Origin: Amycolatopsis sp. GM8
GTDB taxonomy: Bacteria > Actinomycetota > Actinomycetes > Mycobacteriales > Pseudonocardiaceae
Length of the DNA: 64,000 nt
Assembly: GCF_021653975.1 (NCBI RefSeq)
Contig: NZ_JAJKFK010000007.1
Location: 434,001-498,000, forward strand
Direction: 5' to 3'
Every line of letters begins with the position of its first letter. The first letter of the stretch is position 1. The notes beneath the pieces are model-generated. The model was not told the DNA's origin. It saw nothing but the letters and a program-made list of their open reading frames with translations, and ran no database searches. Below, in pieces: positions 1 to 64,000 of this stretch. The position numbers and the translations under genes were made by a program.

Positions 1-1
1 C

Positions 2-619
2 ACCGACATCGCCGGCGACCTGATCGCATTGATCGAGCACCTCGGCGGTCCCGCGGTGCTGGTCGGCCACTCCATTTCCGGTGGCGCCGCGACGATCGCC
101 GCGGCCAAGGCGCCGACGCTCATAAGCGCCGTCGTCGAGCTGGCACCGTTCACCCGCAAAGTGGAGTACTCACTGAGCGCCCTGGGCGTGTCCCGCTACC
201 GCAAGGGCGCGATGGCGATCTCCGGGGTCGCGATGTTCGGCAACCACAAGCAATGGCGGAAGTACCTGGAGATCGCGACCCCCGAGCCGCGCCCCGCGGA
301 CTGGGCCGAGAGCCTCGACCGCACCGACGCAATGCTGCGCGAACCGGGCCGGATGAAGGCCCTGCAGAAGCAGATGAACAGCGCCGCCGACGCCGGTGCC
401 CAACTCGGCAATGTGCACTGCCCAGTGCTCGTCGTCATGGGCACCCTCGATCCCGACTGGGGCGACCCGAAGGTCGAGGGCGAAGCCATCGTGGCCGCGT
501 TGCCGGACGGCGTCGGCCAGCTCCACATGCTCCCCGGGGCGGGCCACTACCCACATGTCCAGTTCCCGTCGGAAGTGGTCGGCCTGCTGCGCTCGTTCCT
601 GGAGACGGCCCGTGCCTAG
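2..619 (+). CDS. alpha/beta hydrolase, C-terminal part (5' end outside window)
   Basis: The frame is open from the first bases of the window, so the gene begins upstream and only its last ~205 codons are seen. The nucleophile elbow GHSISGG (G-x-S-x-G) is about 25 residues into the visible part. The acid lies in MGTLDPDWGDP and the histidine in GAGHYPH near the end, in the order expected for an alpha/beta-hydrolase-fold esterase or peptidase. The substrate cannot be told. The stop overlaps the GTG start of the next gene, so it is translationally coupled to a TetR regulator, a common regulator/target arrangement. Confidence 0.85.
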   Translation, partial: TDIAGDLIALIEHLGGPAVLVGHSISGGAATIAAAKAPTLISAVVELAPFTRKVEYSLSALGVSRYRKGAMAISGVAMFGNHKQWRKYLEIATPEPRPADWAESLDRTDAMLREPGRMKALQKQMNSAADAGAQLGNVHCPVLVVMGTLDPDWGDPKVEGEAIVAALPDGVGQLHMLPGAGHYPHVQFPSEVVGLLRSFLETARA

Positions 620-1208
620 GGCCGGACTCGACCCGGCCGCGGTCATCGCGGCGGCGTCGGCCCTCGCCGACGAGGTCGGCTTCGCCGGCCTGACCATGGG
701 CCTGCTGGCCGAGCGGGTCGGCGTGCGCACACCGTCGCTGTACAAGCACGTCGATTCGCTGGACGCCCTCCAGCGGGGCATCGGCCTGCAGGCCATCCGC
801 GACATCGGCGCCGTCCTGACCCGGGCCGCCGTCGGCCGGTCCGGTCCGGACGCGGTCCGCGCGATCGCCGAGGCGTACCGGCGGTGGGCCCTCGACCACC
901 CCGGCCGGTACGCCGCCACCGTCCGTGTCCCAGGCCCCGAGGACGAGGAGTACCAGGCCGTGAGTAACGACGCGGTGCAGGTCCTGTTCGACGCGGTCGC
1001 CGGCTTCGGGCTGACCGACGACCGTGCCGTCGACGCGGTCCGAGCTCTGCGCAGCGTCGTCCACGGGTTCGCCGGCCTCGAAGGTGGCGGTGCTTTCCAG
1101 ATGTCGCGCGACCCCGCCGACAGCTACCGGTTCCTTGTCGACACCCTGATCAGCGGTATGCGAGCCGAGGCCGACGCCGCGTTGCTCGATGTGAGGGACG
1201 GATCATGA
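612..1208 (+). CDS. TetR/AcrR family transcriptional regulator
   Basis: 198 aa. The N-terminal helix-turn-helix is typical of TetR proteins: an AAASALADEVGFAGLTM helix pair followed by LAERVGVRTPSLYKHV. The C-terminal part resembles the TetR ligand domain that ends in a conserved HGFAGLEGGGAF segment (TetR_C_33-like). The GTG at 612 is chosen because it overlaps the hydrolase stop (617-619) and puts the HTH close to the N-terminus. The stop overlaps the next ATG by 4 bp, so three genes form one transcription unit. It probably represses this small operon; the ligand is unknown. Confidence 0.85.
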   Translation: MPRAGLDPAAVIAAASALADEVGFAGLTMGLLAERVGVRTPSLYKHVDSLDALQRGIGLQAIRDIGAVLTRAAVGRSGPDAVRAIAEAYRRWALDHPGRYAATVRVPGPEDEEYQAVSNDAVQVLFDAVAGFGLTDDRAVDAVRALRSVVHGFAGLEGGGAFQMSRDPADSYRFLVDTLISGMRAEADAALLDVRDGS

Positions 1209-1573
1209 CCCAGGCCGCCGATTCCCCGAACCGGACCAACGCCGCCTCCGGGCTGCGGTTCGTGACCGAACTGATCGGCTGGACGGCCACCCCGTGGGCG
1301 CTGCACCGGGTGGACTGGGTGGTCGCGATCGTCGCGCTGGGCCTGTTGATCGGACTGCCGGCCGTCTTCGGGACACCTGGCGACCGGCCCTTCGACCCGC
1401 CAGTGGCGATTCCCGGCGCGGCCATGCTTCTGCTCGTGCTCCTCGAAGTCACCGCCGCCGCGGTGGCGCCGTGGTTCGCATGGCCCACCTGGGCGGCGAT
1501 CCTCACCACCGCGCTGACCGCGACATCGGTCGTCCTCGAACAGCCGCGATGGCGCTGGCTGCTGCGCCACTAG
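1205..1573 (+). CDS. small membrane protein, YrdB/DUF2568 family
   Basis: 122 aa with about four hydrophobic segments, in the order TELIGWTATPWAL, WVVAIVALGLLIGLPAVF, IPGAAMLLLVLLEVTAA and WAAILTTALTATSVVL. The RFVTELIGW start and the GLPAVFGTPGDRP loop match the YrdB-like DUF2568 family of four-helix inner-membrane proteins, whose function is not known. The ATGA overlap with the upstream TetR gene shows co-translation. Confidence 0.75.
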   Translation: MTQAADSPNRTNAASGLRFVTELIGWTATPWALHRVDWVVAIVALGLLIGLPAVFGTPGDRPFDPPVAIPGAAMLLLVLLEVTAAAVAPWFAWPTWAAILTTALTATSVVLEQPRWRWLLRH

Positions 1574-1725
1574 ACCGTCCGCGCACGCGATCAGGTCCGG
1601 CCACCCGAGGGGCAACAACTTGTGGCCGCCCCGCTCGAAGTCGATCCAGTCACACCACTGTCGGACCTCGTCGCCACTTGGCTGACTGGACATCTGGCGA
1701 ACCGCCAACCCAGCATCGCCACGTA
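1574..1725 (+). other. short spacer with a possible integrase N-terminal scrap
   Basis: A GTG at about 1621 opens a frame containing PLSDLVATWLTGHLANRQPS and then IATYQTR, which resembles the start of the core-binding domain of tyrosine recombinases. It runs straight into the antisense of the lysR gene with no further similarity. The opposite strand also reads a protein-like stretch (WCDWIDFERGGHKLLPLGW), so the assignment is uncertain. It is probably debris between two operons. Confidence 0.2.
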
Positions 1726-2640
1726 TCAAACCAGGGCTGCTCCCTCGCCACTGGTCAGTTCGCGCAGTACGTCGACGAATGCGGCTACGGTCGGGCGGCT
1801 CTGCGCGGTGGCGCGCACGACGACGACAATGTGCCGTTCGAACCGCTCCGCCAGGCTCAGGATCCGGAAGCGGGACGGCCGGAGCATGAGCATGAGATCG
1901 GTGACCGGCGTGATACCAACGCCCGCCTCGACCAGGGCCAGTGACGCGGCGGTGTCGGTGACCTGGTGCCGCACGTCGGGTTCGATTCCCGCGCGCCGGC
2001 AGACCGTGAGGATCGCCTGGCCGTAATGCGTGTCCAGATCGGGCAGGATCCAGCCGAGATCTCCGGTTTGCGCCAGGCCGATCTCCCGCACGCCCGGAAG
2101 GGTGCCCGGCGGAACCGCGAGCGAGAAGCGTTCTCGCAGCAGCCGAACCAGCCGTAGCGTGGGGTCGCGGGGAATCGGCATGTCCGGGTAGTCCAGCCCG
2201 AGCGCGAGGTCGACCGAGCCGGCGGCGACGGCGTCGTGCACGTCGTCGACCACCATCTCTCGGCTGTGCACGGTCAGGTGCGGGTGTTCGGTGTGGACCC
2301 GGGCCAGCGCGACCGGCAGGATCTCGGCCGCGGCGGTGGCGAAGAGGCCGACGTTCAGCGTCCCCAGCACCGTGCGTGTGGTGCGTTCCAGGGCGGCGAC
2401 GGCGTCGGCCTCGATGCCCAGTATCCGCTCCGCGTGTGTGGCCAGTGCGGAACCCGCGTCGGTGAGCTCGACCCGGCGTCCCACCCGGCGCAACAGAGGC
2501 GTCCCGGCCGCGCGCTCCAGGGCGCTGAGTTGCTGGGAGACGCCGCCGGGTGTGTAGCCGAGTGCGTGGGCCACCGCGGTGACCGTGCCCCGGCGAGTGA
2601 GTTCGACCAGGGACCTCAGCTGCGCGCTCGTCCACTCCAT
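1726..2640 (-). CDS. LysR family transcriptional regulator
   Basis: 304 aa, the usual LysR length. The N-terminal winged HTH runs from residue 1 to about 60 (LGYTPGGVSQQLSALERAAG, then TPLLRRVGRRVELTDAG). A periplasmic-binding-protein-like effector domain follows, with the GLDYPDMPIP and VEAGVGITPV segments. It is divergent from the FAD oxidoreductase/HglS operon, with about 110 bp between the starts, the classic position for a LysR activator of the adjacent catabolic operon. The inducer is probably an intermediate of that pathway (inference). Confidence 0.9.
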   Translation of the reverse strand: MEWTSAQLRSLVELTRRGTVTAVAHALGYTPGGVSQQLSALERAAGTPLLRRVGRRVELTDAGSALATHAERILGIEADAVAALERTTRTVLGTLNVGLFATAAAEILPVALARVHTEHPHLTVHSREMVVDDVHDAVAAGSVDLALGLDYPDMPIPRDPTLRLVRLLRERFSLAVPPGTLPGVREIGLAQTGDLGWILPDLDTHYGQAILTVCRRAGIEPDVRHQVTDTAASLALVEAGVGITPVTDLMLMLRPSRFRILSLAERFERHIVVVVRATAQSRPTVAAFVDVLRELTSGEGAALV

Positions 2641-2750
2641 CTACTGATTCTAAACAATGAAGAGGAAAAACTGTGAATGGACATCAACGGTTCTGTCTCT
2701 CACCATAGGGAGAACGTTCGTCCGGCAACCTCCGGAAAGGGCCGCCCTCG

Positions 2751-3914
2751 ATGTCCCGGATTCCCTTGCCCGACCGCGCTTCCGTTGTCGTCATCGGTGG
2801 TGGGGTGATCGGTACCAGCGTTGCTTTCCACCTCGCCGAGGCGGGAGTGCCCGACGTGGTTCTGCTCGAGCGCGGCGAACTCGGTTGCGGATCCACGTGC
2901 CGTGCCGCCGGCGGGGTGCGCGCCCAGTTCTCCGACGAGCTCAACATCGCGCTGGGAGCACGCAGCCTGGAAGCGTTCACCCGGTTCCGCGAGCGCCCCG
3001 GGCAGGAGATCGACCTGCACCAGGTCGGCTATCTGTTCCTGTTGTCCACCCCGGAACAGGTCGCGGCGTTCGAGCGGGATGTCGAGCTGCAGAACGAACT
3101 CGGCGTCACCTCGCGGATGATCGACGTCGACGAGGCGAGGCGGCTGTCGCCCCTGATCGATACCGAGGGCGTGCTCGCGGCGGCGTTCTCACCCGATGAC
3201 GGGCATTGCACCCCGGAGTCGGTCGTGCTCGGCTACGCGACCGCGGCGCGGCGGCACGGTGCCGTTCTGCGTACGGGCATCGAAGTACTCGACCTCGAGC
3301 GACGGGGCGACTGTGTGACCGCGGTGGTGACCGATCGGGGCACGATCTCCGCGGAGACCGTCATCTGCGCGGCGGGCGCGTGGTCGGCGGCGGTCGGCGA
3401 GATGGCCGGTGTCGACCTCCCGGTGCAGCCCGTGCGACGGCAGGTGATGTTCACCGAGCCGATGCCCGGCCTCCCACCGGCCGTGCCGTTCACGATCGAC
3501 TTCGCCACGTCGTTCTATTTCCACCGGGAGGGCCGCGGCCTGCTGCTGGGCATGTCCGACCCGGAGCAGGAGCCCGGTTTTCACCTCGAGTACTCCGATG
3601 GCTGGTTGCCGCGACTGGGTGCGGCGATCGAGGCCCGTGCGCCACGGCTGCTCGACGTCGGGCTGGCTCCCGGCTGGGCAGGTCTCTACGAGGTCACACC
3701 CGATCACAACGCGCTCATCGGACGCGCCGAGGAGACGGCGAACTTCTTGTACGCCACCGGTTTCTCCGGCCACGGCTTCCTGCAGGCGCCCGCCGTGGGC
3801 GAGGTGATCCGCGACCTCTGTCTCGGCCGCGAGCCGTTCGTCGACGTGCGCCCGCTGAGTGCGGCGCGGTTCGCGACCGGCGCCTCGGTCCGTCCCGAAA
3901 CCCACGTCGTGTGA
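2751..3914 (+). CDS. FAD-dependent oxidoreductase (DAO/DadA family)
   Basis: 387 aa. The dinucleotide-binding motif is VVVIGGGVIGTSVAFHLAEA at residues ~10-30, followed by the second FAD contact GSTCRAAGG. The C-terminal DAO signature contains GWAGLYEVTPDHNALIG and GFSGHGFLQAPAVGE. These mark the D-amino-acid/sarcosine-type oxidoreductases, which oxidise an amine or amino acid to an imine. A GGAAAGGG ribosome site lies 9 bases before the ATG. The next gene begins 22 bp downstream and encodes a 2-oxoadipate dioxygenase, so a likely substrate is 2-aminoadipate or a related amino acid giving 2-oxoadipate. The substrate is inference; the family is clear. Confidence 0.85.
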   Translation: MSRIPLPDRASVVVIGGGVIGTSVAFHLAEAGVPDVVLLERGELGCGSTCRAAGGVRAQFSDELNIALGARSLEAFTRFRERPGQEIDLHQVGYLFLLSTPEQVAAFERDVELQNELGVTSRMIDVDEARRLSPLIDTEGVLAAAFSPDDGHCTPESVVLGYATAARRHGAVLRTGIEVLDLERRGDCVTAVVTDRGTISAETVICAAGAWSAAVGEMAGVDLPVQPVRRQVMFTEPMPGLPPAVPFTIDFATSFYFHREGRGLLLGMSDPEQEPGFHLEYSDGWLPRLGAAIEARAPRLLDVGLAPGWAGLYEVTPDHNALIGRAEETANFLYATGFSGHGFLQAPAVGEVIRDLCLGREPFVDVRPLSAARFATGASVRPETHVV

Positions 3915-3936
3915 CACGCGAGTCGAAAGGAACGCA

Positions 3937-5304
3937 GTGACGACTGTCAGCCCATGGCGGTTGCGCGCGGAGTTCGCGCGCCGACTGTCCGATATGTACG
4001 GCCACGAGGTTCCGGCTTACACCACGCTGGTCGACGTCTCCCACGAGGTGAACGCGCAGGTGCTGGGGCGTTCCGGCGGCGACGCCGAACGGCTCGGTTC
4101 CATCGCCCGGGTCACGGCTGAACGTCACGGTGCCATCCGGGTGGGCACACCGTCCGAACTGCACCAGGTTGCCCGGATCTTCGGGGCACTGGGTATGCAC
4201 CCGGTTGGCTTCTACGACCTGCGGGACGCCGCCGCGAGCGCGGTGCCGGTCATCTCGACGGCCTTCCGCCCGATCGACACCGACGAGCTGGCGCGCAACC
4301 CGTTCCGCGTATTCACCTCCATGCTCACTCCCGCCGATCCCCGGTTCTTCGATGGCGACCTGCGGACCCGGCTGGAGAACTTCCTCGCCGGGCGCGAGTT
4401 GTTCCCGCCGGAACTGATCGAACTGGCAGACCGGGCCGAGCGCGACCGGGAGCTGTCCACGGACGATGCCGAACGGTTCCTGGAGCTGGCGGTGGGCGCT
4501 TTCGAGCTGTCCGCCGATCCTGTCGACAAGGCGTGGTACCAGGAACTGGAACGGGTGTCCGCCGTTGCCGCCGATATCGGCGGGGTTCGCAGCACCCATG
4601 TCAACCACCTCACCCCGCGTGTGCTCGACATCGACGCGCTGTACCAGGCGATGACCGAGCGCGGCATCGAGATGATCGACGCCATCCAGGGCCCGCCTCG
4701 CTGGGACGGCCCGGACGTCCTGCTGCGCCAGACCTCCTTCCGTGCCCTGGCCGAGCCGCGGCGGCTCCGGCTCGAGGACGGCTCCATCATCACCGGGGCG
4801 CTGCGGGTGCGGTTCGGCGAGGTCGAGGCTCGCGGCATCGCCCTGACGCGAAAAGGCCGCGCCCGATACGACCGGCTGGTCGAGGAAACCGACCGGCGCG
4901 ACGTTGCCGCCGACAGGGTCTGGCGCGAGGGATTCCCCGCCACGGAGCGCGGACTCATCGACGAGGGCCTGGCCTGGTTCACTTATCACCTGCGCGACGA
5001 CCGGCCTCGTCACGGGCGGCCGCCGACGAGTGTGGCCGGGCTGCTCGACCAGGGCTGGATACGCGCCGATCCCATCGTCTACGAGGACTTCCTTCCGCGT
5101 TCGGCGGCCGGGATCTTCCAGTCGAACCTCAGCGGCGAGGGCACGCGGGACAACTCCCGCGAAGGCGTTCGCTATGACCGGGACTGGCTGGCCGGCGCGA
5201 TCGATCGCGACATCCACGACCCGTTCGCCCTCTACGAGCGGCAGCAGAACGCCTCGATCGCCGACGTCGCGAAGGCGTTGGAGCTGACCGGACCTCTGCG
5301 CTGA
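3937..5304 (+). CDS. hglS: 2-oxoadipate dioxygenase/decarboxylase (HglS/YdcJ, DUF1338 family)
   Basis: 455 aa. The DUF1338/VOC fold is recognisable from TTLVDVSHEVN (His36), RSTHVNHLTPRVLDIDALY (His221 and His224) and RFGEVEARGIALTRKGR (Glu295/Glu297), which supply the expected two-His-one-Glu metal site. Known HglS enzymes convert 2-oxoadipate to D-2-hydroxyglutarate with loss of CO2, in lysine catabolism. The GTG start at 3937 is preceded by GAAAGGA; earlier in-frame codons would overlap the FAD oxidoreductase. With that gene and the LysR regulator it forms a plausible 2-aminoadipate/lysine breakdown unit. The tRNA-Ala insertion site lies about 110 bp past its stop. Confidence 0.85.
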   Translation: MTTVSPWRLRAEFARRLSDMYGHEVPAYTTLVDVSHEVNAQVLGRSGGDAERLGSIARVTAERHGAIRVGTPSELHQVARIFGALGMHPVGFYDLRDAAASAVPVISTAFRPIDTDELARNPFRVFTSMLTPADPRFFDGDLRTRLENFLAGRELFPPELIELADRAERDRELSTDDAERFLELAVGAFELSADPVDKAWYQELERVSAVAADIGGVRSTHVNHLTPRVLDIDALYQAMTERGIEMIDAIQGPPRWDGPDVLLRQTSFRALAEPRRLRLEDGSIITGALRVRFGEVEARGIALTRKGRARYDRLVEETDRRDVAADRVWREGFPATERGLIDEGLAWFTYHLRDDRPRHGRPPTSVAGLLDQGWIRADPIVYEDFLPRSAAGIFQSNLSGEGTRDNSREGVRYDRDWLAGAIDRDIHDPFALYERQQNASIADVAKALELTGPLR

Positions 5305-5370
5305 TCACGCGTCCAGGAAGGGACGCCGAGCGCCCAGAAAGTCCACAATGGACAGCTATTCGGCGCAACC

Positions 5371-5403
5371 AAAAAAACCCGGCCTGCGAAACCGCAGTGC
5401 CGG
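5371..5403 (-). terminator. original tRNA-Ala terminator, displaced by the island
   Basis: On the minus strand a GC stem (CCCGGC/GCCGGG, plus an inner TGCG/CGCA stem) is followed by seven T. It lies directly downstream of the truncated tRNA-Ala copy at 5420-5471, so before insertion it would have terminated the intact tRNA-Ala gene that now sits at 30847-30919. Confidence 0.75.
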
Positions 5404-5413
5404 GCGATCGTAA

Positions 5414-5471
5414 AACTTGTGGAGCTAAGGGGACTCGAACCCCTGACCCCCTCACTGCCAGTGAGGTGCGC
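5414..5471. repeat. att site, left copy of 58-bp direct repeat (tRNA-Ala 3' half)
   Basis: This 58-bp stretch is identical to 30841-30898. Positions 5420-5471 are the 3' half of tRNA-Ala(GGC): anticodon arm, variable loop, T-arm and acceptor strand. Beyond 5471 the sequence departs from tRNA, so this is not a functional tRNA gene. It marks the far junction of an element that entered at the tRNA gene. Confidence 0.93.
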
Positions 5472-5883
5472 ATCACCCTAAGTCTACAGGTCAGTAGTAG
5501 CAGGTGGAGAATCCCCACGTCAAACACTGCCGTTGGCTGTTGTTGCCTGCCGTTGGATGCAGTTCAACACGCGCCCGTGCCCCGGATTTGCCCCAGCGAT
5601 AACCGCGTGAACCAAAACGGCGCGTCGTCACAACGTGTAACGACCTATCGCTTCAGCCTGCTCACCGCTTGCTGGTTCGACTACCTCAAGCGTCCGTCTT
5701 GCCGTCATGCGATTATTGCCTGCTGCCCTGCTACGCCGAACTCGAGCTCACCCCATCACAACGGAGGCCGTGTTGGCGCGGGCGGCACTGTGCGTGGCCA
5801 CGCCATCCGCGGTGACTTCTTCGCCGGCGTCGTGGCGCTTCTAGGCGGCGTCAAGATACTCCCGGTACCCGCACGAGGGGTTT
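5472..5883. other. island left end, no gene seen
   Basis: About 410 bp of moderate GC between the left att copy and the PH-domain gene. I see no reading frame with convincing protein character on either strand. It probably holds the arm-type sites of the element end, but no clear short repeats were found. Confidence 0.4.
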
Positions 5884-6444
5884 TCACAGGCGCATCAGGC
5901 CAGCCATACCGTAGAAGAAGGCATACAGGGCTACCAGTCGCCAGATTCCGAATCGTCTTCGCTGCTCAGCTATCGGTTCCAAAGCGGAGTCGGCGCTGGC
6001 GCGGGCTCCGTCGACTCGGTCACGCAAGTCTCGTTGCTTCCGGTTGCCACGCAAGGCGGATGCTATTGAACCACCGCCGACGGACGGGGTGATGTGATGG
6101 CCATTGTTCAGGACAACCACGAGATCGTCATCGACGTCGAGTCCGGCGATCGCGCTCCACGTCACCCACCACGAGAAGAACCAATTCCGAACGTAGATGC
6201 CATCTTTTCGGACCACCACTTTGGCTTGCATCACTGCGATAATCAGCCAGATGGCCGGCGTTGTCACGAGGATCACGCCGACGAGGGCTCCGATGTTATC
6301 GGTGACCGCGTCATCGGGCGCGATACCTGCCAGCGCAATCAGGACACAGAACACCAGCGCGGCGATGCTGAATATCCGTTCGCCATTCCGGTAGACCACT
6401 GTGATGATCTCCCCGGTGCCGGGAGTTCCAACTAGAACATGCAT
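5884..6444 (-). CDS. membrane protein with PH-like domain
   Basis: 186 aa. Two hydrophobic helices lie at residues ~22-40 (FSIAALVFCVLIALAGIAP) and ~48-68 (GALVGVILVTTPAIWLIIAVM). A short beta-rich stretch follows (KVVVRKDGIYVRNWFFSWW, then VTWSAIAGLDVDDD), of the kind annotated as a bacterial PH or PH_6 domain, with a final hydrophobic segment at the C-terminus. The ATG at 6444 overlaps the end of the upstream frame (6432-6782) by 13 bp, so the two are co-translated. Small membrane PH-domain proteins are common as orphan genes in actinobacteria; here the context suggests an immunity partner (inference). Confidence 0.6.
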   Translation of the reverse strand: MHVLVGTPGTGEIITVVYRNGERIFSIAALVFCVLIALAGIAPDDAVTDNIGALVGVILVTTPAIWLIIAVMQAKVVVRKDGIYVRNWFFSWWVTWSAIAGLDVDDDLVVVLNNGHHITPSVGGGSIASALRGNRKQRDLRDRVDGARASADSALEPIAEQRRRFGIWRLVALYAFFYGMAGLMRL

Positions 6445-6782
6445 GCACGGCTTCCTTGCTGGCAGATCACAGTATTGACGCCGGTGCCGTAGGAATACCA
6501 TACGCCGGATTGGCCGACGTTCCACAGGTAGTTCCCTCTGGTGGCCGTGGCGTTCACCGGTGCACGGTGCCGCCCCCGGTCGCGCTGCACGGGTGGCCGG
6601 CTGCGGTCTTGCGCGATGTTGCGGTTGCGGGGGTTGAGCGCGCCCATCCCACCTACGGCACGTGCGATTCCGGCGCCTGCGGCGAGCCCAGCCATGTTCA
6701 TCCCCGCAGCGGCCCAGTTGACACTCCCCTGGCTCTTGTACTCGCCGTAGGTTGTGGCAAGCCACAGTGCTCCGCCCGCCAC
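6432..6782 (-). CDS. small protein resembling the C-terminal end of a polymorphic toxin
   Basis: 116 aa from a GTG start. It opens with an Ala/Gly-rich hydrophobic stretch (VNWAAAGMNMAGLAAGAGI), like the pre-toxin regions of secreted effectors. A basic linker and a compact tail follow (TRGNYLWNVGQSGVWYSYGT, then GVNTVICQQGSRACMF). No family is recognised with confidence. A stop lies 11 codons upstream of the GTG, so if it was once the tip of a longer toxin the remainder has been lost. It overlaps the downstream membrane PH-domain gene by 13 bp, the spacing typical of toxin/immunity pairs. Confidence 0.4.
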   Translation of the reverse strand: MAGGALWLATTYGEYKSQGSVNWAAAGMNMAGLAAGAGIARAVGGMGALNPRNRNIAQDRSRPPVQRDRGRHRAPVNATATRGNYLWNVGQSGVWYSYGTGVNTVICQQGSRACMF

Positions 6783-7150
6783 TGCGCAGGCGCCCGGCGC
6801 TGACCACCACGCTCACGAAATCCGGTGAACTCCTCGTCTTGAAATAGTCCAGAGGAGCACACAATTGTGTGCGAATCTCGGCTATGCCATCGGCCCTGGG
6901 AGTGTCAGCGATCTTGTGGGTGACGGTGTGATCACCTTGTCAGTGCTGCACGTCGAGTCGGTCGCCGTAATGCATGGCGAGCGTGTTCAACGCTTGTTTC
7001 CATCCTACTACTTTTCCGGTGATATTTGAACGGTTTTTGCCGTTCCGGCCGCACGACCTCGACCTTGGCGACCTGGTGCGGTGCGAGCCGGGCGCGACGT
7101 CGGAGAGAGGGCTGCAGGTCGCGCCGCACTCCGACGATATGTCGGCGTCC

Positions 7151-7187
7151 TGGCACCCGGGATGCTCGACGAGCATCCCGGGTGCCA
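7151..7187. repeat. 37-bp perfect palindrome (18-bp arms, 1-bp centre)
   Basis: The left arm at 7151-7168 (TGGCACCCGGGATGCTCG) is matched exactly by its reverse complement at 7170-7187, with a single A between. It sits about 220 bp before the HEPN-motif gene in a region (6783-7406) with no convincing gene. No T-run follows on either strand, so it is not an ordinary intrinsic terminator. It could be an operator, a cruciform-forming site or a relic of an element end. Confidence 0.8.
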
Positions 7188-7406
7188 AGTCCGCACCCAC
7201 CACAACGGCCACGATCGCGCCCGCTCCCCAGTTCAGCACCCGCTCAACCCCGCTCGAATGATCAACCTCGCTGCACCACCCCGACCACGACAGACAGAAG
7301 TCGCGATCGTGTTGTTGCCCTGATCTTCGCAGCCTCTTTGCCTGTCGGCCTGCGCCGTGTGCAGAAATTGCCTGAGGCCTCGCGTCAGATTTGGCATGAT
7401 GGCTTG

Positions 7407-9446
7407 GTGCCCCTCGATGACGTGATCCACCACATCCGTGCGCTAACCCCACAGCAGCGGACTGCGATCGCGAAGTGCGCGACAGCGTGGCGGAAGAGAT
7501 CGGAGGATTCGCTCGAACAGCCGCTGCGCCTGTCGCGCACCGTACTTGTGACCCTTAAGCAGTGGTGTCATGTATTAACCGACAGCGATATCGAGGGCGT
7601 TTGTTTAGACCTCGACGACAGCATCACTGAGATTTTCGCTGTGGTGTCATTGCCTGCACGGGACATCGGACGTCGTCTGTTTGGCCAGCTTGATCAGGTT
7701 CTGACGGTTTACTCCGACGCTCGTCTCGCGCTCGTGGAGGTGGGACGGTTCGTCCCACCCGAGGAGGTTGGGGACACGACGGCCGTTCTTGCCCAACTGT
7801 TCCTGGCGATCGGCGAGATCGTGCGCACCGTCGTTGATTGCGCTGCCAAAGCATTGGACACCGATTACTTGGTTGGTGTGGTTGAACAGGTTGGCCGCCG
7901 AGACAGGCTGCTGGAAGGGCTACTCACCGTAAACCCTCCGGCTGACCTGCCAGAGAGTGCAGTCGAGAGAGCGCTTGGTCTACCGGTGTCCGTCACCATC
8001 GGTGATGGCTTGTCGTCGGCGTCGCGATTGGCTTCGGCGTGGTCGCGTGATCGTGCGGCGCTGGGTGCGAGGTTGCGCGATCAGCTTCCGCATTTGCTTG
8101 ACCCTGACCAGACATTGACTGTCGACGTGTGGCTTCATCTGGCAGGGCTGTTGGCGGGCGAGAACCCACTTCCCTCGCACCTGGCAGCGGTCGCCGGGCG
8201 CGACCTGACGCTCGCGGCTCTTGCAGACGACACGTCGCGGGTGTTGGAAGTGATCGCCGGCCAGACTGACCTGGAAGGCTTGATGCTCACGACCCACCGC
8301 CGGTTGATCGACGAGCTGAGTACCTTCCGTCGCGGAGAGCATCCGGAAGACAGGATGGGCCCGGCGTGCAACGCCTATCTCGCGATCATGGAGGGTGACG
8401 TTCGGCGCACCGCCCAGATGGTGTTCGGGTTGCTTGGTCGCCCAGTGAAGTCCAACGAAACTTTGGGACCACTGGAGGAACGACTGGCGACACAGCCAGA
8501 TCAGGTGGCGTGCGCCCTATTGTTGTCGTGTATCAACCGGAGTTGGCGCAATGCTGCTGCGCACGCTCGGTTCCGGTGGGATGCAGTCGAACAGCAAATA
8601 TCGCTGGGCGATGAGCTTGTCGATCCGATTGACCTCGTCGAGGCCGCAATCCGGGCGCACAGCATCTGCAAGGGTTTTCATACTGGTGTCGCCGTCGCGC
8701 TCAACCGGGAGGGCGATCCTCATCACCTGCTACCGCCAACGACGGACCTTGTAGCGTGGGACGGCGAGGCGCTCAGAAGACTCGGCAACTTGGGCATCGA
8801 GGCCATGAAACTGCGACGCCAAGGTACGACGGTCCAACTTCACGTGCCGCCATTGACCATCAGCACCCTGCGGGATCATCTCGTCGGGGTCGCCGCCGCC
8901 GGTCACCACATTCCCCATGCTGAGGCGTGGGAGATCGTCCAAGAAGGCCGCCCCGTGATCCTGCTGGATGCCAATACGATTTCGACTACGGAGACCGTCG
9001 CCGAAGTTGGCGCCCGCGAAAGTGCCGTATTGCATCCTCATGCGGCAGAGTTGGTCCTCTATGCCGGTGCGCTCCTTAACTCCGGCGCGACGCCGCAAGC
9101 CGTTTCCCGCTCGGTGATAGGCCTGGCGACATCGACAATCTTGGGTGAGCGTGATCAGTTGAAACCACGGCTCCGTGCCCATGACGGCGCAGCACTTGAG
9201 GAGTTGACTGAGACTTTCAAAAGGGTAGCTCGCGGTGTTGGAGCGGCCATGACCCTCTTCCCAAGACCTGCTCGTCGACGGCTGACATCGTTTCTCGCCA
9301 TGCTGTCAACTCAGCTGATGCGTTTTAGCGGTTCCTTCGGCGAGGCAGCCAACGGCCTGGACGGCGTCGCTCGCGCATGGCAAGCCTCGACACCGATCGT
9401 TCTGCCCTGGATCTTGGAACAGAACCATAAACCAGAGAAGAGGTGA
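7407..9446 (+). CDS. large HEPN-motif protein, putative defence RNase
   Basis: 679 aa, mostly helical, with no signal peptide and no membrane segment. Around residues ~385-405 it reads SCINRSWRNAAAHARFRWD: the RNAAAH segment is the R-x4-H active-site signature of HEPN ribonucleases. It is followed by LVEAAIRAHSICKGF, the helix typical of Apea/Abi-type HEPN domains. No other domain is recognised in the ~370 residues before it or the ~270 after it. The GTG at 7407 is chosen because upstream residues are low-complexity and out of character; no strong ribosome site precedes it, so the transcript may be leaderless. It stands alone in the island, with the IS inserted just behind it. An abortive-infection role is inference. 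Confidence 0.55.
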   Translation: MPLDDVIHHIRALTPQQRTAIAKCATAWRKRSEDSLEQPLRLSRTVLVTLKQWCHVLTDSDIEGVCLDLDDSITEIFAVVSLPARDIGRRLFGQLDQVLTVYSDARLALVEVGRFVPPEEVGDTTAVLAQLFLAIGEIVRTVVDCAAKALDTDYLVGVVEQVGRRDRLLEGLLTVNPPADLPESAVERALGLPVSVTIGDGLSSASRLASAWSRDRAALGARLRDQLPHLLDPDQTLTVDVWLHLAGLLAGENPLPSHLAAVAGRDLTLAALADDTSRVLEVIAGQTDLEGLMLTTHRRLIDELSTFRRGEHPEDRMGPACNAYLAIMEGDVRRTAQMVFGLLGRPVKSNETLGPLEERLATQPDQVACALLLSCINRSWRNAAAHARFRWDAVEQQISLGDELVDPIDLVEAAIRAHSICKGFHTGVAVALNREGDPHHLLPPTTDLVAWDGEALRRLGNLGIEAMKLRRQGTTVQLHVPPLTISTLRDHLVGVAAAGHHIPHAEAWEIVQEGRPVILLDANTISTTETVAEVGARESAVLHPHAAELVLYAGALLNSGATPQAVSRSVIGLATSTILGERDQLKPRLRAHDGAALEELTETFKRVARGVGAAMTLFPRPARRRLTSFLAMLSTQLMRFSGSFGEAANGLDGVARAWQASTPIVLPWILEQNHKPEKR

Positions 9447-9482
9447 CATGATACTGATTGCCAACGCGGAGAATATATCTTA

Positions 9483-10350
9483 GAGCGTGTCTCGTTTGGT
9501 TTTCTGTCGTTGGGCTGCAATGATCTTGCGCTGTGATCGACTCGCTGTCGCAACGGCTGGTGCCCGACGAATTGTGGGCGTTGGTGGAACCGCTGATTCC
9601 ACCGGCAATGGAGCGTCCGCAGGGTGGCGGCCGGGCTCGGACGGATCCGCGGGCGGTGTTGACGGCCATCGTATTCGTGTTGACCAGCGGTTGTGCGTGG
9701 CGGCACCTGCCGCCGTCGTTCGGGGTGTCGGTACCCACGGCGCATTGGACGTTCACCGAGTGGACCGAGGCCGGACTGTGGAGACAGTTGCACCAGGCGG
9801 TGCTGGACGAACTGGGTGGCCAGGGGCTGATCGACTGGTCGCGCGCGGTCCTGGACGGAGCATCCATCAGGGTCACAAGGGGGGCGGTCTGACCGGTCGA
9901 AGCCCGGTTGATCGCGGCAAACCCGGCTCGAAGATCCACGTACTGTCCGACCGGGCCGGCCTGCCCTTGACCGTCGCGATCTCCGCGGCCAACATCCACG
10001 ACAGCCACGCGCTCAAGCCTCTGGTCAACGCGCTGCCGGCGATCCGGTCACGCCGGGGACCCCGGCGACGGAAGCGGACCAAGCTGCACGCGGACAAGGC
10101 CTACGACATCCCCGCCCTGCGCGACTGGCTGCGTCAACGCCGAATCATCCCGCGCATCGCCCGCAAGGGCATCGAATCCTCCGAGAAACTCGGCAAACAC
10201 CGGTGGGTGATCGAAAGAACGATCGCCTGGCTGACCGGCTACCGGCGCCTGAGCATCCGCTACGAACGCAAACCCAGCCACTACCTCGCCTTCCTCACCC
10301 TCGGCGCCGCCATCACCTGCCACAAGAAACTAACCAAATGAGACACGCTC
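9483..10350 (+). mobile_element. IS5-family (IS427-like) insertion sequence, complete
   Basis: 868 bp. The ends are imperfect inverted repeats: left GAGCGTGTCTCGTTTGGTT, and the right end read inward GAGCGTGTCTCATTTGGTT. It is flanked by a 3-bp TTA target duplication (9480-9482 and 10351-10353), the T-N-A preference of the IS427 group. It carries one transposase in two overlapping frames. Ends, duplication and both frames look intact, so it may be active or recently inserted. Confidence 0.9.
9533..10341 (+). CDS. IS5-family transposase, made by -1 frameshift
   Basis: Frame 1 (9533-9892) encodes the N-terminal domain (LVPDELWALVEPLIPP, then GCAWRHLPPSFG) and the first DDE aspartate in AVLDGASIR. 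Frame 2, one base back, continues from about 9885 to 10341 as LTGRSPVDRGKPGSKIHVL, LHADKAYD (second Asp) and KHRWVIERTIAWL (Glu). The switch falls in an A-AGG-GGG-G run at about 9878-9888, the usual slippery site of IS427-group elements. A single fused DDE transposase of about 268 aa is expected. Confidence 0.85.
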
Positions 10351-10413
10351 TTAGAGTCCTCCGTTCGTGATCTCTCCGTTGCGGACCTCGGCTCGCCCAA
10401 ACCAGCTGAGCAG

Positions 10414-10649
10414 CTACTCGGGGCGGAACCGCTCCTCGCAAGACCTCGTCGGTGCGGTCGCGCAGCGCTCGCGCCTGCTCGGTCGCGACGCCCAGCCTGG
10501 TGGCGAACTCCCACTCCTCGATCGCCCCCAGCGCCTCGTTGAGGGCATTGGCAAGGGTCGCGAGCGTCGCGCGTCGTCGCGATCACCAACTCGTCGTCGG
10601 CGACCTCGACGTCGCCGATCCACGGAGAGTCGGGATGCAGGATCTTCAT
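10414..10649 (-). pseudogene. frameshifted small gene, likely former immunity gene
   Basis: From ATG 10649 the protein begins MKILHPDSPWIGDVEVADD and then ELVIATTRDAR. A one-base shift near 10555 is needed to continue into the sensible sequence TLANALNEALGAIEEWEFAT, then RLGVATEQARALRDRTDEV. GAGGA lies before the ATG, and the gene starts 9 bases after the stop of the toxin-tail remnant (10658), as an immunity gene would. The IS5-type element lies just beyond its 3' end. No family is recognised. Confidence 0.5.
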
Positions 10650-10657
10650 TGCCGTCC

Positions 10658-10861
10658 TCAATGCAGGTTCAGGAAGTAGTCGTAGCCGTTGGTCGGCCGG
10701 AAGGCTGTGCCGCCGTCGACGGCGTTGGGATTCCGGATGACGACGGTCCCATCCTTCCAGTAGGCACTGCGGCGCAGCACTAGCTTCTTACCGAGGGCGC
10801 GCTGCCTGCGGCAGCGGTGACGCGGCGCCGAGGCGAGCGACCACGCGCGTTGCTGCCCTGG
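10658..10861 (-). pseudogene. orphan toxin C-terminal tip remnant
   Basis: Directly after the stop of the DUF4304-like gene, the same frame stays open for ~67 codons. It ends in LRRSAYWKDGTVVIRNPN followed by DGGTAFRPTNGYDYFLNLH. This tail reads like the last 30-40 residues of secreted Rhs/CdiA-type toxins (compact, aromatic, a strand then GTAFRP), but I cannot assign the nuclease family. There is no start codon or upstream delivery part. Its position behind an rhs locus and before a small gene fits a displaced (orphan) toxin cassette. Confidence 0.45.
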
Positions 10862-11515
10862 TCAGCCATATTGCGCTTGAAGCGCGTCGCGGAGCCGACG
10901 TAAGCGAGCAACAGACAGCTCATCCCTGTACCGCACCATCGCTTGCTCAGCCTCCGCGACAAGTTCGCCCGCACCAGGATCCAAGTCGATGACAGCAAGG
11001 GTCGCTGCCGTGAACAACTTCAGCGGCAGATTCGCCGGAACCACAAAGTCACGCCGATCCTTCAGTTCGCGGTTGAGAAGCAGGGACGCACGAACGTCAC
11101 CTCGCGTGGAGAACACGCGAAGTCTCTGCTCGACTCGACGTAGGTCGGTCGCGACGCCAGAGGCGATCCGCTCGACATCATCCAGCGAAACCGTGTTGCC
11201 TAACCGGAACGACTGACACTCCGGCGGATGGTGGATCGTGCCCGGCGTACCGCTCATGATGGCCGCTCCGACGTCGCCGTGCTTAGCTTCAACGCCCCAC
11301 AAGAACGGCGCAGCCTCAGGACTCACCACACCCCATTGGATGTCGTACATGCCACGGCGCGAGAGCAGAGCGACCACATGATGAAGCTCAGGTGTTCGAC
11401 GAAGCCACGCATGCTTGCTCGCAGACTCGAACCCCGCAGGCAGCAGGACTGCCTCGATACCTTCGGCCGTCACCTTCCTCAGCGCGGCGGCGCGACTCAA
11501 GTCAACCTCGGTCAT
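10862..11515 (-). CDS. DUF4304-like protein, possible immunity protein
   Basis: 217 aa, cytosolic, no signal. It begins MTEVDLSRAAALRKVTAEGI, and the segment LLPAGFESASKHAWLRRTPE followed by LHHVVALLSRRGMYDIQWGV has the layout of DUF4304 and related immunity proteins: a helix, then G-F..., W-R, and a strand pair with a W-G-V motif. The ATG at 11515 is chosen because the codons upstream lack protein character. It lies between the SUKH gene and a toxin-tail remnant in a row of minus-strand genes behind rhs. This fits an immunity gene for a toxin tip no longer attached to the rhs gene (inference). Confidence 0.5.
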   Translation of the reverse strand: MTEVDLSRAAALRKVTAEGIEAVLLPAGFESASKHAWLRRTPELHHVVALLSRRGMYDIQWGVVSPEAAPFLWGVEAKHGDVGAAIMSGTPGTIHHPPECQSFRLGNTVSLDDVERIASGVATDLRRVEQRLRVFSTRGDVRASLLLNRELKDRRDFVVPANLPLKLFTAATLAVIDLDPGAGELVAEAEQAMVRYRDELSVARLRRLRDALQAQYG

Positions 11516-11770
11516 GGCTCCATCACCTGGTTCAAGCGAGATGACACTGGGGGCTGTGTGGACCGGGTCCGTCAAAGGCGGGGTTACCGCCCTAAGCTTG
11601 GCGATCAACTCACCGTTGGTCGAGGTCTATGACGTCGTAAGTAGCGGACCGCGAGCCAAACTCCCAATCCGAACGCAACTCAGCCAACATGAAAGCAGCA
11701 AGTCCACTTCCCACGAATCTTGTTAGGAGTTCTGGGGGCGCTTCACATCGGTTCCCGGCGCTGACGGTCC

Positions 11771-12283
11771 TTAATGGGTACCCTGCTCCCAAAATTTGTC
11801 GCCGAACGCCCTCAGATAGGAATCCAAGAACTCGGCGAGACTGCCAGCGGCGGCATGCCAGTCCGGGCGGTCGTCCATCGGCAGCGCGATCAGCACGTGA
11901 CGGCGGTCGGCCTCCGCGGGCGCGATCACGACGAGTTCCTGATCGCCGAGGAATTCGCCGACGACGACATCGTCAGCGCGGTAGGCGCCGGGACGTCGGG
12001 CGCGCTCCTCCGCGGTGCGCTGGGCAGTGGCCTCAGGTGAGAGCAACAACAGGCCCCACTGCCTGTAGTCGACGTCTTCGAATAGCCGCGACTGGCGGCT
12101 GGCCGACCACGCCTGCACCAGCTCGCCCGGGACCTCGGCACCGGTCCATGCCGACGAGATCTCGGCATGGGTAGCAGGCTCGTCGAAGGAACACGCCAGC
12201 TTGAAGGGGTTGTCGCCGAGTCCGTCGTGCGGCTCGGTGTAGGCGCGGAAGGCGTTCAGCGCCTCCGCCACGTCATCCGCCAT
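11771..12283 (-). CDS. SMI1/KNR4 (SUKH) family immunity protein
   Basis: 170 aa. The SUKH core is seen around residues 40-85: SSAWTGAEVPGELVQAWSAS, then RLFEDVDYRQWGLLLLSPEA, with the conserved W-G-L and hydrophobic strand. The end, AAGSLAEFLDSYLRAFGDKF, is the usual C-terminal helix. The ATG overlaps the last 11 bases of the rhs gene, so it is translationally coupled to the toxin tip. SUKH proteins are known immunity proteins for HNH and other nuclease toxins. It should bind and neutralise the HNH tip encoded immediately upstream. Confidence 0.8.
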   Translation of the reverse strand: MADDVAEALNAFRAYTEPHDGLGDNPFKLACSFDEPATHAEISSAWTGAEVPGELVQAWSASRQSRLFEDVDYRQWGLLLLSPEATAQRTAEERARRPGAYRADDVVVGEFLGDQELVVIAPAEADRRHVLIALPMDDRPDWHAAAGSLAEFLDSYLRAFGDKFWEQGTH

Positions 12284-15200
12284 AGTTCATCCACCACGGG
12301 TTGAATTCCTGCTGGTGCACCGTGCGGGGCACCGGGACGAGGTTGTTGAAGTCGTTCGTGCCACCATACTCGCGCGGGATGATGTGGTGGATGTCGTACT
12401 GCGACCATCCGCCTTCCGGCGTCGAGTAGCCCCGGTCGTACCACTCCTTGATGTACGCGCCACGCTGCTGAGCACCCCACGGCACACGATCACCGACCGG
12501 CACCTTCGACAAACCAGACGGCGGAGCCGGGATCGGATCACCCGTCCGTGGATCGAGCACCTTCGGGTACGCCCGACCAGCAGTATTCAGGATATCGTCG
12601 GTGCCAGTTGCGGCTCTTCCGAGCTTGGTGGCTTCGCCTACGAGTTCGCCGATTTTACCGAAGAAGGGTATGAAGCCGCCGATGGCCATGGCGCAGGATC
12701 CCAGTTGAGGGTTGGTGCCACAGTTGTAGGCGTCGGTTATGCCGGATATATCAGCGAGGAATTTACCGTCGAATTCGTCGTAGCCTTGTTGGAGTGCCTC
12801 ACCGAGGCTGGTTGGTTCGTGAAAGTGGTTGAACTGGCTGTCGATGTTGCGTTGCATCGCCCCGGGGTTATCGCAGGCCGGGTTACCTGGCACAAGACAC
12901 GCTTCGTACTGTTGCTGTACGTATTGGTCTGTCGCGCGTTGCTGGTCGTCGGGTGGGGTGTCTCCGCCACTGGTTGCGGTGGTGTATTCGGCGGCTTGCG
13001 CGATTGATTGGTGGGCTGTGGTGGTGTCGAGTGTCGGGTTGGTTTCTTCGGTGAGGTTGGTGATGGGGGCTGTGTCGGAGCCGGGTCCGTCAAGGGCGGG
13101 GTTGCTGGTGCCAGGTTGGGGTGTCCAGCCTTGGGCTTGGGTGTTGGGTCCGTTGAGGGGTTTGGAGTTGGACGCGGGTTCGTTGACGCGTTGTTGAACC
13201 TGCGCGGCATCGGAAGGGGCTTGCAGTTCGCTGGTACAGCTCGACAGGGACTGCAGCAAGTCGTCGTCTAACCCGAGGCCCGCGCCGATTCCCTCGAGCG
13301 CGAGGATTGCGTCGAGCACGGATCCGAGTGCCCCGAGTCCGCCGTCGCCGTAGCGGCCTCCGCCGTAGCCACCCCCTGTGCCGTAGCCACTGCCTCTGCC
13401 GTTACCACCACCTCTGCCGGAACCGCCTGCAGAGTGGCCAACGCCTCCGCCGGAACCACCTCCGCTGTTGGTGTCACAGGCGCTGGCGCCGCTGGGGTCG
13501 CTCTGGTTGAGCGGGTCAGCATTGCCGTAGAGGTAGGGGTTCGCGTCCGCCGCGGACCCCGCGAGGTTGGTGGTGGTGTCGCGGCTGGTGAACGCTCCCA
13601 TAGCGGGCGAGTACCAGCGGGACGCGGTTTGCACGAACTGGGTATTGCCGGTATCGGTCCAGCCGCCTTGGTAACCGATGTTGGCCTGCGTTCCTAATGT
13701 GGTGGTCGGGGTACCCCAGGGGTCGAAGTTGACCGACCCGGCGAGCGCGGTCCCGGCGGGGGTGACCAGGGCGGTGAGGTCACCGTGCTGATCGTTGAAC
13801 GCCAGGGCCGAGCTGCTGCCGCTGTTCACGGCCATGACCTGGCCACCTGCGTCGCGGCTGAAGGTCTGGGTGCCGTCGGCCACTGGGGTGGGGTCGGTGC
13901 CGTCGTAGGTGAAGGTGTAGGTGCCGGCGGTCGCGGTACGGCCGAGGGCGTCGTAGCTGTAGTTCGTGGTTCCGGCGGTGGCCAATTGGTCGAACGCGTC
14001 GTAGCTGTAGTTGGTGGTCGCGCCACCTGCGGTCACCGAGGTCATGGCGCCGCGAGCGTTGTAGGTCGTGCTCGAGGTGTTCGCACCGGTGGTGCTGGTG
14101 ACGAGTTGGTTGCGGGCGTTGTAGGTGTAACTGGTCGCCCCAGCCTGGGTGCGGTTACCCGCACCGTCGTACGTGTAGTTGGTGGTCGTGCCGCCCGCAG
14201 CCCACGAGGTTGTGCGTCCGGCTTGGTCGTAGGTGTAGGTGTTCGCCGCGGCACCAGCAGTGCCGGTGTTGGTTTTGGAGGTGATCCGGCCGTTGGCGTC
14301 GTAGCCGTAGGTGATACCGGCGAGCGCGGCACCGGTGGAGGTGGCCAGGGTTTGCCCGGTGAGTTCGTGGGCGGTGTTGTAGGTGTAGCTCTGGGCGGCG
14401 TTACCGGTCCCATAACTGATGCCGGTGGGCTGGTCGAGGGTGTTGTAGGTGTAGGTGGCGGTGGTGCCGGTGAGTGGATCAGCCGCGGTCGCCAAGGTCC
14501 CCGTCGAGCTGTAGGTGAAGTTGGCGGTGCCGGCCTTGTCGGTGCGGGAGGTGAGTTGCCCGTTGGAGTTGTAGGTGTAGCTGGCTGTGCCGCCTGGGCC
14601 GGCGGCGGAGAGGATGCTGCCGCGGTCGTCGTAGGTAAAGGTGTTGGTGCCGGTGGGCGCGCTGGCCGAGGTGAGTCGCCCGGCCGCGTCGTAGCCGAAG
14701 GCGCGGGTCGTGCTCGCCGATTCCGCGCCGGCGCCGGCTGCGCTGGTGAGCCGGCCGAGCACGTCGTAGGTGAGGGTTTCGGTGACGCCGCCGGGTTGGG
14801 TGATCCCGGTGACGTGCTGGTCGGCGTCGTAGACGCGGGTGATGGTGCGGTCCGCGGTGGTGGTGTAGTTGGTTACCGCGGGCACGATGGTGGATTCGCG
14901 TAGCTGCAGCGGGTTGTAGGTGTAGATCGTGGCGTTGTTGTTGCCGTCGGTGTAGCGGGTGGTTTGCCCAGCAGCGTCATAGCCCCAGCTGGTGGTGATC
15001 GATGTCGTGACCGGGGGTGTCGTTCCGGTGGTGGACACCGGCTCCACCTGTTGGGTGCGGCGGTTACCGGCGTCGACGGTGTACTTGGTGACGTTGCCCA
15101 GCGCGTCGGTGGCGGAGGTGATGTTGTCGGCGACGTCGTATCCGGTGCTGGTGGAGCGCAGCGTCGCGCCGGTCGCGTCCAGTTGCGCGGTCCCGGTGCG

Positions 15201-18200
15201 CCGACCGGCCAGGTCGTAGGTCGCGGTGACCGCAGTGCCGTCCGCCATTGTGGTTGTGGTGGGGCGCTGCTGGCTGTCGTAGGTGTAGCTGGTCTTGTGG
15301 CTGGCGGGGTCGGTCACGGTCAGCGGGTCGCCGAAACCGTCGTAGGTGTAGCTGGTTTGTTGCCCGCCGGGCAGCGTGACCGCGGTCGGTAAGTTGACCG
15401 GGCCGGAGGTCGGGCTGTAGGTGTAGATGGTGGTGTCGGCGACGCTGGTGGGTTGCCGGACCACCTGGGTTCCGGTGATTTTTTCGCCGAGTTTGTCGTA
15501 GGTGGCTTGGGTTTGCGCACCACTCGGGTCGATCACGGAAAGCTGTTCCCCGTCGGTGTCGTAGGTGTAGAGCCAGGTCGTGGCTGTCGTGCCCACCGTG
15601 GGCTGCGCACTCTTGACCAGGTTTCCTAGCTGGTCGTAGGTCTCGGTGGTGACGTTGCCCAAAGGGTCGGTCACCGTCGCAACGTTGCCGAGGTTGGTGT
15701 AGCTGTATTTCGTCAGCGGAGTGATCGCCGTCGTCGACCCCGGCGGGGTATAGACCGGGCGGGACACACCGAGGATTTCGGAGTCCGCATCATAGGTGTA
15801 GCTGGTGATGTTCCCATCGGGATCGGAGACGCTGGTCTGGTCCCCGAAGGTGTTGTACCCGTATTCGGTGATCGGGTGTACCACGGTTGCGGTGCCGCCG
15901 TTGGTTTCCGCATTGACGGGCGCACCGGTGACCATCGTGCGGCGGCCAACAGCATCGGTGGTGTAACTGGTGGTGAAGCCTGCGCCCCCGGCGCCGTAGA
16001 CGTTGCCGCGCGGGTCCACAGTGGACGTCAACGCGCCACGCTGGTCATAGGTATGGCTCGTGGTCAGGTTGGAGCCGTCTTTCACCACCTCGGTGAGAAC
16101 ATCGCCGAGCGTGTCGTAGGTGTAGTCCGTTTCCGCGCTGGGCGCGTTGCTCGGGATCGTGGTGGTGCCATCAGAGTTGATGCTGCCGATGGGGGTGACG
16201 GCTGCGGTGATGTGGCCGTCCGCGTCGTAGGTGTTGCTGGTGGTGCTATTGCTGGCGTTCTGGTCAGTGCTGACGCGGCCGTTGGCGTCGTAGGTGTAGG
16301 TGTCGCTGGAGTGCTGGAGTGGGACAACAACCTTGACCGGGTTGCCGGCCGCGTCGTACTGGTACTGGTCCAGCGTCAGGTTGGTGGTGCTGGTGCCCTG
16401 GGTGAAGTTGACCAGCGTGCTGTCCAGCAGGCGGCCTCGCCAGTCGTAGGTGTAAATGGTCTGGCGCCCCATCGAATCGGTGTCGGAGGCCAGGTAGCCG
16501 TCGGGGTCATAGGCGCGGGAATCCAGCACCAAATTGGATGCCGTGGACGGACTGACGGGGTTACCCGTCCAGCCTGTGAGGGTCGTCGTCAGGCGGTGCC
16601 CGTTGGCGTCGAAGGTGCCGGTGTAGGTGTTGCCACCCGGATCGGTGCTGGAGGTCAGGTTGCCGTAGCTGTCGTAGCTGTAGCTGGTTTTACGACCCAG
16701 CGGGTCGGTGGTCGTGGCGAGTTCGTCGTCACTGTTGTAGGTGTTGGTGGTGGTGCGGGTCGCGTCGCCGCCGGTGGTGTCGGCGGCAGCTTGGGTGAGC
16801 AGGTCACCGTCGGCGTCGTGGCTGTTGGTGATCTGCGGGGTATGGAGGGTGCCGGTGACCGCATCGGTGGTGGCCGGGCCGGTCTGGGTGGAAAGCTGGT
16901 TGTTGCCATCCCAGGTGTAGGAGGTGGTGACACCGGACGGGAAGGTGTCCGAGGTCTGGGTTTGCCCTGTGCGACGGCCGAGGTTGTCGTAGGTGCCGGT
17001 GGTGGTCAACCCTGACGGCGCCACTACCTTCGCCAGGTCACCGGCCGCGGTGTAGCTGTAGGTCGTGGTGTTCCCCATCGGGTCTTTCGCCGTCGCGAGC
17101 AGCCCAGCGGGTTCGGTGCCGCCGCCGACCGCGGCTTCGGTGCCGGCGGTATAGGTGTTGGTGGTGACCCCACCCAACGGTGCCGTCGTGGTCAGCAGAT
17201 CGCCGCCCGCGGAATAGGTGTAGCTGGTGCGGTAGGTGGTGTCCGACGGGCCCGAGGAGTTCGGGTCGAGGTAGGTCAAGGGTTTGTCGTCGCGGGGATC
17301 GGTGACGGCATAGGTACCCGTAGCCGGATAGGTGTAATAGCTGGTGGCGGAGGAACCGCTGGAATCACCCGTGGTGCGCGACAACGTGTTGCCGCGCGTG
17401 TCATGACTGGTGGTGACGTAGTTACCATCCGGGTAGGTCGTGGTGTAGCCGAACCCGTTGGTGTCGTAGGTGTAGTGGGTGGTGTTGCCTAGTCCGTCGG
17501 ACGCGGCGATCAGCTTCGACCCCTTGGCCGGGTCGTAGGTGTAGGACAGGGTGTGGCTGCCCGGGTCGGTCACGGTCGCGGTGGTGACCGGCGTGGGGCT
17601 GGTCGAGGACTTCTGGGCCGCGGTGTAGAGCCCGGACACGGCGGTCCCGCTCAGTGGCGTGTTGTAGAAGGCGATGTCGGCGACCGAGCCGGTGAAGTAA
17701 CCGCCCGGGTTGGTGCTCGCAGCGCTGGCTGGGGCGCCGCTACCGAAGGTGCCGGAGCCGATCGCGATCGTGGGTTGGGCCGCGGAGGGGTTGATCGGTC
17801 CGGTCGCTGACGCGGCCGACTTACCGTCGATGTATTCGGTTTCTGAAATAGAGTTGTGGCTGAAGTCCACGCTTTGCACGACCGCGATGTAGTGCCACTT
17901 GCCATCAGTGACCGTTCGTGGACTGGCCAGGTAACCACTGCCATACCAGGAATAGAGCTTGCCATCGGCGCCGATATAGACCAGGGCACCGTTATTCAAG
18001 CCCACGAGAACTTCGCCGGGGGTTGAGGTTTTGACCCACAGGCTCACTGACTTGCCGATGCCGGACCAGTAACTGCTTTGCACCGGAATCGTCAGCGAGG
18101 AGCTCGTGCCGTTGAAGCTTGCGGCTGTATCGCCGGTATTGGCCAGAGGCCCGGCTTGGCCGAGGGTGACATTGTTGTAGGTGCCGTAGCCGTCGCTGGT

Positions 18201-21200
18201 GGCGCTGATCGCACTCGTGGGGACCTGGTTGACCGCTTGGGTGCCGGTGGTGTCAGTCAGCGGCCAAAAGTCGGTGGGGTTGCTGGCAAACACCGCACCC
18301 CGGTATTGCGCCGAGGATCCGGCCGTACTCGGTGGGGCTAGTGCCCACGCGCCGCCGTGGAGGTCGGTGACCTGTGTGGCGCGGTCGAGGATGTTGTCGT
18401 AGGTGACTTGCCCGGCCTTGGCACCGGCGGGGGTGGTGATCGTGGTCAGCTCCGCGGCGGGCTGGCTGCCGGCCGCCCACTGTTGTGCGATCGCCGGCGC
18501 GCCGAGGGCGTGGGTGTAGAAGGCGGTGTCGGCGATGTTGCCGGTGAAATGGCTCCACCCGCCCGCTGGGCCGTTGACCCACGGGTTGCCGTTGACGTAG
18601 CCGGCGCCGATGAAGTTCATCGGGTCGAGGTTGGCTAGATTCCCCGACCGGCTACCAACCAGGGCCCCATCGAGATACATCGACTGCGTGTTGCCTTGCC
18701 CAACAAGAGTGACCTGGTGCCAGGCGGAGTTATTGACCTTGTTCGCCGACACGATCGGGGCGACGCTGCCGGTCCAGAACTGGCCATACAGTTTGCCGTC
18801 GGTGCCGACATACAGCACCGGCATCGCGCCCGTGCTCGGGTTCGCCGACCCGATCGCGGAGTGCCCGGTGGACATCAACACCCCAGCGGGGCCGTTCAGC
18901 GTGGTTTGGAACCATAACTGCACCGAGTTATAGGTGGAAGTCTCGACCAGGTTGTTCGGCAGCTGCAGGGAGGCGTTCACACCGTTGAACCACGTCGACT
19001 CGCTCGGCGACCCGGGGTGCGGCGTCGAGTTGCTCACGGTCACGTTGCTCAACGCGCCGTTGTCGGTGCCGAGGTTCGCGGCGACCTCATCGGCCGCGGT
19101 CGTGGTGGTCGAGCCTTGGTTGAGTCGCCAGTAGGCATAGGGCTGGGCGTCGAGAACGGTGGAGCGGTAATGCGAGCCCGATCCGGTTCCGCTGGTGTAG
19201 GCATACGCCGTGCACGCGGTCGTCGACGTCGGCGGACACACCCCGGTCAAGCTGTTCCCGCTGTAGGAGTAGGCCCAGGTCAACGCGGCTGCACCGGTGG
19301 TGACCGGGTCAGTGGCGACCTGCGTGACGTGCCCGCCGGTGACCGTGATGTGCAGCGCCCGGTTGCCGGCTGCGCTGGTGATCGCGGTCAGGTTCCCGCT
19401 CGTGTCGTAGGTAAGGGTTTCGGCGCGGCCGTCGGCGTCGGTGATCTTGGTCAGTTTCCACGCCGCACCTGCCTGCTGCCCGAACGTGTAGGCCGTGCCG
19501 CCGCGGTCGGTCAGGATGTAGCCGCCACCGGTGATCGACGCGAAGGTGGCGTACGTTCCTTGCGGTGGCGTGTAGGTCGTGCCGTCACCGTTGAGTCCGA
19601 ACCGGGCTGTGTGGCCGTCGGGGAAGGTGACCACCACGTTGTTCGAACCGTCGTTGTCGGGCACGGCCGTCATGTCGTACACGGTGGACCACCCGGCGCC
19701 GAACAGGTTCCCGGTCCGGGGGTCTTGCGAGTTATAGGAGCGCACCACCGACAGAGCGGGGCCCGCAACCGCGACGCTGGCATCGGTCGCGCCACTGGTG
19801 TAGTCCCCGACCCCGGGGTCGAAATCGCGGCTACTGGTTTTCGCGGCCCCCATATGCGAGGTCACCAGCGGCTGCGACACCGTCGTGGAAAAATACGACG
19901 GGGTCGACCAATAACTGTAGCCGATGGTGTCGTAGTCCCTGACCGTCCAGTAATAGGTTTGATTCCACGCCAGCTTCCCCGACGGAACCACGTAATTTCC
20001 ACTGGACTGTGCCCCGGAGTCCACCACCAGCGTTGGGTTTCCACCACCGGCGGGCACCGAGTACACCTGGAAATCGAACGTGATTCCGTTCCCCGGATAG
20101 TTGTCCGGGTCGTGTCCGGTCGCGAACAGTTGCGGCCGCAAACTGCTCACCACCACGTTTGACGGTGGATTTGTGGAGTCGATCTGGGGTGGCGTGTTCA
20201 GCGAGTTGATCGTCTCGCACGTTGAGGGCACGTTATAGGTGAGATTCGATGAGGTTGTGCCGTCGAACATATCCCAGCACAAGGTATATTGCCCAGGATT
20301 AACTGGTCCTATAATTGCGTTCAAGGTGATCGACTGATTCGGCGCCACCTGACTCGGCAGCTCCGTCCACGGGTCGACCGAACCGTTGATGCGCAGGTTG
20401 TTCCCGTTCAAGTCATACAGCTGGTACCACAAGTGCTGCTGGCCCGGCATCCACGTGCTGTTGCCCAGGTTCGTGACCGTCACCTGCTGCGACCCACTCG
20501 CCGTCCCCGTCGGCGCGGTGTAGTTGGGTGCCGGGTTGTAGCTTGCGCCAAACGGGCTGTAGGTGACCGACAGGAACGGGGGGTTGGTGGAGTTGAGGCT
20601 GGCGAACTTCTTCCAACCGTAGGAATCGTAGGTGTCGGCGGTCACGGCAAGGCCATTGTTCACACCACCATGCGTCCAGGACTCGACCAATTGCGTGCCC
20701 GCAGCCGATGGATTGTCACCCAAGTCAACGGATTCCCACGCAGCTTGTGCGCACGTCGAACCGGTTCCTGACCATCCGGTGGCGAAATCGCCCCATCCGA
20801 CCGCGCCACCGATCGACACCCACGGATACGTCTTCAACCCACCCGTCGACCAACCCGAGGTGATCGGAGACACCCACACGCGTCGCGCTTGGCAGGAGTA
20901 GGACCACACCTCGTCCAGGTTGAGCGAGACCTTCTCGATGTAGTCGTTGGTCAGGCCCATCGTGTCGAACTTCAGATAGGAATTCGTCACGTTGGAGCCG
21001 CTATCCCACGTGCCGACATCCAGGACCGTGTCGGCGGAAAAGTCGTTGTTGTAGGGCGACATCACATACGTCGACCCCGACGTGTTCGGGTTCGCCACCG
21101 ACGGGTCCACCCGCACCGGGAACATGCGGGACTTGTCGTGCAACCACGCCGCATCCAGCGTGACCTGCAGCGCCGGCTGGTTGTTGACGGTGTTCAGAGC

Positions 21201-22190
21201 GTAGGTGACGCCGGTGGACAGGACACCTTCATCCGATTGCGGGTTGATGTTGGCGTCGCGCATGTAGCCGTGCGCGATCGTGTCCACCACCTGGCCCCTA
21301 GCGTTGGTGAACACCACACTGCCATCCGGCCCCATCGACGGCGTGACCCCGGACAGGGTCAGCGGGAACACCCACGTGGTCGGCGCGTCCACACTGTTGA
21401 GGACCAGAGTTTCTTTGACCCCGCCATTGACCGTGGCCAGGTAGTTCAGGTCGGTGTGCGGGGCGATGCCTGGGTAGGTGATCGTGGAATCCGTCGCCAC
21501 ACCAGCGCTCTTCGCCGCGCCCTGCAGCCCGAAGGCGATGCTCTGCCCCGGCCCCACCGGCACCGACACCAACGCTGGATCATCCGCCGACGGCGCGAAC
21601 GTCACCGACGCCGAATCAGCCTTCTCACCCCACCGCCCCTTGTCGCCCAGTGCCAAGCTGGTGTTGATGTCCGCCCAGCTACCGTCGGCGCGCTGGTAGT
21701 GCACCGGACGCGAATACACCTTCGCCGTCTCACTGCCATCCCCGTTCGCGAACACCGTTTTCGTCGCGGTCCGCTTCTCCGGCAGCTCCCGCCCTGTACT
21801 CGCCGCCGGCTCATGCAGCCGCGGCGGCCCAGGGTTCGCCGTCCCCTGCTGCGGCTCATTGGACAGATGCGGATTCAGCGGCGCCGCTTGAGTTTTCCCC
21901 TCCTCCGCTGCACCCGCCGGCGCCTTCGGCGCCGCCCCACCCCTCGAGCTGGCAATCGCAGAGCTTGCCGTGTGCGGGGCTCCCGCCGCCGAGCCAGACT
22001 GCTGGAGCGGTGTGGCCGGACTCGGGGGCGTTGGCGCCGGCGACACGGCCCATGCCGACTGTCCACCCACCAACACCAGAAGCGTCACCGCCACAAACAA
22101 CGCCAGCCATCGCCGCACCACACCCCCGCAACGATCCGCCAGTCGCGACGCTTTGCGATTTCGATGTGATCCCCAACCCCAGGTGGCCAC
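12273..22190 (-). CDS. giant secreted Rhs/YD-repeat protein with C-terminal HNH nuclease tip
   Basis: 3305 aa from the GTG at 22190 (GGCGGAGGAG just upstream). A signal peptide spans residues ~1-45 (RRWLALFVAVTLLVLVGG, then QSAWA). In order follow a Pro/Ala-rich stretch, a DNRLRE-type domain (~360-550), an Ig-like NBR1-type domain (~560-680), a DUF6531-like start of the Rhs part (SSRDFDPGVGDYTSG, ~775-880), two LamG-like lectin folds (~1015-1230 and ~1290-1530), about 50 YD repeats (~1540-2800), the Rhs core ending ANPYLYGNADPLNQSDPSG (~2890), a Gly-rich linker, and the tip. The tip ends YDIHHIIPREYGGTNDFNNL, then VPVPRTVHQQEFNPWW: an HNH nuclease. The Rhs shell would encapsulate the toxin and DNA would be its target. 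The immunity gene overlaps its 3' end. Confidence 0.93.
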   Translation of the reverse strand: MATWGWGSHRNRKASRLADRCGGVVRRWLALFVAVTLLVLVGGQSAWAVSPAPTPPSPATPLQQSGSAAGAPHTASSAIASSRGGAAPKAPAGAAEEGKTQAAPLNPHLSNEPQQGTANPGPPRLHEPAASTGRELPEKRTATKTVFANGDGSETAKVYSRPVHYQRADGSWADINTSLALGDKGRWGEKADSASVTFAPSADDPALVSVPVGPGQSIAFGLQGAAKSAGVATDSTITYPGIAPHTDLNYLATVNGGVKETLVLNSVDAPTTWVFPLTLSGVTPSMGPDGSVVFTNARGQVVDTIAHGYMRDANINPQSDEGVLSTGVTYALNTVNNQPALQVTLDAAWLHDKSRMFPVRVDPSVANPNTSGSTYVMSPYNNDFSADTVLDVGTWDSGSNVTNSYLKFDTMGLTNDYIEKVSLNLDEVWSYSCQARRVWVSPITSGWSTGGLKTYPWVSIGGAVGWGDFATGWSGTGSTCAQAAWESVDLGDNPSAAGTQLVESWTHGGVNNGLAVTADTYDSYGWKKFASLNSTNPPFLSVTYSPFGASYNPAPNYTAPTGTASGSQQVTVTNLGNSTWMPGQQHLWYQLYDLNGNNLRINGSVDPWTELPSQVAPNQSITLNAIIGPVNPGQYTLCWDMFDGTTSSNLTYNVPSTCETINSLNTPPQIDSTNPPSNVVVSSLRPQLFATGHDPDNYPGNGITFDFQVYSVPAGGGNPTLVVDSGAQSSGNYVVPSGKLAWNQTYYWTVRDYDTIGYSYWSTPSYFSTTVSQPLVTSHMGAAKTSSRDFDPGVGDYTSGATDASVAVAGPALSVVRSYNSQDPRTGNLFGAGWSTVYDMTAVPDNDGSNNVVVTFPDGHTARFGLNGDGTTYTPPQGTYATFASITGGGYILTDRGGTAYTFGQQAGAAWKLTKITDADGRAETLTYDTSGNLTAITSAAGNRALHITVTGGHVTQVATDPVTTGAAALTWAYSYSGNSLTGVCPPTSTTACTAYAYTSGTGSGSHYRSTVLDAQPYAYWRLNQGSTTTTAADEVAANLGTDNGALSNVTVSNSTPHPGSPSESTWFNGVNASLQLPNNLVETSTYNSVQLWFQTTLNGPAGVLMSTGHSAIGSANPSTGAMPVLYVGTDGKLYGQFWTGSVAPIVSANKVNNSAWHQVTLVGQGNTQSMYLDGALVGSRSGNLANLDPMNFIGAGYVNGNPWVNGPAGGWSHFTGNIADTAFYTHALGAPAIAQQWAAGSQPAAELTTITTPAGAKAGQVTYDNILDRATQVTDLHGGAWALAPPSTAGSSAQYRGAVFASNPTDFWPLTDTTGTQAVNQVPTSAISATSDGYGTYNNVTLGQAGPLANTGDTAASFNGTSSSLTIPVQSSYWSGIGKSVSLWVKTSTPGEVLVGLNNGALVYIGADGKLYSWYGSGYLASPRTVTDGKWHYIAVVQSVDFSHNSISETEYIDGKSAASATGPINPSAAQPTIAIGSGTFGSGAPASAASTNPGGYFTGSVADIAFYNTPLSGTAVSGLYTAAQKSSTSPTPVTTATVTDPGSHTLSYTYDPAKGSKLIAASDGLGNTTHYTYDTNGFGYTTTYPDGNYVTTSHDTRGNTLSRTTGDSSGSSATSYYTYPATGTYAVTDPRDDKPLTYLDPNSSGPSDTTYRTSYTYSAGGDLLTTTAPLGGVTTNTYTAGTEAAVGGGTEPAGLLATAKDPMGNTTTYSYTAAGDLAKVVAPSGLTTTGTYDNLGRRTGQTQTSDTFPSGVTTSYTWDGNNQLSTQTGPATTDAVTGTLHTPQITNSHDADGDLLTQAAADTTGGDATRTTTNTYNSDDELATTTDPLGRKTSYSYDSYGNLTSSTDPGGNTYTGTFDANGHRLTTTLTGWTGNPVSPSTASNLVLDSRAYDPDGYLASDTDSMGRQTIYTYDWRGRLLDSTLVNFTQGTSTTNLTLDQYQYDAAGNPVKVVVPLQHSSDTYTYDANGRVSTDQNASNSTTSNTYDADGHITAAVTPIGSINSDGTTTIPSNAPSAETDYTYDTLGDVLTEVVKDGSNLTTSHTYDQRGALTSTVDPRGNVYGAGGAGFTTSYTTDAVGRRTMVTGAPVNAETNGGTATVVHPITEYGYNTFGDQTSVSDPDGNITSYTYDADSEILGVSRPVYTPPGSTTAITPLTKYSYTNLGNVATVTDPLGNVTTETYDQLGNLVKSAQPTVGTTATTWLYTYDTDGEQLSVIDPSGAQTQATYDKLGEKITGTQVVRQPTSVADTTIYTYSPTSGPVNLPTAVTLPGGQQTSYTYDGFGDPLTVTDPASHKTSYTYDSQQRPTTTTMADGTAVTATYDLAGRRTGTAQLDATGATLRSTSTGYDVADNITSATDALGNVTKYTVDAGNRRTQQVEPVSTTGTTPPVTTSITTSWGYDAAGQTTRYTDGNNNATIYTYNPLQLRESTIVPAVTNYTTTADRTITRVYDADQHVTGITQPGGVTETLTYDVLGRLTSAAGAGAESASTTRAFGYDAAGRLTSASAPTGTNTFTYDDRGSILSAAGPGGTASYTYNSNGQLTSRTDKAGTANFTYSSTGTLATAADPLTGTTATYTYNTLDQPTGISYGTGNAAQSYTYNTAHELTGQTLATSTGAALAGITYGYDANGRITSKTNTGTAGAAANTYTYDQAGRTTSWAAGGTTTNYTYDGAGNRTQAGATSYTYNARNQLVTSTTGANTSSTTYNARGAMTSVTAGGATTNYSYDAFDQLATAGTTNYSYDALGRTATAGTYTFTYDGTDPTPVADGTQTFSRDAGGQVMAVNSGSSSALAFNDQHGDLTALVTPAGTALAGSVNFDPWGTPTTTLGTQANIGYQGGWTDTGNTQFVQTASRWYSPAMGAFTSRDTTTNLAGSAADANPYLYGNADPLNQSDPSGASACDTNSGGGSGGGVGHSAGGSGRGGGNGRGSGYGTGGGYGGGRYGDGGLGALGSVLDAILALEGIGAGLGLDDDLLQSLSSCTSELQAPSDAAQVQQRVNEPASNSKPLNGPNTQAQGWTPQPGTSNPALDGPGSDTAPITNLTEETNPTLDTTTAHQSIAQAAEYTTATSGGDTPPDDQQRATDQYVQQQYEACLVPGNPACDNPGAMQRNIDSQFNHFHEPTSLGEALQQGYDEFDGKFLADISGITDAYNCGTNPQLGSCAMAIGGFIPFFGKIGELVGEATKLGRAATGTDDILNTAGRAYPKVLDPRTGDPIPAPPSGLSKVPVGDRVPWGAQQRGAYIKEWYDRGYSTPEGGWSQYDIHHIIPREYGGTNDFNNLVPVPRTVHQQEFNPWWMNYGG

Positions 22191-22496
22191 TACAGACTCC
22201 TCCGCCCAGCCCCTCCGCAGCGGAGGCGCGACCGGAATCAATTTGACGTGCACTGAACACCAATGAGCAATAGTGATCCATGTCATAGTAATAAAAAGGG
22301 AGACCAGTTCGATCTTAATGCTCAATTAATTGCGGCCCGGCCCGAAAAGTCGCTCCAATGGAGCAGTCAAAGTTGTATTAAGGCTCATATTTGTACACGG
22401 AAAGGGAAATTCGGACAACTATGCCACATGGACCAGGTACGCTCATCGACGCTTGAGGTCGAGCATTCTCGGCAACATATCCAAGGAGCACCGAAC

Positions 22497-23732
22497 GTGG
22501 GTTCCCATCCGGCGCCGCGATACAGCCGTGTCGCCCGCAAAGCAGCAGCACTTGCTGCCGCCGCAACCCTTGCGTTCACCACGGCCGTTGCCCACGCCGA
22601 CGAGATCGGTGCGACGGAATGGCCCCTGGATGGCGAGCACTTCAATGCCCAGCAAGTGTGGACTCACAGTCGCGGCACAGGCGTCACAGTCGCCGTCCTG
22701 GACACCGGCGTCGAAGCGACGCATCCCGATCTCGCCGGACAAATACTGCCCGGCACCGGGTTCGCTGGGATCGCCTCCGACACGGGACAATCTGATTTTT
22801 CCCGCGACTCACACGGCACCTCCATCGCCGCAATCATCGCCGGAACTGGACACGGCACAGCGAGTGGGAAAATGATCGGCCTTGCGCCCGGTTCGAAAAT
22901 CCTCCCCGTTCGTGTGGCAATCGGCGACGGGGTCGAGCCGATATCGCTCGCCCAGGCAATCGTCTACTCCGTCGATCACCACGCCCGCATTATCAACATC
23001 TCGCAAGGCACCACCGTCCCCGATCCGCAGATCCGCGGCGCCATCACCTACGCACTCGCGCACGACACCGTCGTTGTCGCAGCCGCCGGCAACAGCGGAC
23101 GTCAAGCAAACCTGCCGATCTATCCGGCCGCCTTTCCTGGGGTGATCAGCGTGACCGGCGTCGACAGAGGCGGCCAGCCGTGGTCCGGCAGCGAATCCGG
23201 CGGCACGACCACAGTCGCCGCGCCAGCTGTTGATATTTACTCCGCCGCGAACGATGGAAAGTACCTTACTGGTGACGGAACCAGTTACTCCGCGCCGTAC
23301 GTGTCGGCGACGGCGGCGCTGATATGGTCGCAACGCCCGGAACTCAGCGCCGGGCAAGTCATTCGTCAACTCGTCAACACTGCCGACCCCCACGGTGCGC
23401 GTCCACACGACGACCATTACGGCTACGGAGTGGTCGACCCTCTCCGCGCGGTCACCTCACCACCCGCCGCAGCGACGAGTAACCCTCTTCTGCAGCCCAC
23501 CGCGCCGCCCGCGTCAAGCGGATCGTCGTCATTGTCGGTCGCGGTTGTGATCGGCGTCGTGATCGTCGTGTGCGTGGCCGCCGCTACGATCGGCTACCGG
23601 TTTCGTCGACGTCGTCGCACCTCTAGTGCCCCCCACTCTGCCGAATCACGACAGGGGAACCACGCACGTCGACAACGCGACAGGTCCATACCCGCTGTCC
23701 GCGGGCGCCAACCATCCCGAGGAAAACGCTGA
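22497..23732 (+). CDS. subtilisin-like (S8) serine protease, secreted and membrane-anchored, mycosin-like
   Basis: 411 aa. The GTG at 22497 has AAGGAG 9 bases before it. The signal peptide is residues ~1-40 (ARKAAALAAAATLAFTTAVA, then HA). The catalytic triad is Asp69 in VAVLDTGVEATHPDL, His106 in DSHGTSIAAIIAG and Ser263 in GTSYSAPYVSATAAL, with the oxyanion Asn in AAAGNSG. A C-terminal helix (SVAVVIGVVIVVCVAAATI) and basic tail anchor it, as in type VII mycosins. No EccB/C/D/E or WXG100 genes are nearby, so it is not part of an ESX locus here. It is divergent from rhs (about 300 bp between starts), so it may process the Rhs protein at the cell surface (inference). Confidence 0.88.
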   Translation: MGSHPAPRYSRVARKAAALAAAATLAFTTAVAHADEIGATEWPLDGEHFNAQQVWTHSRGTGVTVAVLDTGVEATHPDLAGQILPGTGFAGIASDTGQSDFSRDSHGTSIAAIIAGTGHGTASGKMIGLAPGSKILPVRVAIGDGVEPISLAQAIVYSVDHHARIINISQGTTVPDPQIRGAITYALAHDTVVVAAAGNSGRQANLPIYPAAFPGVISVTGVDRGGQPWSGSESGGTTTVAAPAVDIYSAANDGKYLTGDGTSYSAPYVSATAALIWSQRPELSAGQVIRQLVNTADPHGARPHDDHYGYGVVDPLRAVTSPPAAATSNPLLQPTAPPASSGSSSLSVAVVIGVVIVVCVAAATIGYRFRRRRRTSSAPHSAESRQGNHARRQRDRSIPAVRGRQPSRGKR

Positions 23733-23896
23733 ACCAACGCTGCTGAGCCGGTCACCGCACCACGAAACCCTCGACCAAACACCACAAGGACGATCGCAGT
23801 TGCGATGCACGGCCAAGCCCGCCAGCAACGTCAACCACAGGTCCTTGTCCAACACACATGCATCGTCAGGCGACGTTACCCAGGAGGGGACGCATC

Positions 23897-24421
23897 ATGA
23901 GCCTCAAACAGCGGGTTCTGACTCTGCGTAAGTATTGGAAAATAACTCTCCCCTCGGCTCTCGTTGTGGTTGCTGGAATCGTTGCTGCTGTGGTCTTGCT
24001 GGACGCGACGTCCCCACCGAAACCGACCATCTACACGAACCTGTCGCGCCACGTCCGGGTATGCCTGGTGACCAGTGTGCGGAACACGGCGCGGGCCGAC
24101 CAGCTGTGGCCCGCCGTCCAGGCAGCCACGGCGCACGCGGCCATCAATGCCCAGCGCATCAACGCCCCCGCCACGAGCGACAACGACCTTGGGTCCTACC
24201 TCAACAGTGCGATCGCGATGCACTGCGCCGTCATCGTCGCAGTCGGCGACGACCTGCGCGATCCCGCGATCGCCGCGGCAAAAACCCACTCTGAACAACA
24301 CTTCCTGGTCACCACACCGTCCAACCCGCCCGCCAATGCCGAGGCGATTCCGGCCACAGCGCAGGAGCTGACCAATGCCGTGATCACGGCAGCGCATGCG
24401 CCACCACCAGCACCTCACTAG
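23897..24421 (+). CDS. membrane-anchored BMP-like (periplasmic-binding fold) protein, copy 1
   Basis: 174 aa, with AGGAGGGG before the ATG. One N-terminal helix at ~15-36 (ITLPSALVVVAGIVAAVVLL) anchors an extracytoplasmic domain. That domain starts RVCLVTSVRNTARADQLWPA, then VQAATAHAAINAQRI, the opening of BMP/PnrA-type binding proteins (V-C-L-V-T, then W-x-A, then A-A). It continues with HCAVIVAVGDDLRDPAIAAA and HSEQHFLVT, the matching second Rossmann half. It is only half the length of a BMP lipoprotein and has no lipobox or ABC permease, so it is not a transport receptor. A paralogue is at 26717-27244. It follows the protease gene in the same direction. Confidence 0.7.
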   Translation: MSLKQRVLTLRKYWKITLPSALVVVAGIVAAVVLLDATSPPKPTIYTNLSRHVRVCLVTSVRNTARADQLWPAVQAATAHAAINAQRINAPATSDNDLGSYLNSAIAMHCAVIVAVGDDLRDPAIAAAKTHSEQHFLVTTPSNPPANAEAIPATAQELTNAVITAAHAPPPAPH

Positions 24422-24747
24422 GAGACGACAGGCGCACCGCGACGCGCGAGGCACAATCGGGTCTTTACAAACCATGCCACGCAACGCAGTCTCGCACCCA
24501 ACCGGCCCGTACCCTCGCCGAACTCGATAGCGAGAAAATCGCGGACCACGGCGGTCATTGGCCCACTGTGGTTGATCGACCCTAAACGAGGCAGCGGCGC
24601 GAACATCCTTCCGCTGCCACGGCCAGCCGAGGTCGCGCGGCGCGTACGGCCGCGGACGCGTTGCGTTGAGCATGGAATGCCCGTTCTAGGCACCGCCTGC
24701 GCTGGCGGAAACCCGTTGAAGGACGAGACAATATTGCGCTACACAAT
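24422..24747. other. spacer with no convincing gene
   Basis: About 325 bp between the BMP-like gene and the recombinase remnant. The minus strand has an open frame (24418-24693) with a short protein-like stretch (LPRLGSINHSGPMTAVVRDF), but no recognisable family or ribosome site, so it is left unassigned. Confidence 0.35.
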
Positions 24748-24926
24748 CAGGCTTCGGCATTCCGCCGGGATATTTCGGCGGCATAGCCGGAACGGGTGCT
24801 TCCGGCGACGTTGTTCCAGGCCGTCGCGGTCCCAGGGTACAGGTTGAACAAGTCGGACAGGACCGTAGCGGGAAGCTGAGCGGCCAGGTCGATCAGCGCG
24901 GTGTTGCGGCTCAGCCTTGCTTGGAT
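24748..24926 (-). pseudogene. C-terminal remnant of a site-specific integrase
   Basis: Reading from 24926 to the stop at 24748 gives ARLSRNTALIDLAAQLPATV, then LSDLFNLYPGTATAWNN and RSGYAAEISRRN. This is the characteristic C-terminal extension of a group of actinobacterial site-specific integrases (R-N-x-A-L, L-A-x-x-L-P, L-L-x-L-H/Y-P-x-T-A). Only about 59 codons remain, and the upstream part is cut off exactly where the IS3 remnant begins. Confidence 0.6.
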
Positions 24927-24929
24927 GTG

Positions 24930-25743
24930 GTCTGCCCCGGGTTTCGTGGAGTCCGATTGCTGGATTTCATGCCACGACGGTTGCGTTCTCGAACTCTATC
25001 GGAGTGAGCCATCCCAGTTGGCTGTGACGGCGTTGGCGGTTGTGCCAGATCTCGAGGTACTCGAAGATCGCGTTGGCCAACTCGACCCTCCGTGCGCGAC
25101 CAGAACGACTCCATCATCGCGTTGTCGTAACAGTCCCCGATGCTGCCCATCGACGGGCACCAGCCCGGAGTCCTTCGCGCGCTTGGTGAACGCCCACGAT
25201 CCATATTGGACTCCCTGATCCGAATGGATGATCGTGCCAGACTGCGGAGCCGGTTGTCGATGGCCATGCCGAGCGCGTTCGTCACTAGGGCCGCGGTGGG
25301 CGAGGAATCGATAGACCAGCCCACCACGCGACGAGAGTAGACATCGAGCACGACCGCGCAGTAGACCTCGCCCTCGCGAGGAGTGCGGTGCTCAGCCACT
25401 TTCGGTTCGGTCCCGCTGCCGTGAAATCGCGCTTCACCAGATCCTTGGCGATCTCGTCGGGCTTGGTGTGCTTCCACCGCGGCCGCCCATGGCGCCAACC
25501 AGACGGGCGCGGCGCATCAGCATCTCCACCGCCCCGTGACCGACCAGGATCCCACGCCCCAGCCGCAGCTCGGCGTGCACACGGCGGGCACCGTAGCGAC
25601 CCCGGGAGTTCTGGTGGATATCGGTGATCACATCGGTCAGCCAAGCGTGCCGGATCGATCGAGCTGATGGTGAGCGGGATCGCCAGGCGTAGAACCCCCG
25701 ACTCTGACACCTCCAGCACCCGGCACGCGAGCTGGGCCGGCAC
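24930..25743 (-). pseudogene. IS3-family transposase (orfB) remnant, frameshifted and 5'-truncated
   Basis: Pieces of an IS3 orfB are spread over three frames: RGFYAWRSRSPSARSI and RYGARRVHAELRLGRGILVG (N-terminal part), EIAKDLVKRDFTAAGPNRKW in the next frame, then YCAVVLDVYSRRVVGWSIDS (first catalytic Asp in VLDVYSR) and MGSIGDCYDNAMMESFWS (the D-N-A-x-x-E-S-F motif). The orfA and the start of orfB are missing. The end near 24930 has the CCACGAAACCCGGGGCA type of IS3 terminus. It is fused at ~25743 to the rhs N-terminal fragment. Confidence 0.75.
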
Positions 25744-26357
25744 CCACGCCAATGAGGGATCGGCAGCGGAGGGCGCGAAGGAAGTCGCCGCCGCGTCTGC
25801 CTTCTCCGCCCAGCGCCCCGATCCGCCCTGCCCCAGTGTGGTGTCGATATCCGCCCAGTTGCCATCAGCAGTGCGGTAATGCACCGGGCGCGAATACACC
25901 TTCGCCGTCTCGGTTCCATCCGGGTTGGCGAACACCGGCGTCGTCGCCGACCGCTTGCCCGTGATCTCCCGCCCGGGGCTCGGCGGTGCCGTGCGCTGCC
26001 GCGGTGGCGCCGTTGTCGCCGTACCGGTCTGCGCCACATTGGACAGATGCGGGTTCAAAGGTGCGTCTGCGTGCTCGCCTGCGGTGCGGCGCCGGCTGGC
26101 GTCACTTGGGCGGCACCGCCCTTCGTCGCCGCTGTGGCCGGGGCCGCGCTGTGCGGGGCCCCGGCCGCGGTACTGGAGCGCTGCTGCGGAGTCGGCTGAG
26201 TCGGCTGCGAGGACACACTCGCCCACGCCGGCTGCGCCATCCCCGACACCACCAGCGCGACCGCCGTCGGCACGGCCGTCACCCGCGTCCCCAGCCCGCG
26301 CCTCAGCCGCGAGTTCTCTCCCCGATCACGATTTGCCCAGCGTGCCGCAGCGACCAT
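25744..26357 (-). pseudogene. N-terminal fragment of a second rhs gene
   Basis: This is clearly paralogous to residues ~1-215 of the large Rhs protein. It has a signal peptide (TAVPTAVALVVSGMAQPAWA), a Pro/Ala-rich linker, then LNPHLSNVAQTGTATTAPP, ETAKVYSRPVHYRTADGNW and WAEKADAAATSFAPSAADPS; the large protein has matching ETAKVYSRPVHYQRADGSW and FAPSADDPA. A frameshift near 26060-26090 separates the signal-peptide part from the rest. At ~25743 the sequence passes into the IS3 remnant, so no Rhs core or toxin is left. Confidence 0.85.
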
Positions 26358-26716
26358 CGTGCAGTCCTCCGCTTACGGGCTCCTCCCCAGCGGAGTTGCA
26401 CCAACAACGGATTTCACGCGAAACAAACGCACAACGTCAATTGTGACCACGATCACTGTAACGACGGAACGCTTCAAGGCCGATTAATGTGCGCTCTTCT
26501 CTCTGTTGATCTTGCTTCTGCAGCCATTCGGAGTACGACAATTGCGGACTTTCAGGCAAATCTGGACAATAATTTTTGGGCGATGGAATGATCACAGCCA
26601 CCCGGCAGACTCCTTGCCACCACACGGATCCAGGCCGTAACGTGATGACAAAACTTGCGTTGCCGCGGACCCCGAAATGGGCCACATCGGTTCACCAACG
26701 AAACACACGAGGAAAC

Positions 26717-27244
26717 ATGCGGGCGATTTCTAGGTGGTCGTTTTCAGTGTTGCGACGACACTGGAAAATAACCATCCCAACGGGGATTGTCGTCGTAGCG
26801 GGCATCGCCCTCGCGATCGTGATGTGGGTGCTACCCGACAGTCCACCCCAGGCGGTCGTCTACACCAACGTGTCGGCCAACTTCAAGGCGTGCCTGCTGT
26901 CCACCACACGCGATGCCGACGACTCCGAGCACGTCTGGCCCGCGATCCAGGCGGCGGGCACCCGGGCCGCCATCAACGCCCAGCACATCACCGCACCCGC
27001 CGGCACCAGCGACCAACTCGTGCCCTACCTCAACAGCCTGATCTCACTGCACTGCGGACTGATCATCACCGCCGGCACCGACCTCACGCAACCCGCCCTT
27101 GACGTCGCGAAAACCCATCCGCAGCAACGATTCCTCATCCAACCACCCCACGACCCCCTGGCGAACGTCGACTCGATCCCCAGCCAACCCGACGCCCTCA
27201 CCGCGCTCGTCGCCGCCGCGGCACCCACCACCCCCGCCCGATAG
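26717..27244 (+). CDS. membrane-anchored BMP-like (periplasmic-binding fold) protein, copy 2
   Basis: 175 aa, paralogue of the protein at 23897-24421. The N-terminus aligns (LRRHWKITIP versus LRKYWKITLP). The anchor helix is TGIVVVAGIALAIVMWVLP. The domain reads FKACLLSTTRDADDSEHVWP, then AIQAAGTRAAINAQHI and HCGLIITAGTDLTQPALDVA. The ATG at 26717 is chosen by this alignment (GAGGA precedes it closely); an ATG at 26645 is an alternative. It is divergent from the broken rhs2, as copy 1 lies beyond rhs1, with no protease gene in between. An SGNH hydrolase follows 77 bp later. Confidence 0.7.
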   Translation: MRAISRWSFSVLRRHWKITIPTGIVVVAGIALAIVMWVLPDSPPQAVVYTNVSANFKACLLSTTRDADDSEHVWPAIQAAGTRAAINAQHITAPAGTSDQLVPYLNSLISLHCGLIITAGTDLTQPALDVAKTHPQQRFLIQPPHDPLANVDSIPSQPDALTALVAAAAPTTPAR

Positions 27245-27320
27245 CGTCCGCCACCCGCCCTCGCCGCCCGAAGCTCCTGCGAAACAACCACCCACCCGAA
27301 CAGACCACAAAGGACTACTG

Positions 27321-28088
27321 GTGAAACGCACCGCCATGTTGATCACGACCACCGTCGTTGCCGCACTGGTCGCGATCGTCGTCGACGCCGTCCCCTCCGA
27401 CGCCGCCGGAGCCAGCTCCGCCTGGTGCACTTCGCAGCACAACGTGGCGATCGTCGGCACCTCCGCCGACACCGGGTACGGCACCACCGGCTACCCCTCC
27501 AACGCCCAGACCTACCAACCCACCACCTACGGCTGGACACTCCGCTTCGCCAACAGCCTCCACGCCCAATGGGGCACCACCATGGAAAACTACGCCCACA
27601 ACGGCGCCCTCGCCTCCGACTACCTACCCGGCGGACGCTGGACCGCCACTACCAGCGCCACCACCGACATCACCGCGAAACAACCCGAACTCGTCATCAT
27701 CGACCTCGGCGGCAACGAGTTCTACTCCCAAGTCCCACCCAACACCTTCGCCACCAACCTCACCAACGTCGTCAACAGTGTCAAAGCCGCCAGACCCGGC
27801 GCCACCATCCTGCTGTCCACCTACGCCCAACTGGCCTGGGCCCCCAACCCCGACGCCGCCACCGAAAACTACACCTGGAGCCAATACGCCACCCAGATCT
27901 ACAACACCGCCGTCACCGACGGCGTCGCCATGATCGACATGCGCCAATACATCCCAGCCGCCGCCAGCACCAACCTGCCCAACCCCAGCCCCTGGAACTC
28001 CGACAATATCCACCTCAACGACGCCGGAAACCTCGCCGAATACGGCGGATTCTGGGGCTGGGCCTCCGCCATCGCCTCCATCTGCTAA
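27321..28088 (+). CDS. secreted SGNH/GDSL-type hydrolase
   Basis: 255 aa from the GTG at 27321 (AAGGA upstream). The signal peptide is ~1-28 (MLITTTVVAALVAIVVDAVP, then SDAAGA). The SGNH blocks are present: block I VAIVGTSADTGYGTTG (Ser in the G-T/D-S position), block II Gly in NYAHNGALASDYLPGG, block III DLGGNEFYS (the G-x-N site), and block V DNIHLNDAG (the D-x-x-H pair). It should be an extracytoplasmic esterase or lipase of unknown substrate. It lies 77 bp after BMP-like copy 2 in the same direction, so it probably shares its transcript. Confidence 0.8.
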   Translation: MKRTAMLITTTVVAALVAIVVDAVPSDAAGASSAWCTSQHNVAIVGTSADTGYGTTGYPSNAQTYQPTTYGWTLRFANSLHAQWGTTMENYAHNGALASDYLPGGRWTATTSATTDITAKQPELVIIDLGGNEFYSQVPPNTFATNLTNVVNSVKAARPGATILLSTYAQLAWAPNPDAATENYTWSQYATQIYNTAVTDGVAMIDMRQYIPAAASTNLPNPSPWNSDNIHLNDAGNLAEYGGFWGWASAIASIC

Positions 28089-28302
28089 ACCGGCCTAGAA
28101 TCGATCAAGAGATCGAACACACACCTGACTCCACCCATTAGCCCAGACACCGTGAACAAGTTCTTGATCGACAGGCCTCGGGCTCGAAGCCCGGAGCGGC
28201 AGTTGCACACTATTGCTCGCACCACGGTCAGCCCGGACAGGTTCCAATGCGTCAGCCCTTGCCACCGCGACGGCGTCCGTCAGCCATGGTCCTTCGTACC
28301 CC

Positions 28303-28415
28303 CACGGCACGGCCAAATCTACTCGCACGTCACCGACCAGACGATCGAGGACACGCTGAAGGCACTGCAGCAGCGCTGGGAGACGTATGGCACCTGGAGC
28401 CGTGCTGACACTTAG
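28303..28415 (+). pseudogene. C-terminal remnant of a second tyrosine recombinase
   Basis: The end of this frame reads GQIYSHVTDQTIEDTLKALQ followed by QRWETYGTW and a stop at 28415. It matches the last segment of phage-type integrases: the catalytic Tyr in the Y-S-H-V box, then a helix ending in A-L-x-x-R-W. The rest of the gene is absent. A tRNA 3' fragment follows 107 bp later (28522), the usual int-to-att spacing, so these are the right end of an older, partly deleted element. Confidence 0.6.
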
Positions 28416-28872
28416 GAAAACCGAAAGTGTTCAGCACAGCGTGCTCCCAAAATGCTCCCCAAACACACCACCAGCCCGTCGGCAAAAATCACCGACAGGC
28501 CGTCTGACCAGCGTAAACAGATGGTGGGCGATACTGGGATCGAACCAGTGACCTGTATCGTGTCAACTATGCTCAACTGTGGGCGATCAGCTAATTCCCG
28601 CGGCTGAAATCAGATAATTTCGCAGTTCCTGGCTTGTGTGGGAGTTTAGGCGGCGTCCTCCTTCGGGGTGGTGTTGCGGCCTTTGGGTCGCTTGTTGGGC
28701 CGGCAGCTGGGGCCGTCCATGAAGACTTGGTGGCCGTCGCGAGCACGTCCCGACCAACCGCTAACCGAAGCTGCACTTTCGGATGTTCGTGCAGGTCAAG
28801 GCTGTGCACTGTGGAGAATGTGCCTCCTTGGCGCACCAGACGGTGTGCGCCTCGTCTGATGGGAGGCCTGTC
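28416..28872. other. spacer between integrase remnant and integrase gene
   Basis: Apart from the tRNA fragment at 28522-28553 I see no complete gene. On the minus strand a short frame ends GHQVFMDGPSCRPNKRPKG (stop about 28646), which could be the tail of a lost gene. The 80 bp before the integrase contain its ribosome site (GGGAGG at 28861). Confidence 0.4.
28522..28553 (-). repeat. tRNA 3'-end fragment (tRNA-Val-like), old att site
   Basis: On the minus strand this reads as the last ~32 nt of a tRNA: the T-arm around GGTTCGATCC, an acceptor strand ATCGCCCA and an encoded CCA. The sequence resembles actinobacterial tRNA-Val with a GGGCGAT acceptor. No anticodon or D-arm follows, so it is not a tRNA gene. 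Next to the recombinase remnant it looks like an attachment site left by an element that used a different tRNA from the present island. Confidence 0.6.
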
Positions 28873-30067
28873 ATGGCTTGGGTAGACAAGATCGCGCAAC
28901 ACTCGTGGAGGGTGCGGCACCGGCGCGACGGCGGCAGCGTCGAGTCGATCTACGGATTCGACAACGCCGAAGCCGCGCAGGACATCGCCGGCGCGCTCGA
29001 CAGCCATCGGCGCCGCACCAGCTGGCTGAACCTCTCCAACGACCGCACCACGGTGATCACCCTCGCCGACTGGGTGTGCAACTGGTGGCCAACGCTCGAT
29101 CTGGACACCCGCACCCTGGAGAACTACCGCAGTTACCTGCGCTGCCACATCCTGCCCCGCTTCGGCACGCTCCCGATCCAGGCCATCACGCCCCTGGATA
29201 TCCAGGCCTGGAGCACCCACGCCCTCGAAGGCTACGCCCCCGCCACCATCGGCGGCTGGAAAAACCTACTGTCCATGATCTTCACCGACGCCGTCGACGA
29301 AGGCCTCGTGGCCACCAACCCCGTCCGCAAACACCGCGGCCGCGGACGCCGCTCCCGCCACCTCCGGCCAGAACGGATCTGGGCCACCCCCGAACAAGTC
29401 CTCGCCGTCGCGGACCAGGCGGGCATGCTCGGCGGCCACATCGCCCGTCTGCTGATCATCACCGCGGCCTGGACCGGCTGCCGCTGGGGCGAACTCACCG
29501 GACTCCACCGCGACAACATCGACCTTCAGCATGGCGTCATCACCATCGACACCTGGGAAGGCGCACTGCACGAGTCCAACGGCAAGCGGTGGATCGGACC
29601 ACCCAAGACCGCCTCTTCCGCCCGCCGCATCCACCTGCCCCCGTTCCTCACCGAACTGCTACGGCAGCACCTGGACACCCACCCCTACGAGTACGTGTTC
29701 ACCACCGAGTCCGGCACCTGGCTGTGGCGTTCCACCTTCACCCGCCGCATCCTGCACCCCGCCGCCGACGGCAACCTGGGTGTCGCCAAGCCGGCAGTGC
29801 GCACCCACCCCAGCCTGCCCGGGGCTGACGTTTCACGGGCTGCGACACAGTCACAACACGTGGTTGATCACTGACGACATCCCCGAGATCGCCCGCGCCC
29901 GCCGCCTCGGACACCACGCCGACAACCGGATCGCCGAAACCTACAGCCACGTCTCCGGCGAGATCCACCAGCGGCTCCTCGCCAGCCTTGAACACCGCTG
30001 GCACACGGCCCCACACCAGTGCTGGCACCGAACAGCAGACAGACCCATTCACGCCCGAACGCAGTGA
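28873..30067 (+). pseudogene. int: island tyrosine integrase, one-base frameshift
   Basis: The ATG at 28873 has GGGAGG upstream. The N-terminal core-binding domain (LADWVCNWWPTLDLDTRTLE, then NYRSYLRCHILPRFGTLP) and the catalytic part up to AWTGCRWGELTGLHRDNIDL (box I Arg) are in one frame, followed by a Lys-bearing PPKTASSARRIHLP. At about 29820 (CCCGGGG) the frame must move by one base to reach LTFHGLRHSHNTWLI (box II H-x-x-R), RRLGHHADNR and TYSHVSGEIHQRLL (catalytic Tyr). Without the shift the protein ends at 29874 without box II and Tyr. It lies ~780 bp from the intact tRNA-Ala and points toward it. It is a real frameshift or a homopolymer read error. Confidence 0.85.
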
Positions 30068-30794
30068 GCGGCCGACACCGCCCGCTCGCTGTGACGGCGG
30101 CAGCCCGGCCGGTGGCAATACCTCCACAATGGACACAACTCAGGAACCCGTGCACACCGTCTGTGTCGGCGACGACCGTGATCACGATCGCGCCGTCGCC
30201 CTTGTCCCCGCCGTCACGCCCGGTCGTATTCCGGCGCGGCGCGCGACAGACCGGCACCCGTCACACCGGACGAGGACACCGTTGATCGGAAAACGAGACC
30301 ACGCATCGAAACACAGCATTGTCAACACAAAAATGGCGCTAACCGAGGCCGAGTGGCACGATTGCATACCGGCCCCGATCGGGTCGCCTAACGCTCACGG
30401 GAAAACGCTCGATCATCGAAGCATAAACGTTCTGCCGACGGCCAGTTAGCATACCGAACTCACGACAATATAACACGACGAAAGGAAAACAACATCGACA
30501 ATTGATCGGAAACGCCGATACTGGCGAGTACCGCGAGGGACGGCTCGATACCACCATAAATCAAGGTCGGCCCCCGCGATAACGCGCACCCATTCACGGA
30601 CACAAGACGCATTCATGCGTCAACCATCAGCAATGATCGGGCGTTGTGACCCCCATGGGGTTCACAGATAGGGACAACCCCGCGTCACCGCATCAACGCC
30701 GCGCATATCCGGAGCGGTGTGCTCCAGCTCTACTCCAGCAGGGACACGCATCCCACGCCCGGAAACGATCACGCTCGCTCAACCCCGAAAGATC
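30068..30794. other. island right end, no gene seen
   Basis: About 730 bp of lower GC between the integrase and the terminator of the tRNA gene. Open frames lack protein character. Short palindromes are present (GACGCATTCATGCGTC near 30606; GTGACCCCCATGGGGTTCAC near 30647), which may be integrase arm sites or excisionase sites. Confidence 0.4.
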
Positions 30795-30832
30795 AAAAAC
30801 CCTCTGACCAGCGCTAACGCGCGACCAGAGGG
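30795..30832 (-). terminator. new tRNA-Ala terminator supplied by the island
   Basis: On the minus strand, just past the tRNA-Ala 3' end, a stem (CCCTCTG with CAGAGGG, enclosing a further GC-rich hairpin) is followed by five T. It replaces the native terminator, which was moved to 5371-5403. Confidence 0.65.
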
Positions 30833-30840
30833 ATATGATC

Positions 30841-30898
30841 AACTTGTGGAGCTAAGGGGACTCGAACCCCTGACCCCCTCACTGCCAGTGAGGTGCGC
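30841..30898. repeat. att site, right copy of 58-bp direct repeat (within tRNA-Ala)
   Basis: Identical over 58 bp to 5414-5471. It covers the 3' half of the intact tRNA-Ala gene and six bases past its 3' end. The repeat ends inside the anticodon-stem/D-arm side of the tRNA, as usual for integrases that cut in the anticodon loop. Confidence 0.93.
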
Positions 30899-30919
30899 TA
30901 CCAGCTGCGCCATAGCCCC
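30847..30919 (-). tRNA. tRNA-Ala(GGC)
   Basis: 73 nt. The acceptor stem GGGGCTA pairs with TAGCTCC, followed by discriminator A. The D-arm is GCGCAGCTGGTAGCGC. The anticodon stem-loop CTCACTGGCAGTGAG has anticodon GGC, and the T-arm is AGGGGTTCGAGTCCCCT. CCA is not encoded. It remains functional because the island restored its 3' half. Confidence 0.95.
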
Positions 30920-31045
30920 GCGAGCGGAGTGAACTCCGCGTCGTGTCTGTGGATACGGTACATGAACCTCGGCCGCCCCCTGCGCGGGGGTCCCACCAGC
31001 AAGGGGAGCCCCCGCGCACGGAGCGTGTCGAGAGTGCGCCGTGAG

Positions 31046-31819
31046 TCAGGGCTGCGCTACCAGTTTCGTGAGCCAGTCCGGCTGGGTCCAGTCGATCTGG
31101 GTGCCGTTGTGCAGGATCGTCGGCGTGCCCTGGAACGAAGGGTCGGCCGAGATCTTCGCCAGGGCATCGTTCAGCGGCTGGTTGTACGTCCCCGCGTTGA
31201 CGCACGAAGCGAACTCCGGCGCGGTGATGCCCAGGTCCTGGCCCAGTTTGATCAGCTGCGCGTTGTCGTAACCGCGCTGCCCTTCCTCTGGCTGCTTCGC
31301 GAACAGGCTGTCGTGGAACGGGGTGAACTTGCCCTGGTCGGCGGCGCACAGCGCGGCGTTCTCCGACGCCAGCGAGTAGCCCGGCGGGTCGGATCGACTG
31401 TTCAGCAACGGGATCATGTGATAACTCACCTGCAGGTTCCCGGCCTGGATCTGCTGCTCGATCTGCGCCCCGGACGACTTCTGCAACTGCCCGCAATACG
31501 GGCACAGGAAGTCCGCGTAGATATCGATCTTCACCTTGGCGTCCGCCTTGCCGGAGACCACCACGGCACCCTGCCGCTCACCCTGGGTGTCCAACGACGC
31601 GTTCGTCGCCACGGGCGGGATCGCCTGGCCCTCGGTCTGGTTCTTCGACGAGTTGGTCCAGATGACCCCGCCGATCACCAGCACAGCCAGCACGACGACG
31701 GCGATGACCACGACGATCGTCCGCCGGTTGCCCGCGGACCCTCGTGCCTGCGCGACCGCCCGCGCACCCGCAGCCGTCTGCTGCCGGCGTTTGCGTTCGG
31801 ACCGCTCCGCTCCACCCAC
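31046..31819 (-). CDS. membrane-anchored DsbA-like thioredoxin-fold protein
   Basis: 257 aa from the GTG at 31819 (AGAAAGG upstream). A basic cytoplasmic N-terminus is followed by one helix at ~33-55 (TIVVVIAVVVLAVLVIGGVI). The extracytoplasmic thioredoxin domain carries the redox motif CPYC in YADFLCPYCGQLQK, the helical insertion typical of DsbA/DsbG-like DSBA oxidoreductases, and the cis-Pro loop FQGTPTILHNG. It should oxidise or isomerise thiols of exported proteins. The MauE gene lies 5 bp upstream on the same strand and probably supplies the transmembrane electron partner. Confidence 0.9.
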   Translation of the reverse strand: MGGAERSERKRRQQTAAGARAVAQARGSAGNRRTIVVVIAVVVLAVLVIGGVIWTNSSKNQTEGQAIPPVATNASLDTQGERQGAVVVSGKADAKVKIDIYADFLCPYCGQLQKSSGAQIEQQIQAGNLQVSYHMIPLLNSRSDPPGYSLASENAALCAADQGKFTPFHDSLFAKQPEEGQRGYDNAQLIKLGQDLGITAPEFASCVNAGTYNQPLNDALAKISADPSFQGTPTILHNGTQIDWTQPDWLTKLVAQP

Positions 31820-31824
31820 TTGTC

Positions 31825-32334
31825 TCAAGCCCTTTCTACTTCGCGCACGGCCGGTTCCGCCTCCCGCGGGCGCAGCCACCCGTCGACCGACAGCCGCGTC
31901 CGCGACCGCACGATCAGCCAGCCGGCCAGCACGAGGAAGCCCACATCACGAGCGATTTCCTGTGGATACTGGGTCTGCCCGGCCGCGACCTGACCGCCGC
32001 CGCCGAAGCAGCCGCAGTCGATCGTGAGGCCGCGCGCCCAGGACTGCGCGACACCGGCGATGAACAGCACCAGCACGACCGCCGACACGACCGCCGCCCA
32101 CCTGGTCAGCAGCCCCGCCACCAGCAGCACCCCCAGCGCCAGCTCCAGCAGCGGCAACGCGGTGGCGACCGGATGCACCACGGCGTCGGGCATGAGCTGG
32201 TAGGCCTTCACCGCGAGGTAGGTCTGCCCGGGATCGGCGAGTTTGATCGACCCCGAAGTGAGCCATACCGCGGCCAGGCCGAGCCGTACGAAAGTCCCGA
32301 CGACGTCGAGCACGGCTTGGGAAGGTCGCACCAC
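31825..32334 (-). CDS. MauE/DoxX family membrane protein
   Basis: 169 aa with four to five membrane helices (for example VATALPLLELALGVLLVAGL and AAVVSAVVLVLFIAGVA). The conserved pair of cysteines is in LTIDCGCFGGGG, the signature of MauE-type proteins, which are DsbD/VKOR-like redox partners. Five bp separate it from the DsbA-like gene downstream, so the two form an operon for extracytoplasmic disulfide handling. Confidence 0.85.
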   Translation of the reverse strand: MVRPSQAVLDVVGTFVRLGLAAVWLTSGSIKLADPGQTYLAVKAYQLMPDAVVHPVATALPLLELALGVLLVAGLLTRWAAVVSAVVLVLFIAGVAQSWARGLTIDCGCFGGGGQVAAGQTQYPQEIARDVGFLVLAGWLIVRSRTRLSVDGWLRPREAEPAVREVERA

Positions 32335-32403
32335 CCCCTTAGGCTATCGGCGCGTCCTGAGAAACCTGTGAGGTCCTGCCCGCCCGGCAGGAAGGAGTAG
32401 TTC

Positions 32404-33222
32404 GTGCCGCTCGTTCGAGTGATGGCCGTCCTGCTCCTGCTGTGTGCGCTCACGGCCTGTTCCTCCTCGGACTCGGACACGGTGCGTGGCGCGGCCGACG
32501 GTGGGCGGCTGACCATCGGCATCCGCTTCGACCAGCCTGGCCTGGCCGAACACACCCTCGACGGCCGGTTCGTCGGGTTCGACGTGGACGTCGCCGAGTA
32601 CGTCGCGGGCCAACTGGGCGTGCACCCCTCCGGCATCACGTGGCGCGAGACCACCTCGGCGACCCGGGAGACGGACCTCACGTCGGGCAACGTCGACCTG
32701 GTGGTCGCGACCTACTCCATCACCGACAAGCGCAAGCAGCTCATCTCCTTCGCCGGCCCCTATTTCGAAACCGGCCAGGACCTGCTCGTCCGGCACTCCG
32801 ACAACGCGATCACCGGCCCGGAGGCGCTCAACGGCCGCCGCCTCTGCTCGGTCACCGGTTCGACACCCGCCCAGGAGGTCAAGACCCGCTTCGCGCAGGC
32901 CGTGCAACTGGTCGAGTATCCGCGCTACCCGGACTGTGTGACGGCTCTGCTCGCCGGCCAGGTCGACGCGGTGACCACCGACGGCGTCATCCTCGCCGGC
33001 TACGTCATGCAGAATCCCGAGCTGCTCAAGGTGGTCGGGAAACCGTTCTCCACCGAGCGCTACGGCATCGGCCTGCGCAAGGGCGACCCCGAGGGGCAGC
33101 ACGCGATCGACGACGCCATCCAGCAGATGGTCACGAGCGGCCGATGGCTGGATTCGCTGCGTGCCAACATCGGCCCGTCCGGTTACCCGCTGCCCGCGCC
33201 GCCCACCGTGACCGAACGATGA
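32404..33222 (+). CDS. amino-acid ABC transporter substrate-binding lipoprotein (GluB-like)
   Basis: 272 aa. The GTG at 32404 has GGAAGGAG before it. The lipobox is LTAC with Cys19, in ALTACSSSD. The family 3 solute-binding domain begins LTIGIRFDQPGL and contains VGFDVDVAEYVAGQLGV, LVVATYSITDKRKQLISFAG and RYGIGLRKGD, as in glutamate-binding GluB. The permease and ATPase genes are not adjacent. Its stop overlaps the start of hrpB by 4 bp, an odd but common actinobacterial coupling. Confidence 0.88.
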   Translation: MPLVRVMAVLLLLCALTACSSSDSDTVRGAADGGRLTIGIRFDQPGLAEHTLDGRFVGFDVDVAEYVAGQLGVHPSGITWRETTSATRETDLTSGNVDLVVATYSITDKRKQLISFAGPYFETGQDLLVRHSDNAITGPEALNGRRLCSVTGSTPAQEVKTRFAQAVQLVEYPRYPDCVTALLAGQVDAVTTDGVILAGYVMQNPELLKVVGKPFSTERYGIGLRKGDPEGQHAIDDAIQQMVTSGRWLDSLRANIGPSGYPLPAPPTVTER

Positions 33223-35582
33223 CCCTGCCCGTCTCGGCAGTACTGGGCGAGCTGACCACCGCACTGGACGCGCACGGCACCGCGGTGCTCGTCGCGCCGC
33301 CGGGCACCGGCAAGACGACCCTGGTCCCGCTCGCCCTGGCCGAGCACACCGGCGGGCGCATCGTGGTCGCCGAGCCCCGGCGGCTGGCGGCACGCGCGGC
33401 GGCGAGCCGGATGGCGTCGCTGCTCGGGGAGGAAGTCGGGCAGACGGTCGGCTATTCCGTGCGGGGCGATCGAAAAGTGTCCGCGCGCACGAGGATCGAG
33501 GTGGTCACGTCCGGGCTCCTCGTGCGGCGCGTCCAAGGTGATCCAGAACTGTCCGATGTGGACACTGTATTGCTGGACGAGTGCCACGAACGCCATCTCG
33601 ACGCGGATCTCTTGCTCGCGCTACTGCTCGACGTGCGGGGCGGGCTGCGCGAGGACCTGAAGTTGTTGGCCACGTCGGCCACCGTCGCCTCCGGGAGGCT
33701 CGCGACGTTGCTAGGCGGGGCCCCGGTGATCACCGCGCACGCCCGGACTTTCCCCGTCGAGCTCAGCTATCTGCCGCCCGCGCGGAACGAGCGCGTGGAA
33801 GCGTCGGTGGCCAGGGCGATCCGCACCGCATTGTCCGAAGTAGACGGTGACGTCCTCGCGTTCCTCCCCGGCGCCGGGGAGATTTCGCGAACCAGCTCAC
33901 TCCTGTCCGATGTGGACGCTGATGTCCTTCCGCTACACGGCAGGCTCACCGCGGCTCGGCAGGACGCGGCACTCAGATCCGGCCCACGCCGCCGGATCGT
34001 GCTGGCCACGGCGGTCGCCGAGTCGAGCCTCACCGTGCCCGGGGTGCGCGCCGTGGTCGACTCCGGCCTGGCCCGGGTGCCGCGCGTGGACCATCGCCGC
34101 GGCCTGCCCGGGCTCGCGACCGTGCGGGTTTCCGCGGCCGTCGCGGACCAGCGAGCCGGGCGCGCCGGGCGAGAGGCGCCGGGCCACGTGTACCGCTGCT
34201 GGGCGCAATACGAACAGGCCGGCCTGCCCGCCTATCCCGAACCCGCAATCCGGACCGCCGACCTGACCCGGCTGGCCCTCGAACTCGCCTGCTGGTCAAC
34301 GCCCGACGGCGCCGGGCTGTCGTGGTGGGACCCGCCGCCGGAAGGCCCGCTCAACGCCGGCCAGGAACTCCTCCGCACGCTGGGCGCGCTCGAACGCGGC
34401 GAGGTCACCGCACGCGGCCGGAAGATGGCCACGCTCGGCCTGCACCCCCGGCTCGCGCGGGCGCTCCTCGACGGTGCCGCGCAGGTCGGACCCCGCTCCG
34501 CGGCGGAGGTCGTGGCGCTGCTGGACACGGGCGGGACGCTCACCGACGTCGAGGCCGAACTGCGCCGGATCGCCACGGATCAGCGCTGGCGCACGGAAGT
34601 CCGGCGGCTCGCCCGTCTCGTGCCCGGCGCGCCGGAGGCGCCCGACCCGGCACTGGTCGTCGCGCTGGCCCATCCGGAACGGCTCGCACGCCGCCGGGAC
34701 AAGCATTCGCCGGTGTACCTGATGGCCGGTGGCACGGCGGCGGAACTGCCCAGCGGCAGCGGGCTCGGCGACGTCGAATGGCTCGCGATCGCCGAAGCGA
34801 CGCGCGATCCCGGGCGGGCGCACGGAATCATCCGGCTCGCCGCTCGCGCGGACGCCGAGCTCGCCCTGCGGGCAGCGCCGAATCTGGTGTCCGAAGTGGA
34901 CGAAGTGCGATGGGACGGCGATGTGGTCGCGCGCTCCGTGCGACGGCTGGGCGCGATCGTGCTGGCCGAGCGTCCGCTGGCCGACCCCGACCCGGAACTG
35001 GTGCGGGTGGCGCTACGAGATGGCCTGCGCAAGGAAGGTCTGAACCTTCTGTCCTGGCCGGACGGTGCTCGGAACCTGAGGCAGCGCTTGGCTTTCCTGC
35101 ACCGCGTGCACGGCGAGCCATGGCCGGACATGTCCGACGACGCGCTGCTCGCCGGCGCCGTGGACTGGCTGGGCACGGCCCGCCGCCGCGCCGATCTCGC
35201 CCGGATCGACACGGCGCGGGCCTTGCGTGGCCTGCTTCCGTGGCCCGAGGCCGCCCGCCTCGACGAGCTGGCGCCCGAACGGATCGAGGTGCCGTCGGGC
35301 TCGCGCATCCGGGTCGACTACGCGACCGGCGAACCGGTACTCGCCGTGAAGCTGCAGGAAACGTTCGGCTGGCTGGAAACCCCGCGCGTGTCCGGCGTGC
35401 CGGTAGTGCTGCACCTGCTCTCCCCCGCCGGTCGGCCGGCCGCGGTGACGAGTGACCTGAAATCCTTCTGGCACAACGGTTATCCAGCCGTCCGCGCGGA
35501 ACTCCGCGGCCGCTATCCCAAACATCCCTGGCCGGAGGACCCGCTCACCGCCACCGCGACACGGCGGATCAAGCGGTCGTGA
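33219..35582 (+). CDS. hrpB: ATP-dependent helicase HrpB
   Basis: 787 aa, close to the usual HrpB length. The Walker A motif is APPGTGKTT at ~21-29, motif Ia VAEPRRLAARAAA, DEAH box DECHERH, motif III ATSAT, and motif VI QRAGRAGREAPGHVYRCW. The C-terminal HrpB domain includes WPEAARLDELAPERIEVPSG and ends HPWPEDPLTATATRR. It is a DEAH-box superfamily-2 helicase whose cellular role is not settled. The ATG lies in the 4-bp overlap with the upstream lipoprotein gene; the 3' end overlaps the convergent hydrolase by 14 bp. Confidence 0.93.
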   Translation: MTLPVSAVLGELTTALDAHGTAVLVAPPGTGKTTLVPLALAEHTGGRIVVAEPRRLAARAAASRMASLLGEEVGQTVGYSVRGDRKVSARTRIEVVTSGLLVRRVQGDPELSDVDTVLLDECHERHLDADLLLALLLDVRGGLREDLKLLATSATVASGRLATLLGGAPVITAHARTFPVELSYLPPARNERVEASVARAIRTALSEVDGDVLAFLPGAGEISRTSSLLSDVDADVLPLHGRLTAARQDAALRSGPRRRIVLATAVAESSLTVPGVRAVVDSGLARVPRVDHRRGLPGLATVRVSAAVADQRAGRAGREAPGHVYRCWAQYEQAGLPAYPEPAIRTADLTRLALELACWSTPDGAGLSWWDPPPEGPLNAGQELLRTLGALERGEVTARGRKMATLGLHPRLARALLDGAAQVGPRSAAEVVALLDTGGTLTDVEAELRRIATDQRWRTEVRRLARLVPGAPEAPDPALVVALAHPERLARRRDKHSPVYLMAGGTAAELPSGSGLGDVEWLAIAEATRDPGRAHGIIRLAARADAELALRAAPNLVSEVDEVRWDGDVVARSVRRLGAIVLAERPLADPDPELVRVALRDGLRKEGLNLLSWPDGARNLRQRLAFLHRVHGEPWPDMSDDALLAGAVDWLGTARRRADLARIDTARALRGLLPWPEAARLDELAPERIEVPSGSRIRVDYATGEPVLAVKLQETFGWLETPRVSGVPVVLHLLSPAGRPAAVTSDLKSFWHNGYPAVRAELRGRYPKHPWPEDPLTATATRRIKRS

Positions 35583-36282
35583 GGTCGATCAGCTGAAGCG
35601 CCTGCGGCCACGACAGCGAGAAAGCCTCGGCGTTGACCGGGTTCCCGTGTCGCTGGCTGCTGCTGAAGCCGTGCTCGGCGTGCGGGAACAGCTGCACGAA
35701 AGTCGCGCCGCTCGCGCGCGACTCGAGCGCGTCCCGCAGCCGGCGGAAGCTCTCGACCGGCACCAGGTCGTCCGACCCCGGGTAGATCAGCAGCGCCGGT
35801 GCCTCGATCTGCGCGGTATGTGTCACGGCGTCGACGGTGTGGTTCGGCGCGGGGGTACCCGGCACGGTCGGGTGGTAGGCGATGACGTTCGCGACCCGCT
35901 TGTCCTGTCCGGCCAGGATCAGCGCGAACCGGCCGCCGAGGCACCAGCCGATGACGCCGGCCTTGGTGCAGCCGAGTTCGCCGAACAGGTGGTCCAGCAA
36001 GGTGCGCTGCTCGGTCAGGCAGGTGTCGTCGTCGAGCTTGGCCATCCGCTCGAACAGCTCGGCGAGGTTGGTGTCGTCGCTGCTCACGCCATGCCAAGGG
36101 TCCCAGGCCAGCGCCGTCACCCCGCGGGCGGCCAGTTCGTCGGCCCACTCCCGGATCTGCGCTCCGATACCGGTGATCATCGGCACCAGGAGCATGCCCC
36201 GGGTGGAGCCGCCCACCGGGCGGGCGAGGTAGGCGTTCAGGCCGTTCACGCTGGTGAAGGAGGTCTCCGTCGCAATTGTCAT
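35569..36282 (-). CDS. dienelactone hydrolase family protein
   Basis: 237 aa. The alpha/beta-hydrolase fold has the cysteine nucleophile of dienelactone hydrolases in GVIGWCLGGRFAL (G-x-C-x-G), Asp in LLIYPGSDDLVPVE and His in LFPHAEHGFS. The ATG at 36282 is the first codon after which the homologous sequence starts. It is convergent with hrpB, overlapping by 14 bp. Substrate unknown. Confidence 0.88.
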   Translation of the reverse strand: MTIATETSFTSVNGLNAYLARPVGGSTRGMLLVPMITGIGAQIREWADELAARGVTALAWDPWHGVSSDDTNLAELFERMAKLDDDTCLTEQRTLLDHLFGELGCTKAGVIGWCLGGRFALILAGQDKRVANVIAYHPTVPGTPAPNHTVDAVTHTAQIEAPALLIYPGSDDLVPVESFRRLRDALESRASGATFVQLFPHAEHGFSSSQRHGNPVNAEAFSLSWPQALQLIDLTTA

Positions 36283-36316
36283 GCTGGGAACCGTAGCGAG
36301 ATGAGATGATCGGCCG

Positions 36317-37111
36317 ATGAATGACCGCACTCTCGCCGCGCAGCTCGGCAGCCTGCCCGAGGGCATCGCGGCGCTTCCGGAGGAGGACCAGCAGGACCTC
36401 TCGGACGCGTTGCACGAGGCGAGACGACGGCAGGCGCGTGCACTCGCGAAGGCGGGAAACGAGGCGCTGCGGTTCATCCCCGCGCTGCTGCGGCCGGCGG
36501 TCCGCCGCGCGATGGGGCTCTGGATGACCTCGGACGCGGAGATCCGCAAGCTCGCCCGGACGCTCGGCGTGGCCCCGGAACGGTTCGGCTACCTGCGCGA
36601 AGTGCCGCCCGAGGAGCTTCGGCGGCTGCGCGCACAAGTGACCAGCGCGCTCTACGACGCGCACCTGGATGTGCTGGAACGAATGGCCGGCGCGAGCCGC
36701 CTGCTGCCGAACTCGCTGCTGGCGCGGATCGCCGAGCGGGTGTTCGGGCCGCTGCTGTCGGCCCGGATAGCGGGTCTGGTCGACGTGACACACGGGGTCG
36801 ACATCGCCAAACGGCTCTCGCCGGGGTTTCTCGCCGATGTGGCGGCAGAACTGGATCCGCGGCGCGCGGCCGGGATCATCGCCGGTCTCCCGGCGCCGGT
36901 GGTGACGAAGGTGGCGGCGGAGCTTGCCCGCCGCGAGGACTGGATCACCATCGCCCGGTTCGTCGACATGCTGCCGCGGCGCACGATCATGGCGAGCGTC
37001 GAAGTCATTCCGCCGGATGCGCTGGCCCGGGTCGCCGAATTGCTCGACGACCCGGCGCGCGTGCACTACGTGCTCCCGGCCGACCGGATCGACGACGATC
37101 TGGCGGGCTGA
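36317..37111 (+). CDS. hypothetical protein with MgtE-N-like helical repeats
   Basis: 264 aa, helical and soluble. The C-terminal half has repeats like those of the MgtE intracellular N domain: FLADVAAELDPRRAAGIIAG, LPAPVVTKVAAELARR, then IARFVDMLPRRTIMASVEVI and PPDALARVAELLDD. There is no membrane channel part. It is transcribed away from the dienelactone hydrolase gene. Function unknown. Confidence 0.7.
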   Translation: MNDRTLAAQLGSLPEGIAALPEEDQQDLSDALHEARRRQARALAKAGNEALRFIPALLRPAVRRAMGLWMTSDAEIRKLARTLGVAPERFGYLREVPPEELRRLRAQVTSALYDAHLDVLERMAGASRLLPNSLLARIAERVFGPLLSARIAGLVDVTHGVDIAKRLSPGFLADVAAELDPRRAAGIIAGLPAPVVTKVAAELARREDWITIARFVDMLPRRTIMASVEVIPPDALARVAELLDDPARVHYVLPADRIDDDLAG

Positions 37112-37124
37112 GGCACCGGAACCG

Positions 37125-37346
37125 CTACGCGGCGATCAGATAAATCCCATATCCGACAATGGCAACGCAGACGGCGAAGCAGATCACCGCCGTGGTGAGA
37201 CCGGCGGCGCCGCTGGTACCCCCCTCGCGCGCGGTCACGCGAGCGGCGAGCCCGCGCACCCCGAAGGCGAACACGCCCGTGATGATGACGACCGCGACGA
37301 TGGCGATCAGGAAGACGCTGCCCAGGGCAGCCCAGTCGATGTTCAT
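37125..37346 (-). CDS. small two-helix membrane protein, PitA-associated
   Basis: 73 aa. Helix 1 is LGSVFLIAIVAVVIITGVFA and helix 2 is TTAVICFAVCVAIVGYGIYL, joined by a short basic loop. It starts 8 bp after the pitA stop on the same strand, so it is in the phosphate-transporter operon. Similar small proteins follow pitA in other actinobacteria; the role is not known. Confidence 0.7.
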   Translation of the reverse strand: MNIDWAALGSVFLIAIVAVVIITGVFAFGVRGLAARVTAREGGTSGAAGLTTAVICFAVCVAIVGYGIYLIAA

Positions 37347-37354
37347 CGCGCTCC

Positions 37355-38482
37355 TCAGGCGGCCGCGGCGGCCGGCGCGGCCGGCGCGGTGTCGTTGACA
37401 TTGCTGGCGGTCACGGGGTTACGCCGCGACAACAGGTAGACCGCCACCGCGATGGCCACCCCGACCACGCCCACCAGGATCGTGCCGACGCTGCCCGTGC
37501 TCGCGGCCTCCGAGGCAACGGCACCGACGATGGCCGCCGCGGGCAGCGTGAACAGCCACGCCAGCACCATCCGGCCCGCGACGCCCCACCGCACCTCGTC
37601 GAGCTTGCGACCGACACCCGAGCCGATGATTCCGCCCGAGCACACGTGCGTAGTGGACAGCGCGAACCCGAGGTGGGACGACGCGAGGATCGTCACCGCG
37701 GCACTGGTCTCCGCGGCAAACCCTTGCGGGGTCTCGATTTCGGTGATCTTCTTGCCCATGGTCTGGATGATCCGCCAGCCTCCGAGGTACGTGCCGGCCG
37801 CGATCGCCACCCCCGAAACGATGATGACCCAGAGCGGCGGCGTGGAGCCGGCCGCGAGCGATCCGGACGCGATCAGCGTCAGCGTGATGACGCCCATCGT
37901 CTTCTGCCCGTCACTGGTGCCGTGGGCGAGGGAGACCAGCGACGCCGAAAGTGCTTGCGCTGTCTTGAAAGACTTGGACACCGTGTCCTGCCGCGCGGAG
38001 GCGGTGATCCGGTAGACGAGGAAAGTGCCGGCCACCGCGACGATCCCGGCCACGATCGGCGACGCGACGGCGGGGATCAGGATCTTCGACACGATGGTGC
38101 TGAAGTGCACGGCGTCGGCACCGACGCCGACCCACGTCGCGCCGATCAGGCCACCGAACAAGGCATGCGAAGAGCTCGACGGCAAGCCGAGCAACCAGGT
38201 GAGGAGATTCCAGACGATCGCGCCGACCAACCCGGCGAAGACGATCGCCGGCGTCACTTTGGTGTCGTCGACGATGCCGCCGGAGATCGTCTTGGCGACC
38301 TCGATGGACAGGAATGCGCCGACCAGGTTCAGGACGGCGGAGATCGCGACCGCGATTCTCGGCTTGAGCGCGCCAGTTGCGATTGATGTCGCCATGGCGT
38401 TTGCTGTGTCATGGAAGCCGTTGGTGAAGTCGAAGGCTAATGCCGCGACCACCACGACAATGACAATGAGTGAGGGATCCAC
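37355..38482 (-). CDS. pitA: low-affinity inorganic phosphate transporter PitA
   Basis: 375 aa, about ten membrane helices. The Pit signature is seen twice: DFTNGFHDTANAMATSIATG near the N-terminus, and the C-terminal repeat SSHLGFALSTTHVCSGGIIG. SLPSSSSHAL-type loops and LAHGTSDGQKTMGVITL are also typical of PiT/PHO4 permeases, which import metal-phosphate with protons. The GTG start gives a protein beginning at the first helix. It ends in an Ala/Pro-rich tail. The small membrane protein follows. Confidence 0.93.
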   Translation of the reverse strand: MDPSLIVIVVVVAALAFDFTNGFHDTANAMATSIATGALKPRIAVAISAVLNLVGAFLSIEVAKTISGGIVDDTKVTPAIVFAGLVGAIVWNLLTWLLGLPSSSSHALFGGLIGATWVGVGADAVHFSTIVSKILIPAVASPIVAGIVAVAGTFLVYRITASARQDTVSKSFKTAQALSASLVSLAHGTSDGQKTMGVITLTLIASGSLAAGSTPPLWVIIVSGVAIAAGTYLGGWRIIQTMGKKITEIETPQGFAAETSAAVTILASSHLGFALSTTHVCSGGIIGSGVGRKLDEVRWGVAGRMVLAWLFTLPAAAIVGAVASEAASTGSVGTILVGVVGVAIAVAVYLLSRRNPVTASNVNDTAPAAPAAAAA

Positions 38483-38509
38483 GGGCGCCGAGGCTACCGA
38501 GGGAGCTAC

Positions 38510-39676
38510 TCACATAGACGGTCTGTAGCTGAACATCGAGTGAACGCCGCGCTGCCAAACACCCCAGGTCAGGTGTACTCCTGGGCGATATGCGAAGTGT
38601 GTCACGGATGGGGCATTCAGTACATGTAAATCCGCCCGTGCACCCATCCGGACTACCCCCACATCATCTCTATGGAGTGCACGTGCACCACCCGCTGTAG
38701 CCGCCCAGATCGATTCCTCGACCGACATCCCCATCTGCAGGACGGCGGTCGCGACGCAGAAGGCCATCGAAGTCGTGTAGGAGCTGCCGGGATTGGCGTT
38801 GGTGGCCAGTGCGACGACGGCGCCCGCGTCCAGCAACCGCCGGGCGGGCGCGAGTGGCTGGCGGGTGGACAGATCACACGCCGGCAACAGGGTCGCCACG
38901 GTGTCCGACGACGCGAGGGCGTCTACGTCCGCGTCCGTCAGATAGGTGCAGTGGTCGACGCTGGCCGCGCCGTGGCGGACCGCGAGCTGAACTCCGGGGC
39001 CGGGACCGAGCTGGTTGCCGTGCACGCGGAGACCGAGCCCGCGTTCGGCGCCCGCCCGCAACACCCGCCCGGACTGGGCCTCGTCGAACGCGCCCCGCTC
39101 ACAGAAGACGTCCACCCAGCCGACCAGATCCGTTACAGCGTCGAGCATCTCGCCGGACACATCGTCCACATAGGACTCCGCGTCGATGCCCGGCGGGACT
39201 AGGTGGGCGCCGAGGAACGTGACCTCGTCGACCACCTCGGCGGCGATCCGCGCGGATCGCGTTTCGTCCACAACGGACAGTCCGTAGCCGGTCTTCGTCT
39301 CCAGGCAGGTCGTGCCCTGACGCAACGCTTCGTCGACGTGTTTTCGCAGGTTGGCGGCCAGCTGCTCATCGGACGCGGCACGGGTGGCCGTCACCGTGGT
39401 GACGATTCCGCCCGCGGTGTAAGGCTTTCCCGCCATCCGCGCTTCGAACTCGGCCGTCCGGTCCCCGGCGAAGACCAGGTGCGTGTGGCTGTCCACCCAG
39501 CCCGGCAGCGCGGCCCTGCCCTCGACGTCGACGCGCTCGTCGGCCGCGGGCGCGGCGCCGGCCGGGCCGACCCACGCGATGCGCTCACCGTCGAGCACGA
39601 CCGCAGCGTCGCGCAGCCGGCCGGTCTCCGGATCGTTCGTGGTCAGCTCGCCGATATTGTCGATCAGGATCGCCAC
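38510..39676 (-). CDS. hutI: imidazolonepropionase
   Basis: 388 aa. The amidohydrolase metal motif is in PGWVDSHTHLVFAGDRTAEF (H-x-H). GLRVHGNQLGPGPGVQLAVR and SVDHCTYLTDADVDALASS supply the further His ligands, and TNANPGSS the Asp-equivalent region. It hydrolyses 4-imidazolone-5-propanoate to N-formimidoyl-L-glutamate, the third step of histidine breakdown. The GTG at 39676 is used; it overlaps the hutF stop by 13 bp, and the reading frame upstream of it has no protein character. Confidence 0.93.
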   Translation of the reverse strand: MAILIDNIGELTTNDPETGRLRDAAVVLDGERIAWVGPAGAAPAADERVDVEGRAALPGWVDSHTHLVFAGDRTAEFEARMAGKPYTAGGIVTTVTATRAASDEQLAANLRKHVDEALRQGTTCLETKTGYGLSVVDETRSARIAAEVVDEVTFLGAHLVPPGIDAESYVDDVSGEMLDAVTDLVGWVDVFCERGAFDEAQSGRVLRAGAERGLGLRVHGNQLGPGPGVQLAVRHGAASVDHCTYLTDADVDALASSDTVATLLPACDLSTRQPLAPARRLLDAGAVVALATNANPGSSYTTSMAFCVATAVLQMGMSVEESIWAATAGGARALHRDDVGVVRMGARADLHVLNAPSVTHFAYRPGVHLTWGVWQRGVHSMFSYRPSM

Positions 39677-40926
39677 AGCGCCTCGATCTCCTTTGCCAGC
39701 AACGTTTCCGGTCGCTCGATGAGCTGGTGCGCCCGGTCGCGGACCACCCGGCGCCCGGCGACGAACACGTCGGTCACGTCGGCCGCCGACGCGGCGAGCA
39801 CGACGGCCGCCGGCTCGATCCCGGCCGTCCGCACCGATCCGAGGTCCACCACGACGAGGTCGGCGGGCGCGCCCGCGACCAGACCTGGCCCCGTCGCCGC
39901 GGCGACCAGCTCGTCCGTCGTGAACCGGCCGCGCCTTTCCGACCCGAGCCGCTCGTTCATCTCCAGTGCCTTGGCTTCCTCGAACGGATCGATGACGGCA
40001 TGACTGTCGCTGCCGAGGCACAGCGGCACGCCCGCGTCGGCCAGCGCCCGGGCGGGACCGATGCCATCTCCGAGATCCCGTTCCGTGGTGGGGCAAATGC
40101 ACACCCGCGTGCCTGTCTCGGCCAGCGTGCGGATGTCGTCCTCGGTCAGATGCGTGGCGTGGACGGCGACGGTGTCCGGCCCGAGCACGCCCGCGTCGGC
40201 GAGCACCCGCGTCGGGGTCCGGCCGTGGTAGGCGAGGCAGTCCTCGTTCTCCGCTCGCTGTTCGGACAGGTGGACGTGCAGCGGCCGCCCGCTGACGAGC
40301 GGCAGCTGATCGTCCGGAACGGCACGGACCGAATGCACGGCGGCGCCGACCCGGGCCTGCGCGGGGGGCTTGAAGGCCTCGACCCGTTGCGCCCATGCGT
40401 CGACGTCGGCGTCCCCGAACCGCTGCTGCCGTTCGTCGAGCGGGCGACCGAAACCGCCTGCCAGGTAGCAGGTATCGAGCAGGGTGAGCCGGATACCCGC
40501 ATCCGCCGCGGCTTCTGCCAGCGCGTAGCCCATCGCGTTCGGATCGTCGTACGGGCGCCCGCCGGGCGCGTGATGCAGGTAGTGGAATTCGCTCACGCTC
40601 GTGTACCCGGCGAGCGTCATCTCGGCGAACACCCCGCGCGCGAGGCGGTAGTAGGAGTCGGGATCGAGCCGTCCGGCGAGCGTGTACATCCGCTCGCGCC
40701 AGGTCCAGAACGTGCCACGGTCGTGGTGGGTCCGACCCCGCAGGGCGCGGTGGAAGGCGTGCGAATGCTCGTTGGCGAAACCGGGCAGCACCAGTCCACT
40801 CAGGACTGTTCCGGTGCGCGGCTGACCTGGTATAAGCGCTTTCAGTACGCCGTCCTCGACGTCGATCCGCACGTCACTCGCCACCCCACCGGGCAGCCAG
40901 GCATGGGCACACCAGTAGGTGGTCAT
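39664..40926 (-). CDS. hutF: formimidoylglutamate deiminase
   Basis: 420 aa. The metal-binding motif is in PGFANEHSHAFHRALRGRTH, and SEFHYLHHAPGGRPYDDPNA is a HutF hallmark. VHLSEQRAENEDC and VHATHLTEDDIRTL supply the further His residues, and CLGSDSHAVIDPFEEAKALE the Asp. It converts N-formimidoyl-glutamate to N-formyl-glutamate plus ammonia. The ATG overlaps the stop of the amidohydrolase gene (ATGA) and its end overlaps hutI, so the operon is tightly coupled. Confidence 0.92.
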   Translation of the reverse strand: MTTYWCAHAWLPGGVASDVRIDVEDGVLKALIPGQPRTGTVLSGLVLPGFANEHSHAFHRALRGRTHHDRGTFWTWRERMYTLAGRLDPDSYYRLARGVFAEMTLAGYTSVSEFHYLHHAPGGRPYDDPNAMGYALAEAAADAGIRLTLLDTCYLAGGFGRPLDERQQRFGDADVDAWAQRVEAFKPPAQARVGAAVHSVRAVPDDQLPLVSGRPLHVHLSEQRAENEDCLAYHGRTPTRVLADAGVLGPDTVAVHATHLTEDDIRTLAETGTRVCICPTTERDLGDGIGPARALADAGVPLCLGSDSHAVIDPFEEAKALEMNERLGSERRGRFTTDELVAAATGPGLVAGAPADLVVVDLGSVRTAGIEPAAVVLAASAADVTDVFVAGRRVVRDRAHQLIERPETLLAKEIEALWRS

Positions 40927-42122
40927 GTCGACAGGTGCCTCAGCACGTCGGCGAGCGCCCGCGCGCCGCGCGCCACGTCTTCGTCCTCGGCGAACTCCTC
41001 GGGCGCATGGCTGATCCCTGTCGGGTTCCGCACGTACAGCATCCCGGTCCGGGCATACGGGGCCAGGATCGCGGCGTCGTGCCCGGCACCGGTCGGCAAT
41101 TCCGGTGCACCACCAAGGAAATTCGTCAGCTCGTCCCGCAGGTTCGCGTCGAACGCGACCGACCCGCCGTAGGACTCCTCGGCGAGTTTGACGACGCAGC
41201 CTTCCGCGGCCGCGGCCTCGCTCGCCACGTGGGCGATCTCGTCGACCAGCGGGCGCACCTGATCGTCACCGCTCGCCCGCGCGTCGAGCCACACGTCCAC
41301 AGTGGACGCGATGACATTCGTCCCGCCGGGCTTGGGCACGAGACGGCCGACGGTCGCCCGCGCGCCCTCGACCCGCGACGCGATCCGGTGCGCGGCCGCG
41401 ACCACTTCCGCGGCCGGGATCATCGGGTCGTGCCGGTCGCTCATCAGCGTCGCACCGGCATGATTTCCCTGGCCGGTGAAGGAGAATCGCCACCGCCCGT
41501 GGGCGATGACCGTGCTGCCGACGGCCACCGGCGCACCCAGGTCGATCAGCCCCCGGCCCTGCTCGACGTGCAGCTCCAGGAAGGTACCAATGCGGGAAAG
41601 CGCTTCCTCGTCGCGGCCGAACCGAACCGGGTCGAAGCCCGCCCGAACCGCGGCCTCGGCCAGGGTGCCGCCGTCCGGATCCCGCAACGCCCGCGCGCGA
41701 TCGGCGTCGATCGAGCCGGTGAGCAGCCGTGAGCCGAGGCACGGTACCCCGAAGCGACCACCCTCCTCCTCGGCAAACACCAGTACTGCCAACGGTTTTC
41801 CCGGCCTGAAGCCCTCCTTCTGGAGGGTCTCGACGGCGTCGAGCGCGCTGACCACCCCGAGCGGACCGTCGAACGCGCCACCGCCCGGCACCGAGTCGAG
41901 ATGGCTCCCCGTCACGAGCGCGTCCGGGCCCGGCGCGCCCCACCAGGCCCACAGGTTGCCGTTGCGATCGGTCTCGACGTCGAGCCCGAGCCGCCCGGCG
42001 CGCTCCGTGAACCACGTCCGCAGCTCACCCTCCGCGCGATCGAACAGATGCCGCGAATAGCCGCCGCGGGCCCGATCCCGTCCGACACCAGCGATCTCCG
42101 CGAGGAGTTCGACCGCGCTCAC
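40923..42122 (-). CDS. allantoate amidohydrolase-family M20 hydrolase of the hut operon
   Basis: 399 aa. It is an M20-type binuclear metal hydrolase: [20 protein letters not shown] (His/Asp ligands), [20 protein letters not shown] (the E-E catalytic and ligand pair), [20 protein letters not shown] and [11 protein letters not shown] (last His). This is the AllC/N-carbamoyl-L-amino-acid hydrolase family. In actinobacterial hut operons this enzyme sits between hutU and hutF; the family suggests it removes the formyl group from N-formyl-glutamate in place of HutG (inference from context). The GTG overlaps the hutU stop (GTGA). Confidence 0.85.
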
Positions 42123-43765
42123 GGCTTCTCCCGCATCGGCACCCGCACCCCGAGCTCGTCCGCGACCTCGACCGCGCGTTCGTAGCCCGCGTCGACGTGC
42201 CGGATCACGCCCATGCCCGGGTCGTTCGTCAGCACCCGCTCGATCTTCCGCCCCGCCAGCGACGTCCCGTCCGCGACGCACACCTGCCCGGCATGAATGG
42301 ACCGCCCCATCCCGACGCCGCCGCCATGGTGGATCGACACCCAGCTCGCCCCGGACGCGGTGTTGACCAGCGCGTTCAGCAACGGCCAGTCGGCGATCGC
42401 GTCCGAGCCGTCGGCCATCGCCTCGGTCTCGCGGTAAGGCGAAGCGACGCTGCCCGAGTCGAGGTGATCGCGCCCGATCACCACCGGCGCCTTCAGCTCG
42501 CCGCTGGCGACCATCTCGTTGAAGCGGACCCCGGCCAGGTGCCGCTCGCCGTAGCCGAGCCAGCAGATACGTGCCGGAAGCCCTTGGTAGGCAACGCGTT
42601 CCCCGGCCAGCCGGATCCACCGCGCGAGCGATTCGTTGTCCGGGAACAACTCGAGCATGGCGCGGTCGGTCGCCGCGATGTCCGCCGGATCGCCCGACAG
42701 CGCGGCCCACCGGAACGGGCCCTTGCCCTCACAGAACAGCGGCCGGATGTAGGCCGGCACGAACCCCGGGAAGTCGAACGCTCGCTCGCAGCCACCGAGC
42801 TTTGCCTCGCCACGCAACGAGTTCCCGTAGTCGAACACCTCGGCGCCCGCGTCGAGGAAGCCGACCATCGCGCCGACGTGCTCGGCCATCGAAGCACGCG
42901 CGCGGTCGGTGAACTCGTCCGGATTCTTCGCCGCGTAGTCGTGCCAGTCCTCGACACTCACCCCGATCGGCAGGTACGCGAGCGGGTCGTGCGCGGAGGT
43001 CTGGTCGGTGACGATGTCGACCTCGACCCCGCGGCGCAACAGCTCGGGCAGCACCTCCGCGGCGTTGCCGATCACCCCGACCGAAAGCGCTTTCCGATCC
43101 CGCTTCGCCGCCGTCACCCGCCGTACCGCATCGTCCACATCGGACGCCAGCTCGTCCAGATACCTTGTCTCCAAGCGGCGGCGCGCGCGGTCCGGGTCGC
43201 ATTCGACGACCAGCACCGCCCCGCCGTTCATCGTGACGGCAAGGGGTTGCGCGCCGCCCATCCCGCCCAGCCCGGCCGTCAGCGTGAGCGTGCCCGCGAG
43301 CGAGCCGCCGAACCGTTTAGCGGCGACCGCGGCGAAGGTCTCGTAGGTGCCCTGCAGGATCCCTTGCGTGCCAATGTAGATCCACGATCCCGCGGTCATC
43401 TGCCCGTACATCGTGAGCCCGAGCTGTTCGAGCCGGCGGAACTCCGGCCAGTTCGCCCAGTCCCCCACCAGGTTGGAGTTCGCGAGCAGCACCCGCGGCG
43501 CCCACTCGTGCGTCCGGAACACCCCGACCGGCTTGCCCGACTGGACGAGCAGCGTCTCGTCATCGTCCAAAGTGGTCAGACAGCGGGTGATCGCCTCGAA
43601 ACTTTCCCAGTTGCGGGCCGCTTTGCCGGTACCGCCGTAGACGACCAGGTCTTCCGGCCGCTCGGCGACCTCCGGATCGAGGTTGTTGTGGAACATCCGC
43701 AGTGCGGCCTCGGTCTGCCAGCTCTTGGCGGTGCGGACGGATCCGCGGGCAGCTCGCACGATCAT
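42119..43765 (-). CDS. hutU: urocanate hydratase
   Basis: 548 aa, the usual length. [20 protein letters not shown] and [20 protein letters not shown] are the urocanase N-terminal signature, followed by an NAD-binding [31 protein letters not shown] and [20 protein letters not shown] are also characteristic. It hydrates urocanate to imidazolonepropionate, with tightly bound NAD. It overlaps hutH (43762-43765) and the amidohydrolase gene by 4 bp each. Confidence 0.96.
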
Positions 43766-45285
43766 GCTTCCTCCAATGCCTCGAGAACGGCTCCGGACCT
43801 GACAAGTTCTTCCACCGCGGCGATGTCCGGCGCCAGATGCCGGTCCGGTCCCGGCCCGTCGACGCGCGTGCGCACGATCTCCCGCACCGCCGCGGTCACC
43901 GGCGCCGGCCGCAACGGGGCGCGCAGGTCCAGCGCCCGCGCCGAGGTCAGCAACTCGACGGCGAGGACGGTGGTCAGACCGTCGACCGCGCGCCGCAGCT
44001 TCCGCGCGGCCGACCAGCCCATCGAGACGTGATCCTCCTGCATGGCACTGCTGGGAATCGAGTCGACCGACGCCGGAACGGCCAGCCGCTTCAGCTCGCT
44101 GACGATCGCGGCCTGCGTGTACTGCGCGATCATGTAACCGGAGTCGACGCCGGGATCGTGCGCCAGGAACGCGGGAAGTCCTTGGGAGCGCGTGATGTCG
44201 AGCATCCGGTCGGTACGACGCTCGGCGATGCTCGCGACGTCGGCGACCGGGATCGCCAGAAAGTCCAGCACGTAGGCGATGGGCGCACCGTGGAAGTTGC
44301 CGTTGGACTCGACCCGCCCGTCCGCCAGCACGACCGGGTTGTCGATGGCGGAGGCGAGCTCCCGGTCGGCGACGAGTTCGCCGTGGCTCACGGTGTCGCG
44401 CGCCGCACCGTGCACCTGCGGGGCGCAGCGCAGCGAATACGCGTCCTGGACACGGGTGTCGTCCGGTCCGCGGTGGCTCGCGACGATCTCGGAATCCCGG
44501 AGCGCGGCGAACATCCGCCGGGCTGAAAGCGCTTGCCCGGGATGCGGCCGCAGTGCCTGCAGATCGGCGGCGAACGCACGATCAGTGCCCAGCAAGGCTT
44601 CCACGCTCATCGCGCCGGTGAGATCGGCGGTGTCGAGCAGCCGGTGCAGGTCCGCCAGCGCGAGCACCAGCATGCCGAGCATGCCGTCGGTGCCGTTGGT
44701 CAGCGCGAGACCTTCCTTCTCCGCGAGCGTCACGAGGTGAAGATCGGCTTCACGCAAGGCTTCCGCGGCCGGCTTGCGCCGTCCGCCGTGCTCGACTTCG
44801 CCCTCCCCCATCAACGCGAGCGCGACCGCGGCGAGTGGCGCCAGATCCCCGGAGCAGCCGAGTGATCCATACTCGTGCACCACCGGCACGATGCCCGCGT
44901 TGAGCAGTCCGGCCAGTGCGACCGCGGTTTCCGGGCGGACGCCGGTAAGTCCGGTGGCGAGCGTGCTCAGGCGCAGGAACATCAGCGCACGCACGACTTC
45001 CGGCTCCACCGCCGGCCCCGCGCCGGCCGCGTGCGACCGGATCAGCGAACGCTGCAACGCGGTCCGGCGATCGGCCGGGATGTGCCGGATGGCCAGCGCA
45101 CCGAACCCCGTCGAAACCCCGTAAGTCGGCTCGGTCGCTTGCGCCAGCGCGTCGATATGCCGCCGCGTCTCGGTCAGGTTCTTGAGCACGGCGTCCGCCA
45201 GCTCGACCCGGGCCTCACCGCGCGCGACCTCGACCACCTGCTCGCGGCTCACCGGCCCCGCGTCCACCCGCACACTGCGTTCCAT
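43762..45285 (-). CDS. hutH: histidine ammonia-lyase
   Basis: 507 aa. The MIO-forming motif region is [20 protein letters not shown]: the cofactor triad reads Cys-Ser-Gly rather than Ala-Ser-Gly. [10 protein letters not shown] is the N-terminal active-site Tyr loop. [20 protein letters not shown] and [17 protein letters not shown] are conserved. It deaminates L-histidine to trans-urocanate. The ATG at 45285 lies only 72 bp from the divergent iclR start. It is first in the operon hutH-hutU-amidohydrolase-hutF-hutI, where every gene overlaps its neighbour. Confidence 0.95.
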
Positions 45286-45320
45286 CCGCCCATTCCACCC
45301 GCTGGGGCCGCCGAGCACAC

Positions 45321-45356
45321 TTGACGACAGCCTGGTTGTGTCTGGTATCCCAGACA
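45321..45356. promoter_or_regulatory. hut operator/promoter region
   Basis: TTGACG at 45321-45326 could be a -35 for the iclR gene, with TATCCC 19 bp later. A perfect inverted repeat TGTCTGG-TATC-CCAGACA (45339-45356) covers that -10 and ends one base before the iclR ATG. It lies between the divergent hutH and iclR starts, so it is the best candidate for the IclR operator controlling both. An iclR transcript starting here would be leaderless. Confidence 0.6.
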
Positions 45357-45357
45357 G

Positions 45358-46140
45358 ATGACGGATGTGCCTGCTCTGCGGCGTGGCCTGGCGGTGCTGG
45401 GCGCGCTCGCGAGGCGGGCCGGACCGGCGTCGGCCGCCGCGATCGCGCGTGACCTGGACCTGCCGCGGTCGACGACGTATCACCTGCTGGCCGAGCTCGA
45501 AGCCGCCGGTTTCGTGGTGCATCTGCCCGCGGAGCGGCGATACGGGTTGGGGATCGCGGCGTTCGAGCTGGGTTCGGCGTACCTGCGCCACGATCCGCTG
45601 GAACGGCTCGCGGATCCGTTGCTGCGCAAGCTCGTCGACGAAGCCGGGCACACCGCGCAACTCGGTGTGCTGCACGGGAACGAGCTGGTTTATCTGCTCA
45701 AGCAAAATCCGGCGCGGCCGGCGACCTTGGTGACGGATGTGGGTGTGCGGATTCCCGCGCACCTGCCCGCGTCGGGCCGCGCGATGCTCGCGCACCTGCC
45801 GGCCGCGCATGTGCGGGCGCTGTTCCCGAACGCGGCCGCGTTCGTCCGCCGCACGGACCGTGGACCGCGCAGTCTCGCCGAGCTACGCCGCCTGCTCGCG
45901 ACGGAACGCAGGCGTGGCTGGGCGGTGGAGGACGGCTTCGTGACGGCCGGGTTCGCGTCGGTGGCTTACCCGGTGTTCGACCACGGCGGCCGCCCGATGG
46001 CGGCGATCAGCGTGACCTTGCGGCACCACTGCCCCGGAGAACCGGTGGTGTGCGGGGAGGATTGGCCCGAACTGGCACAGCGCGTGCGGCTCGTGGCCGG
46101 TGAGCTGACCGCCCGCATCGGCGGTCGCCCTGGGGCCTAG
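45358..46140 (+). CDS. IclR family regulator of histidine utilisation
   Basis: 260 aa. The N-terminal winged HTH is SAAAIARDLDLPRSTTYHLL and the linker helix GIAAFELGSAYLR. The C-terminal IclR effector domain reads TAQLGVLHGNELVYLLKQNP, GRAMLAHLPAAHVRALFP, then VEDGFVTAGFASVAYPVFDH and AISVTL. It is divergent from hutH by 72 bp and most likely represses the hut operon until a histidine-pathway intermediate binds. Confidence 0.92.
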   Translation: MTDVPALRRGLAVLGALARRAGPASAAAIARDLDLPRSTTYHLLAELEAAGFVVHLPAERRYGLGIAAFELGSAYLRHDPLERLADPLLRKLVDEAGHTAQLGVLHGNELVYLLKQNPARPATLVTDVGVRIPAHLPASGRAMLAHLPAAHVRALFPNAAAFVRRTDRGPRSLAELRRLLATERRRGWAVEDGFVTAGFASVAYPVFDHGGRPMAAISVTLRHHCPGEPVVCGEDWPELAQRVRLVAGELTARIGGRPGA

Positions 46141-46200
46141 CTGCGGCGCCCTTGAGCGAAGCGCTCGCGCCCCTTGCCCGACCGCGCGCCCCCGGACCGA

Positions 46201-46427
46201 GGCGCTTCGCGCCGCTAGCGCCGGTCTCTCATCCAACCGCCACCCCAGAACGGGCGCTTCGCGCCGCCAGCGCAAGCCCCTCGGTCCGACCGCGTGCCCT
46301 CCGAACGAGGCGCCCGCGCCGCTAGCGCCAGCCCCTCATCCGACGACCACCCCAGAACGAGGCGCTCCGCGCCGCTAGCGCCGGCACCTCGCCCGACCAT
46401 CACCCCAGAACGAGGCGCTTCGCGCCT
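46201..46427. repeat. tandem array of ~54-bp GC-rich palindromic units
   Basis: Five units start at 46201, 46253, 46309, 46361 and 46414, each with GGCGCTTCGCGCC or a near variant followed by GCTAGCGCC and then ACCCCAGAACGA before the next unit. A weaker unit precedes at about 46143. The core is self-complementary and would form a row of hairpins. It fills the 285-bp gap between the convergent iclR and the small gene at 46426-46635, so it may act as a bidirectional transcription stop. Confidence 0.75.
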
Positions 46428-46635
46428 AGATCAGTTGCTTGCCCTGCTCAGCGTGCAGGCCGAGCATCTCCAGCAGTTCCGCGCACTCGCTGGCGTCGAC
46501 CGAGTGGCCGGCCACCGTCCGTGCGGCCTTACACTCCTGGACGTCCCGGAGGACCTTCTCCTCCGCGCGAACACCTGCGAGCCAGCCCCCTTGCAGAGCC
46601 TCATCGGAGCTGCTTGCACGGCTTACCCGGGCCAT
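46426..46635 (-). CDS. small hypothetical protein
   Basis: 69 aa, acidic and helical (ALQGGWLAGVRAEEKVLRDV, then ASECAELLEMLGLHAEQGKQ). The ATG at 46635 is chosen for the GAAGG 10 bases upstream; an earlier ATG would add 15 residues with no ribosome site. No family is recognised. It is divergent from the TetR gene at 46829, so it may be that regulator's target (inference). Confidence 0.45.
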   Translation of the reverse strand: MARVSRASSSDEALQGGWLAGVRAEEKVLRDVQECKAARTVAGHSVDASECAELLEMLGLHAEQGKQLI

Positions 46636-46828
46636 CTGGGCACCTTCTTCCGGCGAGTTTGGTGGCGATTTCCGCCACACTCGTGATAAGCATCGCAGTC
46701 GTATCGCGGGACGTCCAGTTTCGCTTCACTCCGTCACATGAGTGCAACACGCCGGAAATGCCCGCACTCCGCGCAACCGGAGCATTTATCCATTCGGATT
46801 ACTCATCCGTCTACCGTACGATGAGCGC

Positions 46829-47401
46829 GTGAAATCGAGGGGTGAACCGCCACTACGTGCGGACGCGGCGCGCAACCGCGAGCAGGTGCTGCGGATCGCG
46901 CGCGAGCAGTTGGCCGCCGGTGACGACTCGCTCCAGCTCAACACTATCGCACGGCTCGCGGGCGTCGGCGTCGGCACCGTCTATCGGCATTTCCCGGGCC
47001 GGCAGGCCTTGCTGGAAGCGCTTTCCAGTGCGTCGCTGACGGAATTGGCGTCCCGCGCGGAAAGCGCGGTAACGGCGAACAATTCGTTAACCGAATTGCA
47101 TGAATTATTACGCTACGCACTCGCCCGGACACTGAGCGAACCCGGTTTCGCGACGGTTCTGGCTTCGCCGACCACAGTGGATCAAGATACCGCGAACCAG
47201 AAGTCCCGGTTGGACAGAGCGCTGGGCAAACTGCTGCGCCAAGCGAAACAACAGGGCCAGGTCCGCGACGATGTGCGGCCGGCGGACCTGCGCCGCCTCA
47301 TTGCCGGCACCACCTACGCCCTGACCTGCGGCCCCCACCCCCCACGACTGGTCAAGACCTACCTGCAAACCCTCCAGTCCGGCCTCCGCCCCCCGACCTG
47401 A
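46829..47401 (+). CDS. TetR family transcriptional regulator
   Basis: 190 aa. The HTH is LNTIARLAGVGVGTVYRHFP, followed by GRQALLEAL. The C-terminal domain (LHELLRYALARTLSEPGFAT, then RPADLRRLIAGTTYAL) is of the TetR_C SbtR-like type often found with GVGVGTVYRHFP regulators. The GTG at 46829 is chosen because it leaves a normal ~15-residue lead to the HTH. Confidence 0.88.
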   Translation: MKSRGEPPLRADAARNREQVLRIAREQLAAGDDSLQLNTIARLAGVGVGTVYRHFPGRQALLEALSSASLTELASRAESAVTANNSLTELHELLRYALARTLSEPGFATVLASPTTVDQDTANQKSRLDRALGKLLRQAKQQGQVRDDVRPADLRRLIAGTTYALTCGPHPPRLVKTYLQTLQSGLRPPT

Positions 47402-47480
47402 CCCCCGCCCCGCTGATGCTGGTCACACCACACGAGTTGTTGAACACCGTCACCTGAACGGAGCCCTCAGCTGAGCGGAT

Positions 47481-47939
47481 TCATGCCTCGTCGAGCAGGG
47501 TGTCCCGTGTCGCGGCGAGGAGGGCCATGAGGGTGTCGAACTGCTGTGGTCCGAGCAGCTCGCGAAGCCGGTCCTCGGCGGCGAGTTCGCGGGCGACGGC
47601 CTCGACTGAGGCTTCGCGACCGGCAGGGGTGGCGTGCAGTGCGACCGTGCGGCCTGATCCGACCCGCCGTTCGATGTAGCGGAGTTTCTCCAGCCGGTTG
47701 GCCGCCTGGCTGATGGCCTGCTGGCTCTTGCCCAGCCGGGAGGCGATCTCGGTCACGGTCACTCCGGGCTCGGCCACGACCGCGTCGAGCAGGTGATTCA
47801 GCGGCAGCGAGAGCGACGTGCCGGCGAGAGCGGCATCCCCCCGCCGCTCGATGAGCACGCTGACCTCCCGGAGGCGACCGCGCAGTAACGCCGCGAGAGC
47901 CGGGCCGGTCGCCGTGTCGTCGGTCGATGTCGCAGTCAC
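47481..47939 (-). CDS. MarR family transcriptional regulator
   Basis: 152 aa. The winged-helix core is VTVTEIASRLGKSQQAISQA, then ANRLEKLRYIERRVGSGRTV and ALHATPAGREA. A long dimerisation helix ends the protein. It is divergent from the SDR gene (48038) with a perfect palindrome in between, so it most likely represses both. Confidence 0.88.
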   Translation of the reverse strand: MTATSTDDTATGPALAALLRGRLREVSVLIERRGDAALAGTSLSLPLNHLLDAVVAEPGVTVTEIASRLGKSQQAISQAANRLEKLRYIERRVGSGRTVALHATPAGREASVEAVARELAAEDRLRELLGPQQFDTLMALLAATRDTLLDEA

Positions 47940-47966
47940 GTCTCCAGTCTACCCACCCAACATGAA

Positions 47967-47980
47967 CTTGTGTACACAAG
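47967..47980. promoter_or_regulatory. MarR operator palindrome
   Basis: CTTGTGTACACAAG is a perfect 14-bp inverted repeat in the 98-bp gap between the divergent marR (start 47939) and SDR (start 48038) genes. Its size and TTG/CAA ends are typical of MarR-type sites. Confidence 0.7.
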
Positions 47981-48037
47981 ACGTTGTGTTAGGGTCGTGG
48001 TCTCCCCCTGGGGTCCGCAACGGATTGGACGAACACG

Positions 48038-48757
48038 ATGACTCTGAAGCTGGACAGGCACATCGCGATCCTCGGCGGCAGTTCCGGGATCGGCCTGGCA
48101 ACCGCCCGGTTGGCGGCCGAGCGCGGGGCCCGGATCACGTTGGGGGGCCGCGACCAGACGCGCCTGAAGGCCGCAGCGGACCAGACCGGGGCGACGGCCA
48201 TCCCGGTCGACGCCGAGGACATGTCCTCGCTAGCCGGATTCTTCCGCGCGGCCGGGCCGATCGACGATCTCGTCATCACCCTGACCCGCCGCGGCCACCG
48301 ATCGTCGCGCGACGCGGATCACCTGGGACTGGCCGACCTCGCCGGCTCCTTCGCAGGCAAGGCGATCGCCACGTTGCGCGCGGTCGGCGAGTCGCTCGAC
48401 GCGCTGTCCGAGGACGGTTCGATCACGATGACGGGCGGTGTCACCGCGCAGGCCGGCTTCGCCGGCACGGCCGAACCCGCCGCCGTCAACGGTGCCGTGG
48501 AAGCCGCGGTCGCGCCGCTCGCGCGGGAGCTCGCCCCACGTCGCGTCAACGCCGTCTCGCCCGGGGTGATCGTGACCGAATGGTGGGACTCGCTGGGCGA
48601 GCACCGTGAAACGGCATTCGAAAACTTCGCCCAGCAAACACCCCTGGGCCGCAACGGTCGCCCGGAAGATGTCGCCTCGGCGATCCTCGCGCTGATCGAC
48701 AACCCGTTCATCACCGGCGTGGTGCTGCCCGTCGACGGCGGAATTCGCCTGACCTGA
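48038..48757 (+). CDS. short-chain dehydrogenase/reductase (SDR)
   Basis: 239 aa. The cofactor motif is ILGGSSGIGLATARLAAERG and the adjacent loop TLGGRDQTRL fits NADP(H). The C-terminal PGVIVTEWWDSLGEHRETAF and ITGVVLPVDGGIRLT are normal for classical SDRs. The Tyr-x-x-x-Lys region is altered (AAVNGAVEAAVAPLARELAP: N-G-A-V in place of Y-x-x-x-K), as in several short atypical SDRs, so catalysis may differ. It is divergent from MarR and probably its target. Confidence 0.85.
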   Translation: MTLKLDRHIAILGGSSGIGLATARLAAERGARITLGGRDQTRLKAAADQTGATAIPVDAEDMSSLAGFFRAAGPIDDLVITLTRRGHRSSRDADHLGLADLAGSFAGKAIATLRAVGESLDALSEDGSITMTGGVTAQAGFAGTAEPAAVNGAVEAAVAPLARELAPRRVNAVSPGVIVTEWWDSLGEHRETAFENFAQQTPLGRNGRPEDVASAILALIDNPFITGVVLPVDGGIRLT

Positions 48758-48779
48758 ACCGCAGGAAGGAGACACCACG

Positions 48780-49367
48780 ATGGACAAGGCGAAGGTTGTA
48801 CACCGGCGACGCGGCCGATTCCTCAGAGCGGAGGCTGGCCACAGTGCCCTGGGCGGACGCGGCGGCCACGGCGCTGGCTCGCTATCGCCAGCAGCAGCCG
48901 GGCGTCGAGGACTCCAGGCTCGCGATGAAGGTGTGCAACAGGTGCGCGAGCTCGTTTTCGATCGCTCGGACCTTCAGGTGCGGATTGTGCAGAACACCCT
49001 CGATGGACAGCGCCTGCCACGTCGCCTACGCGGCCGGACTCGCGCACGGGACACGGCGCCTGCACACGTTCCTCCACGGGCAGGCACTGCCCGGTGGCAG
49101 GACACCGCGCACGCCTCGGCCGGCGCGCGGCACACCAGCGCGCTGTTCGCCCGGTACGACCACGAGGTGGTCGAGGTGACCCGCACCGAGGACTCCTTCG
49201 GGTCCGTCGGCGAGCAGTCACCGCCCACTCAGGCGTACTTCGACGGATTCATCGACGGTTACAAGACCGTCGACCCCCGGCTCTCTCACGCCGAGGAGTT
49301 CCGCCGCGAACGCCCGGACGGCACGACCGAATTCGTCGTCCGCTTCCGGTACACGCCCGAGAAATAG
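48780..49367 (+). pseudogene. mosaic/scrambled gene remnant
   Basis: An open frame of 195 codons starts at the ATG after GGAAGGAG, but its protein is not coherent. It begins MDKAKVV; good protein character then continues in another frame (GDAADSSERRLATVPWADAA, then ATALARYRQQQPG). The middle (about 48900-49030) makes sense only on the opposite strand, where it reads ATWQALSIEGVLHNPHLKVR followed by AIENELAHLLHTFIASL, like a TetR C-terminus. The end is coherent again in the first frame (SALFARYDHEVVEVTRTEDS, then EFVVRFRYTPEK). This looks like a recombination product of two or three genes. Confidence 0.45.
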
Positions 49368-49380
49368 ATAGGAACCACAT

Positions 49381-50274
49381 ATGCGCGTATTTGTGACCGG
49401 AGCGACCGGGTTCGTCGGGTTAGCCACGGTATCGGAGCTGATCAGCACAGGTCACGAGGTGATCGGACTCAGCCGGTCCGACGCCGGCGCCGAGACCCTC
49501 ATCCGCACCGGAGCCACGGTCGCTCGCGGCGACGTCAACGACCTGCGACGGCTGCGCGAGATCGCCTCCGGCGCCGAGGCCGTCATCCACACGGCGTTCA
49601 ATCACGACAGCTCAGCCGACGTGCGACAGGAAAGCGAGAACGACCGGAAGGTCATCGCGACCCTCGGCGCTTCGCTCCCCGGGCCACACGCGCCGCTCAT
49701 CATCACCTCCGGCACCGGCCTGGCGCAGTCCGCCACCGGTGGCCCGGTGACCGAGACCGACCCCCACGCCCCGTCGTCGGTGTTCCCCCGCGCAGCCTCC
49801 GAAGAGGCCGCCGAGGCCCTCATCGAACAAGGCGGCAACGTCATGGTGATACGGCTGCCCCAGGTACACGACACCCACCGCCAGGGCCGCATCCTGCGGC
49901 ACATCCAACTGGCCAAACAGCAAGGCAGCGTCGCCTACATCGGCGACGGCACCAACCGGCTGCCCGCCGCCCACGTCACCGACGTCGCCCGGCTCTACCG
50001 GCTGGTGCTGGAAAACGGCCAACGAGGCGCCCGGTACCACGCCGTGACCGAGCAAGGAGTGACCCTGCGCGCGATCGCCGAGGTACTCGGCACCCAGCTG
50101 AGACTGCCCGTCCAATCCCTCACACCCCAGCAGGCGCAGGCGTACTTCGGGCCACTACTCCAACTCGCCGAAATGGACCTACCCGCCTCCGGCACCGAAA
50201 CCCAGCAACGACTGGACTGGAACCCCACCGGCCCGGACCTGCTCACCGACCTCCGCAGCACCGACTACGCCTGA
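49381..50274 (+). CDS. NAD(P)-binding epimerase/dehydratase-like SDR (extended)
   Basis: 297 aa. The N-terminus MRVFVTGATGFVGLATVSEL is the G-x-x-G-x-x-G motif of extended SDRs. GEVxD-type VARGDVNDLRRLREIASGAE and AVIHTAFNHD follow. LPQVHDTHRQGRILRHIQLA, VAYIGDGTNRLPAAHVTDVA and RLYRLVLENG are typical of nucleoside-diphosphate-sugar epimerase relatives. The Tyr/Lys pair is not obvious, so it may be an atypical member. It ends just before the ssrA terminator. Confidence 0.85.
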   Translation: MRVFVTGATGFVGLATVSELISTGHEVIGLSRSDAGAETLIRTGATVARGDVNDLRRLREIASGAEAVIHTAFNHDSSADVRQESENDRKVIATLGASLPGPHAPLIITSGTGLAQSATGGPVTETDPHAPSSVFPRAASEEAAEALIEQGGNVMVIRLPQVHDTHRQGRILRHIQLAKQQGSVAYIGDGTNRLPAAHVTDVARLYRLVLENGQRGARYHAVTEQGVTLRAIAEVLGTQLRLPVQSLTPQQAQAYFGPLLQLAEMDLPASGTETQQRLDWNPTGPDLLTDLRSTDYA

Positions 50275-50299
50275 CTTTTTCAGGTCGAAGTAGACAACA

Positions 50300-50348
50300 A
50301 AAAGAAACCCGGACTCTCGGCACTTGTCCCAAGTGCCGAGAGTCCGGG
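50300..50348 (-). terminator. ssrA intrinsic terminator
   Basis: On the minus strand, just past the tmRNA 3' end, an 18-bp perfect stem (50308-50325 with 50331-50348, 5-nt loop) is followed by TTTCTTTTTGTTG. It ends ssrA transcription; the stem may also stop the convergent epimerase-like gene. Confidence 0.85.
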
Positions 50349-50361
50349 TTGTGAAACGTTG

Positions 50362-50730
50362 TGGAGGTGCCGGGAATTGAACCCGGGTCCTCTGGCGCCT
50401 CACCAAGGCTTCTCCGTGCGCAGTTCGCTATGTCTCTACTCGGCCCCACCGTTCTCGCGAACAAGCCGGTGTGACGGGCCCAGCCGCTGTGGTTTTCCCG
50501 TCCGGTCCCCGCGGCCGGGTCCGGACGGTGAGCCTCCTAGCTGATGCCGGCTACCGGGGCGGAGGCGCCCCCGGGCCGACAGACACGCACTCGCTCAGGC
50601 GGCGAGGGCGTAGTCGCGCTGACTATTCGTCTTGGCGCTTATTTGGTTGCGATGACGCTTACGGTGGTCTCTCGCCTGCACCGGCACGCTTCCCTTGACT
50701 CAACGTCCAAAGTCGAAACCGTTCACCCCC
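50362..50730 (-). ncRNA. ssrA: tmRNA (transfer-messenger RNA)
   Basis: 369 nt. The 5' end GGGGGTGAACGGTTTCGACT and the 3' end GGTTCAATTCCCGGCACC, then TCC and A, form the tRNA-like acceptor (GGGGGTG with CACCTCC) and T-arm. CCA is not encoded. The tag frame (50595-50636, minus) reads A-K-T-N-S-Q-R-D-Y-A-L-A-A followed by TGA; the YALAA end is the protease signal normal for actinobacteria. Its partner smpB is at 55936-56412. It frees stalled ribosomes and tags the unfinished protein. Confidence 0.96.
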
Positions 50731-50887
50731 TGGTGATGTTTGATCTGACCCAGTGTAACGCGTCGGGCAAGCCGGTTTGTTCCTGGCGGTAGGGCTGGCC
50801 CTACCCCGGAGATGCCCGGTTTCCCCATGGTTCTCCCACCGGAGGCGCAGGAAGCTGGTTCCGTCATCCCCGAAGGAAGGAACCATC

Positions 50888-51550
50888 ATGCACGCGATCC
50901 AGGACGGGACGAGGCCGCGCCCGTCGGCCGCCGGTTCGCTGGGGTATCTACTGCTGAACCTGCCGGTGGGCATCGCCGGGTTCGTCGCCGTGGTGACGCT
51001 GGTGTCGGTGGGCGTGAGCACGGCGATCGTGTGGGTCGGGGTGCCGGCGCTGGCCCTGTTGTTCCTGGGCTCGCGCGCCGCGGCCCGGTTCGAGCGGGCA
51101 CGGGCGCACGCCCTGCTCGGCACCTACATCGCGACGCCGTACCGGCCGCTGCCCGCGACGGGCTGGCAGGCGCGGTGGCGTGCTCGGCTGCTCGACGGCG
51201 CGACCTGGCGGGATCTGGGCTACTTCGTGCTGCTGTTCCCGCTCGGGGTCGCCGAGTTCGTCATCGTCGTGACGTGCTGGTCGGCGGGGCTGGGCCTGGC
51301 CACGCTTCCCCTCTACATCCATTACGTGCCCGGGGACCCGGTCGTGTTCTTCGACCATGTCCTGGTCGGCGACGTGGTGCACGCCCTGCCGTTCGCGGTG
51401 GTGGGCCTGCTGATCCTCGCGCTCGCCGTCGTGCTGACCCGCTCGATGGGCGTGGCGCACGCCGTGTTCGCGCGGTCGGTGCTGGGCCCCGGTGCGCGGG
51501 CGCGGCGGCTGGCCGAATCCGATGACCTGCCGCTGAGCGCGGTGGCATGA
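50888..51550 (+). CDS. putative sensor-domain membrane protein next to a histidine kinase
   Basis: 220 aa with four to five hydrophobic helices (LLLNLPVGIAGFVAVVTLVS, TAIVWVGVPALALLFLGSRA, then DLGYFVLLFPLGVAEFVIVV and VGLLILALAVVL). RLLDGATWRDLGYF is shared with the next protein (VDPTTWRDLGYV), so both carry the membrane sensor domain (PF13796-like) found in actinobacterial kinases; this one lacks the kinase part. GAAGGAAGG precedes the ATG. Its stop overlaps the kinase start (ATGA), so it is part of the two-component operon. Confidence 0.8.
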   Translation: MHAIQDGTRPRPSAAGSLGYLLLNLPVGIAGFVAVVTLVSVGVSTAIVWVGVPALALLFLGSRAAARFERARAHALLGTYIATPYRPLPATGWQARWRARLLDGATWRDLGYFVLLFPLGVAEFVIVVTCWSAGLGLATLPLYIHYVPGDPVVFFDHVLVGDVVHALPFAVVGLLILALAVVLTRSMGVAHAVFARSVLGPGARARRLAESDDLPLSAVA

Positions 51551-52689
51551 TGACCGATATGGCCGCAGATCGGGCGCCCCTCGAACAGCCGCGCCCGAAG
51601 GCGGTTCGCACGATCCTGTACATGATCGGCGGCTTCTTCCTGCATCTCGCGCAGTTCATCCTGATCGTCACCGGGATCGCGGTCGGCATCGGCACGGTGG
51701 TCATCTGGGTCGGCATCCCGATCCTGATCGCGACGACGAGCATCGTGCGCGGTTCGGGGAATCTGGAGCGCCGGTTCGTCCGCGGAATGCTCGATACCCC
51801 GTTGCCGCCGGTCGAGCGAGCCCCGGTCGAAGGCGGGCTGGTGCGCCGCTGGCGGTACCGGATGGTCGATCCGACGACCTGGCGGGATCTGGGTTATGTA
51901 CTGGTCACCTTCCCGTTGAGCGTGCTGGAAGGCCCGATCGGGATCGCGTCGATCGTGCTGCTGCCGATCGCGATCTGGGTGGCGCCGTGGATCGGCTGGC
52001 TGCACGGCTCGATGGCGCTGGCGCTGCTGGGCCCGAACCGCGCGAAGCGGCTCGAGATCAAGGCGCAGCACCTGCAGGCGTCGCGGGCGCGGGGGGTCGA
52101 CGCGGCGGAGGCCGAGCGCCGCCGGATCGAGCGCGACCTGCACGACGGGGCGCAGCAACGACTCGTGTCGGTGGCGATGAGCCTGGGCCGGGCGAAGAAC
52201 AAGCTGGACAAGGACCCGGAAGCGGTGCGGGCGCTGATCGACGAGGCCCATCTCGACGCGAAGCTCGCCGTGTCGGAACTGCGGGATCTCGCGCGCGGCA
52301 TCTACCCGGCGGTCCTCGGCGACCGTGGTCTGGACGCGGCCTTGTCGGCGCAGGCGGCGAAATCGCCGATCCACGTCGACGTGGCGGTGGACGTCGAGCC
52401 GCGCCCGCCGGCCGCGGTCGAGACCATCGCGTACTTCATCGTCGGCGAGACTCTGACGAACGTCGCGAAGCATTCGGGCGCGACCGAAGCGGGCGTCAAG
52501 GTCTGGCGGACCGAGGACAAGGTGGTCGTCGAGATCACCGACAACGGCCACGGTGGCGCGGAGGTCCGGCCGGGCGGCGGGCTCGCCGGGCTCGCCGACC
52601 GGGCGGCGACGATCGACGGGGTGATCACGGTGGTGAGCCCGGACGGCGGCCCGACCATCATCCGAGCGGACCTCCCGTGCGCGTGGTAA
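51547..52689 (+). CDS. NarL/DesK-type sensor histidine kinase
   Basis: 380 aa. The N-terminal membrane sensor domain occupies residues ~15-175 (FLHLAQFILIVTGIAVGIGT and others). The HisKA_3 box is AERRRIERDLHDGAQQRLVS with the phospho-accepting His. The HATPase domain contains VGETLTNVAKHSGATEAGVK (N box), VVVEITDNGHGGAEV (G1) and GGGLAGLADRAATIDG (G2). It autophosphorylates and passes phosphate to the LuxR-type regulator 54 bp downstream. Confidence 0.93.
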   Translation: MMTDMAADRAPLEQPRPKAVRTILYMIGGFFLHLAQFILIVTGIAVGIGTVVIWVGIPILIATTSIVRGSGNLERRFVRGMLDTPLPPVERAPVEGGLVRRWRYRMVDPTTWRDLGYVLVTFPLSVLEGPIGIASIVLLPIAIWVAPWIGWLHGSMALALLGPNRAKRLEIKAQHLQASRARGVDAAEAERRRIERDLHDGAQQRLVSVAMSLGRAKNKLDKDPEAVRALIDEAHLDAKLAVSELRDLARGIYPAVLGDRGLDAALSAQAAKSPIHVDVAVDVEPRPPAAVETIAYFIVGETLTNVAKHSGATEAGVKVWRTEDKVVVEITDNGHGGAEVRPGGGLAGLADRAATIDGVITVVSPDGGPTIIRADLPCAW

Positions 52690-52743
52690 GCGATTCGTGA
52701 GTTGAATGGCGGCTGACACTCACGAATCTCACCTGGGGGCCGC

Positions 52744-53388
52744 ATGCGTGTGGTACTGGCCGAGGATGCCGTTCTGTTGCGCGCGGGGGTGCAGCGGCTG
52801 CTGGCCGACGAGGACATCGAGACCGTCGCCGCCGTCGACAACGGCGACGATCTCGTCCAGGCGGTCACGACGCACCGGCCGGACATCGCCATCGTCGACG
52901 TCCGGATGCCGCCGACCTTCACCGACGAAGGGCTGCGTGCCGCCCTCGCCGCCCGCGTGTCCGTGCCCGGCCTGCCGGTGCTGGTGCTTTCGCAGTACGT
53001 CGAGGAGAGCTATGCGGTCGAGCTGCTGTCCGGTGGTGCGGGCGGTGTCGGGTACCTGCTCAAGGAGCGGGTGGCCGACGTCGGCGATTTCCTCGACGCG
53101 GTGCGCCGGGTCGCCCGTGGCGGCACGGCGATCGACCCGGAGGTGATCGCGCAGTTGATGGCACGAGGTCGCAGGAACCCGCTCGACAGCCTGACCGCAC
53201 GCGAGTCCGAGGTGCTCGGACTGATGGCGCAGGGCCTGTCGAACACCGCGATCGGCGCCAGGCTGTTCGTCTCGCAGGGTGCCGTGGAGAAGCACATCGG
53301 CAACATCTTTGCGAAGCTCGGGCTCGAAGCGAGCCCGGAGGAACATCGCCGGGTGCGCGCCGTGCTGACGTATCTCGGGCGGGCTTGA
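52744..53388 (+). CDS. LuxR/NarL-family response regulator
   Basis: 214 aa. The receiver domain has the acidic pair in VVLAEDAVLLRAG, the phospho-Asp in DIAIVDVRMPPTFTDEG and the Lys in YLLKERVADVGDFL. The C-terminal HTH is LTARESEVLGLMAQGLSNTA, then IGARLFVSQGAVEKHIGNIF. It is the partner of the kinase just upstream. Targets are unknown; autoregulation of this operon is likely. Confidence 0.94.
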   Translation: MRVVLAEDAVLLRAGVQRLLADEDIETVAAVDNGDDLVQAVTTHRPDIAIVDVRMPPTFTDEGLRAALAARVSVPGLPVLVLSQYVEESYAVELLSGGAGGVGYLLKERVADVGDFLDAVRRVARGGTAIDPEVIAQLMARGRRNPLDSLTARESEVLGLMAQGLSNTAIGARLFVSQGAVEKHIGNIFAKLGLEASPEEHRRVRAVLTYLGRA

Positions 53389-53481
53389 ACATTCTCACCC
53401 GATCCGAGGGCCCCACGGCGGCGTTCGCTCGCCTATCCTGATCGGACGTCGCCACATCGACAATTTCCGGAGGGGGAACCG

Positions 53482-53697
53482 ATGAGCGAGGTGAGTGTCC
53501 GTTTCTTCGGCGGTCCCCTGGACGGAAGGGTGCAGGCCCTCGGGGACGCGGAACCGGTGTCCGGCACCGTGATGCGGCACGTCCACCTGCACGACGGCCC
53601 GAAGATCGAGACCCACTACCGCCTCGGCTACAGCACCGAAGCGGGCTGGGAGTACCGCCTCTGCGGGCTCGCGACGCCGGAGGTCGACGAGGTCTAG
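53482..53697 (+). CDS. small conserved-looking hypothetical protein
   Basis: 71 aa, with GGAGGGGG before the ATG. It is beta-rich (VSVRFFGGPLDGRVQALGDA, then YRLGYSTEAGWEYRLCGLA). The FFGGPLDG and Y-R-L endings resemble short proteins common in actinobacterial genomes and phages, of unknown role. There is no signal or membrane helix. Confidence 0.6.
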   Translation: MSEVSVRFFGGPLDGRVQALGDAEPVSGTVMRHVHLHDGPKIETHYRLGYSTEAGWEYRLCGLATPEVDEV

Positions 53698-53793
53698 TAG
53701 GGCTGCCCCTACCCTGTCCAGGCCTGGAAACCGGCGGAAAGACGGCGGTTCGCCCGGCTGTCTGAAAGCGCTTGCCCGACCAGGCTTCAAGCC

Positions 53794-55059
53794 ATGCAAC
53801 GAAGCCAGCGGGACACTTTCCTCGACGTCGTACGCGCCGGCGCGATACTGGCGGTGATCTCCCAGCACTGGCTGATGCCGGTGCTCAGCTACTCGGGTGG
53901 CCGCCTCGCGACCGGTAACGCGCTCGCCACCCCGGGCTGGGCGGCGATCACGTGGCTCTCCCAGGTGATGCCACTCGTGTTCTTCGCGGGCGGCGCGGCG
54001 AACTACATCTCGCTGCACCGCGCGCCATCGTCGCGGGATTGGCTCGCCGGCCGGATCGGCAGACTGCTCTTACCGGTCCTGCCGCTGGCCGCGGTGTGGC
54101 TCGTCGCACCATCGCTCCTGCGTGACCTCGGCGCGCCCGAACAACCCGTCGAAGTGGCGGGCGCGATCGCCGGGCAGTTGCTCTGGTTCCTCGCCGTGTA
54201 CCTGCTGACCGTGCTCGCCACTCCGCTCATGGCCGCCGCGCATCGCCGCTGGGGGCTCGCGGTGCCGGCCGTGTTGGGCGGTTTGGCTGTCCTCGTGGAC
54301 GTCGCCCGGTTCGACGGCTTCGGCCTGGTCGGCTATCTCAACGCCGTCTTCGTCTGGCTCGCCGTGCACCAGCTCGGATTCCACTACGTCGACCGCGGAC
54401 TCGGTGCCCTGAACCGGAAATCCGCGCTCACGCTCTCGGCGGCGGGCTTCGGGGTCACCGCGCTGCTGGTGGCGTTCGGCCCGTACCCGATGAGCATGAT
54501 CGGCATGCCCGGTGCGCCGGTGTCGAACATGAGCCCGCCGACCGTGGTCCTGCCGAGCCTCGCCGTCGGCCAGATCGGCCTCATCCTGGCGATCCGTCCC
54601 CAGCTGCGGGCGCTCGCGGCCCGCCCGGCGGCCGGTGCCGCGCTGCGCTGGATCGGCGCCCGGTTCATGAGCGTCTACCTGTGGCACATGCCGGCGCTCG
54701 TGGTGGTCGCGGGGGTCAGCGTGCTGGCATTCGGTTACGCCACACCGGAACCGGGCTCACCGGAGTGGTTCGCCGCCGCGCCATTGTGGTTCGCCGCAGC
54801 CGCGACCGTCCTTTTCGGTCTGTTGCGGGTGTTCGGCCGGTTCGAGACGCGACGGCTCCCGATGACCGTGCCGGCGCCGATGCCGCGGCTGGTCACCGCG
54901 GCCCTGCTCGGTTCGATCGGCCTGCTGGGTCTGGCGGCGCGCGGGTTCACCACGCCGCTGGGCGGCAACGTCCTCGACGGCCCGATCCCGTGGGCGACGC
55001 TGGTGTTCACCGGCTTGCTGCTGGCCTCTCGCCGGAGCCTGGTGGTGGTCAGAGACTGA
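53794..55059 (+). CDS. acyltransferase 3 family membrane protein
   Basis: 421 aa with about ten membrane helices. The N-terminus RDTFLDVVRAGAILAVISQH is the acyltransferase-3 opening (the first-helix Arg and the conserved His). VFFAGGAANYISL and MSVYLWHMPALVVVAGVSVL are further family marks. It would move an acyl group to an extracytoplasmic sugar, lipid or peptide; the acceptor is unknown. An AAGCGCTT palindrome lies 21 bp before its start. It is convergent with the amidohydrolase, overlapping by 11 bp. Confidence 0.85.
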   Translation: MQRSQRDTFLDVVRAGAILAVISQHWLMPVLSYSGGRLATGNALATPGWAAITWLSQVMPLVFFAGGAANYISLHRAPSSRDWLAGRIGRLLLPVLPLAAVWLVAPSLLRDLGAPEQPVEVAGAIAGQLLWFLAVYLLTVLATPLMAAAHRRWGLAVPAVLGGLAVLVDVARFDGFGLVGYLNAVFVWLAVHQLGFHYVDRGLGALNRKSALTLSAAGFGVTALLVAFGPYPMSMIGMPGAPVSNMSPPTVVLPSLAVGQIGLILAIRPQLRALAARPAAGAALRWIGARFMSVYLWHMPALVVVAGVSVLAFGYATPEPGSPEWFAAAPLWFAAAATVLFGLLRVFGRFETRRLPMTVPAPMPRLVTAALLGSIGLLGLAARGFTTPLGGNVLDGPIPWATLVFTGLLLASRRSLVVVRD

Positions 55060-55939
55060 GCAGTTTGGCCGGAGTGTCGTGCAGCACGGCACGCAGGAAC
55101 GGCTCGCCGAGGCGATCGTCGGCCGCCCAGCCGGCGATCGCCCGCAGCTGGGTCGCATAGGAGTACGGGATGTTCGGGAAGTCCGTGCCCAGCACGATCC
55201 GGTCGGCGACATCGGCGAGTCGGTCGGTCCAGTTTCCCGGCAGCGGCATCAGGTTCTCGGTGAACGGCACGCCGACCATGGTCGTGTCGAGATGCACCCG
55301 CGGATACCGCGCCACGAGTTCGAGCGCCGTCTCGTACTCGGGCATCGCCGCATGCGCGAGCACGGCAACGAGCCGCGGATGCCGCGCGAGCACCTCGCAG
55401 AACACGTCGAGCCCGGTGAACACGCCGCGTTCCGGGCCGTGCCCGGCGTGCACCACGACCGGCACGCCGGCGTCGGCGATCGCGCCCCACACCGGGTCCA
55501 GCAGCGGATCGCGCGGATCGTAGGCGCCGACCTGCACATGTGCCTTGAAACAGCGCGCACCCGCGCGCAGCTCACTGTCCACATAGGACGCCGCCGAGGG
55601 TTCGGGGAAGAACGTCGAGGTGCGCACCGAGGCGGGCACGCGCTCGGCGAACTTCGCGAGCCAGCCGTTCAGCCACTCCGCCATCCCCGGCTTGTGCGGG
55701 TACGCCAGCGGCGCGAACCTGGCCACGCCGAACGACTCCAGCAGCGCTATGCGGTCAGCCTCCGGCTGCCGGTACCAGACCGGCCACGGCGAACCGAGCC
55801 GCTCCTCGATCTCGTCGAAGTACGCCCAGACCTTGGTCAGCATCCGTTCCGGCAGGAAATGCAGGTGCAGGTCGACCAGGCCGTCGAGGCCCAGCCCCCG
55901 CACCCACCCGGCGATGTCCTCGTCGCGCTCCGGCGTCAA
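55049..55939 (-). CDS. amidohydrolase-2 family metal-dependent hydrolase
   Basis: 296 aa. The TIM-barrel metal sites are [12 protein letters not shown] (H-x-H), [36 protein letters not shown] and [13 protein letters not shown] (last Asp). Members act as decarboxylases or lactonases on aromatic or lactone substrates; this substrate is not known. The ATG overlaps the smpB stop by 4 bp. Confidence 0.88.
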
Positions 55940-56412
55940 CGACGACCCTTCAACGCCCGCCCCACGGCGCGGGTCATCTCGCGCTGTGCGTCCCGTTTGG
56001 CCAGGTCCTGGCGCTTGTCGTAGGCCTTCTTGCCCTTCGCGAGCGCCAGCTCGACCTTGACCTTGCCGTCCTTGAAGTACAGCGACAGCGGGACCAGGCT
56101 CAGCCCGCTCTCCTTGGTCTTGCCGATCAGCTTCTCGATCTCGCCACGGTGCAGCAGCATCTTGCGGTGCCGGCGCGCCTCGTGGTTGGTCCAGGTGCCG
56201 TGCTCGTACTCGGGGATGTGCAGGTTGCGCAGCCAGACCTCGCCGTCGTCGACCGTCGCGAACGCGTCGGCCAGCGACGCCCGGCCGGCGCGCAGGCTCT
56301 TCACCTCGGTGCCCACCAGTACGAGGCCGGCCTCGTAGGTGTCGAGAATCGACCAGTCGTGCCGTGCACGCCGGTTCGACACGATCACCTTGTGGCCACG
56401 TTCCTTGGACAT
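55936..56412 (-). CDS. smpB: SsrA-binding protein SmpB
   Basis: 158 aa, the usual length. [20 protein letters not shown] and [20 protein letters not shown] mark the OB-fold core, followed by [20 protein letters not shown]. The basic tail [20 protein letters not shown] enters the ribosomal mRNA channel. It delivers tmRNA (50362-50730) to stalled ribosomes. Its position behind ftsX is standard in actinobacteria. Confidence 0.97.
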
Positions 56413-56428
56413 GAGATCCAGCTTAACG

Positions 56429-57325
56429 TCAGTGTCGAACGTATAGCCGCAGCGTGACGTACCCCGTGCTGGCCGAGATGAGGACCGACGCGAGCAGCAG
56501 CCAGGGCGAGGTCACGATGATGTCCAGGACCTCGATCTTCGGGATGATGCCCGAGGTGACCTGCAGGATCCGGTCGAGGAACGCGAACTTCAGCGCGATC
56601 AGCCCGCCGACGGCGAGCGCCCAGCCGACGATGCCCGTCATCACCGCCTCCAGCAGGAACGGCAGCTGCGTGTACCAGCGGGTCGCACCGACCAGGCGCA
56701 TGATGCCGACCTCCGTGCGCCGGGTGAACGCCGAGATCTGCACCGTGTTCGAGATCAGCAGCAGCGCCGCGAGCGCCTGGATGAGCGCGATGACGAACGT
56801 GCCGTCCCGGACCGCGCCGAGCAGGCCGAAGAACCGGTCCAGGAACTGCTTCTGGTCCTCGATCCGGTCGACGCCCGGGCTCTTGCCGTACTGCTGCTGG
56901 ATGATCTCGCTGCGGCTCGGGTCGTGCAGCTTGATCTGCAGGGACGCCGGCAGCGCCTCGGGACGCGCGGACTGCACCAGGATCGGGTTGTCCTGGAAGA
57001 TCTTCTTGAACCGCGCGTAGGCCTGGTCGCGGTTCTCGAACACCACGGACTCGACCGCCGGGTTGGCCTGGATCTGCTGGCGCAGGCTCCGGCACGGGTC
57101 CTGCGAGCAGTCCTTGTCGTTGGTGCTGACGTCCTGCGTCAGGTAGATCGACACTTCGACGTCGGCGAGGTAGTCGACCTGCATCTTGTCGATCGTGCGC
57201 ACGATGAGCAGACCACCACCGAGCATGCCGAGCGACACCGCGGTGGTGATGATCATCGCGATGGTCATCGTGACGTTCCGGCGTAGACCGGTGAAGACCT
57301 CGCTGAAGACGAAGCTTGCGCGCAT
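56429..57325 (-). CDS. ftsX: cell-division ABC transporter permease FtsX
   Basis: 298 aa. The N-terminal helix is [21 protein letters not shown] large extracytoplasmic loop follows ([20 protein letters not shown], with a Cys pair in [11 protein letters not shown], as in mycobacterial FtsX). Three further helices include [20 protein letters not shown] and [18 protein letters not shown]. With FtsE it controls peptidoglycan hydrolases at the septum. It follows ftsE with 58 bp between. Confidence 0.95.
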
Positions 57326-57383
57326 CGGGGGTCGGATCCTTGTGTCGGGGGAAGGACAGGGCGGGGACCTTGTAGCGGGGGAA

Positions 57384-58073
57384 CTACCGGCCTACGCCGT
57401 ACACGCCTCGGGCGTCGTCCCGGATCACCTTGCCGAACTGCAGCTCGACGACCCGGCGCCGCATCGAGTCCACGATGGAATGGTCGTGGGTCGCCATCAG
57501 CACGGTGGTGCCGGTGCGGTTGATGCGTTCCAGCAGCAACATGATGTCCTGGCTGGTGTCCGGGTCCAGGTTCCCGGTCGGCTCGTCGGCCAGCAGCACC
57601 AGCGGCCGGTTGACGAACGCCCGCGCGATGGCGACGCGCTGCTGCTCACCACCGGAGAGCTCGTTGGGCATCCGGTCGGCCTTACCGTCGAGCCCGACGA
57701 GTTCGAGCACCTCCGGCACGACCTTGCGGATGGTGTGCTTGGGCTTGCCGATGACCTCGAGCGCGAACGCGACGTTCTCGGCCACGGTCTTGTTGCCGAG
57801 CAGCCGGAAGTCCTGGAACACGCAGCCGATGGTCTGCCGCAGCCGGGGGATCCTGCGGCGGGCCATCTTGGCGACGTCGAAGTTGGACACGTACACCCGG
57901 CCCTTGCTGGGCACCTCCTCCCGCAGCAGGAGCCGCAGGAAGGTCGACTTCCCCGATCCCGAAGGACCGATGAGGAAGACGAACTCGCCCTTGTCCACGT
58001 CAACAGACACACCGTCGAGCGCGGGACGTGTCGACGTCTTGTAAATCTTGGACACACTGTCGAGCCGGATCAC
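57384..58073 (-). CDS. ftsE: cell-division ABC transporter ATPase FtsE
   Basis: 229 aa from a GTG. Walker A is [20 protein letters not shown], the Q-loop is in [20 protein letters not shown], the signature [20 protein letters not shown], and Walker [26 protein letters not shown] holds the switch His. It is the ATPase partner of FtsX. Confidence 0.97.
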
Positions 58074-58160
58074 GGTGGGCCATCCTACTCATGGGCTCCG
58101 TTAAGCCCGGGTAGGCATCGTCCCCGTTTTGGCGCAGAACCCGCTCACTAGCAGTGATCG

Positions 58161-59264
58161 CTACGCCGCGGCGGTCTGTTTCCGCCAGCGGATCCCGGCT
58201 TCGAGGAAGCCGTCGATGTCGCCGTCGAGCACCCCGCTCGGGTTGCCGACCTCGTACTCGGTGCGCAGGTCCTTGACCATCTGGTACGGGTGCAGCACGT
58301 AGGAGCGCATCTGGTTGCCCCAGCTGGAGCCGCCGTCCTTGAGCGCGTCCAGCTCGGCGCGCTCCTCTTCCTTCTTGCGCAGCAACAGCCGTGCCTGCAG
58401 CACCTTCAGCGCGGCGGCCTTGTTCTGCAGCTGCGACTTCTCGTTCTGGCACGACACGACGATGCCCGTCGGCAGGTGGGTGATGCGCACCGCCGAGTCG
58501 GTGGTGTTCACGCTCTGCCCACCGGGGCCCGACGAGCGGTACACGTCGACGCGGATGTCCTTTTCGGGGATGTCGACGTGGTCGACTTCTTCCACTTCGG
58601 GCAGAACTTCGACGTGTGCGAACGACGTCTGGCGGCGGCTCTGGTTGTCGAACGGCGAAATCCGCACCAGCCGGTGCGTGCCCTGCTCGACCGAGAGCGT
58701 GCCGTAGACGTAGGGCGCGCTCACCTTGAAGGTGGCCGATTTGATGCCGGCCTCTTCGGCGTAGGAGATGTCGTAGACGTCGGTCGGGTAGCCGTGGCGT
58801 TCGGCCCAGCGCAGGTACATCCGCATGAGCATCTCGGCCCAGTCGGCGGCGTCGACCCCACCGGCCTCGGAGCGGATGGTGACGACGGCGTTGCGGTCGT
58901 CGTACTCGCCGGACAGCAGCGTGCGCACCTCGAGGGCGTCGATGTCCTTCGCCAGCTGGGTGAGCTCGGACTCGGCCTCCGTGCGGCTGCCGGCGTCACC
59001 CTCGGCCTCGGCCAGCTCCCAGAGCACTTCGAGGTCGTCGAGGCGGCCGCGGAGATCGGTCACGCGGCGCAGCTCGGCCTGCCGGTGGGAGAGCTGGCTG
59101 GTCACCTTCTGGGCCGCCTCCGGGTCGTTCCAGAGGTCGGGCGCCGACGCCTGCTGCTCGAGGTCGGCGACCTGGGCACGCAGGCCGTCGAGGTCCATGA
59201 CGGCCTCGACCTGTGCCAACTTGCCGGCAAGGTCCTTCAGGTCGGTTTCGAACTCAGCACTCAC
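58161..59264 (-). CDS. prfB: peptide chain release factor 2
   Basis: 367 aa. The stop-codon-reading motif SPF is in [16 protein letters not shown] (RF2, reads UGA/UAA). The catalytic GGQ is in [20 protein letters not shown]. The GTG at 59264 starts [20 protein letters not shown]. The frame is continuous from the start, so the in-frame UGA programmed frameshift of many bacterial prfB genes is absent, as is usual in actinobacteria. ftsE, ftsX and smpB follow on the same strand. Confidence 0.96.
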
Positions 59265-59332
59265 AACCCTCAAGGCTACGGCAAGGGCCACGACCGGTTA
59301 CGAGCGAACCGGTCGTGACGCGCCGTAGCTGC

Positions 59333-59833
59333 TCAGGCCTGCGGGATACCGTCGACCAGCTTGAGCGCGGCCCTGGCGTGCGCCTGGCCGAACTCCGCCA
59401 CGGCCTTGACGTACGGGTCGGTAGCGGCTTTGACCGCGGCCTTGGCCTCGTCGAGTTCCTGGCCGTACGCGGTCCGGGCGGCCTCGATCAGCGAGCTGCG
59501 CTGCTTCGCCGTCAGCGATCCCGCGTGCACGAGCCGGAGGATCAGCGGGCTGCGCAGGTGATCGGGGCCGGCGTCGGAGCCGAGCCACGTCCTGAAGGCC
59601 TTCTTGCCGGCGGCCGTGATGGCGTACTGCTGGCTGGAGCGGGGACCCTGCTTGCCGAGCCGGACGAGCCCTTCCTTGGCGAGCGCGGGCAGTTCCCGGT
59701 AGACCTGGCTGCGGGTGACGCTGAAGAACGCGCCGAAGCGCTCCTCGGCGCTCGCGACCAACTGTCCCCCGGTCGCCGGACCGTCCTGGAGCAGACCAAG
59801 CAATGCCGCTGCTGTCGCATTCAGTTCAGACAC
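59333..59833 (-). CDS. PadR family transcriptional regulator
   Basis: 166 aa. The winged helix is ATAAALLGLLQDGPATGGQL, then FSVTRSQVYRELPALAKEGL and VRLGKQGPRSSQQYAITAAG. The C-terminal helices (LRLVHAGSLTAKQRSSLIEA) are of the Vir-like dimer type. The GTG at 59833 gives the normal short lead to the HTH. Its target is not evident. Confidence 0.88.
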   Translation of the reverse strand: MSELNATAAALLGLLQDGPATGGQLVASAEERFGAFFSVTRSQVYRELPALAKEGLVRLGKQGPRSSQQYAITAAGKKAFRTWLGSDAGPDHLRSPLILRLVHAGSLTAKQRSSLIEAARTAYGQELDEAKAAVKAATDPYVKAVAEFGQAHARAALKLVDGIPQA

Positions 59834-59945
59834 ACCCTCACCGTCCCACTTTTCGGCCGTTCTGTCCACAGTGGCCACCAGCTCCGTCCACAATGGTCAC
59901 TGAAATCCGCCATCCGGCCCAACCCACGGTGCGCCACACGCACGA

Positions 59946-59980
59946 AAAAGGCCCGATCCGTGGCGGACCGGGCCTTTTTC
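59946..59980 (-). terminator. terminator of initiator tRNA copy 1
   Basis: A near-perfect stem (AAAAAGGCCCG with CGGGCCTTTTT) lies just beyond the tRNA 3' end. On the minus strand it ends in a T-run, so it terminates the tRNA; on the plus strand it could also stop convergent transcripts. Confidence 0.8.
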
Positions 59981-59985
59981 GGCAG

Positions 59986-60059
59986 TAGCGGGGACAGGAT
60001 TTGAACCTGCGACCTCTGGGTTATGAGCCCAGCGAGCTACCGAGCTGCTCCACCCCGCG
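59986..60059 (-). tRNA. tRNA-fMet (initiator, CAT), copy 1
   Basis: 74 nt. The acceptor CGCGGGG pairs with CCCCGCT except for the unpaired first base, an initiator trait. The anticodon arm has three consecutive G-C pairs (GGGCTCATAACCC), the other initiator trait. CCA is not encoded. It is identical to the copy at 60747-60820. Confidence 0.93.
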
Positions 60060-60700
60060 TTGTAAGGAGAACTATACACCCGGCTGTTCGCCGTCACATT
60101 CGCCCCTCACTGTCCACTCGGGACGCTGGTTGGTTTAGGGCCGTCGCAGGCCCGCGGGCCGCACGTTGCCTTTTGGCCTTCTCCCGGGCCGATCCGTGAG
60201 TGTTCGCGGTTGGCGGGGGGGGTGGGGGCGGGCGAGGGAGAGAGGGACCACCACCCCCACCCCCCGGTTTGTGGGGGGGGGGGGGGTGGTTTGTCCGGGG
60301 GTTATGTGGGCCCTCCAAACCCCCCGCCAACCGCAAGTGCGGCTGAGGATCGGCCCGGCAGAACGCCTTGCCCGGCACCCCCTCACCTCGCCACCGCGGC
60401 CACCCGTCCCATCCCCCACAAGACAAATGACCTACGCCCCCACCCCCAACAGCCGAACGCAACCACACCCACCCCACCCCACCAACCCAGACCCCAACAA
60501 CAACACCCGCACCCAACAACAGGCCCGGCACCGCACCCGCCACCCAACAACGACACCCAGCCCGCACCAGCGACACCAAACAACGACACCCGCACCGCGC
60601 CTGCACCCAACGACGGCGCCGGCACCGCGATGGGGGGTGCAGGGGGGCGAAGCCCTCCCTGCCGGGGGTCTGGGGGTTCGACCCCCAGGGCAATGCGAAA
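60060..60700. repeat. strand-biased low-complexity spacer between the two initiator tRNAs
   Basis: About 640 bp with no supported gene. From about 60410 to 60640 the plus strand is made of short C/A-rich runs (ACCCC, AACAACAC, CACCC). Near 60200-60300 it contains runs of G including a 14-G homopolymer at 60273-60286. A hairpin of CTGGGGG and CCCCCAG lies near 60670. It could form G-quadruplexes on one strand or the other. Confidence 0.7.
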
Positions 60701-60737
60701 GAGACCCATACCTGCGCTTTCCGCAGGTATGGGTCTC
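60701..60737 (-). terminator. terminator of initiator tRNA copy 2
   Basis: A 16-bp perfect stem (60701-60716 with 60722-60737, 5-nt loop) directly follows the tRNA 3' end. On the minus strand it is followed by TTTCG. Confidence 0.8.
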
Positions 60738-60746
60738 CCTTCTCTG

Positions 60747-60820
60747 TAGCGGGGACAGGATTTGAACCTGCGACCTCTGGGTTATGAGCCCAGCGAGCTA
60801 CCGAGCTGCTCCACCCCGCG
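60747..60820 (-). tRNA. tRNA-fMet (initiator, CAT), copy 2
   Basis: Same 74-nt sequence as the copy at 59986-60059, with the initiator features: mismatched first base pair and three G-C pairs in the anticodon stem. It has its own terminator, so each copy is an independent unit. Confidence 0.93.
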
Positions 60821-60880
60821 TTGTGAAATTCAGTGTACGCGGTGGTTGCGGGGAGGTGCGGGGCGGGGTCCCTTGGAGCG

Positions 60881-63874
60881 TCAGCCTCCTGGTGGCGGGG
60901 CTGTTGTGCTGGTCGGGGTGCTGCCCTTCGCCGCGTCGTATTCGCGGGTGGCCGCGTCGAGCGCCGCCAGGGCCTGGCCTTGTGCGGTGAAGTCACCGTT
61001 CTGTTGTGCGGTGCGGAGCTGGCTGAGTGCCGTCGTGATGTCGTTGACGGCCTTGTCCAGCGCCGGGTTGCTGCCACCGGACGCTGGTGGCGGCGTGGGG
61101 GTGGTGCTCGATGGCGACGACGGTGTCGTCGTGGGGCCGGTCGGCTGGGCCGGTGGGGTCGCCGCGGGGCTGGTGGTATCGCCGAAGACTTGTTTCAGCG
61201 CGTCGCTGAGTGTCGAGGCGAAGCCGACCTTGGAGCCGTACGCCACCAGGACCCTGGCCAGCTGCGGGTAACTGTTCTGGTTGCGTTGCTGGATGTAGAC
61301 CGGTTCCACATACAGGAACCCGCCCTCCAGCGGCAGCGTGATCAGGTTGCCGAAGATGACGCTGACGGACTGGTTGCTGAAGAACGTTCTCTGTTGCGCG
61401 AAGTTCGGGTCGCTCTGGAACTTGTTCTGTACCTGGACCGGACCGTCGGCCTGGCTGTTGCCGGCCGCGGTCGTGGGTAGTCGCAGCACCCGGATCGTGC
61501 CGTAGTCCTTGGGATCACTGGAAACGGACATCCAGGCCGCCAGGTACTGCCGTTGCAGCGCGGTCAGTGAACTGGTGAGCTGGAACGTCGGCGTGCTCTC
61601 CCCCGGCGTTTCGGCGAGCACATAGTAGCCCGGCTGGTTGGCCAGGCCGGACGCGTCGAGGTTGGTGCCGCCCTCCTGCGTCGGGTCCTGCGGCACGTTC
61701 CAGAAGGTGTTGGTGGTGTAGAACTCCTGCGGGTCGTTGACGTGGTATTTCGCCAGCAGTTCCCGCTGCACCTTGAACAGGTCCTCCGGGTAACGGAAAT
61801 GCGCGCGCAGGTCCGGGCTGATGTCGGAGCTGGGCTTGACGATGCCGGGGAAGACGTTCTCCCAGGCCTTGAGCACCGGGTCCTTGTCGTCCACCGAGTA
61901 CAGCGTGACGGTGCCGTCGAACGCGTCGACGGTCGCCTTCACCGAGTTGCGGATGTAGTTGATGTTGTTGTTGGCCTGCCGCGCGGTGCCGACCAGCGAG
62001 TCCTCGGTGGCCTGTCCCAGCTGCGTCTGCTGCGAGTACGGGTAGTTGTTCAACGTCGTGTAGCCGTCGACGATCCACTGGATCTTGCCGTCCACGACCG
62101 CCGGGTACGGGTCGCCGTCGACGGTCAGCCACGGGGCGACCTTCTGCACGCGCTCGCGCGGGTCCCGGTTGTACATGATCTTCGAACCGCTGCTGATGGC
62201 GTCGGAGAACAAAATGTTGCGCTCGCCGTACTTCGCCGCGAAAGCCAAGCGGTTGAACCAGTTGTCGATCGGCACGCCGCCGGAGCCGTCGTAGCGGTAG
62301 TCGCTGCTCGCGGCGCTGTCGTACTCACCGGGCGCCTTGCCGGCCTGCCCGCCGACGATCGCGTAGTCGTTGGTCAGCTGGCCGTAGTAGATGCGCGGCT
62401 GTTGAACCTGGATGCCGGGCGCGTTCGGATCGTTCGGGACGAGTCCCTTGCCGGTCGGGTTCTGCGTGTCGCTGGTGGCCGCGATCGGGTAACCGCCGTC
62501 ACTGTTCGCGTTGGACACCGCGCGGTCGATCGTGTTGGCCTGCGCCGCGACGAACCCGTTGCCATGGGTATAGACCATGTGCTTGTTGATCCAGCTGGTC
62601 TGGTTCCCGGTCAGGTTCGCGGTGTTGATCTCGCGCGCGGCGACGATGTAGTCGTTGGTCGTGCCGCCGATGGTGTAGCGGTCGATACCCAGTTTCGCCG
62701 GGAAGCCGTAGAAGTTCTCGCGGCCGACGCGCTGGGTGAAGGTCGGCGCGAGCACGTTCGGGTCCAGCAGCCGGATGTTCGGCACGGTTGTCGTGTCCGC
62801 ATTGATCTGGGAGGCGGTGGCCTGCCCGGTGCCGCTGTAATCCTGGTACTGCACGTTGTTGAGGCCGAAAGCGTCCTTTGTGGCCGTCATGTTGCGGCTG
62901 ATGGAAAGCGCTTCCTTCTGGTTCGCGTTGGGTTTCACCGAGAACTGCTCGAGAATCGCCGGCCACGCCGCGCCGACCAGCACCCCGGACAGGATGAGCA
63001 GCACCAGCGCGATCGCCGGCAGCTGGATGTTGCGCAGGAAAGCGCCCGCGAAGAACGCGATCGCGCAGATCGCCGAAATGAACAGCAGGATCAGCTTCGC
63101 CGGCAGCACCGCGTTCAGGTCGGTGTAGGTGGCGCCGTAGAACAGTGGCGCGTTGCGATCGGAGAAGAGCAGGTTGTAGCGGTCGAAGTAGTACTCGACC
63201 GCCTTCAACAGCACGAAAAGCCCTGCTGTGGTGGCCAGCTGCACCCGCGCCGCCGACGCGAGCTGCCCGCCCCGGCCCGCCAGCCGGATCCCGCCGAACA
63301 GGTAGTGCGCGATCAGCCCGCTGATGAAGGACAGCGTGATCGCGACGAACAACCAGCCGATGAGCCACTGGTAGAACGGCAGGCTGAAGGCGTAGAAGCC
63401 GATGTCGTTGCCGAACTCGGGATCCGTCTGGCCGAAACTCGTGCCGTGCAGGAACAACTGCACGCGCTGCCAGTCGCCGTTGCCGGTCGCGCCCGCGATG
63501 AGGCCGGTGATGACCGGGATGCCGATACCGAACAGCCGGATGCGGCCGACGATGGCCGAGCGGTAGCGGGAAAGCGGGTCGTCGGCACCGGAGATCGGGA
63601 CGAACACCGGCCGGGTGCGGTAGGCGATCCACAGGCTCAGCGAGACACTGCCGCCGACCAGCAACCCGATCGCGAAGAACAGCACGATCCGGGTGAGCAC
63701 GACCGTGCTGAAGACCTCGCGCGCGTGCACCTCGCCGAACCACAGCCAGTTGACATAGGCATCCAGGAGTCGCGCGCCGAGCAGCAGCGCCAGGACGATC
63801 ACGGCGGCGATGACGAGCAGGATCCGGCTGCGGCGGGACAGCTTCGGCAAGCTCACAGGGGGCCGGTTGGCCAC
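60881..63874 (-). CDS. UPF0182 family membrane protein
   Basis: 997 aa from a GTG. The N-terminal ~310 residues hold about seven membrane helices (RILLVIAAVIVLALLLGARL, IVLFFAIGLLVGGSVSLSLW and others). A long extracytoplasmic part follows with the family marks YGEITNDYAI-type (here YYGQLTNDYAIVG), FGLNNVQYQDYSGTG, GTVTLYSVDDKDPVLKAWEN, FPGIVKPSSDISPDLRAHFR and YPEDLFKVQRELLAKYHV. It ends in a Pro/Thr/Ser-rich stretch and a helical tail. Members are nearly universal in actinobacteria and their function is not established. Confidence 0.93.
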   Translation of the reverse strand: MANRPPVSLPKLSRRSRILLVIAAVIVLALLLGARLLDAYVNWLWFGEVHAREVFSTVVLTRIVLFFAIGLLVGGSVSLSLWIAYRTRPVFVPISGADDPLSRYRSAIVGRIRLFGIGIPVITGLIAGATGNGDWQRVQLFLHGTSFGQTDPEFGNDIGFYAFSLPFYQWLIGWLFVAITLSFISGLIAHYLFGGIRLAGRGGQLASAARVQLATTAGLFVLLKAVEYYFDRYNLLFSDRNAPLFYGATYTDLNAVLPAKLILLFISAICAIAFFAGAFLRNIQLPAIALVLLILSGVLVGAAWPAILEQFSVKPNANQKEALSISRNMTATKDAFGLNNVQYQDYSGTGQATASQINADTTTVPNIRLLDPNVLAPTFTQRVGRENFYGFPAKLGIDRYTIGGTTNDYIVAAREINTANLTGNQTSWINKHMVYTHGNGFVAAQANTIDRAVSNANSDGGYPIAATSDTQNPTGKGLVPNDPNAPGIQVQQPRIYYGQLTNDYAIVGGQAGKAPGEYDSAASSDYRYDGSGGVPIDNWFNRLAFAAKYGERNILFSDAISSGSKIMYNRDPRERVQKVAPWLTVDGDPYPAVVDGKIQWIVDGYTTLNNYPYSQQTQLGQATEDSLVGTARQANNNINYIRNSVKATVDAFDGTVTLYSVDDKDPVLKAWENVFPGIVKPSSDISPDLRAHFRYPEDLFKVQRELLAKYHVNDPQEFYTTNTFWNVPQDPTQEGGTNLDASGLANQPGYYVLAETPGESTPTFQLTSSLTALQRQYLAAWMSVSSDPKDYGTIRVLRLPTTAAGNSQADGPVQVQNKFQSDPNFAQQRTFFSNQSVSVIFGNLITLPLEGGFLYVEPVYIQQRNQNSYPQLARVLVAYGSKVGFASTLSDALKQVFGDTTSPAATPPAQPTGPTTTPSSPSSTTPTPPPASGGSNPALDKAVNDITTALSQLRTAQQNGDFTAQGQALAALDAATREYDAAKGSTPTSTTAPPPGG

Positions 63875-64000
63875 TGCACACGCTCCTGTTGTTGCGAGTT
63901 CGGTCCGGGGCGGCGATGAAACCGCACGCTACCCCTGGTCACATAACTCTACGGAGGGCGCTCTGGGTTCCCCACCCACCCCAAATCGGACATGGACCCC

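Follow-up and report, generated by a model that had tools for sequence, protein, structure and literature searches.

Why should a protein resembling half of a BMP-type binding protein stand twice beside a gene for a large secreted Rhs protein? The window, by which we mean the whole 64,000-nucleotide stretch of DNA analysed here, contains two such loci. A sequence-only reading had interpreted them as a repeated functional unit around the Rhs protein, acting for example in surface display, processing or the sensing of a nucleoside-like ligand, and had considered the set to be without a described counterpart; our literature search likewise found no half-BMP partner of Rhs. Both gene sets are present as read. 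In locus 1, an S8 protease gene and the gene of an anchored half-BMP protein diverge from rhs1 (ORF starts refined by eye), and in locus 2 an IS-interrupted rhs2 stub is divergent from a second half-BMP protein and an SGNH hydrolase. Both loci sit on a 25-kb island inserted in tRNA-Ala, whose features are as follows.

5414-5471, no strand: 58-bp direct repeat at the left end of the island, 3' half of tRNA-Ala, identical to 30841-30898
11771-12283, minus strand: candidate immunity gene overlapping the rhs1 stop codon, assigned by position alone
12273-22190, minus strand: rhs1, secreted Rhs polymorphic toxin with HNH-like tip, GTG start (PF05593, PF20148, PF13385, TIGR01643, TIGR03696)
22497-23732, plus strand: mycosin-like S8 protease with C-terminal transmembrane helix, GTG start (PF00082, 3.1e-43; hydrophobicity)
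23897-24421, plus strand: anchored half-BMP protein 1, ATG start (comparison with BMP-like protein 2, alignment, hydrophobicity)
24911-25736, minus strand, ends approximate: IS3-type transposase remnant inside rhs2 (ORFs and plasmid matches)
25737-26360, minus strand, ends approximate: N-terminal stub of rhs2 (300-nt repeat in common with rhs1)
26717-27244, plus strand: anchored half-BMP protein 2, ATG start
27321-28088, plus strand: secreted SGNH/GDSL hydrolase, GTG start (PF13472, 1.1e-16 for the longer ORF 27099-28088)
28783-29874, plus strand: island tyrosine integrase, frame apparently interrupted (PF14659, 5.4e-11; overlapping ORF 29531-30067)
30841-30898, no strand: 58-bp direct repeat at the right end of the island, inside tRNA-Ala 30846-30919

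At the left end of the island a tRNA-Ala fragment occupies 5419-5485. Only an N-terminal stub remains of rhs2: the IS3-type remnant cuts the gene, the leader and the next stretch lie in different frames (by eye), and positions 25737-26036 match rhs1 21557-21856 over 300 nt with 72% identity. Plasmid matches cover 24924-25742, and some of them are annotated as IS3 family transposase. None of the 31 plasmid records that match the query 22000-28100 spans 80% of it, and among the matches listed (20 of 31) all fall at 24763-25742, over or beside the IS remnant. Since a third, decayed BMP2-SGNH pair exists at G000:C17 and the set recurs in other genomes, the module is more than chance. As a repeated unit it held in part: the Rhs protein with its half-BMP protein forms the constant core, whereas each window locus contains a partial set in which S8 protease and SGNH hydrolase vary.

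The two BMP-like proteins proved to be paralogues, with 43% identity over the long ORFs and 44-45% over the trimmed ones. As proposed, each comprises one transmembrane helix followed by only lobe I of a PnrA/BMP binding protein; a single N-terminal hydrophobic segment appears in 17/17 alignment rows, and the window proteins are devoid of a lipobox cysteine (by eye). Homology to lobe I of PF02608 proteins is evident from a match to PnrA (2fqw, E 2.1e-8). The Pfam profile Bmp (PF02608) matches neither BMP1 nor BMP2, and half-BMP relatives score below its gathering cut-off of 24.1 bits (L027, 21.8; L031, 20.6). Structure prediction returned a BMP/PnrA lobe and not an unrelated fold, in a model built on a three-sequence alignment; four other models reached mean pLDDT values of 66.0, 61.2, 43.5 and 41.0. 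Cysteines and core positions are conserved. L124 lacks the membrane helix, and L122 departs from the family in its C-terminal part. One 3751-aa frame, L028, looked like a BMP-Rhs fusion, but its BMP match goes no further than about residue 153-157, and the residues leading up to the Rhs signal peptide bear no family resemblance by eye; we judged it a chance read-through or frame error.

Known BMP/PnrA nucleoside-binding lipoproteins (PF02608; PnrA 2fqw, Lbp 7x0r, BmpD 6shu) have a second lobe, a lipobox and a ligand-type loop and are encoded in a transporter operon. Half-BMP proteins, in contrast, lack all three, use a transmembrane helix as anchor and are encoded beside rhs genes. With lobe I alone they do not form the two-lobe fold with its ligand cleft, and the loop D-D-[KR]-SFN, conserved in full-length BMP relatives, is missing. 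In agreement with the initial reading, no ATPase or permease of a BMP-type ABC transporter was recognised by eye among the ORFs of 14000-36000. The one binding protein encountered in the vicinity belongs to SBP_bac_3 and lies outside the island (32404-33222). A further single-lobe protein is found in Clostridioides difficile 630: 4ycs, an uncharacterised putative lipoprotein fragment ('lipoprotein' being the depositors' term), for which our literature search found no paper naming it.

A search for half-BMP homologues located them mostly beside rhs genes. Among 38 loci in other genomes, picked by half-BMP score alone and with L122 and L124 kept in the count, 33 carry Rhs sequence, as a gene, a broken gene or a stub, no more than 2.2 kb from the half-BMP gene (32 within 1.5 kb), compared with 0/23 loci of full-length BMP proteins. 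In two of the five remaining loci an Rhs gene lies 5.7 kb (L091) or 7.7 kb (L092) away; for L116, L122 and L124 none was found in the fetched stretch. Neither outcome that would have refuted the initial reading came about, and both the partnership of half-BMP and Rhs and a functional unit around Rhs are strongly supported. The family f15 (150 genomes) has a half-BMP gene in 36/36 genomes with a matching Rhs leader versus 4/114 without (Fisher test, 1.5e-30, kinship ignored), a comparison whose leader query came from an Rhs protein already linked to BMP and may favour the linked subclass. At 47 half-BMP places in f15, the two genes stay together in a same-strand upstream arrangement in 24 and a divergent one in 8; 7 lack Rhs, as do 3 more at contig ends. 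Co-occurrence by genome holds also where the genes stand apart, and half-BMP distances are correlated with Rhs distances (r 0.90 over 31 pairs, 0.79 over 19 dereplicated pairs). The half-BMP protein occurs in four families of the order (f1, f5, f7 and f15) and, elsewhere in the class, in a fifth (f18). We take f1, the window's own family, to be Pseudonocardiaceae, suspect f15 to be Micromonosporaceae and f18 perhaps Streptomycetaceae. A contig scan of named genomes yielded a single relative, in Gandjariella thermophila (Pseudonocardiaceae).

Many secreted Rhs proteins do without a half-BMP protein. In f1, a related Rhs leader is present in 89/200 genomes versus a half-BMP gene in 14/390 (own genome included), and a six-frame search of 20 f1 Rhs loci picked for having no nearby BMP match found none (L174 offered only 5 kb, at a contig end). 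In the larger subgroup, a Trp-rich segment is present in 23 of 25 testable leaders out of 27 (L030 and L070 left out), whereas 17/20 BMP-less f1 loci lack it; two of the three exceptions are in G953, a genome with an orphan half-BMP gene. The pattern, drawn up once the leaders had been read, is descriptive. The window's subgroup is devoid of this segment, the pattern matches there (3/7) looking spurious, and therefore such a contact site is not general.

The product of rhs1 has the features of a Sec-exported Rhs polymorphic toxin: a signal peptide (by eye), 20 RHS-repeat stretches, DUF6531, two LamG stretches (Pfam), an RHS core, and a C-terminal toxin tip, of a kind that varies among the Rhs proteins, followed by a candidate immunity gene. 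The DNRLRE domain of the earlier reading did not appear in its N-terminal part (Pfam, E 0.01). The tip gives an HNH match of 21.2 bits against a cut-off of 21.4. By blast, 23 Rhs tips fell into ten clusters, the largest partly joined through the common end of the HINT stretch, with matches to HNH, ART-HYD1 and deaminase-like families, some under cut-off. PT-HINT is found in 5/5 subgroup-B ends versus 0/5 subgroup-A ends, L195 and L196 being represented by no more than their C-terminal 299 and 249 residues. Several Rhs genes have a small gene behind or overlapping their 3' end, as expected of specific immunity genes; a DUF6881 gene lies downstream of the L196 Rhs gene. The 11771-12283 product has neither a Pfam match above cut-off nor an NCBIfam match. 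A SUKH fold for it was a guess that we dropped: no profile matched, and the single-sequence model (mean pLDDT 47.8) was unusable. Toxin-specific immunity is an unlikely role for the half-BMP protein itself, because 12/36 f15 genomes have more Rhs leaders than half-BMP genes and the tips vary.

The set of Rhs, S8 protease, SGNH hydrolase and BMP is a variant of the window's subgroup, and most pairings consist of Rhs and BMP alone. S8 occurs in 4/38 loci and SGNH in 1/38, both observed only in this subgroup. In L120 the complete set stands together, Rhs being divergent from BMP-SGNH-S8, and its SGNH gene is 68% identical to that of the window; in L027, L123 and L125 Rhs is divergent from S8-BMP; L119 and L121 have neither enzyme. 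Against the TIGR03921 cut-off of 278.75 the window protease scores 278.6 bits (278.9 by genome search) and its L027 relative 287.1. It shares with type VII secretion mycosins (TIGR03921) the S8 domain, the catalytic-triad motifs (by eye) and a C-terminal membrane helix but, unlike them, is located outside any ESX locus: a Pfam scan of 10 neighbouring ORFs and inspection by eye of the remaining ORFs in 1-36000 showed no ESX genes. The second mycosin-grade protein of the genome, at C12, adjoins genes that look EccD-like and EccB/EccE-like. PMC3482391 notes a mycosin-like protease in the vicinity of Ntox38 toxins.

The recurrence of the pairing in many actinobacteria makes the half-BMP protein look like a dedicated export or surface-holding helper. 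On the basis of these results, we infer that it is probably a dedicated membrane-tethered extracytoplasmic partner for a subclass of Sec-exported Rhs toxins, serving export, folding or display. The lobe would no longer bind a small ligand but the Rhs chain, probably its N-terminal region, on exit from the Sec channel, and binding would aid folding of the Rhs protein, its retention at the membrane or its display; one half-BMP copy could serve several Rhs toxins. Among the least certain steps, the stray mycosin-type protease of the window's subgroup, standing in for the other subgroup's HINT domain, may free the toxin, and the SGNH hydrolase may modify the envelope. Display or processing of Rhs, as first suggested from the sequence, is a plausible role for the unit. 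As a published parallel, Streptococcus suis WapA has upstream-encoded helpers, a SecF-like protein and a sortase (PMC12704120). WapA-CT1 and the Rhs proteins here are alike in signal sequence, YD repeats, variable toxin tip and upstream helper genes, whereas the helpers differ: a SecF-like protein and SrtB there, half-BMP (with mycosin and SGNH) here.

A general guard, in which the lobe would attach to the shell or leader of Rhs at the producer membrane and block premature opening or self-intoxication whatever the tip, would fit the membrane anchoring and the single BMP copy for several Rhs proteins with different tips; the small genes at several Rhs 3' ends, however, look like specific immunity genes, and many related Rhs proteins manage without half-BMP, so that we regard a guard as unlikely. 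It is quite improbable that the protein is a target-contact factor or adhesin displayed with Rhs. The lobe is extracytoplasmic, to judge from the helix, and the island is mobile, but some 120 residues beside the membrane would hardly reach through the actinobacterial wall, and cysteines and core positions are conserved. Still less probable is a nucleoside-like ligand sensor controlling the rhs gene: PnrA homology speaks for it, but sensing is not supported because a single lobe remains and the D-D-[KR]-SFN loop is missing, and beyond the short N-terminal tail there is no regulatory domain. Least probable of all is hitchhiking of two functionally unlinked genes on common islands, which the integrative island of the window copy would allow but which is disfavoured by the differing arrangements, the occurrence in f1, f5, f7, f15 and f18, the co-occurrence even of genes that stand apart, notably in f15, and the absence of Rhs from all 23 full-length BMP loci.

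Beyond the dedicated membrane partner that we favour, a bolder version can be put forward only tentatively: the single BMP lobe might be an obligate membrane dock for a Sec-exported Rhs class in several actinobacterial families, acting in trans via a segment beside the signal peptide. It might thus represent a new export or display adaptor, with mycosin and SGNH as a release module in one branch and 4ycs maybe as a distant Firmicutes counterpart. A small partner with strict co-occurrence provides a concrete handle on how giant Rhs toxins, with no type VI apparatus, exit from Gram-positive cells and are retained there. The half-BMP protein also offers a clear example of one half of a binding protein put to a new use.

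The genes described in the sequence-only reading, a twice-present set of Rhs, BMP-like and hydrolase genes, are all present in the window according to ORF lists and inspection of the sequence:

12273-22190, minus strand: rhs1, with a GTG start, a signal peptide recognized by eye, and matches to RHS repeats, DUF6531 and LamG
overlapping the rhs1 stop codon: a 170-residue gene, in the position expected of an immunity gene
22497-23732, divergent from rhs1: S8 protease
23897-24421, divergent from rhs1, after the S8 protease: half-BMP protein 1
minus strand: rhs2 stub, abutted by an IS3-type remnant
26717-27244, divergent from the rhs2 stub: half-BMP protein 2
27321-28088, divergent from the rhs2 stub, after half-BMP protein 2: SGNH hydrolase
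from 28783: tyrosine integrase, apparently interrupted
5414-5471 and 30841-30898: identical 58-bp repeats flanking the whole set, the right copy inside an intact tRNA-Ala

The HNH match at the rhs1 tip lies slightly below the Pfam cut-off, and Pfam yielded no DNRLRE domain in the N-terminal part. A 300-nt stretch of the rhs2 leader is common to rhs1 at 72% identity. The solved structure closest to the half-BMP proteins, each one BMP lobe behind a transmembrane helix, is that of a short, BMP-like protein of C. difficile 630, a putative lipoprotein (PDB 4ycs). On the basis of the repeats in tRNA-Ala, the integrase and the lower G+C (63.9% versus 69.6% and 69.0% outside), the 25.4 kb at 5414-30898, which hold the entire module, are an integrative island. 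It also carries a DDE transposase (9487-10341, plus strand; PF01609, 1.4e-18). A tmRNA gene with the tag AKTNSQRDYALAA is located at 50361-50730 on the minus strand.

From other genomes we fetched 38 loci, every one selected by its BMP match. According to six-frame search, Rhs sequence lies within 2.2 kb of the half-BMP gene in 33 loci (within 1.5 kb in 32), broken genes or stubs in L068, L071 and L121 included, and the association proposed from the window is thus borne out elsewhere. Rhs matches are farther off in L091 (5.7 kb) and L092 (7.7 kb), and the fetched stretches of L116, L122 and L124 contain none. No Rhs, S8 or SGNH relative was found in 23 full-length BMP loci, a selection from many. 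The window falls in subgroup A, whose Rhs proteins are 55-67% identical to rhs1 across long stretches; here Rhs is divergent from S8-BMP (L027, L123, L125), from BMP only (L119, L121) or from the full set BMP-SGNH-S8 (L120). In subgroup B, BMP is partnered by Rhs only, which is either divergent or lies downstream in the same orientation. BMP distances are correlated with Rhs distances (r 0.90 for 31 pairs, 0.79 for 19; none of 2,000 permutations as high), a correlation that can also be obtained from shared descent alone.

Co-occurrence was analysed in 150 genomes of family f15, using as query the leader of one BMP-linked subgroup-B Rhs (E up to 1e-6) and a cut-off of 103 bits or more for the short BMP family. 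All 36 genomes with the leader fall within the 40 with a short BMP gene (Fisher 1.5e-30, kinship uncorrected), and two of the remaining four (G1140, G1187) have Rhs sequence adjoining the BMP gene. Among 47 BMP places, 32 are within 1.5 kb of a leader match, two in G1099 closely follow an Rhs 3' end as calculated from open-frame lengths, and for three more (L176, L180, L187) Rhs sequence is no farther off than 0.6 kb; another three lie at contig ends and seven are without Rhs by six-frame search. Leaders outnumber BMP genes in 12 of the 36 genomes, and the totals over all 36 are 66 leaders versus 43 BMP genes. In family f1, the window's own, 89 of 200 genomes encode a secreted-Rhs leader; six-frame search of 20 such loci, selected for no nearby BMP match, revealed no BMP gene, L174 being shortened by a contig end. 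Together, these counts indicate that the BMP-like gene follows Rhs, yet accompanies only a subclass of it.

Subgroup-B leaders of this subclass display a hydrophobic Trp-rich segment close to the signal peptide. By a pattern composed after the leaders were seen, it occurs in 23 of 25 testable linked subgroup-B loci (27 in total). The pattern also matches 6 of the 7 Rhs that are unlinked but come from f15 genomes with a BMP gene elsewhere. Of the 20 f1 loci without a linked BMP gene, 3 match, and two of them belong to G953, a genome that carries an orphan half-BMP gene. Subgroup A lacks the segment, the pattern matches in three of its seven members lying in doubtful N-terminal extensions or being different in kind. 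A pretoxin HINT domain is present in 5/5 subgroup-B versus 0/5 subgroup-A Rhs ends, two of the latter short.

Profile searches covered overlapping draws of 397 genomes of the order, 396 of the phylum and 390 of f1. In the order sample, short members score at least 123 bits, except for one decayed copy (28), and full-length BMP at most 71.5; four f1 places fall below 123 bits (118.7, 91.6, 88.5 and 70.5). The gene is rare in f1 (14/390 genomes, the window's own counted) and was found in none of 18 same-genus relatives in that sample. The decayed copy belongs to a third BMP2-SGNH pair of the window's genome, on contig C17 (at 314 kb; L025:9644-10117); no Rhs relative was present among ORFs picked from the fetched 20 kb. 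About six more Rhs genes (contigs C2, C4, C6, C17 and C18; open frames of 453-1957 aa) do not adjoin the three half-BMP places.

Against the T7SS mycosin model, the S8 protease of the window has a score at the cut-off. Only one other protein of the genome, on contig C12, exceeds it, the next reaching 136 bits; the neighbours of the C12 protein presumably include EccD-like and EccB/EccE-like genes. As Pfam detected no ESX families in 10 neighbouring ORFs scanned in the window, unlike at C12, this mycosin paralogue appears to have left its ESX context. For another actinobacterial toxin family, a mycosin-like protease is recorded nearby (PMC3482391).

The two-gene partnership of Rhs and half-BMP is real and conserved, is joined by further genes in the window's branch, and is very probably functional. 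Pairing, co-occurrence and copy number make a role of the half-BMP protein in export, folding or display of Rhs more likely than not. As the signal peptides suggest, Sec would export Rhs, whose emerging leader would be met by the membrane-tethered lobe, aiding folding, retention or display. More speculatively, in subgroup B the tip may be released by HINT, a step that the mycosin perhaps performs in subgroup A, and the SGNH hydrolase might act on the envelope. WapA of S. suis is a close functional analogue, for which upstream genes encoding a SecF-like protein and a sortase are important (PMC12704120). The literature searched held no earlier description of the Rhs/half-BMP partnership, and the pair adds a new variant to the known Rhs polymorphic toxin systems.

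What the first reader, a model, noticed from the sequence alone, without database searches (positions are those of the whole stretch)
22190..28088. Twice-present module: secreted Rhs protein, divergent anchored BMP-like protein and secreted hydrolase
Locus 1 is rhs1, then divergently an S8 protease and BMP-like protein 1. Locus 2 is broken rhs2, then divergently BMP-like protein 2 and an SGNH hydrolase. Both rhs genes share the same N-terminal leader, and the two BMP-like proteins are paralogues with one membrane anchor, half-length binding domains, no lipobox and no ABC transporter. The repeated association suggests a functional unit around the Rhs protein, for example surface display, processing, or sensing of a nucleoside-like ligand. 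I know of no described system with this set.
Basis: inference. Interest (0 to 1): 0.82.

Follow-up and report, generated by a model that had tools for sequence, protein, structure and literature searches.

The report
Membrane partner for secreted Rhs toxins
Many actinobacteria pair a giant secreted toxin-type (Rhs) protein with a small membrane-tethered protein made from half of an old nutrient-binding protein, which suggests a dedicated helper for displaying or releasing the toxin outside the cell.

Summary
The two small proteins (window 23897-24421, 26717-27244) are single-pass membrane proteins whose outer domain is the N-terminal lobe of the BMP/PnrA fold, without the nucleoside motif (D-x-SFN 0 of 26; full-length BMPs 55 of 57). 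A giant Rhs frame lies within 3 kb of 35 of 42 such genes in three surveys and of 37 of 40 in a replication set. Rhs with and without the partner separate on the Rhs tree, orientation flips while the pair stays together, and the two trees largely agree. Best reading: a cognate cell-surface partner for export, anchoring or assembly of one Rhs lineage. Ligand sensing is not supported. S8 is a recurrent, optional, membrane-anchored mycosin-like protease; modules that carry it mostly have Rhs without the self-cleaving HINT domain (9 of 10, against 3 of 39), but relatedness may explain this. SGNH is a local extra. Other Rhs sampled in the family lack the partner upstream (0 of 40 have it). Function is inferred, not shown.

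The parts
12273..22325 (-). rhs1: giant YD-repeat/Rhs protein (3350 aa) with signal-like leader, beta-rich N-region, LamG, Rhs core and tip; no HINT domain found
   Evidence: own HINT profile finds nothing
12330..12398 (-). HNH-type nuclease motif at the C-terminal tip of Rhs1 (residues 3310-3332)
   Evidence: PF01844 E 3.3e-4, 21.2 bits against a cut-off of 21.4
11771..12283 (-). 170-aa frame directly after rhs1; candidate immunity gene by position only
   Evidence: no family match over cut-off in Pfam or NCBIfam
22263..23732 (+). S8 subtilase, mycosin-like, N-terminal signal-like segment and C-terminal TM; catalytic D/H/S present; true start probably internal
23897..24421 (+). anchored half-BMP protein 1 (174 aa; first start of the frame at 23858)
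   Evidence: fold
24911..25498 (-). IS3-type transposase fragment (rve) that ends rhs2
   Evidence: PF00665 E 5.2e-10
25627..26294 (-). rhs2 remnant: N-terminal leader region only, in two pieces
   Evidence: 48 and 51% aa identity to rhs1; DNA repeat D4
26717..27244 (+). anchored half-BMP protein 2 (first start of the frame at 26576)
27099..28088 (+). SGNH/GDSL hydrolase with signal-like N-terminus; the frame overlaps the end of half-BMP 2, so the true start lies further in
   Evidence: PF13472 E 1.1e-16; motifs
28783..30067 (+). tyrosine integrase in two frames (28783-29874 and 29531-30067), hence frameshifted
5414..5471 (.). left 58-nt direct repeat (3' part of tRNA-Ala), putative att site
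   Evidence: 100% identical to the right copy
30841..30898 (.). right 58-nt direct repeat overlapping tRNA-Ala(ggc) 30846-30919 (-)

Best explanation
The half-BMP protein is the cognate membrane partner of one lineage of giant secreted actinobacterial Rhs proteins. Shown by computation: a single TM, an outer domain with the BMP/PnrA N-lobe fold that has lost the second lobe and the nucleoside motif, tight genetic linkage to the 5' side of rhs, and largely joint descent with it. Inferred: the outer domain sits on the trans side of the membrane and binds the conserved N-terminal part of the Rhs protein as it is exported, tethering, folding or positioning it at the cell surface. Also inferred: in modules that carry it, the membrane-anchored mycosin-like S8 protease processes the exported Rhs, a task that an internal HINT domain would do in most other modules.
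Against: No binding, localisation or phenotype was tested. Most Rhs of this general kind seem to do without it: 0 of 40 other Rhs in the family have a half-BMP within about 4 kb upstream. Shared descent of neighbours would also give tree agreement. Of the 6 two-module genomes, G153 and G289 are uninformative and G223 is discordant (L047 is nearest to L048 by half-BMP, to L049 by Rhs). In the larger tree a supported branch (99) puts the window's 11-row subgroup with the 26 partnerless rows, so a single origin of the pair is possible but not shown. Six Streptomyces-type copies sit beside SurA-like and glycoside-hydrolase genes, four of them with Rhs 3-6 kb away and two with none seen. The S8/HINT contrast is not phylogenetically independent (about 3 independent pairs, not significant); one S8 locus has HINT (G1163), three S8-less modules lack HINT, and four partnerless Rhs lack HINT with no S8 hit upstream.
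Confidence: 0.5

Rival explanations
1. The half-BMP protein is a membrane self-protection or exclusion factor: displayed on the producer and its kin, it blocks docking or entry of the whole Rhs lineage, whatever the tip, in addition to tip-specific immunity genes.
For: It pairs with the conserved Rhs part while tips differ; an unlinked copy is kept in G220; it is extracytoplasmic by topology (inference).
Against: Immunity genes usually lie on the 3' side of rhs (recalled); here the gene lies on the 5' side and often just before rhs. Few copies without an Rhs nearby were found.
Confidence: 0.2
2. It is a ligand sensor: a half binding domain that reads a nucleoside-like molecule and controls rhs or Rhs release.
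For: BMP/PnrA N-lobe fold.
Against: Second lobe absent; D-x-SFN in 0 of 26 and 0 of 40; the cytoplasmic part is only a short basic stretch.
Confidence: 0.07
3. Split binding protein: the anchored N-lobe is completed by a C-lobe inside the Rhs N-terminal region, making a two-protein receptor.
For: Only the N-lobe is encoded by the small gene.
Against: The Rhs N-region model is almost all beta where confident (mean pLDDT 75), and its PDB matches are mostly beta-sandwich proteins with poor overall superposition; no alpha/beta lobe is seen.
Confidence: 0.03
4. Passive neighbour: the gene travels with rhs in mobile islands without working with it.
For: The window copy lies in a tRNA-Ala element.
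Against: Linkage kept across at least 3 orientation switches and five families; like pairs with like in three two-module genomes.
Confidence: 0.06
5. The unit is the S8 protease and the Rhs protein, and the half-BMP serves the protease, for example as its docking subunit.
For: rhs, then divergently S8 and half-BMP, in the window's first locus and in L039, L040, L043 and L304-L309.
Against: Most half-BMP genes have no S8 of this kind in the fetched flanks: 37 of 42 in the surveys, 34 of 40 in the replication set.
Confidence: 0.08

Closest known systems
Streptococcus suis WapA/Rhs with cognate SecF-like protein and SrtB (PMC12704120; part of the abstract, passages and section 24 read)
   Same: Giant Sec-exported Rhs protein; lineage-specific membrane partners encoded upstream, divergent in one strain; partners group with WapA types; SrtB1 binds the LysM/DNRLRE part.
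   Different: Partners are a SecF-like membrane protein and a sortase; here it is a single-pass BMP N-lobe without a recognised enzyme motif. No export phenotype is known here.
BMP/PnrA nucleoside-binding lipoproteins (Pfam PF02608; TmpC/PnrA 2fqw, Lbp 7x0r, BmpD 6shu)
   Same: N-lobe fold, and the two cysteines common in actinobacterial BMPs (26 of 26 half-BMPs; 45 and 54 of 57 full-length rows).
   Different: No C-lobe, no lipobox, no nucleoside motif, TM anchor instead; below Pfam's cut-off.
C. difficile 4ycs, 123-residue putative lipoprotein fragment (PDB)
   Different: A lipoprotein fragment; no link to Rhs was examined.
T7SS mycosin (TIGR03921)
   Same: Signal-like N-terminus, subtilase domain, C-terminal TM; 278.1 bits against a cut-off of 278.75.
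   Different: Sits in an Rhs module; an ESX locus was not looked for.
Eag chaperones of T6SS Rhs effectors (recalled)
   Same: Rhs-specific partner encoded 5' of rhs.
   Different: Cytoplasmic, other fold, Gram-negative T6SS (recalled).

Membership tests
BMP/PnrA substrate-binding protein (PF02608) | N-lobe fold | tested here: met
   AF2 model, Foldseek and VIA matches; profile against PDB sequences E 1.5e-10 to TmpC/PnrA
BMP/PnrA substrate-binding protein (PF02608) | two-lobed, about 300 residues | tested here: not met
   about 130-170 aa after the TM in the undamaged members read
BMP/PnrA substrate-binding protein (PF02608) | Pfam gathering score | tested here: not met
   10.5 bits against 24.1 for P0002, no match for P0001
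BMP/PnrA substrate-binding protein (PF02608) | conserved D-x-SFN motif of the nucleoside site (its role recalled) | tested here: not met
   0 of 26 against 55 of 57 full-length rows
BMP/PnrA substrate-binding protein (PF02608) | lipobox | tested here: not met
   window copies have none; one match inside the TM among 19 genes screened, L048; one of 40 in the replication set
Rhs polymorphic toxin (WapA-like) | RHS repeats and Rhs core | tested here: met
   PF05593 2.7e-82; TIGR03696 46.5 bits against a cut-off of 32.5
Rhs polymorphic toxin (WapA-like) | variable C-terminal tip | tested here: met
   HNH, ART-HYD1, deaminase-like and unassigned tips among 21 tails read, 20 of them scanned with Pfam
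Rhs polymorphic toxin (WapA-like) | cognate immunity gene | tested here: inconclusive
   170-aa frame at 11771-12283 without a family match over cut-off
Rhs polymorphic toxin (WapA-like) | toxicity to other bacteria | not testable with these tools
   needs competition assays
T7SS mycosin (TIGR03921) | curated score | tested here: inconclusive
   278.1 against 278.75, just below
T7SS mycosin (TIGR03921) | catalytic triad and C-terminal hydrophobic anchor | tested here: met
   five copies aligned, residues and anchor read by eye
T7SS mycosin (TIGR03921) | belongs to an ESX/T7SS locus | not tested
   no ESX genes were searched for

The most novel reading that the evidence does not exclude
A nutrient-binding protein was cut to one lobe, lost its ligand site, gained a membrane anchor and became a dedicated surface partner of a lineage of giant secreted Rhs toxins in several actinobacterial families. 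Within this system some lineages replaced the toxin's internal self-cleaving HINT domain by a membrane-anchored mycosin-like protease acting in trans. Other Rhs lineages carry other 5' partners such as tachylectin-type proteins, so secreted Rhs would be a family of delivery systems defined by exchangeable surface partners.
Probability: 0.35. Interest if true: 0.85.

Novelty: new variant of a known kind. Interest (0 to 1): 0.72.

Why it matters
How Sec-exported Rhs proteins of more than 300 kDa get through a Gram-positive wall is an open question (stated in PMC12704120, passage read). A small, conserved, lineage-specific membrane partner gives a direct handle: one gene to delete and one domain to use as bait. 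The S8/HINT contrast offers a second testable point, the release step.

Tried and rejected
Nucleoside sensing: rejected on motif loss and the missing lobe. Split binding protein completed by Rhs: rejected on the nearly all-beta model. SGNH as a core part: seen only in the window, L037, L038 and the decayed own copy L054. Strict S8-for-HINT replacement: suggestive only; Fisher p 1e-6 on 9/1 against 3/36 ignores relatedness, and independent pairs are too few. Searches that gave little: the protein database found 2 relatives besides the window's own; the genome-contig scan found none; no match in plasmids. No paper on an anchored BMP with Rhs showed up in searches of an open-access library (listings; passages and section 24 of PMC12704120, passages of PMC3482391, whose table notes a mycosin-like protease beside Ntox38).

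Rows dropped before counts: full-length BMP lipoproteins (for example L020/L053, L051, L103, L264), a separate lipoprotein-like BMP family (no YD gene in 4 of 4 fetched flanks: L055, L145, L265, L266), and the own pseudogene L054. Survey hits in frames of about 330 aa or more with weak scores were taken as full-length by length; only those given as loci were read. Match lists were cut by the tool, so copies may be missing. Alignments A1-A3 hold mostly Rhs-linked members (L050 and L090, without an Rhs gene, are in A3), so the profile may favour linked ones. Of the 40 partnerless-Rhs regions, taken from the best matches, L193 was only 1067 bases, and L181 and L185 are from G220; L181's Rhs (L154) groups with partner-bearing ones. 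HINT in partnerless Rhs: 14 of 19 tails with, 4 without (L244, L245, L248, L253), 1 unclear (L257). L039 (S8-bearing) has no readable tip and is not in the S8/HINT table; L137-L139, whose Rhs is not adjacent, have HINT and are not in it either. For the 26-genome HINT search (6 S8-bearing genomes, 20 of the others, my choice from the replication set) I expected HINT about 10 kb from the Rhs start and read presence from contig, strand and frame; those Rhs 3' ends were not fetched. Of 40 replication loci 9 gave no Rhs row for the larger tree, three S8-bearing ones among them.
Full report
Observation. The window holds one intact and one broken rhs gene with the same leader, each followed divergently by a small membrane protein and a hydrolase-type enzyme. 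The enzymes are unrelated to each other: an S8 protease in locus 1 and an SGNH hydrolase in locus 2. rhs2 is a leader remnant ended by an IS3-type fragment. The set lies inside a 25.4-kb lower-GC element bounded by a perfect 58-nt repeat of the tRNA-Ala 3' part, with a frameshifted tyrosine integrase at the tRNA end.

Where they occur. Surveys of 390 family, 397 order and 394 class genomes (partly the same genomes) gave 42 short copies, the window's two included. An Rhs or YD frame lies within 3 kb in 35 of 42. The other seven: L090 still has 192 residues of Rhs N-terminus next door, 93% identical to the Rhs of L091; L041 is near a contig start and has lost its TM part; L104 appears frameshifted; L050 is unlinked but its genome has an Rhs of the same lineage; L137-L139 have Rhs 4-6 kb away. 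As a replication I took, in order of E-value and before seeing context, the 40 best hits not fetched before from a search of 297 genomes of the family of G802: 37 of 40 have Rhs within 3 kb (L281 at 2,997 nt); L287, L291 (contig end) and L295 have none in the fetched flanks of about 6 kb. Six copies of one Streptomyces-type subgroup (L137-L139, L281, L287, L295) sit beside an Rv2525c-like glycoside hydrolase and a SurA-like gene.

The converse is not true. In 200 family genomes 83 have Rhs of this general N-terminal type. Of 40 upstream regions fetched from the best of those matches, 0 have a half-BMP; 16 of 40 have instead a tachylectin-type secreted protein (Pfam run on two). On the Rhs tree the partner-bearing Rhs group together with a single partnerless row inside (34 and 27 rows; 2 changes, shuffled mean 20.2). 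The larger tree gives the same count (65 and 27 rows; 23.4 shuffled), but a supported branch puts the window's 11-row subgroup with the 26 partnerless rows against 55 others and the node is unresolved, so one gain, two gains or later losses cannot be told apart. The partnerless row is from G220, the genome with the unlinked half-BMP.

Joint descent. The pair stays together through at least three orientation switches. In 19 of 20 co-directional pairs measured, the Rhs frame opens 0-122 nt after the half-BMP stop in 14 and before it in 5 (L046 was not resolved). Distances on the two trees correlate over 34 pairs (r 0.55; 0 of 2000 permutations as high). Common ancestry of neighbours contributes to this. 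Of six genomes with two modules, in three (G163, G622, G567) each half-BMP clusters with the partner of its own Rhs type from other genomes, two are uninformative (G153, G289: both copies are near each other) and one is discordant (G223).

S8 and HINT. The S8 protein is a mycosin-like protease with triad and C-terminal anchor in five aligned copies. Among 16 module genomes searched, its subfamily (54-59% to the window's) occurs in the own genome and four others, each at a module locus, and it stands between rhs and half-BMP in 6 of 40 replication loci at 50-55%. Rhs tails: PT-HINT in 14 of 20 scanned; the six without are the window's, L219, L221, L222, L223 and L237. L224 has it by my own profile, L249 lacks it. 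In 26 genomes searched with that profile, the Rhs of all 21 S8-less modules considered has it and that of 5 of 6 S8-bearing modules lacks it (G1096 holds one of each kind; G1163 is the exception). Together: S8-bearing 9 without and 1 with HINT, S8-less 3 without and 36 with (Fisher 1e-6), not corrected for relatedness; the independent-pair test has no power. HINT is also missing in four of 19 partnerless Rhs tails, without an S8 hit upstream. I treat the replacement idea as a lead.

Mechanism. Linkage to the 5' side and to the conserved Rhs part, while tips vary, fits an export, anchoring or assembly partner better than tip immunity. The published S. suis WapA system, with cognate SecF-like and SrtB partners whose types follow WapA types and with SrtB1 binding the LysM/DNRLRE part, is the nearest working parallel (PMC12704120). 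The Rhs N-region model is almost all beta (pLDDT 75), which speaks against the idea that Rhs supplies the missing lobe.

Limits. No binding or phenotype data exist. The profiles were trained mainly on linked members, so unlinked half-BMPs could be under-counted.

Noticed in passing
window 5414-30898: 25.4-kb element between perfect 58-nt tRNA-Ala repeats with a frameshifted tyrosine integrase beside the intact tRNA; lower GC than its surroundings.
   Followed up: partly
L196, L197, L201-L210, L212, L214, L215, L218: A secreted tachylectin-type protein lies upstream of 16 of 40 Rhs genes that lack the half-BMP: another possible lineage-specific Rhs partner.
   Followed up: partly
L137, L138, L139, L281, L287, L295: In one Streptomyces-type subgroup the half-BMP stands beside an Rv2525c-like glycoside hydrolase and a SurA-like gene (Pfam run on L138 only).
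   Followed up: partly
L021-L023, L025, L026, L029, L033, L055, L145, L265, L266: A different short BMP-like family with a lipobox-like leader in most (GYRVVLLTAGDD-type); no YD gene in the 4 flanks examined.
   Followed up: partly
L054 (own genome C17, about 9801-10770): Decayed copy of half-BMP 2 (one fragment 93% identical) with SGNH fragments elsewhere in the same genome.
   Followed up: partly
L183 1627-4485 and L189 1627-4485: Large BTAD/NB-ARC/TPR regulator-like gene divergent from Rhs in two loci (Pfam run on L183 only).
   Followed up: no
window 7026-9446 and 10862-11608: 806-aa and 248-aa frames of the element without any Pfam match.
   Followed up: no
window 9487-10341: DDE transposase (DDE_Tnp_1) inside the element.
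   Followed up: no
PDB 4ycs: A solved C. difficile putative lipoprotein fragment is the best structural match and is also about half a BMP; its gene context was not examined.
   Followed up: no
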